This document shows positions 1 to 64,000 of a stretch of DNA of 64,000 nucleotides, piece after piece. Source of the stretch: Xestospongia bergquistia (Eukaryota; Porifera; Demospongiae; Haplosclerida; Petrosiidae). The stretch lies in NCBI GenBank assembly GCA_963965975.1, contig OZ014411.1, positions 15,644,446-15,708,445 of the forward strand, in the 5' to 3' direction. Position numbers and translations under genes: made by a program. Positions within the stretch are counted from its first letter, which is position 1, and each line of letters opens with the position of its first letter. The notes under the pieces were generated by a model. It was not told the DNA's origin, ran no database searches, and was given only the letters and a program-made list of their open reading frames with translations.

Positions 1-1
1 A

Positions 2-340
2 TAAGAAAAGCCTATAAAAAATAAGAAATGGCGCAAGTGCCAAGGATGGGATAAGGAAAAAGGAATTGGAACTCACCAACTTGGTCGTTAATTGGAACCA
101 CATCAACTGAGTCTTTAATTGGAATTTTCAAAGAATTCGAAGGTGCGCGGAAGAAATTGGAAATAAGAATTGGAATGTCCGTCTGTAGCTTCCGTACAAT
201 TGTATCAGCATCAGAGAATATTGTTATGTTGTGTTCAAAAGGTACTACCAAACTATGTGAATGTATTAACAATACTTGTCAGGTATAACAACAAATACTT
301 AATATCAATACACAATGACAGTGAGTCTCATTATTTTAGA
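2..340. repeat. Direct repeat, copy 1, carrying a GPCR-family exon
   Basis: This block is repeated almost unchanged 552 bases downstream (554-885). Its distal part holds an exon-like segment ending at 282 (CAG before GTATAA) that encodes a C-E-C-I-N-N-T-C-Q module. The same module occurs in the intact-looking exon 14513-14617 of GPCR copy D. The proximal 170 bases match nothing recognised. The block is probably a duplicated exon plus intron from the GPCR extracellular region; its gene would continue to the left of the window. Confidence 0.75.
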
Positions 341-553
341 ATAATCTCGCGGTGCTCGCGCTTTACTTCATTGAGCTCAATGACGTAATGAGCTGTCTCT
401 TAGAATGGAGCGAAGCGACATGTTTCCAGTTAGGGTGGGGGATAGGATTTTAGTTGTTAAATGTTCCATCGAAGAATAGAAAATAGAATTGGAAAACTTC
501 AAAGTAGAATATGAAATTACGAAGTAGAAATGGATGGCCGCCTTCGGCTTCCG

Positions 554-885
554 TAAGAAAAGCCTATAAAAAATAAGAAATGGCGCACGTCCCAAGGATG
601 GGATAAGGAAAAAGGAATTGGAACTCACCAACTTGGTCGTTAATTGGAACCACATCAACTGAGTCTTTAATTGGAATTTTCAAAGAATTCGAAGGTGCGC
701 GGAAGTAAGAAATGGAATGTCCGTCTGTAGCTTCCGTACAATTGTATCAGCATCAGAAAATATTGTTTAGTTGTGTTCAAAAGGTGCTACCAAACTATGT
801 GAATGTATTAACAATACTTGTCAGGTATAACAACAAATACATAATATCACTACATAGAGACAGTCTCATTATTTTAGAATAATCT
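554..885. repeat. Direct repeat, copy 2, carrying a GPCR-family exon
   Basis: Second copy of the block at 2-340, with scattered substitutions and a few small indels. The exon-like segment ends at 824 before GTATAA. The 210 bases between the copies (341-553) contain several short AAGTAGAA / GAATTGGAA-type repeats and no gene. Confidence 0.75.
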
Positions 886-1760
886 GTTCATATTGTCATA
901 TGATTCAATCTTTTCTTTTTTTAATCAGTGCTAGTCTCCTTTTGTTGACAATATTGTCTATGTATACTAGACAGTGATAGAGACTATTACCTTGAAAATA
1001 TATTGACCTCATATACTAAAAATAACACAGATGACTATTACATTTAGGTAGTTCTAATATCAACATTGTAATTGATGTTACATTTGTCATGCTTATATTA
1101 GGATAAATGTCTATAATCCTGATCAATATCAGTTTGCCAGCATTTGCCATGTAAGATGAAATGAACCAATCTCTCACTATAATAGTTACTGTTTTCTACT
1201 TATAGTATTCTCTGATTGTTCCTTTATATTAGTGCTGTGATAGCTGGGGAATAGTATGGACTAGTACACTTTAGGTGCAACTGATAGACAACTTTGTCCT
1301 GAACAACCTGATATATTATATATATGAAAAATAGTCATTGATTGCTATTGTTTTCTTAACTAATGATATAATCTTTCAATGTTTGTTGTTGGCGGATTAA
1401 CAACATCTACTTGTACGTATTAAAGTGGATATATCAAGTGATCCTAATGTACTAGATTGTTTCCCTGTTGAATACCAGGATTACTTAAATTAGGTATTTA
1501 TTGAGGAAAGAATGAGCTATAGTTTGCTTTTTAATGATTAGGCTAATGATATATATTCTTCAGTCATTTCAAAGTTAACAGACACAGCTGGACGAACATT
1601 GCCAAACCAAGCTTCTCTTTTACCAGCTTCTTCTATAAATACCACTAACTGTATTGTTGCTGTGCACATGTTTAAAAATAATTAGGAAGATATAAAATAT
1701 CTACTTTTTATGTAGGAGGAAGTACAGGAAGTGTTTGCATAGCATTTGTTAACAGATAGT
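870..1760 (+). pseudogene. Adhesion-GPCR extracellular exons, copy A (decayed)
   Basis: Matches the extracellular exons of the GPCR at 14513-19348 in the same order: a Cys-rich exon from 929 (acceptor ATCAG), a thrombospondin-3-like exon near 1102, the first half of a hormone-receptor domain near 1214-1310, its second half near 1394-1495, and an exon start near 1716. The reading frame is destroyed: the first exon's second codon is TAG, where copy D has AAG, with more stops after it. The second HormR exon also ends in TAG. No GAIN or 7TM part follows; a Delta-like gene does. Expression as a receptor is not expected. Confidence 0.7.
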
Positions 1761-2955
1761 AAACAATCAATAGTGGGCACTCTTACTTTGAATTTAGATG
1801 ACATGTCTCTATAGTTGTTTATACACTATACCTCCCATCCACAACAAACAAACTGAGCACTAACTTAAATAAAAACTTGTTATATAATGTGGAAATACTA
1901 CCTACAGTAGTGTGGGATATCTGATTAAGATAACTCATATAATATGAACACATTGAAAATTAGATGTAAATTTCACTTATTTGGTATCATCTGTTAAAAT
2001 TAAAATATTCACTTTGTGACTTGACATCTCTTTTAGTACACTTCCAAAATAATTATATTAAATTTCTATCTTATGTTGTAGTGTTGAGTGTGTGAACTAT
2101 TTAATTCAGATCATGAACTTTATCATTTTACTACACATTATTAATAATTGTTTTATTAACCAATTTATCATCACTAAGTTACACATATTCCTAATAAATA
2201 CATTGGAATATACTTAATAATATTTATACTGTTAAGGTTAACTAGCTACTATAGAATTGTTGATAGTTCACATACTTCAACAAACGACTTTTCAAAAGGA
2301 CATGTGTGATATAAAGAACTGTCCTATTATAGCCCTCACATGTACATGCATACAAGACCAATATCCGTGAATTCTTGTGTCTACATAATAATATGTTAAA
2401 GAGAATTGTAATACAATTTTAATAAAACAATGCAATGCTAACTCCTTCTCATTGTCTCATCACGTATTGTATGTAACGTGAATGACATTGATTAGTTAAA
2501 TCATTTAAATCATTTTCTTTGACACATTGACTAATCTTATAATATTGTAAATGAATGAGAAGACTTTATTAATTAATACGCATTTCCTTTTCACTACTTT
2601 GAATTCTATTATGAGGGGGATTCCTTGTTTCACGTGAGATGAAAATTATAATTATTTAGTCACTGTCAGTAAAAATCTAAACATTCACTGTTCGTCACAA
2701 TACTGGATTAACTACCAAGAGAAGCAGGAAAGGTATGAAAGATGTCCATGATAGTTATGTGTAATTTGATAATTTAGTTATTAAGTTTATTTAGAGACTT
2801 TAATATATTAGTATTGACATACACTAGTTGTTTACTATAAGGCACATGATGAGATAGATTCATCAAATGCTACTTCACAACAAGTCAATATATCATTATG
2901 ATATAACAATGACTATTATAATAATAACAAGCTTGTTTTGACTAACTTTATTGCA

Positions 2956-2993
<38 letters not shown>

Positions 2994-3167
2994 TAGTGGT
3001 CTTTAGTTAACAACACATTATGTTACCATACAGTTTAAATATATTATATTACACATAATGAAGGAACTTGTTGATTTAACCAATATATTATTATATAGGT
3101 TACATGGATGTTGTTTATAATCATATAATACTATTGTTATATCACTATAATATTTAGGTCAGTCATT
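1761..3167. other. Intergenic region upstream of Delta-like copy A
   Basis: No coding exon is recognised. The sequence is homologous in patches to about 7980-9068 in unit B, so it was part of the duplicated unit. It contains an AT run followed by a (GA)n microsatellite at 2968-2993, which has only three GA units at the matching place in copy B (about 8947-8954). The 5' leader of Delta-like copy A probably lies near 3100-3167. Confidence 0.6.
2956..2993. repeat. (TA)n(GA)n microsatellite
   Basis: About 12 bases of TA alternation followed by 13 GA units. The paralogous position in unit B has only three GA units, so the tract expanded in A or shrank in B after duplication. Confidence 0.9.
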
Positions 3168-6007
3168 ATGGCTAGTACATCTATACTGATCTTCTTACTC
3201 CTATCATCAGTAATGATAAATTATAGTTACAATTAATACATTAACACTTGGTATGGTGCATGCTTTCCAACCTTTGGAAAAGTGATTTGATATAGCCAAT
3301 TTACAATAAGTTTCCTATAAGTAATTTGCAAGCAATTTCTGTCATAAACAACGTATAGTATATTGATTTTTTTTACTAATGTGAATGGCTTTAGGTTGTA
3401 ATTCATTTACTATAGCGAAGTTGATGTAAAAGCAAAGTGATTGTAGATTCAACTTCCATTGGTAATCCACCAACATTCCACCAAATTATCATTTGTTTCT
3501 TTGCATTGTAGTATTAACAATACATTTACATTGTCCAAGATGTTATATTCATAGATGTTGATATATTATTATGTTGATAAAAAAATATTGCCATAATTTA
3601 CACAATATATGTACATCTGAATATATTTTCCATCAAAAATACATCAATAAACCAATAGTGGGTTTTGTGGCTGACATTACCGAATTGTGAAAGCATTGTA
3701 AAACAAAAACAATTAAAAAGAATTGGAAAAAGAACAGTACCAAATATCATTTCCCTGCAATTACTACATGTATTTCATACATTTATACAATAGTATTTCT
3801 GCCACAGTAAAATCCATTAAGTCCATTTTCTATACTACTGCATCGTGATTTTTAGCATTGTATTAATATTTGCAGTAACTTATCAACTATTCCCTTTGAA
3901 GTATGCTATTTTAATAAGGTATCCAAAACTACCCACTACTTCAAATATTTTTGATAAATATTTTGCCAAACAAAAATCCAAACACATAATCCAAAATAAC
4001 AGTTATCAGTGAGGTGTTGTGGTTTTATGCCTCACCCTTGGAATGCAAATCACAAAAATATCTTATTAAATCAATAATCTATATTTGTTAAGTCCAGTAC
4101 TATTTCTCATTGTAGGTAACATATGCTGATTGGATACTAAACATTCAACTTAACTCCTACAGTAATCCTAGGAGAGTATACAGTACTGATGCAGGAGGAT
4201 CAAATCGATATTGTTGTTGTACATGTCCTTCTACCTGTTGTAGTTCAAATATTAATAGTCATACTTGTAACAATGGTGGATGTAATACTTGAATTCTGAT
4301 ATGTGCTAATCAAGGGAGTACTGCACAGTCTTGTGTATATTCTAATATTATTAACAGTGATACTGTTAATTTTGGTCTGGGAAATGTTGCATATAATCTG
4401 ACTAATCCAGTTGAAGTTACTATATGAGGACAATTACTTAATGTGAGTTTATAAAGGTTAGATGAGAAATTCAGTTCATTTAATGATAATTAATATCTAT
4501 AATTAAAACGCTAATGTTGACTTAAGTTCAAGATATATTATCAACATTGTATATATATTGTTTATATTACTACAGACTAATGTAAAAGTCAACATTGAAG
4601 TCCTTGATGACAATTGAGTAAGTTCAACTGTTAATCCAACTCACATTCTTAATTCTCAAGCTAACTTGCAGTCACCTCAAGTATCTAGTACTTTTAGTTC
4701 TGACACAACAGTTAATGAAGGTGGTAGCAATGTTATATCATTATCATGTGCTACTAGAATAGAGTGTTCTACAAAGTACTATCAGTTAGACTGTTCTGTT
4801 TACTGTATACCAACTAATGATAATAGTTGTGATACTAATGGTAACAAGATCTGTTTACCAGGCTATACTAATACAAGTGACAACTGTCTTAATGGTATGT
4901 TGTCTGTTGCTTGATTGACATTATACTGTAACTGACTAAAGTTGTACTTACTAGATTGCTATTTTAAATTCATTTTTTTGCATAAAACAATCATATTTTG
5001 GCTCTTTTTATCATTGCATGGACACAGTTATAATAGTCTACTTTTATCTCCATGTCTCGGTCCTAAATCTGAATTACATATTTACAGATAAAGTACTTTG
5101 TTTCATTGATATATTGGCTGATTTATATTTTATGAATAGTAAATTAGTAGCACTATACATGGCCTATTTATTCTGCTATACTGAATATTTTGGTTAGTCC
5201 TAAGATGATTCCCTCTTAAAGCCATACTAAATGTTATTACTATAATTAGTAAATGTGGTATTTTATAATATGATACTTTTTTCACAGAAATTACTAATAC
5301 AAGTAACAACTGTCTTGATGGTATGTTGTAACTGGTTAAATAAATCAGACAAATTTAAATAATAATTTTCACTATTTATAGTAATACATATGCATTTTCT
5401 ATTTAAATAATTATTTGAGAATTTGTACTAAACATCCATTGATCAATATCAACATTAAAGTAATTTTTAATAACTAGTTTGCATACACTCAACTATTTTC
5501 TGGTTACATAGTCTCTATGATTTTTTAATATTATCTTCATTAACTAGATTAATGATAAATAATATTACATATGTAATCTTCTCAAAATAAACCACATATT
5601 AATTATTTATTGTTTTCTAGCTTCAAAAACACCAAAAACAATAAACATAGCCAAGCAAGTTATTGGTGGTACAATTGTTTTTATTTTGTTAATAATTATT
5701 GTGATATTAATTTGCTGTTGTTATTACAAAAAATCGCGAAAGACAAAGTTACAACACTCAACAAGTTATATATGACACACCTACAGTTAATACTCTCCAG
5801 TCAAATGGAAGCAAAGAACCTAACACATCAGCTGCATTGAGTTCCTTTCCACCTCTCCCCACTCGTAATCCTGTTGTGCAAACATCTAGACAGCAAACAT
5901 TTAATGAGGACAACCCTTTTAATGTAAAAGATAATCCAGCTTATCAATTAGCAGGTGGAGGGTGCCAGCCTAATTATAATAATGTGGGAGGCACATCCTT
6001 CAAGTAA
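3168..6007 (+). pseudogene. Delta-like (MNNL-DSL) gene copy A, inactivated
   Basis: Paralogue of the intact gene at 9840-13146 with the same five exons: signal peptide 3168-3215, MNNL 4116-4442, DSL 4576-4894, a 33-base exon 5288-5320, and transmembrane/tail 5621-6007. All six DSL cysteines are present, from I-E-C-S-T to N-C-L. Lesions relative to copy B: TGA at 4290-4292, 4425-4427 and 4615-4617 where B has AGA, CGA and GGA; the donor after the signal-peptide exon is ATAAAT instead of GTAAGT; an 11-base deletion in the membrane exon shifts the tail out of frame; a 12-base in-frame deletion shortens the DSL loop. It was probably a Notch-ligand-like membrane protein. The combination of nonsense codons, donor loss and frameshift argues for a pseudogene rather than stop-codon recoding. 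Confidence 0.8.
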
Positions 6008-6660
6008 CACTGAACTTTATAAAATTGAAGCATGCACTCTTTATCAGTGTTGCCTTTTGTTACTTCATTTAATGACTATAGATATTTTTTTAATATTTTG
6101 GAATTCTCATTGCATTTGCTCTCTTTGTATTTGATAGTTTGATCATAAATTTGTTATATGTTCACTTCAGTCTCAAAGTGATACCAAAAGACTGTCTACT
6201 TTCTTACTTAGAAGAATTTTGTTTATAATAGTGTTCATATCAGTCTGGCAGGAAGTCATACTGATTAGGTTTTAGGGATATGATGATCAGTATAATACAC
6301 AATGAAGTATGGAGTACATCATTCTTATTTCTCTATTTTAATCAATACCAGTCTTCTTTTAGTGATGTACATGAGACTGTGATGGAGACTGTTATCCATA
6401 CACTATATTGAGCTCCTATGCCAAAAATAGTATAGAAATCTATTGCATTAAATTTTGATAATATATCAGCTCTTAACATGCAATACAGTAATACAGTAAT
6501 GGGACTCTTATCCTGAAAATATATTGAGCTCTTGTAGTAACTACAGCTCAACAATTTATTGCATTAAGGTCTGATACTATATCAACACTTAACAAACTAC
6601 ATGTTCATATAGATGATTATAAATTTTTAATTTTATGCTTACAGTAATGCTTATTTTGTG
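6008..6660. other. Intergenic spacer between units A and B
   Basis: No gene. It holds the 3' flank of Delta-like copy A and is nearly repeated at 13147-13778, an offset of about 7.1 kb in its distal part. This marks the junction of the tandem duplication. Open stretches here on the minus strand (6342-6554 and its twin at 13458-13673) lack exon signals and resemble no known family. Confidence 0.7.
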
Positions 6661-7740
6661 GTTTAGAATAATCTGTTCAATTGTCACAATTCAATCTTTT
6701 TTTAAAATCAGTACCAGTCTCTTTTGTTGGCAATGTTGTCTTATGTGCACTAGACAGTGAAAGAGACTATTATCCTAAAAATGTATTGAGTTCTTATACT
6801 AACAATAGTACAGATAGCTATTACATTAAGGCCTGATATCAATATTGTAATTGATGTTACATTTGTCATGTATATATTAGGATAATTGTCTATAATCCTC
6901 ATCAAACCAAATGGTCTGCCAAGGTTTGCTATATAAGATGAAACGAACTCTAACTAGTTACTGTTTTCTACTTATAGTATACTCTGATTGTTCCTTTAAT
7001 GCTCATGATAGCTTTGGAATAATATGGGTGTAAAAGATTCCCTGACTGGTAAAGTTAACTTTAAGAGAGAATTGGAGGAACTCTGTCCTTACCAACAAAA
7101 TCATCTTTCTTTTATACATGTGGCATAGAGGGTTCTAGCAGATAACAATGTTTGTATATACAGAGATTACTACAATAAATAAACTCATAACAATATATAT
7201 GTTTACTGAAAATAAATAAACAAATTTCTAGTTCATCACAATGGGGTAATGCACCTCTAGATGTAACTGATAGACAACCTTGTCCTGGTCAAGCTCATAT
7301 GTTAGGTATTTGAAAAATCGTCAGTGAATGCTATTGTTTTCTTAACTAATGATATAATGTTTTAATGTTTGTTGTTGCAGGATCAGCAACACATACTTGT
7401 ATTAACATATGGAGTGATCCTAATGTACTAGATTGTTTGCCTGTTGGATGTCAGAATTACTTAAATTAGGTATTTATTGAGGAAATAAAAGAGCTATAGT
7501 TTGCTTTTTAATTAGTAAGCTAATGATATCATTTCTTCTAGTGAAATATAATTAACTCATATTTCTCTAGTCATTTCAAATTTAGCAGACACCACCGGAT
7601 GAACACTGCCAAACTAAGTTTCTCTTTAAATGCCACTAAGTGTATTGTTAGTGTGTTTAAAATAATTAGGAACATATTAGGCTATTTTTTATGTAGGAGG
7701 AAGTACAGGAAGTGTGGCACTATCATGTACTAAGAAATTG
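6660..7740 (+). pseudogene. Adhesion-GPCR extracellular exons, copy B (decayed)
   Basis: Same exon order as copy A and GPCR D: Cys-rich exon from 6712, thrombospondin-3-like exon near 6871, HormR first half near 6982 (interrupted at 7029-7240 by a solo LTR), HormR second half near 7380-7470, and a further exon near 7698. A one-base loss early in the first exon breaks its frame, and the second HormR exon ends in TAG. Followed by Delta-like copy B, not by GPCR membrane exons. Confidence 0.7.
7029..7240. mobile_element. Solo LTR with 5-bp target-site duplication
   Basis: A 212-base insertion inside the first HormR exon of copy B, absent from the matching place in copies A, C and D. It begins TGTAAAAG and ends CATCACA, so it has TG...CA ends, and it is flanked by ATGGG at 7024-7028 and 7241-7245. 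No internal coding sequence. The structure fits an LTR left by recombination between the two LTRs of a retrotransposon. It resembles neither of the full-length elements in this window by eye. Confidence 0.75.
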
Positions 7741-9100
7741 ACATTGATCTGACAGCTCTGATAGGTTTATAGATATATGTAGTATATAAGTATATATAAT
7801 GCATCTACATTTAAAATACAATTATCATAGAATGGTATCTTAATATAAAGCATATTTACTGAGAAGGCTAGTTTCAACAAAGTTGTTATAAGACTAGTTG
7901 TTTGTTTTATTTAGATATTTAAAGATATAACTGGGTGAATACTGACTACACAAATAATTAATTGCATGATATAGCTATCAGTGTAAAATTAAGTTATACA
8001 ATTTTAAACAGATAGTAAACAATTAATAGCAGGCACTCTTACTTGAGTTTTGACAAGATGTCTCAACAGTTGTTTATACACTATACTTCCCATACACAAC
8101 AAACCAACCAATCAATAACATAAATAAAAAATGTTATTTTAAGTCTCAAACTACCCACATTAGTGTGGGATATGAACACATTGAAAATTACACATAAATT
8201 TTGCTTATTTATTATCATCTGTTAAAATTAAAATATTCACTTTGGACATAACATCTTCCTAATAAATACATTGGAAAATAATAATATACTGTTATTGTTA
8301 ACTAGCTACTACAGAATTGTTGATAGTTCACATACTTCAACAAATGACTTTTCAAAAAGACATATATATGTGATACAAAGGACTGTCCTATTATAGCCCT
8401 CACATGTACATGCACACAAGACCAATATTCGTGAATTTCTTATGTTTATATAATAATATGTTAAAGAGGATTTAATATAAATAACTCTAACACTAATTAA
8501 GTATACAACTGTTAGATATAATTTTGATAAAACAGCTAGTTAAAACATTTAAATCATTTTTCATTGACATGTTGACTAATCTTAAATGAATGATCATGAG
8601 TAGACTTTATTAATTAATATACATTTCCTTTTCGCTACTTTGAATTCTATTATGAGGGGGAGTTTGTTCTTTCCTTGTTTCACGTGAGATACAAATTTAT
8701 AATTATTTAGTTACTGACATTCGTAATCTAAACATTCGCTGTTCATCACAATACTGGATTAACTACTAAGAGAAGCTGGAAAGGTATGGAAATTATATAT
8801 ATTAGTTGTTTGCTATGAGGCGCATGATGAGATAGATTCATCAAATGTTAAATTTGTCTTCACAACAAGTCAATATATCAATATGATTTAACAAATAACA
8901 AGTTTGTTTTGACTAACTTTATTGCATTGCAGTGTATATATATATAGAGAGAGTAGTGGTCTTTAGTTAACAACACATTATGTTACCATACAGTTTAAAT
9001 ATATTATATTACACATAATGAAGGAACTTGATTAGTGGATTTAACCACTAAATTGTTATATAGGTTGCATGTAATAAACTATAGTATTATGTAAAGAGTA
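7741..9100. other. Intergenic region upstream of Delta-like copy B
   Basis: No gene recognised. Much of 7980-9068 aligns with 1740-3110 in unit A, including a perfect CACGTG near 8693 matching 2632. No function is claimed for it. Confidence 0.55.
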
Positions 9101-9437
9101 TACCGTAGGTCGGGAAACTTTCGCGTCACAAAAGTTTCATGTAAAAAATTTACGTGTTAAAAAAATTTCGAACACAACACAAAAATCTATTAACCCTGAA
9201 ATCTTGCTACATGACTTCTTCATTTGGCCGAGCAATTGTCTGCAGCTGTATGGAAGATGATAGAGAATCTTTTGGGTCTGGAAGTCCATCTGTTGTTTTT
9301 AGATATCTCAAAGGAACCATATTCACTTTAAACGCTGTAACACCACGACGTAAACGTGCATTATATACCGTAAATATTTCAATGTGTATAATGTTCGTGT
9401 AATTTTTTTAACAACGAAACTTTCCCGATCTACGGTA
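9101..9437. mobile_element. MITE with inverted ends and TA target
   Basis: The left end TACCGTAGGTCGGGAAACTT (9101-9120) is mirrored by the right end at 9418-9437 with two mismatches. TA dinucleotides flank or form the ends, as in Tc1/mariner-type non-autonomous elements. There is no transposase. The internal open stretch (9154-9402) has no known domain. It lies within a segment (about 9069-9780) present in unit B and missing from unit A, so it arrived after the duplication or was lost from A. Confidence 0.75.
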
Positions 9438-9839
9438 TATCAATATAATTATAGTAAAAGGAGCTCACTTCCTGCTCGTGCTAACCACATGCATACACGT
9501 GCTCAATGTCGTACCACCTGTATTCATCATACCATCTATGAATATTATTATTTGTCTTTGCTATAAATAAAGCTTTCACCTGGCCAGTTAGGTCTGTCCA
9601 GGCTATTAGTAGTTCAGTCAATCAACCACTGCACTACAGAGTGATTATAGGATAACATTGTGAGCCCACAATTACATAGTTGCGTTTTTACTTGAAACCA
9701 TAGACTTACCAATGCTTTCACTTTATAAATATTTGGCTTATTACACTGACAATAACTATAAAGTTGATTGCATGCATGATTACATAGATGTTGTTTATAA
9801 TACTGTTGTTATATCACTATAACATTTAGGTCAATCTTT
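9438..9839. other. Unit-B-specific sequence and leader of Delta-like copy B
   Basis: 9438-9780 has no counterpart in unit A and no recognised gene. From 9781 homology to unit A resumes (compare 3105-3167). An acceptor-like ATTTAG lies a few bases before the start codon at 9840, so an upstream non-coding exon is likely. Confidence 0.5.
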
Positions 9840-12800
9840 ATGGCTAGTACATCTATACTGATACTCCTATCATCAGTAATGGTAAGTTATAGTTACAATT
9901 AAAACATTAACATTGGGTATGGTGCATGCTTTCCAACCTTTGGAAATATGATTTGATATAGCCAATTCACAATAAGTTTCCCATAAGTAATTTGCAAACA
10001 ATTTTCTGTCACAAACAACATATAGTATATTGATGTTTTTTTTACTAATGTGAATGTATTGGGTTTCTGTTGTAATTCATTTACTATAGCAAAGTTGATG
10101 TAAAAGCAAAGTGATTGTAGATTCAACTTCCATTGTTAATCCACCAACATTCCACCAAATTATCATTTGTTTCTTTGTATTGCATTGTAGTATTAACAAT
10201 ACATTTACATTGTCCAAGATGTTATATTCATAGATGTGTTCACCTGAATGTATATATAAACTCAAGAGATAAGACCTACAATATATGATTATATTAAATA
10301 TTTATAGGTCTAGCAAGTATTATATATTTGGTTACAACTTCTTTACTATTGTATGTATATTAAATAATTTCTGATTGTCATTTCACATCATTGTTGATAT
10401 GTATGTCAGTAGCATATTCGTGATGGAAACATTACATCAAAAGTTACATTATTGTTACTATTGTATGTCAATAATGTATTTGTGATGGACAATTTACACC
10501 TTCTCTACAACTCTGTAACAATGCTTGTTTACTTGATGGGAAATATACATCATTACAATTGTTTATCAAAGATTGAGTTTTTAATGGTAAACATACAATC
10601 TCATTTTCATTTAATTACCTATTGTTTTATAATGTTGATAAATACAGTCATATTGCCATAATTTACACAACATATGTACATCTGAATGTATTTTCCATCC
10701 AAAAATACATCAATAACCAATAGTGTGTTTTGTGGATTACATTACACAATTGTGAAAGCATTGAAAAACAAAACAATTGAAAAGAATTGGAAAAAGAACA
10801 GTTGCAAATATCATTTTCTTGTGATTAATATTTCATACATTTAAAAAATAGTATTTCTGCTACAGTATAATCCATTAATCGTATTTTCTATACTACCTCA
10901 TCATGATTTTTAGCATTATATTAATATTTACAGTAACTTATCAACTATTCCCTTTGATGTATGCTATTTTAATAAGGTATCCCAAACTACCTACTTACAT
11001 AGCCCACTACTTTAAATATTTTTGATAAATATTTTCCCAAACAAAAATCCAAACACATAATCTAAAATAATAGTTATTAGTGACTTATGAGGATTTACAT
11101 TCCTTATACCTCGCCCTTGGAATGCGAATCACAAAAATATCTTATTAAATCAATAATCTATATTTGTTAATTCAGTACTACTTCTCACTGTAGCTAACAT
11201 ATGCTGATTGGATACTTTATGTTCAACTCAAATCTTACAGTAATCCTAACAGAGTATATGGTACTAATGCAGGAGGATTAAATCGATATTGTTGTTGTAC
11301 ATGTCCTTCCACCTGTTGTAGTTCAAATGTTAATAGTCTTACTTGTAGCAATGGTGGATGTAATACTAGAATTCTGATATGTGCTAATCAAGGGAGTACT
11401 GCACAGTCCTGTGTGTATTCTAATGTTATTAACAGTGATACTGTTATTTTTGGACAAGGAAATGTTGCAGGTGGTCTGACTAATCCAGTTGAAGTTACTG
11501 TACGAGGTCCTATACTTAATGTGAGTTCATATAGAGTTAATATTACACTATAAGACGTCTAAATAGATATTATATCTAATTTAGTTTTTATTAGCTGTGA
11601 TTAACGTATCTATGAATTAATTTTTATTTATTGTACAAACAATGTATGCTAATATCCTTAAAATAAACATTTACTATTATATTACCTTAAAAATTGATAC
11701 AGACTAATATACAAGTCAACATTGAAGTCATTGATGACAATGGACTACTCCCAGATGTTAATCAAAATCGCATTCTTATCTCTCAAGCTAACTTGCAGTC
11801 ACCTCGAGTATCTGATACTTTTAGTTCTGACACAACAGTCAATAAAGGTGGTAGCAATGTTATATCATTATCATATGCTACTAGAATAGAGTGTGCTACA
11901 AACTACTATCAGTCAGACTGTTCTGTATACTGTATACCAACTAATGATACTACTGGACATTATACTTGTGATACTAACGGTAACAAGATCAGTTTACCAG
12001 GATATACTAATACAAGTAACAACTGTCTTAATGGTATGTTGTCTGTTGTTTGATTGACATTATATTGTAGCTGACTAAAGTTGTACATACTAGATTGCTA
12101 TTTTAAATTCATTTTTTATCATTGCATGGACACAGTTATAATAGTCAACTTTTATCTCCATGTCTCAGTCCTAAATCTGAACTACATATTTACAGATAAA
12201 GTACTTTGTTTCATTGATATATTGTCTGATTTATATTTTTTGAATAATAAATTTGTAGCACTATACACGACCTCTTTGTTCTGCTATAATCAATATTTTG
12301 GTTAGTCCTAAGATGATTCCCTCTTAAAGCCATACTAAATGTTATTACTATAATTAGTAAATGTGGTATTTTATAATATGATACTTTTTTCACAGAAATT
12401 ACTAATACAAGTAACAATTCTCTTGATGGTATGTTGTAACTGGTTAAATAAATCAGACAAATTTAAATAATAATTTAATTTTCACTATTTATAGTAATAC
12501 ATATGCATTTTCTTTTTAAATAATTATTTGAGAATTTGTACTAAACATCCATTGATCAATATCAACATTAAAGTAATTTTTAATAACTAGTTTGCATACA
12601 CTCAACTATTTTCTGGTTACATAGTCTCCATGATTTTTTAATATTATCTTCATTAACTAGATTAATGATAAATAATATTACATATGTAATCTTCTCAAAA
12701 TAAACCACACATTAATTATTTATTGTTTTCTAGCTTCAAACACACCAAAAACAATAAACATAACTGAGCAAGTTGTTGGTGGTACAATTGGTTTTATTGT

Positions 12801-13146
12801 TTTTATAATTATTGTGATATTAATTTGCTGTATAACTGCTGTTGTTATTACAAAAAATCGCATAAGACAAAGTTACAACACTCAACAAGTTATGTATGAC
12901 ACACCTACAGTTAATACTCTCCAGTCAAATGGAAGCAAAGAACCTAACACATCAGCTGCATTGAGTTCCTTTCCACCTCTCCCCACTCATAATCCTGTTG
13001 TGCAAACATCTAGACAGCAAACATTTAATGTGGACAACCCTTTTAATGTAAAAGATAATCCAGCTTATCAATTGGCTGGTGGTGTACATGGAGGGTGCCA
13101 GCCTAATTATAATAATGTGGGAAACACATCCTTCAAGTATCACTGA
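9840..13146 (+). CDS. Delta-like Notch ligand, MNNL-DSL-TM, no EGF repeats (copy B)
   Basis: Five exons join with matching phases into 381 residues: 9840-9881 (signal peptide, MASTSILILLSSVM), 11194-11520 (MNNL; VQLKSYSNPNR then a Cys-rich stretch), 11703-12033 (DSL, about residues 186-231, with YYQSDCSVYC and GHYTCD), 12396-12428 (short linker), 12734-13146 (membrane span about 260-285 and cytoplasmic tail). DSL proteins are membrane ligands of Notch receptors on neighbouring cells. The tail has NPF (346-348) and NPAY (353-356), motifs that elsewhere bind EH-domain and PTB/clathrin adaptors, consistent with ligand endocytosis. Oddities: no EGF repeat between DSL and membrane; the fifth DSL cysteine is Ser (residue 220), and an upstream cysteine kept in copy A is Tyr (residue 181). 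The reading frame is open throughout. Activity towards Notch is inferred only. Confidence 0.85.
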
Positions 13147-13778
13147 ACTTTTTAAAATTGAAACATACTATTTATCAGTGTTGCTTTTTGTAAATGACTA
13201 TAGATATTTTTTAATATTTTGGAGTTCTCATTGTATTTGCTCACTTTGTATTTGATAGTTTGATCATAAATTTGTTATATGTTTACTTCAGTCTCAAAGT
13301 GATACCAAAAGACTGTCTACTTTCTTACCTAAAAGAATTTTGTTTATAGTAGTGTCCATATCAGTCTGGCAGGAAGTCAACTGATTAGGGTTTAGAGGTA
13401 TGATGATCAGTCTAATACACAATGAAGTATGGAATTCATCATTCTTATTTCTCTATTTTAATCAATACCAGTTCCTTTTAGTGATGTACATGGGACTGTG
13501 ATGGAGACTGTTATCCATACGCTATATTGAGCTCCTATGCCCAAAATAGCACAGAAATCTATTGCATTAAATTTTGAAAATATATCAGCTCTTAACATGC
13601 AATACAGTAATACAGTAATGGGACTCTTATCCTGAAAATATATTGAGCTCTTGTAGTAACTACAGCTCAACAATTTATTGCATTAAGATCTGATACTATA
13701 TCAACACTTAACAAACTACATGTTCATATAGATGATTATAAATTTTTAATTTTATGCTTACAGTAATGCTTATTTTGT
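13147..13778. other. Intergenic spacer between units B and C
   Basis: Near copy of 6008-6660. No gene seen. It carries the 3' flank of Delta-like copy B. Confidence 0.7.
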
Positions 13779-14395
13779 GGTTTAGAATAATCTGTTCAAT
13801 TGTCACAATTCAATCTTTTTTTTTAAATCAGTACCAGTCTCTTTTGTTGGCAATGTTGTCTTATGTGCACTAGACAGTGAAAGAGACTATTATCCTAAAA
13901 ATGTATTGAGTTCTTATACTAACAATAGTACAGATAGCTATTACATTAAGGCCTGATATCAATATTGTAATTGATGTTACATTTGCATTGTCATGTATAT
14001 ATTAGGATAATTGTCTATAATCCTCATCAAACCAAATGGTCTGCCAAGGTTTGCCATATAAGATGAAATGAACCAATCTCTAACTAGTTACTGTTTTCTA
14101 CTTATAGTATACTCTGATTGTTCCTTTAATGCTGATGATAGCTTTGGAATAATATGGGGTATGCACCTCTAGATGTAACTGATAGACAACCTAGTCCTGG
14201 TCAAGGTCATATGTTAGGTATTTGAAAAATCGTCAGTGAATGCTATTGTTTTCTTAACTAATGATATAATGTTTTAATGTTTGTTGTTGTAGGATCAGCT
14301 ACACGTACTTGTATTAAAGTGGATACATGGAGTGATCCTAATGTACTAGATTGTTTGCCTGTTGGATGTCAGAATTACTTAAATTAGGTATTTAT
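13778..14395 (+). pseudogene. Adhesion-GPCR extracellular exons, copy C (truncated)
   Basis: Very close to copy B: Cys-rich exon after the acceptor near 13830, thrombospondin-3-like exon near 14006, HormR first half near 14117-14215, and HormR second half near 14294-14386, whose last codon is TAG. It has no solo LTR, which shows the uninterrupted HormR exon. Nothing of a Delta-like gene follows; instead the exons of copy D start at 14513. Frame loss in the first exon is shared with copy B. Confidence 0.7.
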
Positions 14396-14994
14396 TGAGG
14401 AAATAAAAGAGCTATAGTTTCCTTTTAATTAGTAAGCTAATGATATCTTTTCTTCTAGTGAAAGTATTGAAATATAATTAACTCATATTTCTCCAGTTAT
14501 TTTGTATTTTAGAATTTTTCTTGTCCTTGTAAAATGTCTCAACAACAAAAGAATATTATTATGTTGTGTTCAAGGGGTGCTACCAAACCATGTGAATGTA
14601 TTAACAATACTTGTCAGGTATAACACAAAATACACAATATGTTGACAGTCTTATTATTTTAGAATAATCTGTTCATATTGTCATATTATTCAATATTTTC
14701 TTTTTTAATCAGTGCAAGTCTCCTTTTGTTGGTGATGGTGTCTTATGTACATTAGACAGTGATAGAGACTATTATCCTGAAAACATATTGAGCTCTTGTA
14801 CTAACAATAGCACAGATAGCATTGCATTAAGGTCTGATATCAACATTGTGATTGATGTTACATTTGTCATGTTTATATTAGGATAATTGTCCAGATATCT
14901 ATAATCCTGATCAGAATCAAACAGCCTGCCAACATTTGTCAAGTAATATGAAATGAATTGATTACTCACTATTTACTGTTTTCTACTTATAGCA

Positions 14995-15178
14995 TGTAGT
15001 ATTTGACGAAGTATATCTTTTAACAACTATCACAATTATATATTATATATCAAATCACAAAATCAGTTACTTAAATAGTAAAGTATACATTCCACAGATA
15101 TAACACATTAGTACTGTCCTATAACACATTTACACGTAAGTTAACACATTTGTAACAATGCTTTACAGTTATGCCACA
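14995..15178 (-). repeat. 3' LTR of the minus-strand Ty3/gypsy element
   Basis: 184 bases with TG...CA ends. Identical to 18880-19063 except for one T/C difference near the left end. Preceded on the element's sense strand by the polypurine tract. Confidence 0.95.
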
Positions 15179-15196
15179 TCTCCCTTTCTTTGGTGG

Positions 15197-18100
15197 TCAA
15201 TAGTAACTGACTACATTGCCGAATCTTTCCGGAGGATGAATGACTGTCCCAGTTCTTGATCTTGTCATTATAGGCCTTGGTAATGGTTCTTCTACAATGT
15301 CACTGTCTCCAGAGGTTGGTGCTTGATCAGTGTTGTCATCATGAGTTACTGAGTTCCTTAACTCCAGGCCGGGTGATGGGTTCAGGTGACGACGATTCCT
15401 TCGAAGCAAACCTGATGGTGTCTTGATGATATAAGAGCGCGGAGTACCATGTTGCTTCATAACTCGTCCAGGTATAATGGTCGTCCCAGTATTAACCCAC
15501 ACTGGTGAGTTATTTGGTATTGGTGGTAATGGTCTTGCTTTGTGTCGGCGGTCGTATTCTTGTTGTTGTTTCTTCTTGAAAGCTTCATTTAATCGGGAGA
15601 AATTACCAATGTATGACCATTGGGGTTTTAACTGATCTATTGTCTGAGGAAGGTTTGCTCTCAGTTTTCGACCCATACATAACTCAGCAGGACTTAATCC
15701 ACACCATGACATAGGGGTGCTTCTATAGACTAGTAGTGACATAAATTCTGGTATACCATGACGAGCAAATACCTTCTTGAGGGCCATAATTATCCCCTGA
15801 GATGTAGTTGATGTTAAGCGGGCGATTTCCGGGTATCTTGAGAAGTAATCAACTACTACCAAATAAATGCTGTTCTTAAAAGTGAATAAGTCAGTCCCAA
15901 CTTCCTGCCATGGGTATTCTGGTAGTTTGGTAGGGATTAGCGGTTCATGCTTCAGTGTGAATCGTTTTGTACATTCTTGGCAACTTTTCACTAGCTCAAC
16001 AATTTCTTTGGAAAGTCCTGGCCACCATACTGCCATCCTGGCTCTTGCTCGACATCTTTCAATTCCTTGATGTCCTCGGTGGATTTTGTCCACCAATGTT
16101 TCTTTCCGGAGACTTTTTGGAACTACTATACGAGTATTATACAGAAGTAATCCATCACCAATTGTGAAGTGAGCTTGATGTTCCTGAGGCCACCCCTGCT
16201 GCCAATACTTGATAACAGCTTGACAAATTTGATCAGCCCTTTGTGCCAGTCGTTGCTTACTGGCAGGTAAGTCGGAAATCACTACTTCCATCAATGACTC
16301 AGTTCTATCTTGTGAGTTCTTGTCTGTTTCTTCCCACTGTGGTGCTCTTGAAAGGGTGTCTGCTGTGTATAAGAGTTTGCCCGGCACATGTTGAATTGCA
16401 TAATTGAAGCGAGTGAGTCGTATCCTGAACCTAAGTATCCTGGGAGGAAGGTTGTCTAATTGTTTTGTTCCCAGTAATGAAATCAATGGTTTGTGGTCTG
16501 TTTCAATCAGAAATTGTATACCTAACAGATATGTCGAAAACCTTTCGCATGCCCAGGTGATGGCCAATGCCTCCTTCTCCACTTGGGCATATCTCTTTTC
16601 AGTTTCAGATAGTGAGCGAGAGGCATAAGCAACTGGTCTCCACGATTGTTGTTGCTTCTGCAGAAGAACTGCTCCTACCCCATACAAGGAAGAATCTGCA
16701 CTGACCTTTGTTTCTGCTTCCATGTTGTATGGTACTAGTGTTGTGAGCTTTGATAGTTCTTCCTTAATTTGGGAAAATGCTACGTTCTGTGGTGACTCCC
16801 ATCTCCAGAGGTTCCTTTTTCCTAGAAGTTCTCTCAGTGGGTGGGTGAGTTCAGCTAACCGAGGTGTAAATTTTCCTAATTGATTCACCATGCCTAGAAA
16901 CCTTCTCAACTCTGTGACATCCTTTGGGGGTTTCATGCTTCTAATTGCATCAGTTTTCTGAGGGTCTGGGTGTACCCCATGTTTGTCGACTACATGACCT
17001 AGAAAAGTTAAACTACTTTTACTAAACTCACATTTTTCAGGATTGAGTGTGACTCCTGACTTCTGAATCCTCTTGAGCACTGCTTCGAGACGAATATCAT
17101 GTTCTTCCTGTGTTTTGGCGTACACCAAGATGTCATCAATAAGGCATAATGCTCCCTCTAGTCCTGCCAAGACTTTTGACATCTGCTTCTGGAAATGTTC
17201 TGGAGCACTTGTGATCCCGAAAGGTAGCTTATTAAAACAATATCTCCCCATTGGCGTTATAAAGGTAGTTAATAGTCTTGACTCCTTTTCCAACGGTATC
17301 TGCCAGAACCCACTGTTAGCATCTAGTTTACTAAAAACAGTGGCACCTGATAATTGAGCTAGAAGATCGTCAATTTTTGGAAGTGGGTGAACTTCCCTGA
17401 GGACGCTTTCATTCAGTGGTCGTAAGTCAACGCATATACGGATCGAGCCATTCCTTTTGGGTACTGCAACCATACCAGCACACCATGGTGTTGGTTCGTC
17501 CACTTTTGATATAACTCCCAGAGACTCCATGCGTTCCAATTCTTTTTGGATTTTACTTCGATATTGTAGTGGGACTTGTCTTGGAGTGAACAAGGCATGT
17601 GCTTTGGCATCATCTTTTAATTTGATGGAGTACTCCTCTCCAAATGATCCCAATCCAGTGAACACTGATGGATATTTCTCAAATAGTTGAGTCTTTTGGT
17701 CAATAACAGCATCAGTTCTTGCAGCTATCTTGAGTGCCATGATTGCTGGTAACCCCAATAAATTGGTCTTCAGCCCCCTAACGACAAAAATGAGTTGCTC
17801 AGATTGTTTCTCACCATATTTGACTTTTCCCCTAAATTGACCTATAGTTTTGAGTATGTGATGTGACGGTCCATACAGGATCTTAGATGTTGGTTGTAGG
17901 TTCACCTTTCTTAGTCCCTGATAATCTTTTTCTGACATTGCTGTCACCTCTGCTCCAGTGTCTACCTTGAACTGCAGTTTGGTGCCATTGACTTCTATTC
18001 TGGCTTTCCAATATTCATTGGCATCTGATATTAGTGTGTCCAAAAATACCGTGTCTAATTCCATTTCGTTGGGACTCGAGTGAGTACTAACTTCTCCCAC

Positions 18101-18880
18101 AACCTTAAAGTAACAGCATGAACTATAATGTCCTTTCTTGTTACACCGATGACATGTTGCCTCCTTTGCTGGGCACTTGTGTTTTTGATGTCCTTTACCA
18201 CAGCGAGAACACTCTGCATTTCGTGACTTCGCCTTTTCTCTTCCACTGCGTGGTTCTTTTATTTTACTGAATCTCTTCCCTCCTCTGACTTGGTCTACAG
18301 CTACATGAGCGCCTGCACCTTGTTCGTCTTTGTTTAGTGTTTGCTGCTGCTCCTTGACAGCTTCTCGTTGACGTACAGCTTTCTTAGCCGATTCTAAGGT
18401 GAGCTTCGGGTCTAGCTGTAGCCGTTCTGACAGCACTGTGTCTCTGATACCTACCACCAGCCTGTCGCGTATCATCTCCTCTTTCATCGCCCCATACTCA
18501 CAGTCTTCCGCTAGCTTGTAGAGCTCCATAATGTATCGCTCGGAGGTTTCCCCCGGCGCTTGATTACGCCGATTAAAGCGAGCTCTCTCGAAGATAACAT
18601 TTTTCCTTACTTTGAAGAAGGATTCGAAAGTTTCGATGATTCCATCGTAGGTAGTCATAGCCTCCTCGCTTGGTACTCCTGTCGAGTCCAGTATGGCTTG
18701 TGATTCTTCTCCAAGGCAATACAGAAGAGTGCTGACTTGCCGTTTCTCGTCTTCTTGCGCGAGCCCAGAGGCGATACGGAATTGCTCAAAGCGGCATTTC
18801 CACTTTGGCCATTCTTCAGGATTTCTGAAGTTAAAAGGCTCAGGAGGAGAGAGATGTAGTTGGGCCATCGCTGCCACCAT
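15197..18880 (-). CDS. Gag-Pol polyprotein of Ty3/gypsy element (single frame, integrase core missing)
   Basis: One open frame of up to 1,227 residues. In order: Gag; two zinc knuckles (CSRCGKGHQKHKC and CHRCNKKGHYSSC, near residues 225-257); aspartic protease (VDTGAE, near 300); reverse transcriptase with LIDDILVY near residue 580; RNase H (SADSSLYGVG); integrase zinc finger (HRGHQG, then CQEC) and the first catalytic Asp in GTDLF. Near residue 1046 (about 15745) the protein jumps from ARHGIPEF to MSLLVYRS. Compared with the second element in this window, about 65 residues carrying the second Asp and the Glu of the DDE core are absent, in frame. The first ATG overlaps the PBS boundary; the fifth codon (MAQLHL, 18868) is the likelier start. 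Gag and Pol are not separated by a stop or frameshift. The copy cannot integrate by itself. Confidence 0.92.
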   Translation of the reverse strand: MVAAMAQLHLSPPEPFNFRNPEEWPKWKCRFEQFRIASGLAQEDEKRQVSTLLYCLGEESQAILDSTGVPSEEAMTTYDGIIETFESFFKVRKNVIFERARFNRRNQAPGETSERYIMELYKLAEDCEYGAMKEEMIRDRLVVGIRDTVLSERLQLDPKLTLESAKKAVRQREAVKEQQQTLNKDEQGAGAHVAVDQVRGGKRFSKIKEPRSGREKAKSRNAECSRCGKGHQKHKCPAKEATCHRCNKKGHYSSCCYFKVVGEVSTHSSPNEMELDTVFLDTLISDANEYWKARIEVNGTKLQFKVDTGAEVTAMSEKDYQGLRKVNLQPTSKILYGPSHHILKTIGQFRGKVKYGEKQSEQLIFVVRGLKTNLLGLPAIMALKIAARTDAVIDQKTQLFEKYPSVFTGLGSFGEEYSIKLKDDAKAHALFTPRQVPLQYRSKIQKELERMESLGVISKVDEPTPWCAGMVAVPKRNGSIRICVDLRPLNESVLREVHPLPKIDDLLAQLSGATVFSKLDANSGFWQIPLEKESRLLTTFITPMGRYCFNKLPFGITSAPEHFQKQMSKVLAGLEGALCLIDDILVYAKTQEEHDIRLEAVLKRIQKSGVTLNPEKCEFSKSSLTFLGHVVDKHGVHPDPQKTDAIRSMKPPKDVTELRRFLGMVNQLGKFTPRLAELTHPLRELLGKRNLWRWESPQNVAFSQIKEELSKLTTLVPYNMEAETKVSADSSLYGVGAVLLQKQQQSWRPVAYASRSLSETEKRYAQVEKEALAITWACERFSTYLLGIQFLIETDHKPLISLLGTKQLDNLPPRILRFRIRLTRFNYAIQHVPGKLLYTADTLSRAPQWEETDKNSQDRTESLMEVVISDLPASKQRLAQRADQICQAVIKYWQQGWPQEHQAHFTIGDGLLLYNTRIVVPKSLRKETLVDKIHRGHQGIERCRARARMAVWWPGLSKEIVELVKSCQECTKRFTLKHEPLIPTKLPEYPWQEVGTDLFTFKNSIYLVVVDYFSRYPEIARLTSTTSQGIIMALKKVFARHGIPEFMSLLVYRSTPMSWCGLSPAELCMGRKLRANLPQTIDQLKPQWSYIGNFSRLNEAFKKKQQQEYDRRHKARPLPPIPNNSPVWVNTGTTIIPGRVMKQHGTPRSYIIKTPSGLLRRNRRHLNPSPGLELRNSVTHDDNTDQAPTSGDSDIVEEPLPRPIMTRSRTGTVIHPPERFGNVVSYY

Positions 18881-19063
18881 GTAGTATTTGACGAAGTATA
18901 CCTTTTAACAACTATCACAATTATATATTATATATCAAATCACAAAATCAGTTACTTAAATAGTAAAGTATACATTCCACAGATATAACACATTAGTACT
19001 GTCCTATAACACATTTACACGTAAGTTAACACATTTGTAACAATGCTTTACAGTTATGCCACA
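18880..19063 (-). repeat. 5' LTR of the minus-strand Ty3/gypsy element
   Basis: 184 bases; should hold the element's promoter for minus-strand transcription. The PBS starts at the adjoining base 18879, with TGG complementary to a tRNA CCA end. The tRNA species was not identified. Confidence 0.95.
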
Positions 19064-22000
19064 TAGCATTTTCTGGTTGTTCCTTTGGTGCTGATGATAC
19101 CTGGGGAATAATATGGGCTAATACACCTGTAGGTGTAACTGATAGACAACCTTGTCCTGGACAAGCATAATACATTAGATATTTGAAAAACACTCAGTGA
19201 AGTGTATTGTTTTCTTAGCTAATGATATAATGTTTCAATGTTTGTTGTTGTAGGATCAGCTACACGTACTTGTATTAAAGTGGATACATGGAGTGATCTT
19301 AATGTACTAGATTGTTTGCCTGTTGAATACCAGAATTACTTAAATCAGGTATTTATTGAGGAAGTAAAAGAGCTAGAGTTTGCTTTTGATTATTAGGTTA
19401 ATGATATATAATTATTACTTCAATCATGTCCATTTATTGTATAAAGTCTTCAAGAAACACAAGTCTTGGAAGTAATATTTTTCTTCATAATGCTAAGAGG
19501 TATGGTCTGTATTTTGCACTGTCCAGAAATGACACTGTTACAAGCAGACAAAACATTGGTTAGTATATCATACTCAGTACTGAAAGTCATGAAGCTTTAT
19601 GATATCCAGCAGACTGTGTAAAATGTTATGAGTGCAACATGTTGATGAGAACCAATTACAACACATAGTCCTTTGAAAAATATCTTTTTATTTATGATTT
19701 TAGCTATCAGAACTAGTACTAAACAATATGCTGTGTCCAAAGGTTTATCTTTGATATTTCCCCAACCCGGTGACCTTGACAACACATCATTTATTGATAG
19801 GACAGCTTATGTTAGCTTTCCTATCGAGTTATTATCAGAAAGAGCAAAAGGTAAACAAGTTGTTTTATGGCAACATCTACATTTCTGAACTATATCCTTG
19901 TTATAGATACAGGCAGTATTTCAGTAGTTAGCATTCTCTTCCAAAACTTGGATGATTTTCTTGAAACAGCACAAAAAAATAAAAGGTATTGGTCAAGTCA
20001 GTATTCATATATATATATATATATTTCTAATAGCAATAATACTCGTCCTGGATCTGTACTCTGGTCTGGCCAAGTTTCTCAATTGACTGGTAGCACTAAC
20101 ACACCTATCAGCATCACCTTTAGTGTAGACAATGTGAGTTATGATCTATACTTTCTCAATTTTGCCATTTATAAAAAATATCTTCTTTTTTATACAAAGT
20201 ATACAAATATCTCTCAATACATTTGTGTCTACTAGAATAAAAGGTGAGTTTTCTCATAATGATATGTTTTTAATTAGCATATACACGTATGTACCTGTAG
20301 TATACAAGGATGGTCAAGTGATGGTGTAGAAACTGCAGAATATTTCACTGACTCTAATGGGCAAACATTGGTTAACTGTGAGAGTTCCCATTTAACAGCT
20401 TTTGCTGTGCTTGTTGATGTATCAGGATCTGTTCATGTAAATGAAATTAAAAAAAAACTATAGTTAACTATTACATACATTGTATAATATAATAATATAA
20501 TTATCTTAAAAGTGAGAAAACATTCCACAAAAATATTAACACTTCTTTTAATTTCATTACAGCAAACCAGTCCAACAGCACTCAAAGTGGTGTTATACAT
20601 TGGTTGTGCTATATATCAATTGTCTGTCTTATTATCACAGTAGTATTCTTTGCTATCCAAGCGTAAGAATAAACTTAAAAGATCCTATATTGCTAATCAC
20701 ACAGTGATATTTTTGTCTTACTCTAGGAAAACACTCTTTACTTCAGTACATTTCTTTGTTCACTTAAATCTTGCTATTTCATTGTTATCTGCATACTTTA
20801 TCTTTGTTGTTGGTATAGAGACAGCTAGAGGAAGTCAGGTAGAATATCATGTAATAATGATAAATAAGCCATTCCATTACAGGGAGGATGTGCTTTTGTA
20901 GCAGCACTTCTTCATTATTTCCTTCTTGCATCATTTTGTTGGATGTTATGCAAAGGTGTAATGTTATATCTTATGTTCGTAGTGGTGTTCTCGACTTTGG
21001 TTAAAAAATGGAGGTTCTTTTTATTATTGGGATGGCGTAAGTCCTAGAAAATTTAATATCATTAAATTGTAACAGTTTTGCATGTAGATACATACTAGCT
21101 TGAAAATACAATTACATATTTGTACTGTTTTTTAGTCACTCCTATTTTGCCTGTCATAATTGGTCTTGCTGCTGGTCATAGTGGATACAGTGTTAGAAGT
21201 GAAGAAGGGGACATATTATAGTAGCTCCTTATAACACTAGACTTCTGATACATATTATGTTATTTATTTTAATAGTTGCTGGCTTTCATTGGATAATGGA
21301 GTTATTTGGGCCTTTGTAGCTCCAATGATTTTCATTATCATAGTTTGTTAATATATCAAATGTTGATGTGTCATTTTTCTTTATTATATAGATCAATATT
21401 GTATTCTTAATTTTAGCTCTAGTTCGCATATGGAGAACAAGAAATAGTCTACATACTCGTCAATCAACTGAACAAAAAGGAAACACAAGACAAATAGCTC
21501 TGTAAGAAATTCCATACTTCATTGACAATAATTTATAACAATGGACATTTAAAATTATTTATCTGTTTATTATACAGGAGTATACTTAAAGCATCCATCA
21601 TTTTGTTACCACTATTGGGTCTAACTTGGTTGTTTGGGCTGTTGGCAGTAAATGAAAACACCTCATTTTTTGCATGGATATTTACCACATTGAATAGTTT
21701 GCAAGTAATGATAATTTTTCTGTCTATTATCAACATCCTATTAACTAAATATTATAGGGCGCTGCAATCTTTTTCTTACATGTGGTACGAAGTGAAAAGG
21801 TATGGTCTAAAGTCTCACCTCAACTCAAATGGATGAAAGATAGACTAACTCTGAAAACATTATCTTATAAGATTGTAAGTAAATCTACTCAATTGTATAT
21901 AGTATATATTTTACTTGCTTTATCTTAACTATAGACACTAGAGAGAGGCAGTCAGCACTGAAAGATAGTAATAAGTATGGATCATCTCTTAGTGAAAGTA

Positions 22001-22485
22001 CATACAGTAATGTGTACATATGTACTGATGACTATGAAAGCTCTTGCAGACAATTGCATGAGAGTTCATGACAATGTATTATTCCATACTAGCCTTACAC
22101 TTTAGAGTTGAGGAATGTTTAAGTCTGAGACTAGGGAACAGCATAATAATTCTATAATAATAATGTATGAAGGCGGATGTTGTGAAAGCAAATGCAAATG
22201 TCACTAAAAGCTTCTGTAGATGATCACCTATATCTTTATAGCTATACTAAAGGTTTCTTCCACTGATGAGAAAAGTGATCCTTCTATGGAAGATTGTCAT
22301 ATTACTACTTCTGTGGTATTATCTAGTGTGTCTGATAAACCTGAAAAGGTTCCTCCAAAAAATAGTAATGATCAGGAGGTGAGAGCCAGACAAAAAGAAA
22401 ACAAAGGATTTGGATCAGTGGAAGTACACAACAAGATTGAAGACAGTGTTAACAAATCTTTCAAAGATGAAAGCACTGTTTAATT

Positions 22486-22733
22486 TTTTAAAATGATCTT
22501 TTGGTTATTTACAATTTGTGTATTTTGTGAAGATAGTCTATTCTTAGTGATCATTGATTATATATATTTTATGTTGTTGATGTAACAATGTTTAATCAAT
22601 GAATCAATGTACAATGTACATTATTATGTTAATACTAACTAAAAGTCATACCAAAAAACTTTTAAATAATTAGGAATGTAATTGTCATTTTTATATAGAA
22701 GTAAGTACAGGATTTGTGACACTATTGTGTAGT
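22486..22733 (+). pseudogene. Fragment of GPCR copy E before the second Ty3 insertion
   Basis: The stretch around 22640-22730, with AGTAAGTACAGGA and ACTATTGTGTA, resembles the exon-start region near 7660-7730 of copy B. It seems to be the 5' remnant of another GPCR unit cut by the element at 22734. 22486-22630 is the 3' flank of GPCR D with no gene. Confidence 0.45.
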
Positions 22734-22982
22734 TGTGATATACTAGGTAACTTGATAAACCTTGAACCTACATGTATAATTCTATATTCATTATTGTGTA
22801 TTATTACGTCATGTATCGATATAAATACCGCATGCTTTTAGTATTTTGACAATTGACATGAGTTGTCATTAGTTGTATTATTTGCTACAGTTGTTATAGT
22901 TATCATTATTATTACTATTGTCATTGGGTCGGTTGTTAGTTGTACCATAGCTAGTTCTACAATTCTTCACTCGGTCACCACA
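22734..22982 (+). repeat. 5' LTR of plus-strand Ty3/gypsy element
   Basis: 249 bases. TATAAAT at 22820-22826 is a plausible core promoter. It is 18 bases longer than the 3' LTR because of short indels, including a region of TTATCATTATTATTAC repeats. Confidence 0.9.
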
Positions 22983-23033
22983 TTGGCGACGAGGGTAATT
23001 TGGAAACTTCATCTTCTATTCTACTCTGCTGAA

Positions 23034-23852
23034 ATGGCAACTCACGGTACAATATCTTCATTTGACCCAGACAAGGAACAATGGACATCGTATGCCGAAA
23101 GTTTAGATTTCTATTTTGAAGCTAATAATGTCACCTCTGCAGAAACTAAAAGAGCAATCTTTCTAACTGTTTGCGGTCCCTCTACATTCCAACTACTGAA
23201 AAGTTTGGTACAACCTAACACTCCGAAAGAAAAGACCTATACTGAACTAAAAGAGTTTCTTGAGAAACATTTCAATCCTAAGCCATCTTCGATAGTTCAA
23301 CGTTTCAAATTCAACACAAGAATAAGAAAATCAGGTGAATCCGTTGCCACTTATGTCGCTGAATTACGTGCTATCGGAGAACATTGTGATTTTGGTGACA
23401 CATTCGATTTAATACTTAGAGATAGACTCGTTTGTGGAATAAACGACACACGTATCCAAAGAAGATTACTTCAAGAGCCTAACTTAACATACAAAGAGGC
23501 TTTCGAAACAGCCCAAACCATGGAAATCGCAGCTAGGGATTTTCAAGACATTACTCAACATCAACAAAACTTCAAACCGATTGCTGTTCACCGGTTGATG
23601 GACAAAAGTGGTCGGAGCCCCACCACAGTAGCTGCTACGATCGAATGTTTTAGATGTGGTGGTAACCATTACGCTAATAAATGTAATTTTCAAGATAGGA
23701 CATGCCATGCTTGTGGAAAGAAAGGTCACTTGGCTAGAGTTTGCCGAAGCAGCAAGAGAGCTCTAGCCTCAACTCAGGATGGAAGAAGGAAAAATTACAA
23801 ACCATCTTCTAAGGATCCACCCCGCAAGCACACTACTCATACTATAGATTAA
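23034..23852 (+). CDS. Gag of the degenerate Ty3/gypsy element
   Basis: The ATG at 23034 opens 272 residues ending in TAA at 23850-23852. The open frame extends upstream into the LTR, but this ATG follows the PBS and starts a Gag-like sequence (FDPDKEQWTSYAESLDFYFE). Two zinc knuckles lie near the C-terminus, CFRCGGNHYANKC and CHACGKKGHLARVC. The same frame continues after the stop into the pol region, so the TAA could be either a natural gag terminator or decay. Confidence 0.85.
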   Translation: MATHGTISSFDPDKEQWTSYAESLDFYFEANNVTSAETKRAIFLTVCGPSTFQLLKSLVQPNTPKEKTYTELKEFLEKHFNPKPSSIVQRFKFNTRIRKSGESVATYVAELRAIGEHCDFGDTFDLILRDRLVCGINDTRIQRRLLQEPNLTYKEAFETAQTMEIAARDFQDITQHQQNFKPIAVHRLMDKSGRSPTTVAATIECFRCGGNHYANKCNFQDRTCHACGKKGHLARVCRSSKRALASTQDGRRKNYKPSSKDPPRKHTTHTID

Positions 23853-26800
23853 TTGGAGCCTTGCTTAATGGAAGAAGACCAGGCCTCATCAGACAGATCC
23901 ACCCCTACTACTTCAAAGGACTACCCTATGTTTACACTACCAGGGAAGACCAGACCTATCGTGGTCACAGTTCAAGTGCAGGGAGTTGACCTTCCCATGG
24001 AATTAGATACAGGGGCTTCCCTCTCACTTATTAGTGAAACAACTTAGTCAAATTTGTCAAGTACTTTAGGCCCACTTACTCCATCTAATTTTACACTCAC
24101 TACATATACAGGAGAAAAGATTTTTCCTCTAGGATCTAATAATGTCCAAGTCAACTACCAGTCTCAATGTGCATCTCTCCCACTATTAGTTGTTCCAGGA
24201 GATGGTCCAACTTTGCTAGGCCGTAACTGGCTTGAGAAAATCAAGATAAATTGGTCAGACATTAAATTACTTAACACTTTTTCTACCTTAGAACAGGTTT
24301 TAGGTCAACATTCAGCGGTTTTTATTTCAAGCATTGGCCGGTTGAAAGTAATTACAGCAAAGATCCTAGTCAATCCAGAGGCTCGTCCCCGTTTTTTAAG
24401 GCCCGCCCGGTTCCTTATTCTCTGAAAGAAAAGGTTATCAAGGAACTACAGCACCTACAGGACTTACAAGTCATTACTCCAGTCAAACACTCTGACTGGG
24501 CAGCTCCCATAGTGTCCATTGTGAAAACAGATGGATCAATTCGCTTATGCGGAGATTATAAGGTTACCATAAATCCAGCTCTCATTCCTGATACATACCC
24601 ACTCCCCCGTGTGGATGATCTTTTCACTGCTCTCTCTGGAGGCAAGATTTTTACTAAATTAGATCTCAGTCATGCCTACCTTCAAGTACCCCTGGATGAC
24701 TCCTCCAAGAAATACACTACCATAAATACACCAAAAGGACTATTCCAGTATGAACGTCTACCTTTTGGCATCTCTTCTGCTCCATCAATTTTCCAAAGAA
24801 TCATGGAAACCCTTCTAAGTGACTTACCCCATGTCTGTGTTTATTTAGATGATATTCCTATTTCAGGTACAAGTGAAACAGACCACCTCCAAAATTTACA
24901 CCTTGTCCTACAACGTTTGGAAAATGCAGGCCTCACCTTAAAGAAATCTAAGTGCAAGTTCAGGGTCTCATCAGTAGAATATTTGGGCCATATTATTGAT
25001 GCAAATGGACTTCATCCATCAGAATCGAAAGTCAAAGCCATCAGAGATGCACCAACACCTACAAATGTCACAGAACTTAAATCATTTCTTGGTTTACTCA
25101 ACTATTACCATAAGTTCTTACCAGATCTCTCTACTATACTAGCCCCGCTGCATCAACTTCTCCGGAAGGATGCTAAATGGATTTGGTCCCAAACACAGGA
25201 TAAAGCCTTTCAACAAGCAAAATCCTTACTTCAGTCTTCATCCTTACTTGTCCATTACGATGAAAAGAAACCCCTCATCCTATCCTGTGATGCCTCTTCC
25301 TATGGGTTAGGTGCAGTACTAAGTCACCAGATGGAAAATAATACCGAAAAACCGATTGCTTTCACTTCACGTACTCTAACCACAACAGAAAAGAAATATT
25401 CTCAATTAGAGAAGGAAGCCTTGGCAATTATTTTTGCTGTAAGGAAATTTCATGACTATTTGTATGGATGAAACTTTACATTATATTCTGATCACAAGCC
25501 TCTCCAATACATCCTTGGTGAATCAAACCAGATACCAACACCTACCTCGCCTCGTATGCAACGATGGGCTATCACCCTTTCAACTTATTCCTATACAATC
25601 AAACATAAACCAGGAACCCAGTTAGCAAATGCTGATGCTTTAAGCAGGTTGCCATTACCAGACACACCCAAATTTGTTCCTATACCAGCCGACATTAAGT
25701 TACTACTAAACCATTTGGCAGAATCAGTCATACATACACCACAAATCAAAACATGGACAGACCAAGATCCCATACTCTCACGTGTCCGTAGACTTGTTTT
25801 GACTGGCTGGTCATCATCTATACACCCCCCCCCCCCCCCCTGAACTCCAACCATTTACACAATGTTATACAGAACTCAGCGTTATTGATGGGTGCCTTCT
25901 CAGAGGTTCTCGTGTCATTATTCCTCCTCAAGGTAGAAAATATGTCCTCTCTCAACTCCATGATACCCATCCCGGTATCAGCAGAATGAAAGGCCTTGCC
26001 CGGTCCTACGTATGGTGGCCAGGTCTAGATAAAGACATTGAGAATGTAGTCAAACACTGCAACACCTGTCAGATGCACCTTCCTACTCCACCCCAAACAA
26101 TTATTCACCCTTGGGAATACCCATCAACTCCATGGACCCGAGTTCATGTTGACCATGCTGGTCCATTTCTCGGCAAATATTTTTTCCTCCTCATTGATGC
26201 CTATTCACGCTGGATGGAAGTTCACATAGTTAACTCTACCTCAGCTGAAAGTACTATTAACATTCTCCGACGTATTTTTTCAATGCACGGTCACCACAAC
26301 AATTGGTATCGGACAATGGTCCAGCATTTATCAGTCACGATTTTAAAGTATTTGTGGACAAAAATGGTATCCGACACTCCCTTACTTCACCATACCACCC
26401 CCGCTCAAATGGTCTAGCTGAACGTGCAGTACAGACCTTCAAAACTACCATAAAGAAATTGGATGGACCACTTGAAACAAGACTTTCCAGTTTTCTTCTA
26501 CATTATCGTATTACCCCTCAGTCCACTACAGGTCTCTCTCCTTCAGAATTGCTGATGGGTAGAAGACTACAAACAGTTTTCGATCTTCTTCACCCCGATA
26601 TACCAAAGAAAGTTGAACAGAAACAAGAAAAAATTCAGCAACCACGTCAAAAGATTCGTACCTTTTCAGTAGGAGACAAACTTTATGTAAAAAATTATTC
26701 AGGTTCATCTGCATGGATTCCTGTTACAGTAATCAAAATTACAGGTCCAGTGTCATACCATGTAGAAACCAAGAGTGGTATTGTCATCCGTAGACATGTT

Positions 26801-27019
26801 GATCAACTTCGTTCCAGATGTACTGACAGCAAAGAACTACAAATTGAAAGCAAAGATCAGGACAATTTTGATGATTCTCCCATTGTAAGACATCCCCAAA
26901 ACTCTACACCTACAGTTACAGTATCAGCACCTGCCAATATTCGTACAACACCGTTGTTACGTCGCTGGACTAGAGAGAAAAGACAACCTGAGTGTTTTGG
27001 CCCATATATTTCATGCTAA
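23853..27019 (+). pseudogene. Pol of the degenerate Ty3/gypsy element
   Basis: Fragments in order: protease (ELDTGASLSLIS, about 24000), reverse transcriptase with YLDD near 24842, RNase H (SCDASSYGLGAVL), integrase zinc finger (CNTCQ), catalytic core and C-terminal domain ending at 27019. Breaks seen: TAG at 24045-24047; a one-base frame change in the T run at 24392-24397; TGA at 25469-25471; a frame change at a run of 16 C at 25825-25840; another frame change at about 26285-26300 in the integrase core. The element cannot make a full Pol. Described only; no repaired reading is given. Confidence 0.9.
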
Positions 27020-27030
27020 AGAGGGAGGAG

Positions 27031-27261
27031 TGTGATATACTAGGTAACTTGAACCTACTTGCATAATTATATATTCATTATTATGTATTATGACGTCATG
27101 TATCAATATAAATACCGCATGCTTTTAGTATTTTGTCAGTTGTCATGAGTTGTCATTAGTTGTATTATTTGCTACAGTTATCATTATTATTACTATTGTC
27201 ATTGGGTCGGTTGTTAGTTGTACAAGTAGCCGGTTCTATAATTCTTCACTCGGTCACCACA
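27031..27261 (+). repeat. 3' LTR of plus-strand Ty3/gypsy element
   Basis: 231 bases, preceded directly by the polypurine tract. Carries the same TATAAAT motif near 27109. Confidence 0.9.
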
Positions 27262-27700
27262 AAGTTCAGACTGTCTCACAGGGCCATACTCAAAGGTCAC
27301 AATGTACCACTAAAACTCTGTACTTTCAGGAACTATTTAAAATGAACAGCTCAAATTTAGATGTAGATAATGGAACTCATTAGTCTCACCATTGTCAATT
27401 ATCTACTTACATGTTCTCCAGTATGTACTAGTACGGTAACTACATGGTGATATGTATATGATATTTTAGAGGAAGGAATGATGTGTTACTCCTGTAGGTG
27501 CAAGTTACTAGTAGTAATATGCTAGTACTGTAACTGCCCATTAATGTGTATTATACATTAATCAACTCAGTCTTGTTTCACGTACCACAAAACATACTCA
27601 GCTCTTTTATTTAACTCTCTGATTTAACATGGTTTGTTACTAAGCAATAACTGAATCTAATGGCTTGAAAGTATCAGCTGCATGGGTCTTATATCAAATG
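27262..27700. other. Sequence between Ty3 and LINE insertions
   Basis: No gene recognised. 27262-27383 is open but has no known domain. It is probably host DNA of GPCR unit E, or part of the LINE 5' region; I cannot place the LINE 5' end exactly. Confidence 0.4.
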
Positions 27701-30700
27701 CTTGAAAAGAATAGAGTATTTATTACACAATGCACAATTCAAGTTGTCATATTGGTCGCGTATAGATAACTGTACTTTTTTAGTCAGAGGCCATCGGCCC
27801 TTGCACAACCCTCCCGTCAATCTCTTTTTACCATTTCCACAATATCATCCCATGCATCATCTTTCATCAGCCTCTCTTCCACAAAGTCCCCCCCCCCCAA
27901 CTCAGCAACCTTTTCCTCACAACCAAATTGTCCATCATCCTCCATATCATCAAAGCTTAATGAACAATCTAACTACTCTGTTGTTAACTCTATTAAGTCC
28001 ACCTCTCTCTCCTTCAAACCCAGTTCATTAAAAATCTTACACTTCAATACTTGAAGTCTTCTCCCTAAATTTGATGATCTTGCTCTTATATGTTCCTTTT
28101 CTTTCCCTGATATTGTTTGTATTTCTGAGTCCTGGTTGTCTCCTGACATTTCTGACAATGAAATCTCTATACCAAACTATCACTGTGTTCATAAAGATCG
28201 CTCCCACCATGGAGGTGGAATAGCTGTTTATATTAAACCTTCACTTTCATTCAAAGTAATCCCATCCCCCTTAAACCTTGAACTCATCCTTCTCTCTGTA
28301 GCTATTCATTCAAGCTTGGCTCTTTCTATTGGCCTCCAAGTGACAAATGGATCCCTGGACATCTTAAATGATTTCTTAACCTCTCTAAACCATGATCATA
28401 TGAAAAAAATTTTCTTACTGGGGGTTTTAACATAAATTTTATGAGTTCTTCTAACCAAACTCCTTGACTTTACCAATTCGATTGATCTTTCTCAAGTTGT
28501 CAAAGAACCTACTCATTATCCTTACTCTAGTACACCATCAATTATTGATCTTATTTTTGTTCTTTCAAAATTGTCATGTCCTTTTTTTGTTCTTCCTCCA
28601 TTGTCTTCTTCAGATCATAGTTCATTATTGTTCATTGTCCCTTTGAGACAACAATACAAACCATCCTCTAAGAACTTTTGTAGTATTTGGCTTTATAGTA
28701 AAGGTGACTTTAAAGCAGCTAATCTAATCTTCTCTTCTCTCCCCTGGGACTCTCTCTTATCCTCTATTAATGTCAATTACTCTTGGTCCATGTTTAAAGA
28801 AATCTTTATTGAAGTAATGAATCGCACCATCCTATCTAAATTAGTGGCTATTAAAAATTCACCACCCTGGGCTAACAACCACCTCCTTTCTTGTATTTGC
28901 AAACTTAATGCTGTATTCACTAAAGCCAAAACAGCTAAATCATCATCTCGAATGTCTCAATATCGCATTTGTAGAAACAAAACACTCTCCTACCGACATC
29001 ATTTGAAATCTACCTTCTTTCACAAGCTATCCTCTTCTTCAACTTTCAAGGACTTCTGGTCTCTCTTTAAAAAATTGAATAAGAAGTCTTCCTCTATTCC
29101 TACTTTGTCCTTTATAGTGGCTCCTCAGCTACCACAACTTTACCCAAAACTAATATGATTAACCAAATCTTTTGTAATTGTTTCAATCTATCTGTTCATC
29201 CCCTTTCCTCAGCTTCTGGTGACTCTGGTACCTCTGAAGAATGTCCATCTTATCTTTTATGCTCCAACATCAAAGTTGCAAAGCTCCTTCTTCAGATTCC
29301 ACCTAATACTTCTACAGGTCCTGATGGTATTTCTGCTTATATGTTAAGAGAAACTTCCTATTCCATTTCATCCCCACTTACTTCTATCTTTAATTTGTTG
29401 ACTAAGTCTGGTATCTTTCCTGATGACTGGAAAAATTCTCATATTATCCCAATACCAAAGCACTCTTCAGCTCCATCTTCTCCCACAGGTTATTGCCCCA
29501 TACCTCTACTACCACTTATCAGCAAGGTCCTAGAAAGACATATTATTAACTGGTTACTGGACTGTTTGTCAGACTCATAATCTTTTATCTGATTCTCAAT
29601 TTGGTTTTAGACCTGGTCATTCCACAAATTCTGCCCTGATCACTTTCACAAACTCATGGTTTACTCAGCTGGATAAAAGTTACTCTATCTGTGCAATCTT
29701 TTTTGATCTAACTAAAGCATTTGACTCAGTTCCACATCAACCCCTTCTTGATGTACTTTTTTCACTTGACATTCCTCATCACCTTACGGTTTGGCTTCAA
29801 AGCTATCTCACACTTCCATCTCAGCAGGTTGTTGTTGATGGCTGTTCCTCTTCTAAGTCTACTGTCCTATCTGGTGTTCCTCAAGGCTCGATTCTTGGAC
29901 CACTTCTCTTCATTATGTATGTGAATGACATTTTCCAGTTATCTTTCTCCTCAAAATCATCCATTATCCTATATGCTGATGACATCCTCCTATTGTGTCC
30001 CTTCAAATCATACTTTGAATTTTCACTTGCACAATCTAATGTTAATATTCTCTCTTCCTGGGTCAAATCTAAACACCTAACGATTAAACACTCAAAAACC
30101 AAATACATGATCATTTCCAGGAAGTCTCCTACATCCTTTACTGCTCTTCCTTCTCTTCACCTTGATGAATCACCTCTTGAATCATTTAAGTACCTAGGTG
30201 TTACTCCAACCTCCAACCTCTCCTGGTGTACTCACATCAAATATACCTGTTCCAAGGTCAAGGAACTGCTTGGCTGCATCTATCATCAATTTACACTAAC
30301 TCTTCTTCTGTTCTTATCAAATTGTATTTGACATTAATGCTCCCCATCCTTATGTACAGCTCCTCTGTTTGGGATCCATATTCCATTCCTAACATTAACA
30401 AATTGGAAAAAGTTCAACACTTTGCACTAAAACTTTACAGTAAAAATTGGATCTCTGATTATCTTCTACTTCTACAACTCTTTAATCTTCCTTCTCTATC
30501 CTCTCACAGAACAACATCCAAGCTTGTTCTTTTATACAAGTTTATTTTTAGTAATCTCTACATTCCTGCTGGCTCTTTTTCATTTCAAAATCAGTCCTCT
30601 TATACTTTACGTTCTTCCCACCCATTAAATCTTAATCTGCCTTTCTCAAGATATTCTACTACCCTCTGTATTATGACAATTCTCTTATATATAAAAAATC

Positions 30701-30715
30701 ACAACAGTTAAACAG
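27700..30715 (+). mobile_element. LINE (CR1/L2/Jockey-like) retrotransposon, broken
   Basis: Contains an AP-type endonuclease fragment at 28136-28435 (KDRSHHGGGIAVYIK) and a reverse transcriptase over about 29280-30330: TGPDGISAYMLRE, FDLTKAFDSVPH, GVPQGSILGPLLF, and YADD near 29980. These are hallmarks of non-LTR elements of the Jockey/CR1/L2 group. Reading changes frame several times (for example near 28435, 29158, 29580 and 30330) and contains stops, so it is dead. There are no LTRs. A short TATATAAAAAA-like stretch near 30687 may be the 3' tail; neither end is certain. Confidence 0.85.
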
Positions 30716-30769
30716 TAATAACAGAGATAGATCAGTAACATGTGTTCACACTCTAGATAAGAAGGGAGA

Positions 30770-30852
30770 TGTAGTGTGATTATAATGTATTGTGGTTATC
30801 TATGTAAACTGTTGTTTAATGAGCACGCATAGTTATCTAGAGAGTAACACAC
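30770..30852 (+). mobile_element. Possible LTR remnant
   Basis: A purine tract AAGAAGGGAGA directly precedes TGTAGTGTGATT and the stretch ends near AACACACA, after which GPCR copy E resumes. The arrangement imitates the polypurine-tract/LTR boundary of the element at 15178. It is short, has no partner LTR and no checked target duplication, so it could equally be the LINE 3' region. Confidence 0.25.
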
Positions 30853-31985
30853 AAAGTATGCAAATAACTCTCAATACATTTGTGTCTACTGGAATAAAAG
30901 ATGAGTTTTCTCATAATGATTATGTTTTTAATTAGCATATACACACATATGCCTGTCTAATGATGGTGTAGAAATTATATAAGATATTTCACTGACTGTA
31001 ATGGACAAACACTGGTTAATTATAATTACTTTCATTTGAGAGCTTTGCTGTGCTTGTAACAATGTTGATGTATCACAATGTGTTCATGTAAGTGAAATTC
31101 AAAAAATACAGCTAACTATTAATATTACATACATTATATAATATTATAATATAATTATCTGAACAATGAAAAATATTTCACAAAAATATTGATACTTTTT
31201 TAACTTCATTACAACAAAAAAATCAAACAGCACTCAAAGTAGTGTTATACATTGGTTGTGCTATATCAATTGTTTGTGTTATTATCTTTGCTATCCCAGG
31301 ATAAGAATAAACTTAAAAGAGACCCCGTATTGGTAATCACACACAGTGATACTATCATCTTACTCTAGGGAAACACTCTTCACTTCAGTAAATTTCTTGT
31401 TCATGTAAATCTTTCTATTTCATTGTTATGTTCATATCTATTTTTGTTGTTTACATAAAGACAGCTAGAGGAAGTCAGGTAGAAAATAACATGTAATAAT
31501 GATAATTAAGTCATTGTTCTTTTGTAGCAGCACTTCTTTATTACTTTCTTCTTGCTACATTTTGTTGATTGTTATATGAAAGTGTAATGTTATATATATC
31601 TTATGTAAGTAGTGGTGTTCTCAACCTTGGCTAAAACATGGCCGTCATTTTTACTACTGGGATGATGTAAGTACTAGGAAATCCAATGTCATAAAAAATG
31701 TAATAATTTTGTATGTAGCATGTACCAACTTGAAAATACAATTATATATTTGTACTGTTTTTTAGTCACTCCTATTTTGCCTGTCATAATTGGTCTTGCT
31801 GCTGGTCATAGTGGATACAGTGTTAGAAGTGAAGAAGGGGACATATTATAGTAATTTCTTATAACACTTCTGATACATATTATGTCATTTATTATAATAA
31901 TTGCTGGCTTTCATTGGATAATAGAGTTATTTGAGCCTTTGTGGTTCCAATGATATTTATTATCATAGTTTGGTAATATATCAAA
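30853..31985 (+). pseudogene. Adhesion-GPCR GPS/7TM exons, copy E (decayed)
   Basis: Aligns with 20195-21345 of GPCR D: GAIN/GPS near 30960-31088, TM1 near 31205-31305, TM2 near 31370-31480, TM3 near 31525-31665, TM4 near 31766-31855 and ECL2/TM5 near 31903-31975. GPS is mutated (an insertion before VDVS), TM2 and TM3 have frame changes, and the CWLSLDN segment runs into TAG. TM1 here lacks the extra TA found in copy D, which identifies that TA as an insertion in D. TM6, TM7 and the tail are missing. Confidence 0.75.
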
Positions 31986-32613
31986 TGATGATATGATAGT
32001 TGATCTAACTACTGAAATGTTTTGTCAGTAAATTTTGGTTTTGTGAAAAATATAATCATGAACATTTCAAATACTGTCTTATGCAAGCATCCAGGTCTTA
32101 TTCTATTTTTACCATGTTATTACTTCATGTGATTCATAATTATTTCTAAATTAAAGGTTTGCTAGAATTGCATAGTCTTTATGAACTTTATAATTATTAT
32201 TATGTTTCTAATCAAAGTTACAATACGTGGCTACAATTATTGTCTGATATTCATGTCTGATAGTTACTGATCTTCTATTACTATTACACTACTCATGCAT
32301 ATTTCTTGACAATTTCTTATCTCTTATTTTGTTAGCGTCAATTTCTTAATAAATTGCATCACTATAAAATTCCTACATAATTAATAATGATACTTAGTAT
32401 TGCATAATAATCTTATTATACATCCCCCCGCACTTAATGATTATAGCTGCGTCTGTAACCTCCTATCTCAGTGATGTGCTTCAAATTTAGTTTGCTGTTG
32501 TTTCTCCTGATAACTTAGTATGCAAATGGACAAATTCGAGCTAATTCAACTGGTAAAATGACAATTTAAAAAGAGTAATTATAACGTGTCGTATATATCT
32601 ATATATTATATAG
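31986..32613. other. Intergenic
   Basis: AT-rich, no exon recognised. It may include the promoter and first exon of the somatomedin B/SRCR gene. A Cys-poor open stretch before the first exon at 32614 gives no clear signal peptide. Confidence 0.5.
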
Positions 32614-35179
32614 GTCTATGTACTAGTAGAGGGGCAACTGAATGCTGTCAAACAGATTGTCAAGGACAACCAAATGATTGTTATTGTGATGAGTATTGTT
32701 TAACAGTTCTTGATTGTTGTAGAGATATATACAAATTTACCAGTTGTGGATCAAGTATGTCAAATAAAATTATGTATGATTTATTTTTTGTTAATAAATA
32801 ATATGATTGTTATAATAGCAAATGTATAATTCAGTGTCTAGTTTTACTTTGTTTTTAATAGGAAATGGATCAGATTGTGTTCATGGAAATATATGTTTAC
32901 AGGAAATTACCAATAATTGGCCATTGACAAAAATTGATATTTGTATATTTGGATTTAGGGAGCCAATATGTGGACAGTTTTGGAATGAAAGTGATATTCA
33001 ATTTATATGTTACTATTTGGGCTTTACAGCAATATCAGGTTTACATATTAGAGCTACTATTAGTAATACAATATAATATAATCATCTTATACATGCAGGA
33101 AGTCTAACAAATGTGTCAGTCATGCCATCACTCAATAATACTTACACATTACAGTGTATTGGGAATGAAACATTTATCACTAGCTGTATAATTGAGCGTG
33201 TCAAACAGTGTTCTACAAGAGCTACTTCTCTCTGTAGTAAGTAATGAGCCACTATAGTAGTAATTTAACACTGTATATGCTCTTAGATATGTGCATGTCC
33301 CAAAGGATGTGTAAATGGAAACTGTTTAGCTGCACATACTTGTTCATGCTATTTAGGTTGGACTGGTGACACTTGCAATGAAGGTATATAATATTAGTTC
33401 TAATAAACATGTGATATATTGTTTATAGATATAAACGAGTGTGAAAATCATGGAAGTCATATTAATGATGAGAGTACTTTTTCTGGCAATGATAAAGGCA
33501 GATGTGACTAGATATGTATTAATACAAATGGCAGTTATTATTGTGATTGTAATGTGGGATACTTATTAGCTAGCAATGGCTTTAAATGGGAAAGTAAGTT
33601 TGTATGGAACAGATTATACTAGCAAATATATGTTCATCATATACATTGAGGGATTTAATATAATAATTATATTGTATGATAAACTACATAGGTACAATAA
33701 TTATTACTTATACACTGCTGAAATAATTAGGTTATTTTAGCCAATTCATGCACATTTGGATTGCACACATCAATATAAAATACTTTGAAATGCATATATG
33801 AATTTCATAGTAACATTCCTAGTTCATTATCTCATCATCAACTTCTATCCATTCCATAGCACAATTAATACATTAGTAATGAAAACAGTACATGGTGTTT
33901 ACTTTATTGCATCAAATAACTTGTTATGTATATATAACTTTACTTGTGTCAAAATATATTAGTTATATCAACAATCAATGTTTACAGGAATTATTAGAAT
34001 ACAAAACACACTCATATAGATTAATGTAAACTGTCTGGTAATAAATCAACTATAACATGTGAACATAACTGTGTAAACATAACAGTGAGTTACTATTGCC
34101 AATGTTATTAAGGATACAGTGTATTGCCTGATCAACATTATTGTGAAGGTGAAGTTTTTACTGACCTGAATGAGACATTAAAAGTGAATACAAGTCAAAT
34201 TGACATAATTTATTAAGGATTTACATAACACATGTCAATTATAAAGTTACCACTCATAATATGTTGTTATTTGGTAAAGAATTTGTTAATAATTAGTTAA
34301 CACAACTTTTCTTCCTTACATTAGAAATCACAGTGAATTCACATCCATTATTTACACCTGAATTAACTATACTCAGCACAACATCAACAAGTGTGTCGAT
34401 TTCCATAATTGGTAATAAATCAACTATAACATGTGAACATGACTGTGTAAACATAGTAGTGAGTTAATATTGTCACTGCTATTATGGATTATTATTAACA
34501 ATATCTTAATACATACAACACAAATTGATATAATTATTTAGTATTTTACATAACACATGGTAATATAACTTCATTACTAAAGTTATTATTATGTTGTTAA
34601 TTGATGAAAAAATCTCTCTGCACTTTAGAAATCACAATGAGTTCACATCTTTTTCAACAATTATTTACACCTGAATTAACTATACCCAATACCACATCAA
34701 CAACAGCATTGATTTCTATAATTGCAGCCTCATTATCAGCACTAATTTTAGGATTTTTATCCATCATTATTTGTACCATCATTTGTATAACAATATATTA
34801 GTACAAATCAAAAGTAAAGAGCAGTGTTACATCTATTGAACTTAATGGAAGACTGTCAAATCATTACGATACAGAATGCAATCATAACCCAAGTACCACT
34901 ATATTCAATAAACATAATGGGATTGACATTAATCCATGTGTTGAAGTCAAGGTCGGTTCATTGGTATACGATGAGATTAACCCATACAGTAGAGATTGTA
35001 CAAGAACATGGAATCATTCATATGTACAATCCAGTAGATATAATGTTGATAGCATTAATATACCTACTGATGTAGGTAGTGAGGATAAAATAGATTTATC
35101 GGAAAACCCTTCATATTTATGGTGTGGTAGACATAACAATGTAGTCAGGGATACTGATGAACAAACATACATAAACTAG
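32614..35179 (+). pseudogene. Somatomedin B - SRCR - EGF - transmembrane receptor, with in-frame stops
   Basis: Exons: 32614-32754 somatomedin B-like (RGATECCQTDC, CDEYC, LDCCRD); 32862-33038 and 33099-33236 forming one SRCR-like domain (ICGQFWNESD, ICYYLGF, then CIGNETFITSC); 33287-33383 EGF-like (CPKGCVNGNC); 33429-33593 calcium-binding EGF (DINECENHG, CDCNVGYLL) with TAG at 33509-33511; decayed EGF-like pieces near 34030-34150 and 34410-34490; 34629-35179 a Thr/Ser stalk, membrane span, TAG at 34799-34801, then an open cytoplasmic tail of about 125 codons with LVYDEI and ENPSYL. The domain order suggests a type I cell-surface receptor. The EGF exon at 33287 does not match the phase of the preceding exon. 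No signal-peptide exon was found. The several stops suggest recent inactivation. Confidence 0.7.
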
Positions 35180-36375
35180 AGGGTCATCAATTTTAAATCC
35201 ATTATATCTAATATCTCGTCAACATGATGAAGACAGTATTGAGCTTTACTCTTACTACAATGTTGCATAATTGTTTCACTTTGTATGCTGACATTTTGAA
35301 TAAAACAAAGTATGATAAAGTCTTAAATATTTATAGATATTATTTGATTTATAAAGTAACAAGTTATGATTTTTAAATCTTATTATGTGATTTAATTATG
35401 TTTATTAAATCTATTTTGCTAGATGTATACCTTAAGTGTTTAAAAAAGGAAAACATACAAAATGTTCTCTAGTATATCACAATTGTTAATGTGTCAACAT
35501 GTTAATAATAATTGAATATACTAAGGCAAAAGTCCTTTTCATTTGAGACTGATAATCATGTTGCACATTACAAGATACTATTAGTTGAAGTTAAGATGCT
35601 TGCAGTACTGATAATATTGTACAATGTTTATACATATACATATTATCTACATGTTCTAATAATTCCAAATAAGGAAACATTTTACATGAATTTGTTTAAT
35701 ATCTCCTTATGAGCTATTGTCATCAACAACAGATGTCTCAACTGGTGGTTGTATGTTTAGAATGAAAGGTATTTGGACCTTTTGTAGCTCCTCTAATGTC
35801 AGAGTTTGATTTGACTCACTATGACAATAATAATTATAGACATCTGTTTCATCATATATTATTACATAAATATCAGTCAAGACCAGTTTTTACTAATCTT
35901 TGCTTATTATTATACTGAGTTGACTACTAAAAAGAACAAAAAAATATAAAGGACTTTATAATTTATGCAGCTAATATGTATAATAATGCATATCTAATAA
36001 GACTACTTTGATTAATTAACTTTAATCATTTAGTATCATAACTATAGTCCTAATTATACCAAAATATCATTGACAATTACTATTATGATAATATAGATAT
36101 ACCCAACAACTCATGTGATTTCAGAGTGAAGAGTTATTTTTTATTGATGTTAACCTGCAATTCTGTAGTATAAAATATTTATTGTGTTCTGTTATTATAA
36201 TACAGGAGAATAAAGTTAATATTATTAATTCTATTTACTAAGGGAGTATTTTACTTATAAACATTAGTTTTTGGATAGAATAATTACTACTTAAAGCTTT
36301 TTTTAATTACATAATTTTAGATGTACAGTAATGTATATTTTAGTTTTTTGGAATTTATTTGGCTATCATTAATAG
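35180..36375. other. Intergenic
   Basis: AT-rich with scattered stops in all frames. I see no exon, repeat array or RNA gene. It includes the 3' flank of the preceding gene. Confidence 0.6.
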
Positions 36376-36560
36376 GTGCAATAATTTGTAAAAAGGTTGT
36401 CAACCCAGTTGGAGGCCATTGTGAACAATCTGGAAGATGTCAATATCATAGTGGTCGGTCTGATATTACTGCATTATGCCTATGCAAACTATATGTCAAA
36501 GTGGTGCTTGTGCTTAAAATGATGGATGAACTGGAGTAATCTGTACTCAACCAGTATGTC
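36376..36560 (+). pseudogene. Cys-rich EGF-like exon remnant
   Basis: After an acceptor AATAG the frame gives ICKKVVNPVGGHCEQSGRC and continues to LCLC; a shift of frame then gives a CQSGAC-like continuation with stops (to about 36560). The Cys spacing is EGF-like but the frame change and stops indicate decay. It may belong to the receptor upstream or to another lost gene. Confidence 0.35.
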
Positions 36561-36873
36561 ATCAGAAATGTAATCCAATTAGAGAACAATAAACTCATCA
36601 TATTCCCTAAACATTTAACTACACACAACTGCCAAACATGAAATTATATTTTTGGTGTGTCTTGAAAAATTGCTGAAATTAATACATACTATATTGAATT
36701 CTTTAAAATCACTAAGTATAGTAGATGTAATTAATAGTAGGGTTAATGTACATGTAGGTATATAATATATTGTACAACTAACTAACAGTACTATAGTGTA
36801 GAACTTTGATTATTTAATTGTTGATGTCAGCAATATTACTACAATATAATATTATATTATCTTTATATTACAG

Positions 36874-37102
36874 GTCTATTGATAATGATTTATTGTTGAA
36901 GTATTCTAAATGGGTACTGGATCATGATAAAGTTGAAGGAGTTAAAATATTTATTGACAGACTTCGTAAAGACAAAGGATGTGTACAATTAGAACATTCT
37001 ATAGTACTAGAAAAATTATCACCATATGTTCAAGCTAGTGTTGTTTTATTAACTATAACTAATACTAAAATATTTTTAGTAGAGAGTAAAAATTTTAGTT
37101 AA
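36874..37102 (+). pseudogene. Orphan exon resembling Vps39/TGFBRAP1 family
   Basis: Follows an acceptor (TATTACAG at 36866-36873). It encodes DNDLLLKYSKWVLDHDK, EGVKIFIDRL and IVLEKLSPYV, resembling the segment of Vps39/TGF-beta-receptor-associated proteins that reads KYS-W-L...D...GV-IF. Those are HOPS/CORVET tethering subunits of endosomes. The true exon end may be a donor near 37033; after that the frame runs into an ACTATAACTAA-like low-complexity stretch. No neighbouring exons of such a gene are visible, so this is probably a gene fragment. The family match is from memory of motifs only. Confidence 0.35.
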
Positions 37103-37433
37103 CTATAACTAAAACTATAACTAATATTTTTTTCAAATGTTACTATAACTATAACTAAACTAAAATTAAAACTTTCCTTTGAACTATAACTAATAATATA
37201 TTAAATAACCTCAATTATATTAGTTATTAACAACATAGAATGTGTAAAGCATTTAGCATAATTGCCATGTTAGATAGTGCATGCCTGAGTTGTTTGTGCA
37301 TTTAACCTTCCATGCATGAGTGATTTTCTAATTAACTAGAAAGCATGTAGCTAGTATAGTATGGTTGCTAACCATTGTAGGAGTGTTTATATAAATGTGT
37401 CTATTAGTGCATAACTTTCCTCTAATTTCTAAA

Positions 37434-37482
<49 letters not shown>

Positions 37483-38244
37483 ATGCCAGAAGGACTATAT
37501 CAAGTCCATAAAACCATACTATCAAATGAAGAAGGATGAAATTATCCATGGTCAATTAATATAACTTGTAAAGTAACACAATCTAAAGATTTATTAATTT
37601 AATTACGCTACCTTATATAATTTGTCTTGACTAAAATGATAATGACCATTAAAATACTATATTATTTCAACAAATTTTTATTCCACTGTGCATGCCAAGT
37701 GATCTATAATTGTTTTGGACAAATTTATTTATTTGTTTGTATGTCTACTCTTTTTGTTTTATTATATTGTTGTATGGAACAATTAAAAGGGACGAATGAA
37801 ATTAAACCAGATCCTTTAAATGTCCACTGGCTTCTTTCTCTGTTTGCATTTCTTGTATTTTATAGTTATTATAGTCTTACTTAGACGCTAATGCTAATTA
37901 TAAAATAGTGTAGCTCTAGCCATTGTTTCATTGTAAAGTTGGTATATTTCAGAACAATTATTGGATGATTTTTCAAGTATAATTGTTGTTTTAATTAATT
38001 GTTATTATGTTAACCATCATACTTGATGATGACACATTTCGTCATTGCATAATAAATTAATCAATTGATTGTTAGCATACAACAGATAAATTAGTCAAAA
38101 GATAAAAAATGGACATAGAAATAAACTAAGTTACACAAGAGAAACAATAGGAACATGGGAGTGGTCTTGATTTAAAGAAACCTATAATCATTATGACATC
38201 TATTCATTTATTAGCCACATTAGCTCTAATAGGTATTAGTCATC
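37103..38244. other. Intergenic, low-complexity
   Basis: Contains imperfect AACTATAACTAA repeats (37095-37195) and a long TA microsatellite (about 37437-37479). An open stretch at 37627-37884 is hydrophobic and Cys-rich but has no recognisable domain or splice signals. Confidence 0.6.
37437..37479. repeat. (TA)n microsatellite
   Basis: About 20 TA units; seen directly. Confidence 0.95.
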
Positions 38245-38472
38245 TCAGGATAAAGTGATCATGAGCAGCTGCAGAGTTGAAACATGATGATTAGGAGATG
38301 GAGATAAATTCCCACTAGAACTCAGTGCATACATGTCTTGATTCTCTGATAAAATAGATTTATTCATTCTACCATTTCCATCCTCTTCTAATTCTATTTT
38401 TATTTCTATGACAAATCTATCAAGCCTATCATGTTCATCATTATTATAGTTTATATATCTGCAATATATTTC
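38245..38472 (-). CDS. Candidate orphan terminal exon, acidic Ser-rich
   Basis: On the minus strand an acceptor (GGTATAG) is followed by 75 codons in phase 0 ending in TGA at 38245. It encodes NNDEHDRLDRFVIEIKIELE, MNKSILSENQDMYALSSSGN and a Ser/Pro/His stretch. It lies just beyond the stop of the ankyrin-Death gene (38600) and could be an alternative tail, but the phases seen there do not join (upstream exons end in phase 1). No family recognised. Confidence 0.35.
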   Translation of the reverse strand, partial: EIYCRYINYNNDEHDRLDRFVIEIKIELEEDGNGRMNKSILSENQDMYALSSSGNLSPSPNHHVSTLQLLMITLS

Positions 38473-38599
38473 CTATACCATTAGATAGAAAAGGATTCAT
38501 TTTCACAATTGTTGATAAATGTAATTTCAAAGATTAGTTGTTGACTTAGAAAAAAGTCAAAAAGTAAACAAAATAAAAGTGAAAAACTAAGTCAATAGT

Positions 38600-41500
38600 T
38601 TATTTTCTTGTTATGTATATAAAATAGGCTATAACAGCAACAAAAATGGCTACCAACAGCAACATAAACCAACTACCATCCTTTCCTAGTGAGTAAAGAA
38701 AGAACACATAACTCATTCAGACAATGTACTCAAAAAATTTGAAATATTAATTAACTAAATGCCAACAACAGACATAAGTAATAGCACTAATTAATTTAAA
38801 ATAAGGAAAGTTTAAGATAAGATATCAAATTTTCTTATTTAACATTATAACTATATAATTATACCTTTTGTCTTAATTGGCTCTTGATAAATTGGAGGAG
38901 GAGAATTAAAAGTGGTATTCTCTTGACCTATGGAGTGACACAGGAACAATTGTTAAATGCAATTTTTAACTTTACCAGGTTGATAGGAGTAATCATTTTT
39001 GATCTCAGGTCTTAATAAGTAGTAAAATATCTTTTCTGCTACTGCTTTGTTTTGTACAGGTGGGTCCTCAACAACAGTGATTATCATTCTCCAAGATTTT
39101 TCACAAGTTCTCTGATCTTTCCAAACCCGTAGAACTTCTAAGAGTTTTGCAGTATCATTATGTGGCCAATTCTGTTTAATAGACTTTAGATGAACATCAT
39201 TCACAGCAAGTTGTACACCAATAATTTCCCAATCACACCTAATGTCATTAAGTTGTGTCATCAGGTGTTGTATCTTAGGCTCTTTACCTATAATAATGAG
39301 AAAATAAGAAATATGACTTAATTAACTACTCATTGACAAAATTGTCTATTAATTTGCAAATTTCATAACTCACATAACAATTCATCAGAAATTCCTAATC
39401 CATCATACGATGACGGGATATGGATAGAAGGATGACTATTGGTAGAAGGAGTACTGGTAAAGGGAGCTATATTAAAAAAAAGAGCATAATTATTATATTT
39501 CTATTTAATGCTTCAGTAATTATATAAGCTCAGGTAATATGTTATATGACATTATATTAAAACATGAATATGTTCTGTCTTTAATACCACTCACTTGTTG
39601 TCTCTTGCTCTTGTTGCAAATTATAACTAAAAATTACCAAAGTCATTTGCAGCCTTATTCCTCTAAAAGTAAGCCGTAAGTCAGTGAGTTCCTTGTTATC
39701 TTTGAGAGAGACTTTAAAGGTTAAGGATGGTAGGGCAGAGTCTGGTTGACATCGATCAATGAACTTTCTAGAAAGCTTAAACAATACAAAATTTAAAACT
39801 TCACAACAACTAGGACTTTACTTGGAATGGTAACAACATTGGCTGAATGTCATAATTTTCATTAGCAATTGTAACTTCAGTAATGTTAGGATCGGAGAAA
39901 GCAAATGTGTCTATCCTTTTCCAATTTTCAAATTGTTTCTCTGTTTTCACTCTCTAATATAGATAACAAACATTTTATACAGTGGTTATATAGTGTTATA
40001 GTTTTTTATTCATTATGGTTGCATACCTCAATAAAAGGTCCAAGATTTTTAGTAACAACTGCTTGTACTTCCCAACAAAACTTTGCCTTCTCTTTGAAAA
40101 ACACTGTCATTGCATAACTATGAGATGGTTGTTGAAATAAAACACTCCTAATTTTATTGATGATGCCAATGACACAAAAATCAGAGATTCCTACAACACC
40201 AGAATTGTCATAAGGTGTAAACACTTGGTCATATTCAGTTGGTAACAGCTCAAACTTGTAAGGTGGTTGTCCTTTAGCTCTGATAAATGCTAGATGTTGA
40301 CTTTCCTCTTGTGACCTGAGCTGAACATTATGTTGGAGATGAAGCTTAATAGGTTTAGAGAATTTTCCAGTTGTTTTAATCTTGTAGAAACAGCTAACAA
40401 GCTCAACATCAGGAGGGAGGATGATATCGGACTCTTTTAATGCGACTACATTGACTTCAGTTTTGATATCCTGCCCTTCTTCCACTGATGATGGTGGAAC
40501 GACTAGCTTGATTCCATACTCTGGTTTCTCAAAAACTTGCTCTTCATTGAGGTATTCAATATTCCATATAGACACATCTTCCAAAACTAAATAATAACAA
40601 ATCAAACAAGTAGAAGTACTACATAGTTGTTGTCTAATACCTTACCTCGTTTTGGATTGTACTCCTTGAAAACTCTGGAAACTTCATCCTTCCTTTCGTC
40701 ACAACATTCATCTAACGGAGTGTTACCCTCATTATTTTTTATAGTCGTATCTGCATCTTGAGATAGCAATGATTTTATAACATTTATATGACCTTCTTTG
40801 GAGGCAAAATGCAATGCAGTATTACCATCCTATTTAAAATTAGACTAATCAATAAAAGAATTTATGGATTGATTGACCTTGTTACAAATATTAGGATCTG
40901 CATGATAATGTAAGAGTAACTGGACTATCTCAGAGTGACCTTTTCTTGAGCTACAATGCAGAGCTGTCATCTGAATCTAGAGAAATTAATTGTCATATTA
41001 ACTAGTTCATCATTAACATCAATGGTATCACTATCTCATGCAAGAAAGTATGGTACAGAATTAATAATATGTGTTACATATGCAACAATATCTATATGCA
41101 ATATATATTAGCCTTATCACAAATATTAGGATATCCATTATGTTTTAAGAATAACTAGACTATCTCATTATGACCATTATTTTGAGGTTCTATGTAGAGC
41201 TACTATCAGATCATAGAGAAATTAGTTGTTATAAGTCAGTTGTAGAATTCATGGTAGAATTTTACAAATGGGGTAGGCCAATGGTCTGGCAATATAGTGC
41301 AGATTTCTGCCTAACATACTTGGAGAAAATATCTTATTTGCAAATACTTTTATCTCCTGGCAGTAATCACTGTAGAAACCATTAAGCCAATTATGGAATA
41401 GAGATAAAGCATTAATCTAACCTACTATTCAATGTCAGAACTGAACTATCATGTCAATTAAACTAACTGATGTTCTCATTAATTGTTGACTCTACAGTAA

Positions 41501-42916
41501 TCCACTCATGATCAATAAGCTATATTAATTTTAAATGCTTATGCACATATCTCTGTACTCATACATGCACTAGTAGGAACTAAAGTTGTAGTATTAATAT
41601 GTTCTTTCAGTCAGCCAAAATAATCTGTCCGTTTCTGCATTTTACCTAAACAGGAGGTTGCCTTATGCATTGGAACATTAAAGGCTATCTCTCAGCAGTG
41701 AGGCACCTACTGGTAACAGTTAAGAACTCTCAAGCTGTTTCGATTTAGCCATCGTACTAAGATGCAACAAAGAAAGGAGGAATGGCTACCCGGGAGAAAA
41801 CTCCTATTTATGATAACATTGAAGTGCTTTCTCAGCTTTATGCAGGTAGCACATATCACTCAATAGGTATACGTGTCACAACTTCCAAAGAGGGTCAGCC
41901 ACTACCTGCTTAAATGCTACAATTCTTCTAAGTAGTATTTACTGTAACTTTTATCATCTATCCTTTTAATTGACTCAAGCTTTGAGACATACTCAGTCAC
42001 TTGGACTAGACTTTGTTATGATGACATTTCCAAGCTTAAAGTGCAGCAAAAAAGCTCTCTGAAGTACCAAGTCATCAAAGTCCTTTGAATTGCAAATATT
42101 TAATATTGAAAAGAAATCAGATCTAAAATTAACCATCAAGTCTAACTTTGCCTTTAAAGACATTTTAATAGTGGCGAAAAAAAATTATGATATCAACTAC
42201 AGTTTGTTGTGTATTTTTATAATGTTTACTATTTCTTAGAAATGTCAAAATTACAACAAATATAATTAAATCATAATTAATGCCTTTCACGTAAAGCTTG
42301 ATTTTTTTACCACAATAGATATAAGAGTACTGTGTGTACATACCACATAATCCTAAATGACTGCCTACAATAATATAGTGTACATTTAATTGAGGGTGAT
42401 ACATTTTAATGGTTGCAATATGAAATATCCCAATATAGTAGTAATATAGTGTTTAAAAGTGAGTATGTATGGTAGAGATTCTACTGTGTGGTCACTATGT
42501 CATAATAATAAGATAAAAGAAAGCGAGCTAGAAAAAGAAATGTGGTATATCATTAAGAGAGAAAAAAGCAGTGAATCATAATTAACTTTAATAGATGACA
42601 ATCTGCCACTATCTGCATAGAAAGAAAAAAATATTGTCTCTAGCAAGAAGCTACAATCATACTTTCAGTCATGACCACACCTAATTAATATATCACATGA
42701 AAGTCAATAGGAAGCACTAGAAAGTAGTCCCTATAACAGCCACTGTATACAACACTTTTATTTTCAGAAAATATTGATGAAAGAAAACATGTCACATCAG
42801 ACTTTCACTGCTTAATATTTTGTGGGTACACTTGAATTGACTATTGACAAAGTTCATGAAAGTTGTGATAATATCTAGCCATCCATCCATTCATCCATAA
42901 ATATATAAATAAATAA

Positions 42917-42968
<52 letters not shown>

Positions 42969-45900
42969 TCTTAAGGAAAATAATTCAATTTATATTATGA
43001 TAGTATTGACGGGTGGAGTTAAATTTTATGTTCAATTTTATAGACATTGTCATAAAACATAATTATTATATACTCTAAAACTTACTTTGTTAAGAAGATC
43101 TAGATTAGCTCCTTTCTGGGTTAAAATTGAAACTATATTTTTGTGTCCCTTCTTTGCTGCTAACAAGACTGGAGTAGATCCCACCTAAATATATTATAAA
43201 AACCCATCCATATGCACTAATAGATGTATCATAAGATTTCTACAATATCTACATTACATTTGTACAATATCTACATTAAATTTTATCTTCAGTTTTATAG
43301 ACTTTGTCATGAAACATAATTCTTATATGCATGAACACTTACTTTGTTGGCTTTTTCCTGGGTTAAAATTGAAAACAAGTCTTGGTATCTCTTCTTTACT
43401 GCTAATGAGACTGGAGTAGCCTCCTAAATATTTTATAAAAACACTGTATATATGAACTAGTAGAATGTATCATAACATTTGAACATTATCTACATTACAA
43501 AACTAGACAACACTATATTTAGTCAAATAAAGTATCAAAGTACTCTCAACATTTACTGTAACAATAATATCATCAAGACAAAGAAAACTTTAATAACAAA
43601 AAACTTTAAAGTTAAACTTTAGAGTTATTTGAACCCACACGCTCTTAATTAACCACAAAACAGATACTTTAACAAGTGAAACTGATATAGTCATATAATA
43701 GTTAATTCATCAACATTTTAATGTTAGTAATAAATTAAATGCTATCATTATTGTCATATCATTTGTATGCTCACACGATAATCAATTAGTAATGGCATAT
43801 GTGTAATAACTGTTCTCAACAACAATAGTGTGTAATAACCGTTTTATAATTGTAAACCATTCTAATTAAGATATACTTTTACAAAGCAAAAAAACAAACA
43901 AATGTGTAACAATACAATATACTAAATGACACTCTTGTACTACATACTAAATAAAATGAGATCTGAAATTACATTATGTAAGACTTTAAGCATACATTAA
44001 TTAGCAATAATTGCAATACCATAAATGAGGAAAGAAAAAATAGAGTAAATAAAATGACAACAATGCATTGAATAAAATTAGAAATTATATTACAATACAT
44101 TACATGTAATACATATCATATTACATCACTTTTACATTTTATTATTAAAGCTTAATTCAGAAGATATGTCATTAGAGCACCATGAATGTGTAAATATAGG
44201 ATAGTGTGAACAAAATAACAACAATGCATTAACTAACATTAGAAATTATATTTCATTACATAATACATACCTATTAAAAGAACACATTCAGATGACAATG
44301 TTATTATAGCACCATAAATGTGGAAAAAAACAATAGAGTAAATAAATAACAACAATGCATATAAAAAATTAGAACTGATATTACATATACCTGGTATTAT
44401 ATTATAAAGGATGCATTCAGATGATAAGTTATTACAGCACCATAAATGTGAAAACAAAAATTAAAAGAGTAAATAAAATGACAAGAATAAATTGCAGAAA
44501 ATAGGAAATTAAATCACACTTAACACCTACTATATTGTAAAGGATGTATTAAGATGACAAAGTATTATAGCACAATAAATATAGCAACAAAAAAATAGTA
44601 GAGTAAATAAATGACAACAACACATTGAAGAAAATCCGAAGTTATGTTACATTATATCATATTATAAATTTGAATGGAACAACAATAAACTACTTAAATG
44701 ACAACATTGTTTTACTTTCAGTTAAAGCTTATGCAAAGATGTTGGGCTATATGTATTGTTATGCTTTACTTTTTTTACATAAATCTACATAAATCATAAG
44801 AGGTGTACCTAGTGTTTGGTCTATTATTATTGTAGTAAATATATAGATATTAGTCTTGAATTATTATAATATCTATGTTACGTTTAATTAATGTGTTCAC
44901 AGATGCAGATTAAGAATTAGAGAAAAATATACTCATTGTCATGATCTAAATTACCTTAGTGATAACATTAATATCAGCTCCATGGTTGACAAGTACTTCA
45001 ACAATGTCTGTATGTCCTTTATAACTTGCATAATGAAGGGCTGTCCAGCCTTCCTATTATAGAAACAAACAAACAATCAACTATTAGACTGCTAACACAT
45101 TACAATAACACTACAAACACATAAATACTCCCAAAAATATCTAAATAGTTAAATCTCCACAATTTATCAAGATATATCAAACTACACTCATGCACTGTCT
45201 TCATGTAAGTCATTTGTGAATTCATTACAAATCAATCTTTATTTTTTTAAGGTCAAGATGGTTTTAAGTACATATAGTGCATTGTAAGGGCTTGGAATAT
45301 GAGAATAAGACACACAGATATAATCTTTACAATATAGTTAAGCAAACACTTCAGCAGCTGATATGAAATATACCATGTAACTCTTAATAGCACTTTACTT
45401 ATCAACTATTGTCATGACTCTCTCAGTACATTCTGCACATTTTCACTATAATAACCAACATTACCTGACTGATTATCACAAGCTATAGCTTATTAATAGT
45501 CTACATATTGAAAACAAACAAGGGCACCTTTAAATATGACTTGTTAACAATACCATTAAGCATACCAAGTAAAACTGACAAATATGCTGGTATTGTAATG
45601 ATACTGAACATTAAAATGCTCAATTATGTGTAAATTTATAAATCCAAATTACCACTTGATAAGCCTTTTAGTACAAAACTATTACAAATTTATATTCTTT
45701 CTTTACAAAAATATTAAGCTAAGAAAGTTGTGTTTCATATGACATTGATTGTTATATTATGTGAGCACTTAAATTAATTGTTAACAAATTGATGAAATTG
45801 TGATTTTTATCATTGTTTGGTGTCCAATAGGAAAATTGATTAAAACATATTTATCAAATTTACAATTTTTTATAGTAATATAAATGTTTTGTATCCTATT

Positions 45901-48900
45901 CCATTTCTGGTATTCATTTAATTCGAACTTTATTACAACAGTAATGTAATTGATAACTGTATTATAAGAAAAATTATTTGCACATTATCTTCAGATACAG
46001 AGGGTTAGTAATGCAAGATATGCAATGAACACTTACTGCATTAACAATGTCTAGATTAGCTCCTTTCTTGGTTAAAATCAAAACAACATCTTTGTATCCC
46101 ATTTTTGTTGCTATGATAACTGCTGTAGATCCCGCCTAAATATATAATAATCTCATAACCCCTAGCCAATGAACTACAATAATAACTTACACACTATCTA
46201 TAGTAACATTTTTTATTACTTATTACGTGAGTACACTAGTAACATTACAAATGTAAACAACATTAACAAGTTAAACAAACCACACTCAACAACTCTTACA
46301 ATAGTGTCATCAATATAAATAACACTCTTGTGTACATAAATATACACAGTCATTACTTCAGAACAGACACACTTTTGCACAATTATCAGAGTAACAACTA
46401 ATGAAAAGTTGACCTTTAACAGTAGTCTGATCATAAAAGAATTATTTATTTCTTAGTAGCACACAGGAAGAAACTAGTGTTCCTTAAAATCACTCTCTTA
46501 AAAATAAATTCAACAAATAGTTCCTTTATCATAATGTTAGAATATATGTTAGAAAATACACAACACTTAATATTACATAAAAAAGAACATATTCAGATGA
46601 CAAGTATCACAACAATGAAAATGTGAATAAACTACAGATTTAAAAACAATAATATTATTTCAATAAACCTTGTTATGCTACATTATATGACACTTACTAG
46701 CTGTTATGTTGTAAAAGACACACATGACAGTTATTACATGACCAAAATGTGAAAACGAAAGAAAAGATTAAAGACAATGATAAAAATGCATTGAATTAAA
46801 ATTAGTATTTATATTACATTATATTATGCTTACTTGCTATTACATTGCAAATGACACATTCAGATAAGAAGATATTACAAAACCATAGATTTGGAAACAG
46901 AAAATAATAGAGTAAAAAATGATAACAATGAATTAAATAAATTTAGAAATTATATGTCATTAAATAACATCTATTAACTAATATATTATAGAGGAAAATT
47001 CAGATCACAAGATTCTACAGCAACATGAATTAGGAAAAAAGTTTTTGGAGTAAACAAAATGAGAACAATACATTAAATAAAATTAGAAAGTAAATTACAT
47101 TTTATCACACATTTTATGCATTCAGGTGACAAGTGAATACAACACCATTAATGTGTAATCCAAAAAATAGTATTACATTATATTACACTTACCTGTTATT
47201 ATATTATAAAAGGAACATTCAGATGACAAGTTATTATAGCAACAAGAGTGTGAAAGAAAACAATCAAGTGAACAAAGTAAGATCAATGGATTAAACCAAA
47301 TAAGAAAGTATATTTTAGCACACTTACCCACTATTACATTGCAGAGGACACATTCAGAAGCACAGCACAACAAATGTGGAAACAATAGAGTAAAAGACAA
47401 TGCATAGAAAATAATTATAAATTACATTGCATTATGTCATATGAATGTCCTGTTATTTAATTACCCATTCAGATGACATTTTATTACAGTGCCAATTGTG
47501 TAAACAAAAACAATGGAGTGAGAAAAATAATAAAAATTTATTCAAGAAAATTAGAAACTATACTATATTATATTACTTATCCACTATTATGCATTATATA
47601 TTAAAGGACATTCTGATGACAAATTATGACAGCACCACAGTTGTGGAAATAAAAACTGTGTAAACAAAATGACAACAACATAAAAAAAAGTAGAAATTAA
47701 ATTATATTACACCACCTATTATTTAAGGATGCATTTAAGAAAATTAGAAAATATAGTATATTATATTTAAATGCTATTATATTTAGATTATGTAGAAAAA
47801 TTAAAGAGTAAACAAATGACAACAATGCATTGAAGAAAATTAGAACTTATGTTACATTATTTCACACTTATTTCTATGATAGTGTTATGGACACATTCAT
47901 ATGACAACTTATTACAGCACCAGAAATGCAGAAACAAAAAAATAATAGAATACAAAAAATAACAACAACATGTTGAATAAAAATAGAAATTACATTAAGT
48001 TATATCATAATAATCTGCTATTATATGGTAAATGAGGCATTAAGATGACTAAGTTATTATAGCAATACAAATGTGGAGACCAAAAAAGCAAACAAAACAA
48101 AAAAATAACAATGGATTGAGCAAAATCTGAAATTATATTAGATTTTGTTATGCTTAGCCTCTATTATATTGAAAAGTATACATTTGGAGAACCAGATATA
48201 ACAATACAAGAAATGTGTAAAAAATAAAGAAAAAAAACAAAGTGATAACAATGCATCAAATTAAATTAGAAATTGTATTATAATATATAACACTTACTTC
48301 ATACTTGAATTACATTACAGAGTTAAGGACACATCCAGATGACAAGTTATTGTACCATAAACAATAATGAAAGCCAAAAAGATTAAAATAGATACAATCA
48401 CAACAATGCACTGAATAAAATTAAAATTATATTACATTATGTCAAACTTACCTCCTATTGTAATGTTAAAGGAAACATCCAGATGACAAGTTATTGTACC
48501 ATAAACAATAATGAAAGACAAAAAGATTAAAATAGATACAATCACAACAATGCATTGAATAAAATTACAATTATATTATCTAACTTACCTCCTATTGTAA
48601 TGTTAAAGGAAACATCCAGATGACAAGTTATTGTACCATAAAAAATAATGAAAGACAAAAAGATTAAAATAGATACAATCACAACAATGTATTGAATAAA
48701 ATTAAAATTATATTACATTATGTCAAACTTACATCCTATTTTAATGTTAAAGGAAACATCCAGATGACAAGTTATTGTACCATAAACAATAATAAAAGCC
48801 AAAAAGATTAAAATAGATACAATAACAACAATGCATTAAATAAAATTAAAATTATATTACATTATGTCAAACTTACCTCCTATTGTAATGTTAAAGGAAA

Positions 48901-51900
48901 CATCCAGATGACAAGTTATTGTACAAGAAACAATAATGAAAGCCAAAACAATTAAAATAGATACAATCACAACAATGCATTGAATAAAATTAAAATTATA
49001 TTACATATGTCAAACTTACATCCTATTTTAATGTTAAAGGAAACATCCAGATGACAAGTTATTGTACAATAAACAATAATGAAAGATTAAAATGGATACA
49101 ATCACAACAATGCATTAAATAAAGTTAAAATTAGATTACATTATGTCAAACTTACCTCCTATTGTAATGTTAAAGGAAACATCCAGATGACAAGTTATTG
49201 TACCATAAACAATAATGAAAGACAAAAAGATTAAAATAGATACAATCACAACAATGCATTGAGTAAAATTAAAATTATATTACATTATGTCAAACTTACA
49301 TCCTATTGTAATGTTAAAGGAAACATCCAGATGACAAGTTATTGTACCATAAACAATAATGAAAGCCAAAAAGATTAAAATAGATACAATCACAACAATG
49401 TATTGAATAAAATTAAAATTATATTACATTATGTCAAACTTACATCCTATTTTAATGTTAAAGGAAACATCCAGATGACAAGTTATTGTACCATAAACAA
49501 TAATGAAAGCCAAAAAGATTAAAATAGATACAATAACAACAATGCATTAAATAAAATTAAAATTATATTACATTATGTCAAACTTACCTCCCATTGTAAT
49601 GTTAAAGGAAACATCCAGATGACAAGTTATTGTACAAGAAACAATAATGAAAGCCAAAAAAATTAAAATAGATACAATCACAACAATGCATTGAATAAAA
49701 TTAAAATTATATTACATATGTCAAACTTACATCCTATTTTAATGTTATAGGAAACATCCAGATGACAAGTTATTGTACCATAAACAATAATGAAAGATTA
49801 AAATGGATACAATCACAACAATGCATTAAATAAAGTTAAAATTAGATTACATTATGTCAAACTTACCTCCTATTGTAATGTTAAAGGAAACATCCAGATG
49901 ACAAGTTATTGTACCATAAACAATAATAAAAGACAAAAAGATTAAAATAGATATAATCACAACAATGTATTGAATAAAATTAAAATTATATTACATTATG
50001 TCAAACTTACCTCCTATTGTAATGTTAAAGGAAACATCCAGATGACAAGTTATAGTGCCATAAACAACAATAAAAGACAAAACGATTAAAATAGATACAA
50101 TTACAACAATGCATTGAGTAAAATTAAAATTATATTACATTATGTCAAACTTACAACCTATTGTAATGTTAAAGGAAACATCCAGATGACAAGTTATTGT
50201 ACCATAAACAATAATGAAAGCCAAAAAGATTAAAATAGATACAATAACAACAATGCATTAAATAAAATTAAAATTATATTACATTATGTCAAACTTACCT
50301 CCCATTGTAATGTTAAAGGAAACATCCAGATGACAAGTTATTGTACAAGAAACAATAATGAAAGCCAAAAAAATTAAAATAGATACAATCACAACAATGC
50401 ATTGAATAAAATTAAAATTATATTACATATGTCAAACTTACATCCTATTTTAATGTTATAGGAAACATCCAGATGACAAGTTATTGTACCATAAACAATA
50501 ATGAAAGATTAAAATGGATACAATCACAACAATGCATTAAATAAAGTTAAAATTAGATTACATTATGTCAAACTTACCTCCTATTGTAATGTTAAAGGAA
50601 ACATCCAGATGACAAGTTATTGTACCATAAACAATAATGAAAGCCAAAAAGATTAAAATAGATACAATCACAACAATGCACTGAATAAAATTAAAATTAT
50701 ATTACATTATGTCAAACTTACCTCCTATTGTAATGTTAAAGGAAACATCCAGATGACAAGTTATTGTACCATAAACAATAATGAAAGCCAAAAAGATTAA
50801 AATAGATACAATCACAACAATGCATTAAATAAAATTAAAATTATATTACATTATGTCAAACTTACCTCCTATTGTAATGTTAAAGGAAACATCCAGATGA
50901 CAAGTTATTGTACAAGAAACAATAATGAAAGCCAAAAAAATTAAAATAGATACAATCACAACAATGCATTGAATAAAATTAAAATTATATTACATATGTC
51001 AAACTTACATCCTATTTTAATGTTAAAGGAAACATCCAGATGACAAGTTATTGTACCATAAACAACAATGAAAGATTAAAATGGATACAATCACAACAAT
51101 GTATTGAATAAGATTAAAGTTATATTACATTATGTCAAACTTACCCGCTATTGTAATGTTAAAGGAAACATCCAGATGACAAGTTATTGTACAAAAAACA
51201 ATAATGAAAGACAAAAAGATTAAAATAGATACAATCACAACAATGTATTGAATAAAATTAAAATTATATTACATTATGTCAAACTTACATCCTATTTTAA
51301 TGTTAAAGGAAACATCCAGATGACAAGTTATTGTACCATAAAAAATAATAAAAGACAAAAAGATTAAAATAGATATAATCACAACAATGTATTGAATAAA
51401 ATTAAAATTATATTACATTATGTCAAACTTACAACCTATTGTAATGTTAAAGGAAACATCCAGATGACAAGTTATTGTACCATAAACAATAATGAAAGAC
51501 AAAAAGATTAAAATAGATACAATCACAACAATGCATTGAATAAAATTACAATTATATTATCTAACTTACCTCCTATTGTAATGTTAAAGGAAACATCCAG
51601 ATGACAAGTTATTGTACCATAAAAAATAATGAAAGACAAAAAGATTAAAATAGATACAATCACAACAATGTATTGAATAAAATTAAAATTATATTACATT
51701 ATGTCAAACTTACCTCCTATTGTAATGTTAAAGGAAACATCCAGATGACAAGTTATTGTACAAGAAACAATAATGAAAGCCAAAAAAATTAAAATAGATA
51801 CAATCACAACAATGCATTGAATAAAATTAAAATTATATTACATATGTCAAACTTACATCCTATTGTAATGTTAAAGGAAACATCCAGATGACAAGTTATT

Positions 51901-54900
51901 GTACCATAAACAACAATGAAAGATTAAAATGGATACAATCACAACAATGTATTGAATAAGATTAAAGTTATATTACATTATGTCAAACTTACCCGCTATT
52001 GTAATGTTAAAGGAAACATCCAGATGACAAGTTATTGTACAAAAAACAATAATGAAAGACAAAAAGATTAAAATAGATACAATCACAACAATGTATTGAG
52101 TAAAATTAAAATTACATTACATTATGTCAAACTTACCAACTATTGTAATGTTAAAGGAAACATCCAGATGACAAGTTATTGTACCATAAAAAATAATGAA
52201 AGCCAAAATGATTAAAATAGATATAATCACAACAATGTATTGAATAAAATTAAAATTATATTACATTATGTCAAACTTACAGCCTATTGTAATGTTAAAG
52301 AAAACATCCAGATGACAAGTTATTGTACCATAAAAAATAATGAAAGACAAAAAGATTAAAATAGATATAATCACAACAATGTATTGAATAAAATTAAAAT
52401 TATATTACATTATGTCAAACTTACAACCTATTGTAATGTTAAAGGAAACATCCAGATGACAAGTTATTGTACCATAAAAAATAATGAAAGACAAAAAGAT
52501 TAAAATAGATATAATCACAACAATGTATTGAATAAAATTAAAATTATATTACATTATGCCAAACTTACCGACTATTGTAACATTAAAGGAAACATTCAGA
52601 TGACAAGTTATTGTGCCATAAAAAATAATGAAAGACAGAAAGATTAAAATAAATACAATCACAACAATGTATTGAATAAAATTAAAATTATATTACATTA
52701 TGTCAAACTTACATACTATTGTAATGTAAAAGGAAACATCCAGATGACAAGTTATTGTACCATAAACAATAATGAAAGCCAAAAATATTAAAATAGATAC
52801 AATCACAACAATGTATTGAATAAGATTAAAGTTATATTACATTATGTCAAACTTACCCGCTATTGTAATGTTAAAGGAAACATCCAGATGACAAGTTATT
52901 GTACCATAAAAAATAATGAAAGACAAAAAGATTAAAATAGATATAATCACAACAATGTATTGAATAAAATTAAAATTATATTACATTATGTCAAACTTAC
53001 AACCTATTGTAATGTTAAAGGAAACATCCAGATGACAAGTTATTGTACCATAAAAAATAATGAAAGACAAAAAGATTAAAATAGATACAATCACAACAAT
53101 GTATTGAATAAAATTAAAATTATATTACATTATGCCAAACTTACCGACTATTGTAACATTAAAGGAAACATTCAGATGACAAGTTATTGTGCCATAAAAA
53201 ATAATGAAAGACAGAAAGATTAAAATAAATACAATCACAACAATGTATTGAATAAAATTAAAATTATATTACATTATGTCAAACTTACATACTATTGTAA
53301 TGTAAAAGGAAACATCCAGATGACAAGTTATTGTACCATAAACAATAATGAAAGCCAAAAATATTAAAATAGATACAATCACAACAATGTATTGAATAAG
53401 ATTAAAGTTATATTACATTATGTCAAACTTACCCGCTATTGTAATGTTAAAGGAAACATCCAGATGACAAGTTATTGTACCATAAACAATAATGAAAGAC
53501 AAAAAGATTAAAATAGATATAATCACAACAATGTATTGAATAAAATTAAAATTATATTACATTATGTCAAACTTACAACCTATTGTAATGTTAAAGGAAA
53601 CATCCAGATGACAAGTTATTGTACCATAAAAAATAATGAAAGACAAAAAGATTAAAATAGATATAATCACAACAATGTATTGAATAAAATTAAAATTATA
53701 TTACATTATGCCAAACTTACCGACTATTGTAACATTAAAGGAAACATTCAGATGACAAGTTATTGTGCCATAAAAAATAATGAAAGACAGAAAGATTAAA
53801 ATAAATACAATCACAACAATGTATTGAATAAAATTAAAATTATATTACATTATGTCAAACTTACATACTATTGTAATGTAAAAGGAAACATCCAGATGAC
53901 AAGTTATTGTACCATAAACAATAATGAAAGCCAAAAAGATTAAAATAGATACAATCACAACAATGTATTGAATAAGATTAAAGTTATATTACATTATGTC
54001 AAACTTACCCGCTATTGTAATGTTAAAGGAAACATCCAGATGACAAGTTATTGTACCATAAACAATAATGAAAGCCAAAAAGATTAAAATAGGTACAATC
54101 ACAACAATGTATTGAATAAGATAAAAATTATATTACATTATGTCAAACTTACCTCCTATTTTAATGTTAAAGGAAACATCCAGATGACAAGATATTGTAA
54201 CATAAACAATAATGAAAGACAAAATATTAAAATAGATACAATCACAACAATGCATTGAGTAAAATTAAAATTATATTACATTATGTCAAACTTACCGACT
54301 ATTGTAACGTTAAAGGAAACAAGCAGATGACAAGTTATTGTACCATAAACAATAATGAAAGCCAAAAAGATTAAAATAGATACAATCACAACAATGCATT
54401 GAAAAAAATTAAAATTATATTACATTATGTCAAACTTACATACTATTGTAATGTTAAAGGAAACATCCAGATGACAAGTTATTGTACCATAAAAATTAAT
54501 GAAAGACAAAAAGATTAAAATAGATACAATCACAACAATGTATTGAATAAAATTTAAATTATATTACATTATGTCAAACTTACAACCTATTGTAATGTTA
54601 AAGAAAACATTCAGATGACAAGTTATTGTGCCATAAAAAATAATGAAAGACAAAAAGATTAAAATAGATATAATCACAACAATGCATTGAATAAGATTAA
54701 AATTATATTACATTATGTCAAACTTACCTCCTATTGTAATGTTAAAGGAAACATCCAGATGACAAGTTATTGTACCATAAACAATAATGAAAGACAAAAC
54801 GATTAAAATAGATACAATCACAACATTGCATTGAATAAAATTAAAATTATATTACATTATGTCAAACTTACAACCTATTGTAATATTAAAGGAAACATCC

Positions 54901-57900
54901 AGATGACAAGTTATTGTACCATAAAAAATAATGAAAGACAAAAAGATTAAAATATATACAATCACAACAATGTATTGAATGAAATTAAAATTATATTACA
55001 TTTTGTCAAACTTACATCCTATTGTAATGGTAAAGGAAACATCCAGATGACAAGTTATTGTACCATAAACAATAATGAAGCCAAAAAATTAAAATAGACA
55101 CAATCACAACAATGCATTGAATAAGATTAAAATTATATTACATTATGTCAAACCTACCTCCTATTATAATGTAAAAGGACACATTCAGATGACATGTTGT
55201 TACAGTGAAAGCAATTTGAAAGGAAAAGTTTAGAATTAATTAAATTACAACAATGCATTGAATGAAATTAGAATTATATAAAATTATATCACACCTACCT
55301 GCTATTATAGTGTTAAGGACACATTTTTATGACAAGATATGTGAAAGATATGTGAAAAATTAGATAGTAAACAAAATGACAACTATCCATTGAACAAAAC
55401 AAGAAAGTATTTTGTAATATAGAACATGTGCTTCATATTCTTTTGTATAGAGCCAGTTCAAATGACAAGATCTTACAGTACCATAAATTTGGAAAGTAAA
55501 AATTAATGATAACAATACAATAAATAAATTAATAATTGTATTACATTATATTACACCAATTTTATTGTAAAAGACACATTCAGATGATAAGCAATTATAG
55601 CACCATGAAATTGAATACAAAATATAAATGAGTAGGAAATGACCATAATGCATGAAATAAAATGATTACATTATATCATACTTACCATCTATTATATCAT
55701 AAAGATCACATTCAGATTATAAGATTTTATAGTGACAAATATGGAAACCAAAAATAGTAGAGTAAACAAAATGATAACAATACAATAAATAAAATTAGAT
55801 TTTACATTACATTATGTGACATTTACTACCTATTGTATTGTAAAGGACACATTCAGATGATAAGTAATAATTATATCAAAATAAAGTTGAATACAAAATA
55901 TAGTAGAGTAGAAGAAATGACATTAATGCATCAAATAACATTAATAATTATGTTAAATTAGATTGCATTTACAACCTATTGGATTGTAAAGGACACATCC
56001 AGATGATAAGTAATTATATCACCACAATGTTGGGTATAAAATATAATAGAGTAGAGGAAATGACATTGATGTATTGAATACAGTTAAAATCATATTGTGT
56101 TACATCACATTTACTGGTATTATATTGTGTAGGACACATTCAAATGATGACTTATTATAGTATATTTAGAAACAAAAAAGGTAATCAAAATGACAGTATT
56201 ACATACGGTTAAAAGATTTGCAAAGATGATAGGTTTATATTCACTATGTTTCATAATGTTTATTAAAATCTGAAGAAGAGTTTCTAGTGTTTTGGTCTAC
56301 TAATGCATCCTTGTTAATGTAGTGAAATTAAATATACTTTAGAATTGTATCACTATAATATATCTAGTTAATATTTGTTTACACATGTAGCTTAAAGTCT
56401 AGAGTAAAGAACGACTTCATTCTCATGATCTAAATCACCTTAGTAGCAACATTGATATCTGCTCCATTGTTAACAAATACTTTAACTATATCCGTATGTC
56501 CTTTATAACTTGCATAATGAAGAGCTGTCCATCCTTCCTATTATTGGAACAAACAATCAACTTTTAATTAGACTGCTAGCATGTTACAATATACTACCAA
56601 CATACAAAATATCATTTCAATAAAATTTTAATCATTAAAAGATTATTGTCATGGCTTTTTTCCTTTATATCGATGGAAAAATGTTTAGACCTAAAATCAC
56701 ATATATCTATGACAAGTATAAGAAATTTTAGAGATGAGGTTCCACAAAATTTATTTATAAATATGGCACACCATTGTAGTTATTTCATGAAGGGTGTATA
56801 CAGAAGTCACAAACAAACACAGACTTGTGAAAGTTATGTTTATTTATTTTTGAAGAAAAATACAAAATTAAATAAGTTTTGTTTTATATTATGACTTTGG
56901 CTATTATATTTGTGTGAGCATTTGAATTGATTAGTAATAAATTCATAAATTGGGATTGTCATCATATGTTGGTACCCAATATGTAGGAAAAATGGTTAAT
57001 TTGCAAAATTTTCTGATATTGTAAAAAAATGTTTTGTATCTTGTTCCAAATCTGGTATTATGTTCTTTACTCTTTGACAACCAAACATAGTTAATTTATT
57101 TAGTTCAAAAACCCAAACATTCATGTGAGAGCAAGTAAAAAAGGAAATTACTTGGAGATAATGAGCATAAACATTTGAATTTCAGAGTTATAAAATAGAT
57201 GAGTTGCTCTAGACCATGAACAACATCTTGAAGTTTGTTGTTCTTCCTTAAGAGTCCATTAATTTGAATACTTGAATATGCATACCTTCCATAGGAACAT
57301 GTACAAACAAGTTAGTAGTTTTGTTAATTTTTTTTTATTTGTTTTTACTTGTGAATTATCCAGTTCATCATAAGTACTACTCTTATCCTTGCCATTGCTC
57401 TCTTTCTTTGTTTTAAAGTCTGACTAATTTTCAAAGACCCTATTAATATTATAGTTGTTCTATGTTAGTAATTTTAAATATTATATTATATAAATAAATG
57501 GTATGCTGACACAGAGAAAACCATTTAAGGTAGGACACTAGTTATAGCTTGTCATCGTTTAGTGACAAAAGTTTGTGACAATAAATTTTTATGTCAAAAG
57601 GTGGGCATGTTGCAAATTTGTCATGTGTCTTCTAATAGACTGTGATTTTTATTGTCCGTTGGTGTCCAAAAAGTAGGAAAATTAGTCACTGTACGTGTAA
57701 TAAAATTTACACTTTTTTTCCAATATTGCTTTGGATCCTCTGGTATTCACTTACTTTCAAAATTTAAAAAAAAAATTCAACATATATTATAACAGCATTA
57801 TAACTGATGCCTGTCTTTTAAGAAAAAAGGAGTTACGTTTATCATCAGTTAATCAGGATTTGTAATATAATATATGTACAAGAACACTTACTGCATTAAC

Positions 57901-59528
57901 AATGTCTAGATTAGCTCCTTTATTGGTTAAAACTGAAACAACATCTTTGTGTCCTTTTTTTGCTGCTAACATAACTGGAGAAAATCTCTCCTAAATATAT
58001 CATAATAACCAAATTAATTTGAGCAATGTCTTAGGATTACATCATTATATTTGCACACTAACTATAGTAACATTGCTTTTTATATGTTACATGAATACAC
58101 TAGTAACAACATTAAACACATATACAACCTTACATAGTATCAATTATATAAACTACTCTCATGCTAAACAAATTGCTCTCAATAACTCAAAAATGTCATA
58201 AATACAAATAACAATCATAAGTACATAAGCACACATACCCATTACATCACAATAGATATATTTTTGTTCAATTATTAGCATTAAATTATAAAAAACATTA
58301 TAACCAACAAAAATACTACGTCAAAAACATTTATCAGCTATTAAATTATTACATCAACACAAAGAAAAAAAACAATAGAGCAAGCAAAGTGAAAAGAATG
58401 CATAAAATAAGATTAAAAATTACATTAAGTTACATCACACAAACACACACACAGACCCTATAATATTATAGAGGACACATTCAGGTGACAAGGTATTATA
58501 GTACCACAATTGTGGAAAAAAACACACTAAACAAAATGACAACATACGTTAAAAGTAATTAAAATTTATATTACATTATATCACACTTATCAACTATTGT
58601 ATTGTAAGCAACAAATTCAGATGAGAGGTTTTTATGGCATCACAATTGTTGAAACAAAAAAGCAGAGTGCATAAAATGACGAAAGACACATTGAATGAAA
58701 TTAGAATTATATATTTGTATAGTTACTACCATATGTCTTTGAAAAAGTCTTAGTATAGTTACTATCATTAATTCTATGAAGGTCAATAGCTTTAATGCAA
58801 TGTAATCAATGTTATTAACCCTTATAGCATGCACAAAATGATGTCATAATTAACACAATTTGCAAAACTAAGCTTAATCAATATATCTATCTGTTATAAT
58901 AATAACTTATAAAACAAAAGAATAGAAATGTAGCACTTCAATGAAAGAGACAAACACTTTCCTATTTACTTGATAGTCAATAGGAGATAGATAGATGTAG
59001 ACACTATAGCAAACACTGTCCACAATGTTGAATTATTAAATCTAAATTACCTTAGTAAGAACATTGATATCAGCTTCATAGTTGAGTAACACATCAACTA
59101 TGTCTGTATCTCCCTTATGACTTGCATAATGAAGTGCTGTCCATTTATCCTATGGTAGTAACAAACAAACCATCAACTGACAACTAATTAACAGAGTAGA
59201 CTAATAGTATAAACATACACAAACTCAATAAAAGTATGAAGGTAGCACATATCCACTGCTAAGCCAATACTGAAAAATCATTAACTTAGTTCAGATAGTG
59301 TTCACTAGTTCTTAGTAATTTAGAGTACAAAGGTAATTTAATAGTAACTAAAGCGATGGTGTTCTTTATATTCAAACAAATTTAGACTAGCTGATTAGTT
59401 TATATTTTCTTGAACAATAAATTAAGTAGACTTACTGAGTCTGTATAATTTACATTAGCCCCTCTTGAGAGAACATCTTTTACTCTAAACAAATCTCCTT
59501 TATTAACAGATTTAATTAAAATGTAATC
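38600..59528 (-). CDS. Ankyrin repeats - ZU5 - Death domain - C-terminal membrane anchor protein
   Basis: Seventeen exons read in order on the minus strand with consistent phases into 825 residues: 59436-59528, 59051-59149, 57892-57990, 56439-56537, 46037-46135, 44955-45053, 43343-43423, 43086-43184, 40878-40976, 40646-40829, 40027-40586, 39822-39953, 39595-39775, 39374-39466, 38976-39287, 38865-38927, 38600-38685. Residues 1-350 are ankyrin repeats (EGWTALHYASYKGHTDIV and STPVLLAAKKGHKNIVSIL types); 351-537 a ZU5 domain (YGIKLVVPPSSVEEGQDI, GISDFCVIG, without an HFS autocleavage site); 538-641 a UPA-like region; 642-672 a Ser/Pro linker; 673-776 a Death domain (LLEVLRVWKDQRTC, NKAVAEKIFYYLL); 803-822 a hydrophobic span, then TRK and stop. 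Death domains recruit partners in apoptosis and innate signalling. The layout suggests a cytosolic tail-anchored adaptor; ligand and pathway are unknown. Upstream exons may be missing from the model. Confidence 0.85.
41113..41208 (-). pseudogene. Relic ankyrin exon inside intron
   Basis: Minus-strand sequence ending with NICDK aligns with the exon 40878-40976 (NICNK) but has an in-frame stop and lost its key TALH motif. It is a decayed tandem duplicate of that exon, about 230 bases upstream on the transcript. Confidence 0.65.
41782..41913 (+). CDS. Small open frame, unknown
   Basis: ATG to TAA, 43 codons (MATREKTPIYDNIEVLSQLY...), in a stretch (about 41640-41910) with markedly higher GC than its surroundings. 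This may be a piece of inserted or retroposed sequence. No domain recognised, and no splice sites examined make it longer. Confidence 0.2.
   Translation: MATREKTPIYDNIEVLSQLYAGSTYHSIGIRVTTSKEGQPLPA
42898..42967. repeat. (AAAT)n/(TA)n microsatellite
   Basis: Several AAAT units followed by about 22 TA units, inside an intron. Confidence 0.95.
43950..44690 (-). repeat. Diverged copies of the intronic satellite
   Basis: About six imperfect units of 110-140 bases with the landmarks TTCAGATGACAA, AGCACCATAAATGTG, AACAATGCATT and AGAAATTATATTACA, which the tight array at 48.4-55.2 kb shares. They lie in the intron between ankyrin exons 44955-45053 and 43343-43423. Some still show an acceptor-like TAG, a short gap and a donor-like GT on the minus strand. 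Confidence 0.8.
46136..48430 (-). repeat. Diverged satellite copies, proximal part of the 10.3-kb intron
   Basis: From about 46560 to 48430 there are roughly 14 units of the same family, each with TTCAGATGACAA or a variant, mutated far more than in the central array. Minus-strand AG-NNN-GTAAG arrangements remain, for example with triplets CTA (near 46700), CAA (near 46835) and TGG (near 47330). At 47191 the acceptor and donor are directly fused (AACAG-GTAAGT). Confidence 0.8.
48430..55190 (-). repeat. Tandem satellite, 48 units of about 144 bp, with AG-NNN-GTAAGT core
   Basis: A homogeneous head-to-tail array; most units are 143-145 bases, some 136-137. Landmarks on the plus strand: CATCCAGATGACAAGTTATT, AGATTAAAATAGATACAATC and ATTACATTATGTCAAACTTAC. 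On the minus strand, which is the transcribed strand of the host gene, each unit reads ACATTACAATAG, a variable triplet, then GTAAGTTTGAC. I counted the triplets by eye: GAG 16, GAT 10, GTT 7, CGG 5, TCG 4, TAT 4, TTG 1, GCT 1. The neighbours on both sides hardly vary. Higher-order repeats exist (711 bp near 49.1-50.5 kb; 576 bp near 52.4-54.0 kb). No protein-coding potential. It lies wholly in the intron between ankyrin exons 56439-56537 and 46037-46135. Confidence 0.95.
55190..56180 (-). repeat. Diverged satellite copies, distal part of the 10.3-kb intron
   Basis: About eight degenerate units with TTCAGATGA-type landmarks. Minus-strand triplets between TAG and GT include CAG (near 55300), ATG (near 55687), GTA (near 55830) and GTT (near 55970). 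The homogenised array is thus bordered on both sides by older copies. Confidence 0.8.
58290..58720 (-). repeat. Diverged satellite copies in another ankyrin-gene intron
   Basis: Three or four degenerate units in the intron between ankyrin exons 59051-59149 and 57892-57990. They match the landmarks of the main array. Their presence in the equivalent intron supports duplication of exon pairs together with their introns. Confidence 0.7.
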
Positions 59529-61199
59529 CTAAGACAAAAAAACCAGTAATGATCAAATTTCAATTAACTTAAATATACTTACAAAGTAGTAACTTGTTGA
59601 AGAATTTATTCAATGATAATTTAAAGTTACAAAATATGATTTAGTAATTAAAATTTATTTATTGAATATTAAGAGAAGCACATTTGATGCATTGACATTC
59701 TTTGACTTATATGTTATAATGTCAGGCTAAAAAACAGTTTTGCATCATTAAATTACTTTGCTTTACAATAACTTGACAGTGACAATAACTTGACAGATAT
59801 TCCATATAAATGATATTCCATAACAGATAACTTATACAGTACGGATATTATTATTATTATGTATGTATTTTAAAAACTGCAAAAACCCTGTGAACAATAT
59901 ACAGTGTCTTAAAACAACAATGACTAAGAGAATAAACATAACACCAAAGGTTTAAAAAACTCAAATGCAAGAATATCAATTCATTAGTCACTATAACTTA
60001 ATCTTGGAAATTACTGATAAACGTATAACATTGAATAGTGGTTTAACACTTTGAAATGGTGAGATTTAATTGGAAAAAGCAATAATATTAATTTTATGGC
60101 AATGTATTGTGAAGTTAAGACATCTGTTGGTCTAAGCTATGCACAGGGAGAAATTGTAGAGTAAATAAGGTATAGTAGTGGACTCTGTCACAGCATTGGT
60201 GTACATATTAACTAGGGATGATTAATATTAAGGCAATGGTGATTATAAAACTTTTTAGTAATTACATAATCCTAAAGTTGTCAATGTCTTGGCTACAATG
60301 ATTGGGTCATAAATCAATGTTTTCTATATAGTCATGTCACATTATAGCACTCCATATTGAACAATAATAGTACAGTTAATTTGAGCAAAGCTTATACTTA
60401 TAACAAATAAAATCAGAAGACAACAATTTAAAATATACAGTAATTGTCAGCTTAAATTATTATAATCAGCTATCTCTAGTATTAACACTACACTACTCTT
60501 GTATCAACTTTTACAAACTACAAGTTTTAATGTGAATTCATGTCTAGTGTACACAAGTAATTTGTGTTTATGGATTTGAGGCAACTATTATACTCATTTA
60601 TGATCAGGTCCCTTCACTGAAAAAAAGCTTATATAGTATTCTCTATTTAATATTATGTGACTGTTTACTATAATTATGTTTAAAAGTACTTCAAACATTG
60701 CTAACATGATGTTGTCTACAAGAATGTCAACAGTGATTAGAGGCCATGGGCAGTGAATATGGAATACTATTTGTTACAAAAGGTGGTATTCTAAACCATA
60801 TGACCCCGATATACAAGGTGACATTTGTAACTCTTATATAATGCAAACATTACCCCTTAGCACATGTGCAATGTATAGTTAACTATATTCACAGCTAGAT
60901 ACTAGATGCTAAACCTGAAACTGAAACCCAAAACTCTAAGCAGGCAAATGCCACTTGATACACATAGTGCTTTTTCTCACAGCAACAACAAAAGTTGTGC
61001 TGTTGAAACTTTATTGTCTTTTTGTAATAAATTACATTCAATAATATATCATAATAATATGTCATGTGCAATAGGTATTCAAGTGCCTCATCTTGTACCG
61101 TGGACCCATTGTGCAACCAGCTATGATTTTCTTTGATTATACACTCTTGAGGGTCTTTGTTCTTCTGTACAGATTGATCATTGTTATGTGAATACTTAC
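59529..61199. other. Possible first intron / upstream region of the ankyrin-Death gene
   Basis: No further exon identified. 60890-61140 carries open stretches on both strands without domains. Confidence 0.45.
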
Positions 61200-61272
61200 C
61201 ACAACCAAACAGAATGACAATAGATATAAAGGTTTCGCAGATTGCCAACTTGCTACACTGAAAGAACTCATC
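61200..61272 (-). CDS. Candidate first coding exon with hydrophobic N-terminus
   Basis: On the minus strand an acceptor-like TTTACAG lies about 9 bases before ATG (61272-61270), which opens MSSFSVASWQSAKPLYLL and a short hydrophobic end up to a good donor (GTAAGT after 61200). It ends in phase 1, whereas the first ankyrin exon (59436-59528) starts in phase 0, so either an exon is missing between them or the two are unrelated. If joined, the hydrophobic start would conflict with a cytosolic Death-domain protein. Confidence 0.3.
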
Positions 61273-62035
61273 TCAACTGCTGTAAAGGAACAATAACAAC
61301 ACAACGACAGTCATCCAGTGGCAAGTTATGCAGTAGGTTGTTTTCTGTAAGATTTAAGTGCTCAGGCAGCACCCAGTGCTCATACAGGGTAAAACAGTAA
61401 TGTTCCAGAGCATTCAAATCTGTTGATGGATCCTAAGAGATTAGTGGCATATAGTGGAATTCTGTAATAGCTCCTATTGTATTCACTCTTTGTGGTCATT
61501 TGGAGAGGTTAACTCACAGTGATATTCACAAAGTGAACATAATTACCTAATGCTTAATCTCACTTTGCACAGAAGTTGTTTTTGCGGAAAGTTGCCTGAC
61601 ACAGTTGTGATGGATGGAAAGTGTATAATGATACTTTCCTGCATTAAGCAGCATTAACCATTACTTGCAGTGGTCCAATATTAACACTATCCTATGTTCA
61701 AAGGACTTCAGTCTAAACATTGTCTTGAGTGTGCTTATGGAGACACAGAATGCACAGTTGTCTCCAGGGGACCAGATCTGACCAGCAGGAAATTTATCGA
61801 ACAGTCCATTTCTAAGCTGGTGGACAGTAATAAAGGCAAGCTATTCAAAAGAGTTATTTCATTTTGGTTTCTGTCCTGGATCACCAGAATACAGGTACCT
61901 ATACACATGCTTAAGGTCCCGTAAAGTGTCTCAAAAGATAAATGAATGAGTCCCCACAAGAAGATTTGGAGAGCATAAAATTGCTGAAGACTAAGTGAAC
62001 TACTTCACCTAATGTGGTGTAGTGATTTGTGGGTA
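61273..62035. other. Intergenic
   Basis: Higher GC than the satellite region but no recognised gene. An open stretch at 61694-61924 lacks a domain. Confidence 0.5.
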
Positions 62036-62273
62036 TGTCACGAAAAATTTGGTCCGGGTGCAAAATTTGGACCTAGGACCAAATTTGGCAACAAAAAGTC
62101 TGCAAAATTAATTCCGCCTTGCAATATTTGGACCCAGGCGTCTCAGACTGTATAACTTGGTAAAGAGAAGTGGAATTTGACACATACAAATTGATTTATC
62201 ACTTCTTATGTTGTATGTACTTAAATGGAGAGCTTTAGCCACCTGGTGAAGTTTTCAAAGTGTCAAAAAAGCG

Positions 62274-62630
62274 ATGTCACAGCAGAGAGAAGATGGGAAC
62301 CTGACAGAGGAAGCAATAAACTACATAGAAAATGGAACTTATGGCTCAGATTGTTCCACTAACAGGAAGAGAAGCATTAGGAAAAAGGCTGGCAAACTAG
62401 CAATGAAAGAAGGAGAAGTGTACTATGAGAAGAAACCAGGAGAAGTTTGTATTATTTTCTCAGTTTCTTTTTTATTGTCTTAAAATGATTTATGATAATA
62501 TTTCTGTTTTCAGTGGGTGAGGTATGTACGATCAGAGACTGAAAAGTTACGAATTGTGCGTTGTTGCCATGCTGACCCAACATCTGGACATCTTGGTGAA
62601 AAAAAGACCTATAATATGTTGCTGATATGA
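62274..62630 (+). CDS. Integrase-type H2C2 zinc-binding N-terminal fragment
   Basis: Exons 62274-62444 and 62514-62630, with a 69-base intron, give 95 residues: an acidic/basic leader, YYEKKPGEWVRYV and CHADPTSGHLGEKKT. The last has the His pair of the H2C2 module seen in Ty3/Ginger-type integrases; the Cys pair and the catalytic core do not follow. The frame stops at TGA 62628-62630, where the PHD frame begins. Confidence 0.65.
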
Positions 62631-62800
62631 AATTCAGAGTATACTGCAAGTGTCGTCAACCAGAAGAGGGTAGAATGATTGAGTGCGAAGACTGCAAAGA
62701 ATGGTATCATGAAGATTGTGTTGAAGTCCCAAGTGTCATTTGGCAGACCAACAGTCACATATCATGGATATGTGACTCTTGTATAAAAACTCTTAATTAA
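62627..62800 (+). CDS. PHD finger mini-protein
   Basis: 57 residues from ATG 62627. CKCRQPEEGRMIECEDC, WYHEDCV and WICDSC give the C4HC3 pattern of a PHD finger, a zinc module that reads histone tails in other proteins. Its start codon overlaps the preceding stop (ATGA). It could be translated alone, by reinitiation, or be the tail of a once-continuous transposon protein. The domain call is firm; whether the frame is used is not known. Confidence 0.7.
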   Translation: MKFRVYCKCRQPEEGRMIECEDCKEWYHEDCVEVPSVIWQTNSHISWICDSCIKTLN

Positions 62801-62884
62801 TTGTGACATTATCTATATAATATAACCTATAATTACATAACTTGTACTGACTTTATTTAGATTAAATGCTTAATCTTATTATAA

Positions 62885-63110
62885 TCAGATCAAATTGGAC
62901 TTGGGACCAAGTCTTGCTGCCAAAAGTAGACCTAGGTCCAAATTTTGTTGCAAAAAGTGGACCTATCTCTAGGAACAAATTTTGCAGTATAGGTCCAAAT
63001 TAGGCAGCAAAATTTGGTCCTAGGTCCAAATTTAACTTGCATAAATTAGACCTAGGTCCAAATTTTGCATGCAAAAATTGGACCTAGGTCCAATTTTAAC
63101 TAGGAACAAA
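62885..63110. repeat. Cluster of palindromes based on GGACCTAGGTCC
   Basis: Repeated AATTTGGACCTAGGTCC-like blocks in both orientations, including perfect 12-base palindromes near 63050 and 63090 joined by a short arm around TTTTGCATGCAAAA. Related blocks lie at 62045-62160 inside the left end. They are probably subterminal repeats of the element at 62036-63122. Confidence 0.75.
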
Positions 63111-63148
63111 TTTTCCATGACAGAGCACATGAGCGTCGCGAAGGAGCG

Positions 63149-63196
63149 TCTAACCACACTGTCAGGGATTATTCTAACCACACTGTCAGGGATTAT
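63149..63196. repeat. Two tandem copies of a 24-base unit
   Basis: TCTAACCACACTGTCAGGGA plus TTAT is present twice, back to back, directly right of the TIR element. Confidence 0.9.
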
Positions 63197-63758
63197 TCCA
63201 TATAAGGAAAATACACTTAAGTAGCATAAGTACTGTTAAGTACGTGACGGAGCAACGAATATAATTACAATCATCAATGATGAGTAAAATGAAAAAACTA
63301 AAAAAAGAAAGAAGTTATGTACATCGAGAAAGAAGAATTAGACTTGGAGGTTATGGAGGCTTTTGTCATTAAAGAGGTGGAAAAAGTTGAACAACATATC
63401 TTTATTCACCTGTGTTATTAAAACCTCCTTTTGCTATTAAGGCTAATATTATCTGATATTATAACATTATTAATACAATGAACAGTTACTACATCTTTCA
63501 GTTGCATGCATGGTTTACATTTCAAATCAAGTTTTCATATAAAGAGTGGTGCATTTCTATAATCTCCACGGTGATGCCTCAGCTTGTCATGAACACTTCC
63601 TCTAGTTATAACTGCATGTCTGGCAATTCAGTGATGATAATTGACCTGAGATGGCGTGATTCACTTGGCTAAAGAAAGTCTCAACCTCGCTACCATTGAG
63701 ACGTACTAGATATATTGTGTACCCAGGGTGAGCAGAAGTGAAATCAGCACATAAGTTC
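63197..63758. other. Intergenic
   Basis: No gene recognised; the open stretch 63478-63672 has no domain. Confidence 0.5.
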
Positions 63759-63914
63759 TTAAAGCCATAATACATGAGCCGTGTAAGTCCCAGGTTTGCC
63801 AGCAGTAACCCTGAAATGTCCCATTTGTTCAGCCATTCGTGGATCCATTGACAGAGTCGGCCGCTGTTTTCGTGTAGCAGGGACTTCCGTGTCTTCAGAA
63901 GGTCGCTTGGTCAT
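63759..63914 (-). CDS. Candidate first exon, 51 codons, unknown
   Basis: The minus-strand ATG at 63914 opens MTKRPSEDTEVPATRKQRP and continues to TAA at 63759. It is more GC-rich than the window average. A donor-like GTATTA follows ACGGCTCAT near 63774, so the real exon may end there and continue to the left. The basic, Ser/Pro-containing start resembles a nuclear-localised N-terminus. No family recognised. Confidence 0.3.
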   Translation of the reverse strand: MTKRPSEDTEVPATRKQRPTLSMDPRMAEQMGHFRVTAGKPGTYTAHVLWL

Positions 63915-64000
63915 CTTCTTGACTTCTCTTAAATTTATCTATTTAAAGCACACCTAACTAAGAGATTACAGCCCAAAAGCTATTAAATGCAAAACACTTT

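Follow-up and report, generated by a model that had tools for sequence, protein, structure and literature searches.

Inside one intron of an ankyrin gene of the sponge Xestospongia bergquistia, in the 64,000-nucleotide stretch of DNA analysed here (hereafter the window), lies a tandem array whose units carry an AG exactly three nucleotides ahead of a donor-like GT. This array is one member of a large family in the same genome. At the level of the DNA, the family combines conserved AG and GT three nucleotides apart, a hypervariable triplet, a near absence of stop codons and, in most of the fetched loci, phase-0 ankyrin exons on the same strand. These features point to one-codon exons in tandem arrays, probably spliced and translated, at least sometimes. 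Each unit would then pair a short spliceosomal intron (~130-144 nt; strong GTAAGT/GTAGGT donor, branch-point-like motif, AATAG acceptor) with a downstream exon one codon long, and the array would be a chain of such intron-plus-codon units inside a phase-0 intron of ankyrin genes. A unit spliced in would add one residue and keep the frame, and with a unit skipped nothing would be lost.

The array and its host gene

The limits of the array-holding intron are set by the flanking ankyrin exons (Table 1). A further ankyrin exon with a ZU5 domain is provisionally assigned to the same gene because its strand and order match, and the ZU5 region is followed by a weak death-domain match (38953-39321) below the Pfam cut-off, the Pfam domains of this gene in the window being ankyrin, ZU5 and this weak match.

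Table 1. Features of the array and of its putative host gene in the window
Feature	Position	Strand	Description
Tandem array	48325-55324	minus	144-bp period, 49 units; Tandem Repeats Finder and unit list
Single array unit		minus	~141-nt intron-like stretch and 3-nt exon-like codon
Example triplet GAG, last regular unit	48452..48454	minus	between ...CATTACAATAG and GTAAGTTTGAC
Diverged unit	48298..48303	minus	AAG / TATGAA / GTAAGT; possible two-codon (6-nt) variant
Diverged one-codon units upstream of the core	55686..55829	minus	GTA from 55829, ATG from 55688
Array-holding intron of the ankyrin gene	46136..56438	minus	10,303 bp, phase 0; bounded by ankyrin exons AG/33 codons/GT
Ankyrin exon upstream of the array	56439..56537	minus	33 codons, 3' end ACTAAG/GTGATT; Pfam Ank/Ank_4
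Ankyrin exon downstream of the array	46037..46135	minus	33 codons, TTTAG/GCGGGA; Pfam Ank E 2.2e-4
Further ankyrin exon and ZU5 domain	40006..40829	minus	Pfam; putative 3' part of the array-bearing gene

The sequence-only reading had described about 48 acceptor-triplet-donor modules in one intron. This is borne out by the 49 units found (49.1 copies with 91% matches in Tandem Repeats Finder), and the family proves larger than first noted. In a slightly looser scan, whose units run from 55301 to 48454, AG stands exactly 3 nt ahead of the donor GT in 47 of the 49 units, GG replacing AG in the two others (50301 and 49590). By exact match, the minus strand of the window contains CATTACAATAG 32 times, GTAAGTTTGAC 42 times and the pair joined through three bases 30 times, as well as 47 occurrences of AATAG-NNN-GTAAGT, 45 within the array and 2 outside (55693 and 47335); the window plus strand gives no match for any of these four motifs.

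The triplets of the 49 units are GAG (16), GAT (10), GTT (7), CGG (5), TAT (4), TCG (4), CAG, GCT and TTG (1 each). The eight forms listed earlier thus hold without the diverged first unit and become nine once its CAG is counted. Many of the window units are parts of higher-order repeats (GTT-CGG-TAT-TCG blocks) and are therefore not independent. Over 48 aligned units, the triplet positions rank 1 (1.53 bits), 3 (1.20) and 6 (0.99) by entropy among ~144 columns with a mean of 0.22 bits, which makes the three-base block the most variable stretch of the unit. However, the earlier claim that variation is limited to these three bases was too strong for the window array alone, because other columns vary too and reach 1.33, 1.09 and 1.00 bits.

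Spacing, splice-like signals and strand across the genome

Exact AATAG-NNN-GTAAGTNTGA sites number 2383 genome-wide, against 0 for the reversed control. With the same strict motif, spacers of 1-2 nt occur 16 times, of 4-5 nt 6 times and of 6 nt 5 times, that is, 27 sites against the 2383 with 3 nt. A unit sample was drawn from 26 fetched stretches and the window, in which profiles built from units having AG and GT detected 862 units; 709 of these display AG-3nt-GT and the other 153 do not, such counts overstating independence because the units are copies of one another. A very short exon-like triplet between an acceptor AG and a donor GT, as in a microexon, is thus present in 709 of 862 units. 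The length of the intron-like gaps is free to vary; 596 of the 683 measure 160 nt or less, and the commonest values are 140, 141, 139 and 138 nt.

As for the splice-like signals, the unit donors are mostly GTAAGT or GTAGGT. The commonest yUnAy motif lies 12 nt from the exon-like triplet (331 instances of TTAAC or TTTAC with A at -12 over 709 units), and no yUnAy was found within 30 nt in 112 of the 709. The unit acceptors are devoid of the T-rich tract found at the neighbouring ankyrin acceptors, and the triplets ignore the preference of ankyrin exons for A-A at donor positions -3 and -2. U12-type introns were also considered, since TCCTTTAAC near the acceptor resembles a U12 branch site, but they were rejected in view of the donors.

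Within the stretches, AG-3-GT runs one way in 573 cases and the other way in 2, the reference strand being defined by the motif itself. Ankyrin exons share the strand of the units in 23 of the 26 fetched stretches and in the window, a comparison which includes one stretch with a single intact unit (L009) and one with none (L017); no ankyrin exon was found in the stretches L030, L033 and L034. These three loci aside, the triplet has, as in a microexon, a frame-neutral length, 3 nt amid phase-0 ankyrin exons: AG/33 codons/GT with phase 0 on both sides is seen in 90 of the 97 ankyrin exons of the loci, and an inserted triplet would therefore equal one codon.

Among the three options of the sequence-only reading, 3-nt microexons appear to fit best, in the light of the 3-nt spacing (2383 versus 27), the near absence of stops and the phase-0 ankyrin exons. 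Another option was recursive splicing. If the sites served only this purpose, the long intron would be removed in ~140-nt steps, the 3-nt pieces would rarely be kept in mature mRNA, and stops would be absent through an overlapping second donor. Such a role agrees with a 10.3-kb intron in which strong donors and conserved acceptors recur at short, regular intervals, and with five zero-nucleotide AATATTAG/GTAAGT units; yet a genuine ratchet has no need of a 3-nt exon, whereas 3 nt is almost exclusive under the strict motif. AG directly abutting GT, as in a zero-nucleotide recursive site, is not the arrangement of the units, 3 nt separating the two in 709 of 862, and the five zero-nucleotide units of the fetched stretches all come from one locus (L028). 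While recursion is compatible with one-codon exons, a stepwise-spliced microexon being itself a recursive site, it is rather unlikely to be the whole function.

The last of these options, fossil splice sites, supposes that an exon shrank until three bases were left, that amplification then copied it together with its intron, and that the copies are now drifting. It could account for the array of L030 (C6), decayed-looking, with only 16 of 59 units intact, all TCA, and ATAAGT repeatedly standing where GTAAGT is expected, as well as for degenerate units elsewhere in the window intron. However, among 16 non-triplet G columns, conservation across diverged arrays is highest at the G of AG, the G of GT and the +5 G, stops are absent, and the triplet, half GC at its positions 1-2 in a 22.5%-GC context, is far more variable than its flanks. 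Fossil sites are therefore disfavoured and regarded as very unlikely.

Triplets, flanks and stop codons

The triplet differs in 52% of the 137 unit pairs that have zero differences over 120 flank bases; in L024, identical flanks surround CGG once, GAG three times, TCG three times and TTG five times in 12 units. In 711 first-profile matches from the window and L009-L028, no other column among 138 is as variable as triplet positions 1 and 2, with 1.91 and 1.95 bits out of 2. GC content is 50% at these two positions, compared to 22.5% in the flanks.

Some triplets recur in more than one array. A collinear chain of 40 units between the window and L016 shows 61% of triplet sites differing at 4.9% flank divergence, and the outer units of both arrays have in common GTA, ATG, CAG and GAG, and TGG, CAA and CTA, the GTA and ATG of the diverged upstream window units thus recurring in this paralogous array. 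Common triplets amount to 11 of 14 in L020/L022 and 10 of 23 in L025/L026, and the remaining eleven of the 14 chained array pairs have 0 to 4 units in common, all chains being best matches rather than proven orthologues. Hypermutation of every triplet is weakened by the triplets common to paralogous arrays (window/L016 and L020/L022). In addition, copying from the first codons of ankyrin exons was rejected since the spectra differ, with GAG 23, GTG 13 and GAA 11 among 97 exons versus GAG 110, TCG 70 and TGG 45 among 709 units. Transposon ends with 3-bp target duplications were dismissed by reasoning alone.

The 709 AG-3nt-GT units hold 44 triplet forms that cover all 20 amino acids, and 0 stops. 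When the three columns were shuffled within each locus, 49.2 stops were expected, and none of 5000 shuffles gave fewer than 32. Reduced to 246 distinct locus-triplet types, the expectation is 15.2 stops, the lowest value being 5. TAA and TGA taken alone would be expected 12.2 times in units (never fewer than 2) and 5.6 times in locus-triplet types, where 0.26% of the shuffles had none. Every one of the 15 sense NNG codons is seen, TAG alone being absent from NNG. Genome-wide, 3 of the 2383 exact sites are stops (2 TAR and 1 TGA), whereas the 642 TNR and 579 NAR triplets among them would imply at least 156 TAR under independence among R-ending triplets (642 x 579 / 2383). One of the three belongs to a strong unit standing alone 2.2 kb ahead of an array (L035), another to a diverged, weakly matching array with three 2-nt spacers within ~6 kb (L036), and the third to the TCA array (L037). 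Sense triplets also depart from expectation in the 709 units, TTA (0 vs 8.8) and GGT (0 vs 6.2) being absent and GCG low (5 vs 29.4).

The stop deficit is confounded by an overlapping-donor effect of TRR triplets: after the acceptor G, each of the three stops creates GTRRGT (G+TRR+GT), a donor overlapping the acceptor, which is in line with sites that would only assist intron removal. Nevertheless, TGG is enriched (45 vs 25.8 expected) despite forming GTGGGT, and TAT is near expectation (13 vs 10.7), so that the overlapping donor is unlikely to be the whole cause; GC-rich hypervariable triplets would likewise be left without explanation by such an assisting role.

An unspliced satellite with a two-part protein-binding box (AATAG/GTAAGT with a free 3-bp spacer), brought into ankyrin introns by gene-family expansion, would explain why the arrays are tandem and locally homogenised, why conservation reaches past the splice consensus (ATAATAG, TGATATAATG), why the acceptors have no T-rich tract and why three fetched stretches are without an ankyrin exon. 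A free spacer, however, should hold stops and follow the AT-rich background, and the triplets do neither; besides, in every stretch with ankyrin exons, the units have the same orientation as these. This explanation is considered unlikely, and neutral satellite drift as sole cause is rejected in view of the triplet-to-flank contrast together with the stop deficit. Since so variable a triplet hardly ever reads as a stop, the units may spell out a stretch of protein one codon at a time.

Relation to known systems and possible role

According to the excerpts of PMC8042270 and PMC4674806, 3-nt microexons are known, among others in mouse Ncam and Drosophila TnT. The candidate exons described here would resemble them as one-codon exons, frame-neutral whether included or skipped, but those microexons are single per gene, whereas the arrays repeat a similar unit dozens of times in tandem, with hypervariable codons and ~2400 strict sites in one genome. 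In the excerpts of PMC8605326 and PMC6110457, recursive splice sites, or ratchet points, likewise place an acceptor closely before a donor in a long intron and allow stepwise removal; they juxtapose the two, whereas the present sites form tandem repeats and would leave 3 nt behind. Schistosome micro-exon genes, as presented in the excerpt of PMC10526429, code for secreted proteins through short exons of 3-81 bp and long introns. The likeness would lie in many very short exons in series within one gene, but the exons of those genes vary in length and their introns are long, as opposed to putative 3-nt exons and ~141-nt satellite-copy introns next to 99-nt ankyrin exons. The choice of exons in micro-exon genes may vary their proteins. 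Tandem alternative exons of the Dscam type encode tens of residues each; tandem duplication would similarly let one intron supply alternative sequences, with one residue per unit here.

The earlier statement that no array of this kind had been described stands within the literature searched: the titles and abstract openings listed on microexons (3-nt, single-nucleotide, Porifera), micro-exon genes and recursive splicing showed nothing similar, and no publication came up that linked microexons to tandem arrays, satellites and introns; the array is, however, one of a large family in its own genome.

If the units are exons, the spliceosome would use their sites and the codons would enter mRNA and protein, either with all units joined serially, so that a peptide tens of residues long would separate two ankyrin repeats, or with a few of them chosen, and selection would favour codon diversity. 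Since the boundary between ankyrin repeats lies in an exposed beta-hairpin, added residues would change a contact loop. It is possible, although tentatively so, that the arrays form a genome-wide coding system that splits a hypervariable peptide into exons of one codon, with tandem copies of a short intron between the codons. Copying would keep the introns uniform, selection would renew the codons, and all or chosen codons would be joined into an ankyrin loop, giving a combinatorial, fast-changing binding surface, possibly of an immune or self-recognition family.

Gene predictors and read aligners of standard type would probably overlook one-codon exons. If spliced, these units would represent, with thousands of one-codon exons, the most extreme exon fragmentation known to us, a natural test of minimum exon size and of recursive splicing through coding units, and a new way of diversifying a protein loop.

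AG-NNN-GT arrays across the genome

In the 146.5-Mb genome holding the window (21 contigs), a two-unit query found 190 or more matches, those listed lying on contigs C1, C2 and C7 at 100% to 69% identity. Genome-wide, a loose pattern matched 4673 times versus 1120 times when reversed, and the strict pattern AATAG-NNN-GTAAGTNTGA 2383 times versus 0. The arrangement is real and genome-wide, and no description of it was found in those parts of the literature on microexons, micro-exon genes and recursive splicing that were searched.

Twenty-six further stretches (L009-L034) were selected, 20 for their DNA similarity to the unit of the window and 6 from the pattern list, and therefore form a non-random sample. 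A profile with the triplet masked yielded 943 matches, 862 of them extending 30 columns past the triplet on either side; AG-3 nt-GT is present in 709 of these 862, the profiles having been made from units with AG and GT while matches were free to lack either. An earlier profile (L009-L028 and the window) had given 559 of 656. L009 holds one intact unit and L017 none. In the window array, 47 of the 49 units have the motif, GG replacing AG in the other two.

Of the 16 non-triplet columns with a G consensus in the earlier alignment, conservation is highest at the AG guanine, the GT guanine and the donor +5 G; numerous A and T columns of this AT-rich unit match them in conservation. Triplet positions 1 and 2 of that alignment have the highest entropy of 138 columns (1.91 and 1.95 bits). 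Within the window array, taken by itself, the three triplet columns come 1st, 3rd and 6th in entropy, so that the variable triplet noticed by the sequence-only reading is borne out, its restriction of variation to three bases being slightly too strong. Among the microexons, recursive splicing sites or fossil splice sites that this reading proposed, we consider with moderate confidence that the arrays most likely represent putative one-codon exons.

Features of the window and sites of stop triplets
Feature	Location	Strand	Remark
Tandem array	window 48325-55324	minus	49 units of ~144 bp
Array-bearing intron	window 46136-56438	minus	10,303 bp, between two ankyrin exons
Retroelement reading frame	window 15197-18904	minus	
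Retroelement reading frame	window 22857-27019	plus	
Retroelement reading frame	window 28055-30711	plus	
Stop site	L035		no other strong unit in its 1-kb stretch; 2.2 kb ahead of an array
Stop site	L036		array diverged, weakly matching
Stop site	L037		TCA array on C6; single TAA triplet

Triplet content and turnover

Among the 709 units, 44 different triplets occur, which between them specify all 20 amino acids; none is a stop, whereas shuffling each triplet column per locus predicts 49.2 stops (15.2 as distinct triplets counted once per locus; for TAA and TGA alone, 12.2 and 5.6), all stop counts being weakened by the relatedness of unit copies. The earlier profile likewise gave no stop, and genome-wide stops occur at 3 of 2383 exact sites (Table). 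Also missing from the 709 units are the sense triplets TTA and GGT, and GCG is scarce, despite column-frequency predictions; the triplet columns are thus non-independent for further reasons too. Besides, each stop triplet generates GTRRGT spanning the acceptor, and avoidance of such a donor-like overlap could deplete stops. However, TGG is enriched though it generates GTGGGT, and TAT (GTATGT) is near expectation, which makes translation the likelier cause.

Pairs with identical 120-base flanks (n=137) have unlike triplets in 52% of cases. When the flanks match over 136 bases, triplets are unlike in 39 of 93 pairs: 25 pairs differ at two positions and 14 at one, and 28 of these 39 pairs are internal to L024. 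Along a 40-unit collinear chain between the window and its paralogous array L016, 61% of triplet sites differ against a flank divergence of 4.9%, the codon being unchanged in seven outer units; other chains keep 11 of 14 codons (L020-L022), 10 of 23 (L025-L026) or 0 to 4 (eleven pairs). From these contrasts, either codons are renewed during array amplification, or selection separates them while introns homogenise.

A related array, L030 (C6:4688001-4698000), has AG-3-GT in 16 of 59 units, with intact triplets all TCA and the donor often replaced by ATAAGT; it looks like a decayed array.

Putative exon length and splice signals

Exact genome-wide counts of the strict motif are 2383 for a 3-nt spacing, 16 for 1-2 nt, 6 for 4-5 nt and 5 for 6 nt, and the intron-like gaps separating units are of many different lengths around 130-144 nt. 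Forty-five units keep the donor but lack AG at -3; in these the closest AG lies at 0 nt (21), 6 nt (13) or 2 nt (1), the other 10 having none inside the 32 bases examined. Most 0-nt and 6-nt cases belong to another subtype, in which AAG stands six bases ahead of the donor, perhaps making two-codon exons: CTAATACAAG or CTGATTTAAG precedes TATGAG, AATTTG, TCTGAC or others, then GTAAGT, in the L010-L019 arrays (C1 15.3-15.8 Mb) and at window 48298-48303. In L028 (C7:4193001-4203000), TTAG abuts GT in five units (AATATTAG, one variant AAATATTAG, directly before GTAAGT), which would be zero-nucleotide recursive-type sites within a one-codon array. Small AATAG-2nt-GTAAGT clusters (C1 26.937-26.945 Mb, near L036; C2 3.63-3.82 Mb; C4 3.34-3.75 Mb) are an exception to the 3-nt rule.

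Donors of the 709 units are mainly GTAAGT (491) and GTAGGT (125). Acceptors resemble AATAG, and TTAAC or TTTAC frequently lies 12 nt before them; they have no T-rich tract such as ankyrin acceptors possess, and yUnAy is absent inside 30 nt in 112 of 709 units. The splicing model is at its weakest in these acceptor signals.

Gene context and protein position

We take two of the retroelement frames in the window to be Gypsy-like, one of these being a single frame of 1235 aa, and the third to be a LINE-like reverse transcriptase. The window also contains two plus-strand regions (~4618-6007 and 11691-13146) whose translations resemble each other by eye, which suggests a tandem duplication. Elsewhere, an array whose period is longer and alternating, at ~636 bp (L040/L033/L039, C5:3428001-3440000), lies upstream of a minus-strand reading frame, presumably beginning with a signal-peptide-like stretch, and may sit in a 5' untranslated intron.

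Ankyrin exons occur on the unit strand in the window and 23 of the 26 fetched stretches, none being found in L030, L033 and L034. Downstream of the window array, more ankyrin exons and a ZU5 domain occur on the same strand, as does a death-domain match too weak to pass the Pfam cut-off; together these are probably parts of a single gene. The 53 AG-3-GT units of the window, diverged outer ones included, read in transcript order VVMQEDVEVYSERYSVRYSVRYSVALRDEEVDRDEEEDVEEDDDEDEDEEWQL. AG-33 codons-GT is found in 90 of 97 ankyrin exons, with phase 0 on both sides, so that a unit triplet would equal one whole codon. The boundary between ankyrin repeats sits in an exposed beta-hairpin, and a residue inserted there would alter a contact loop.
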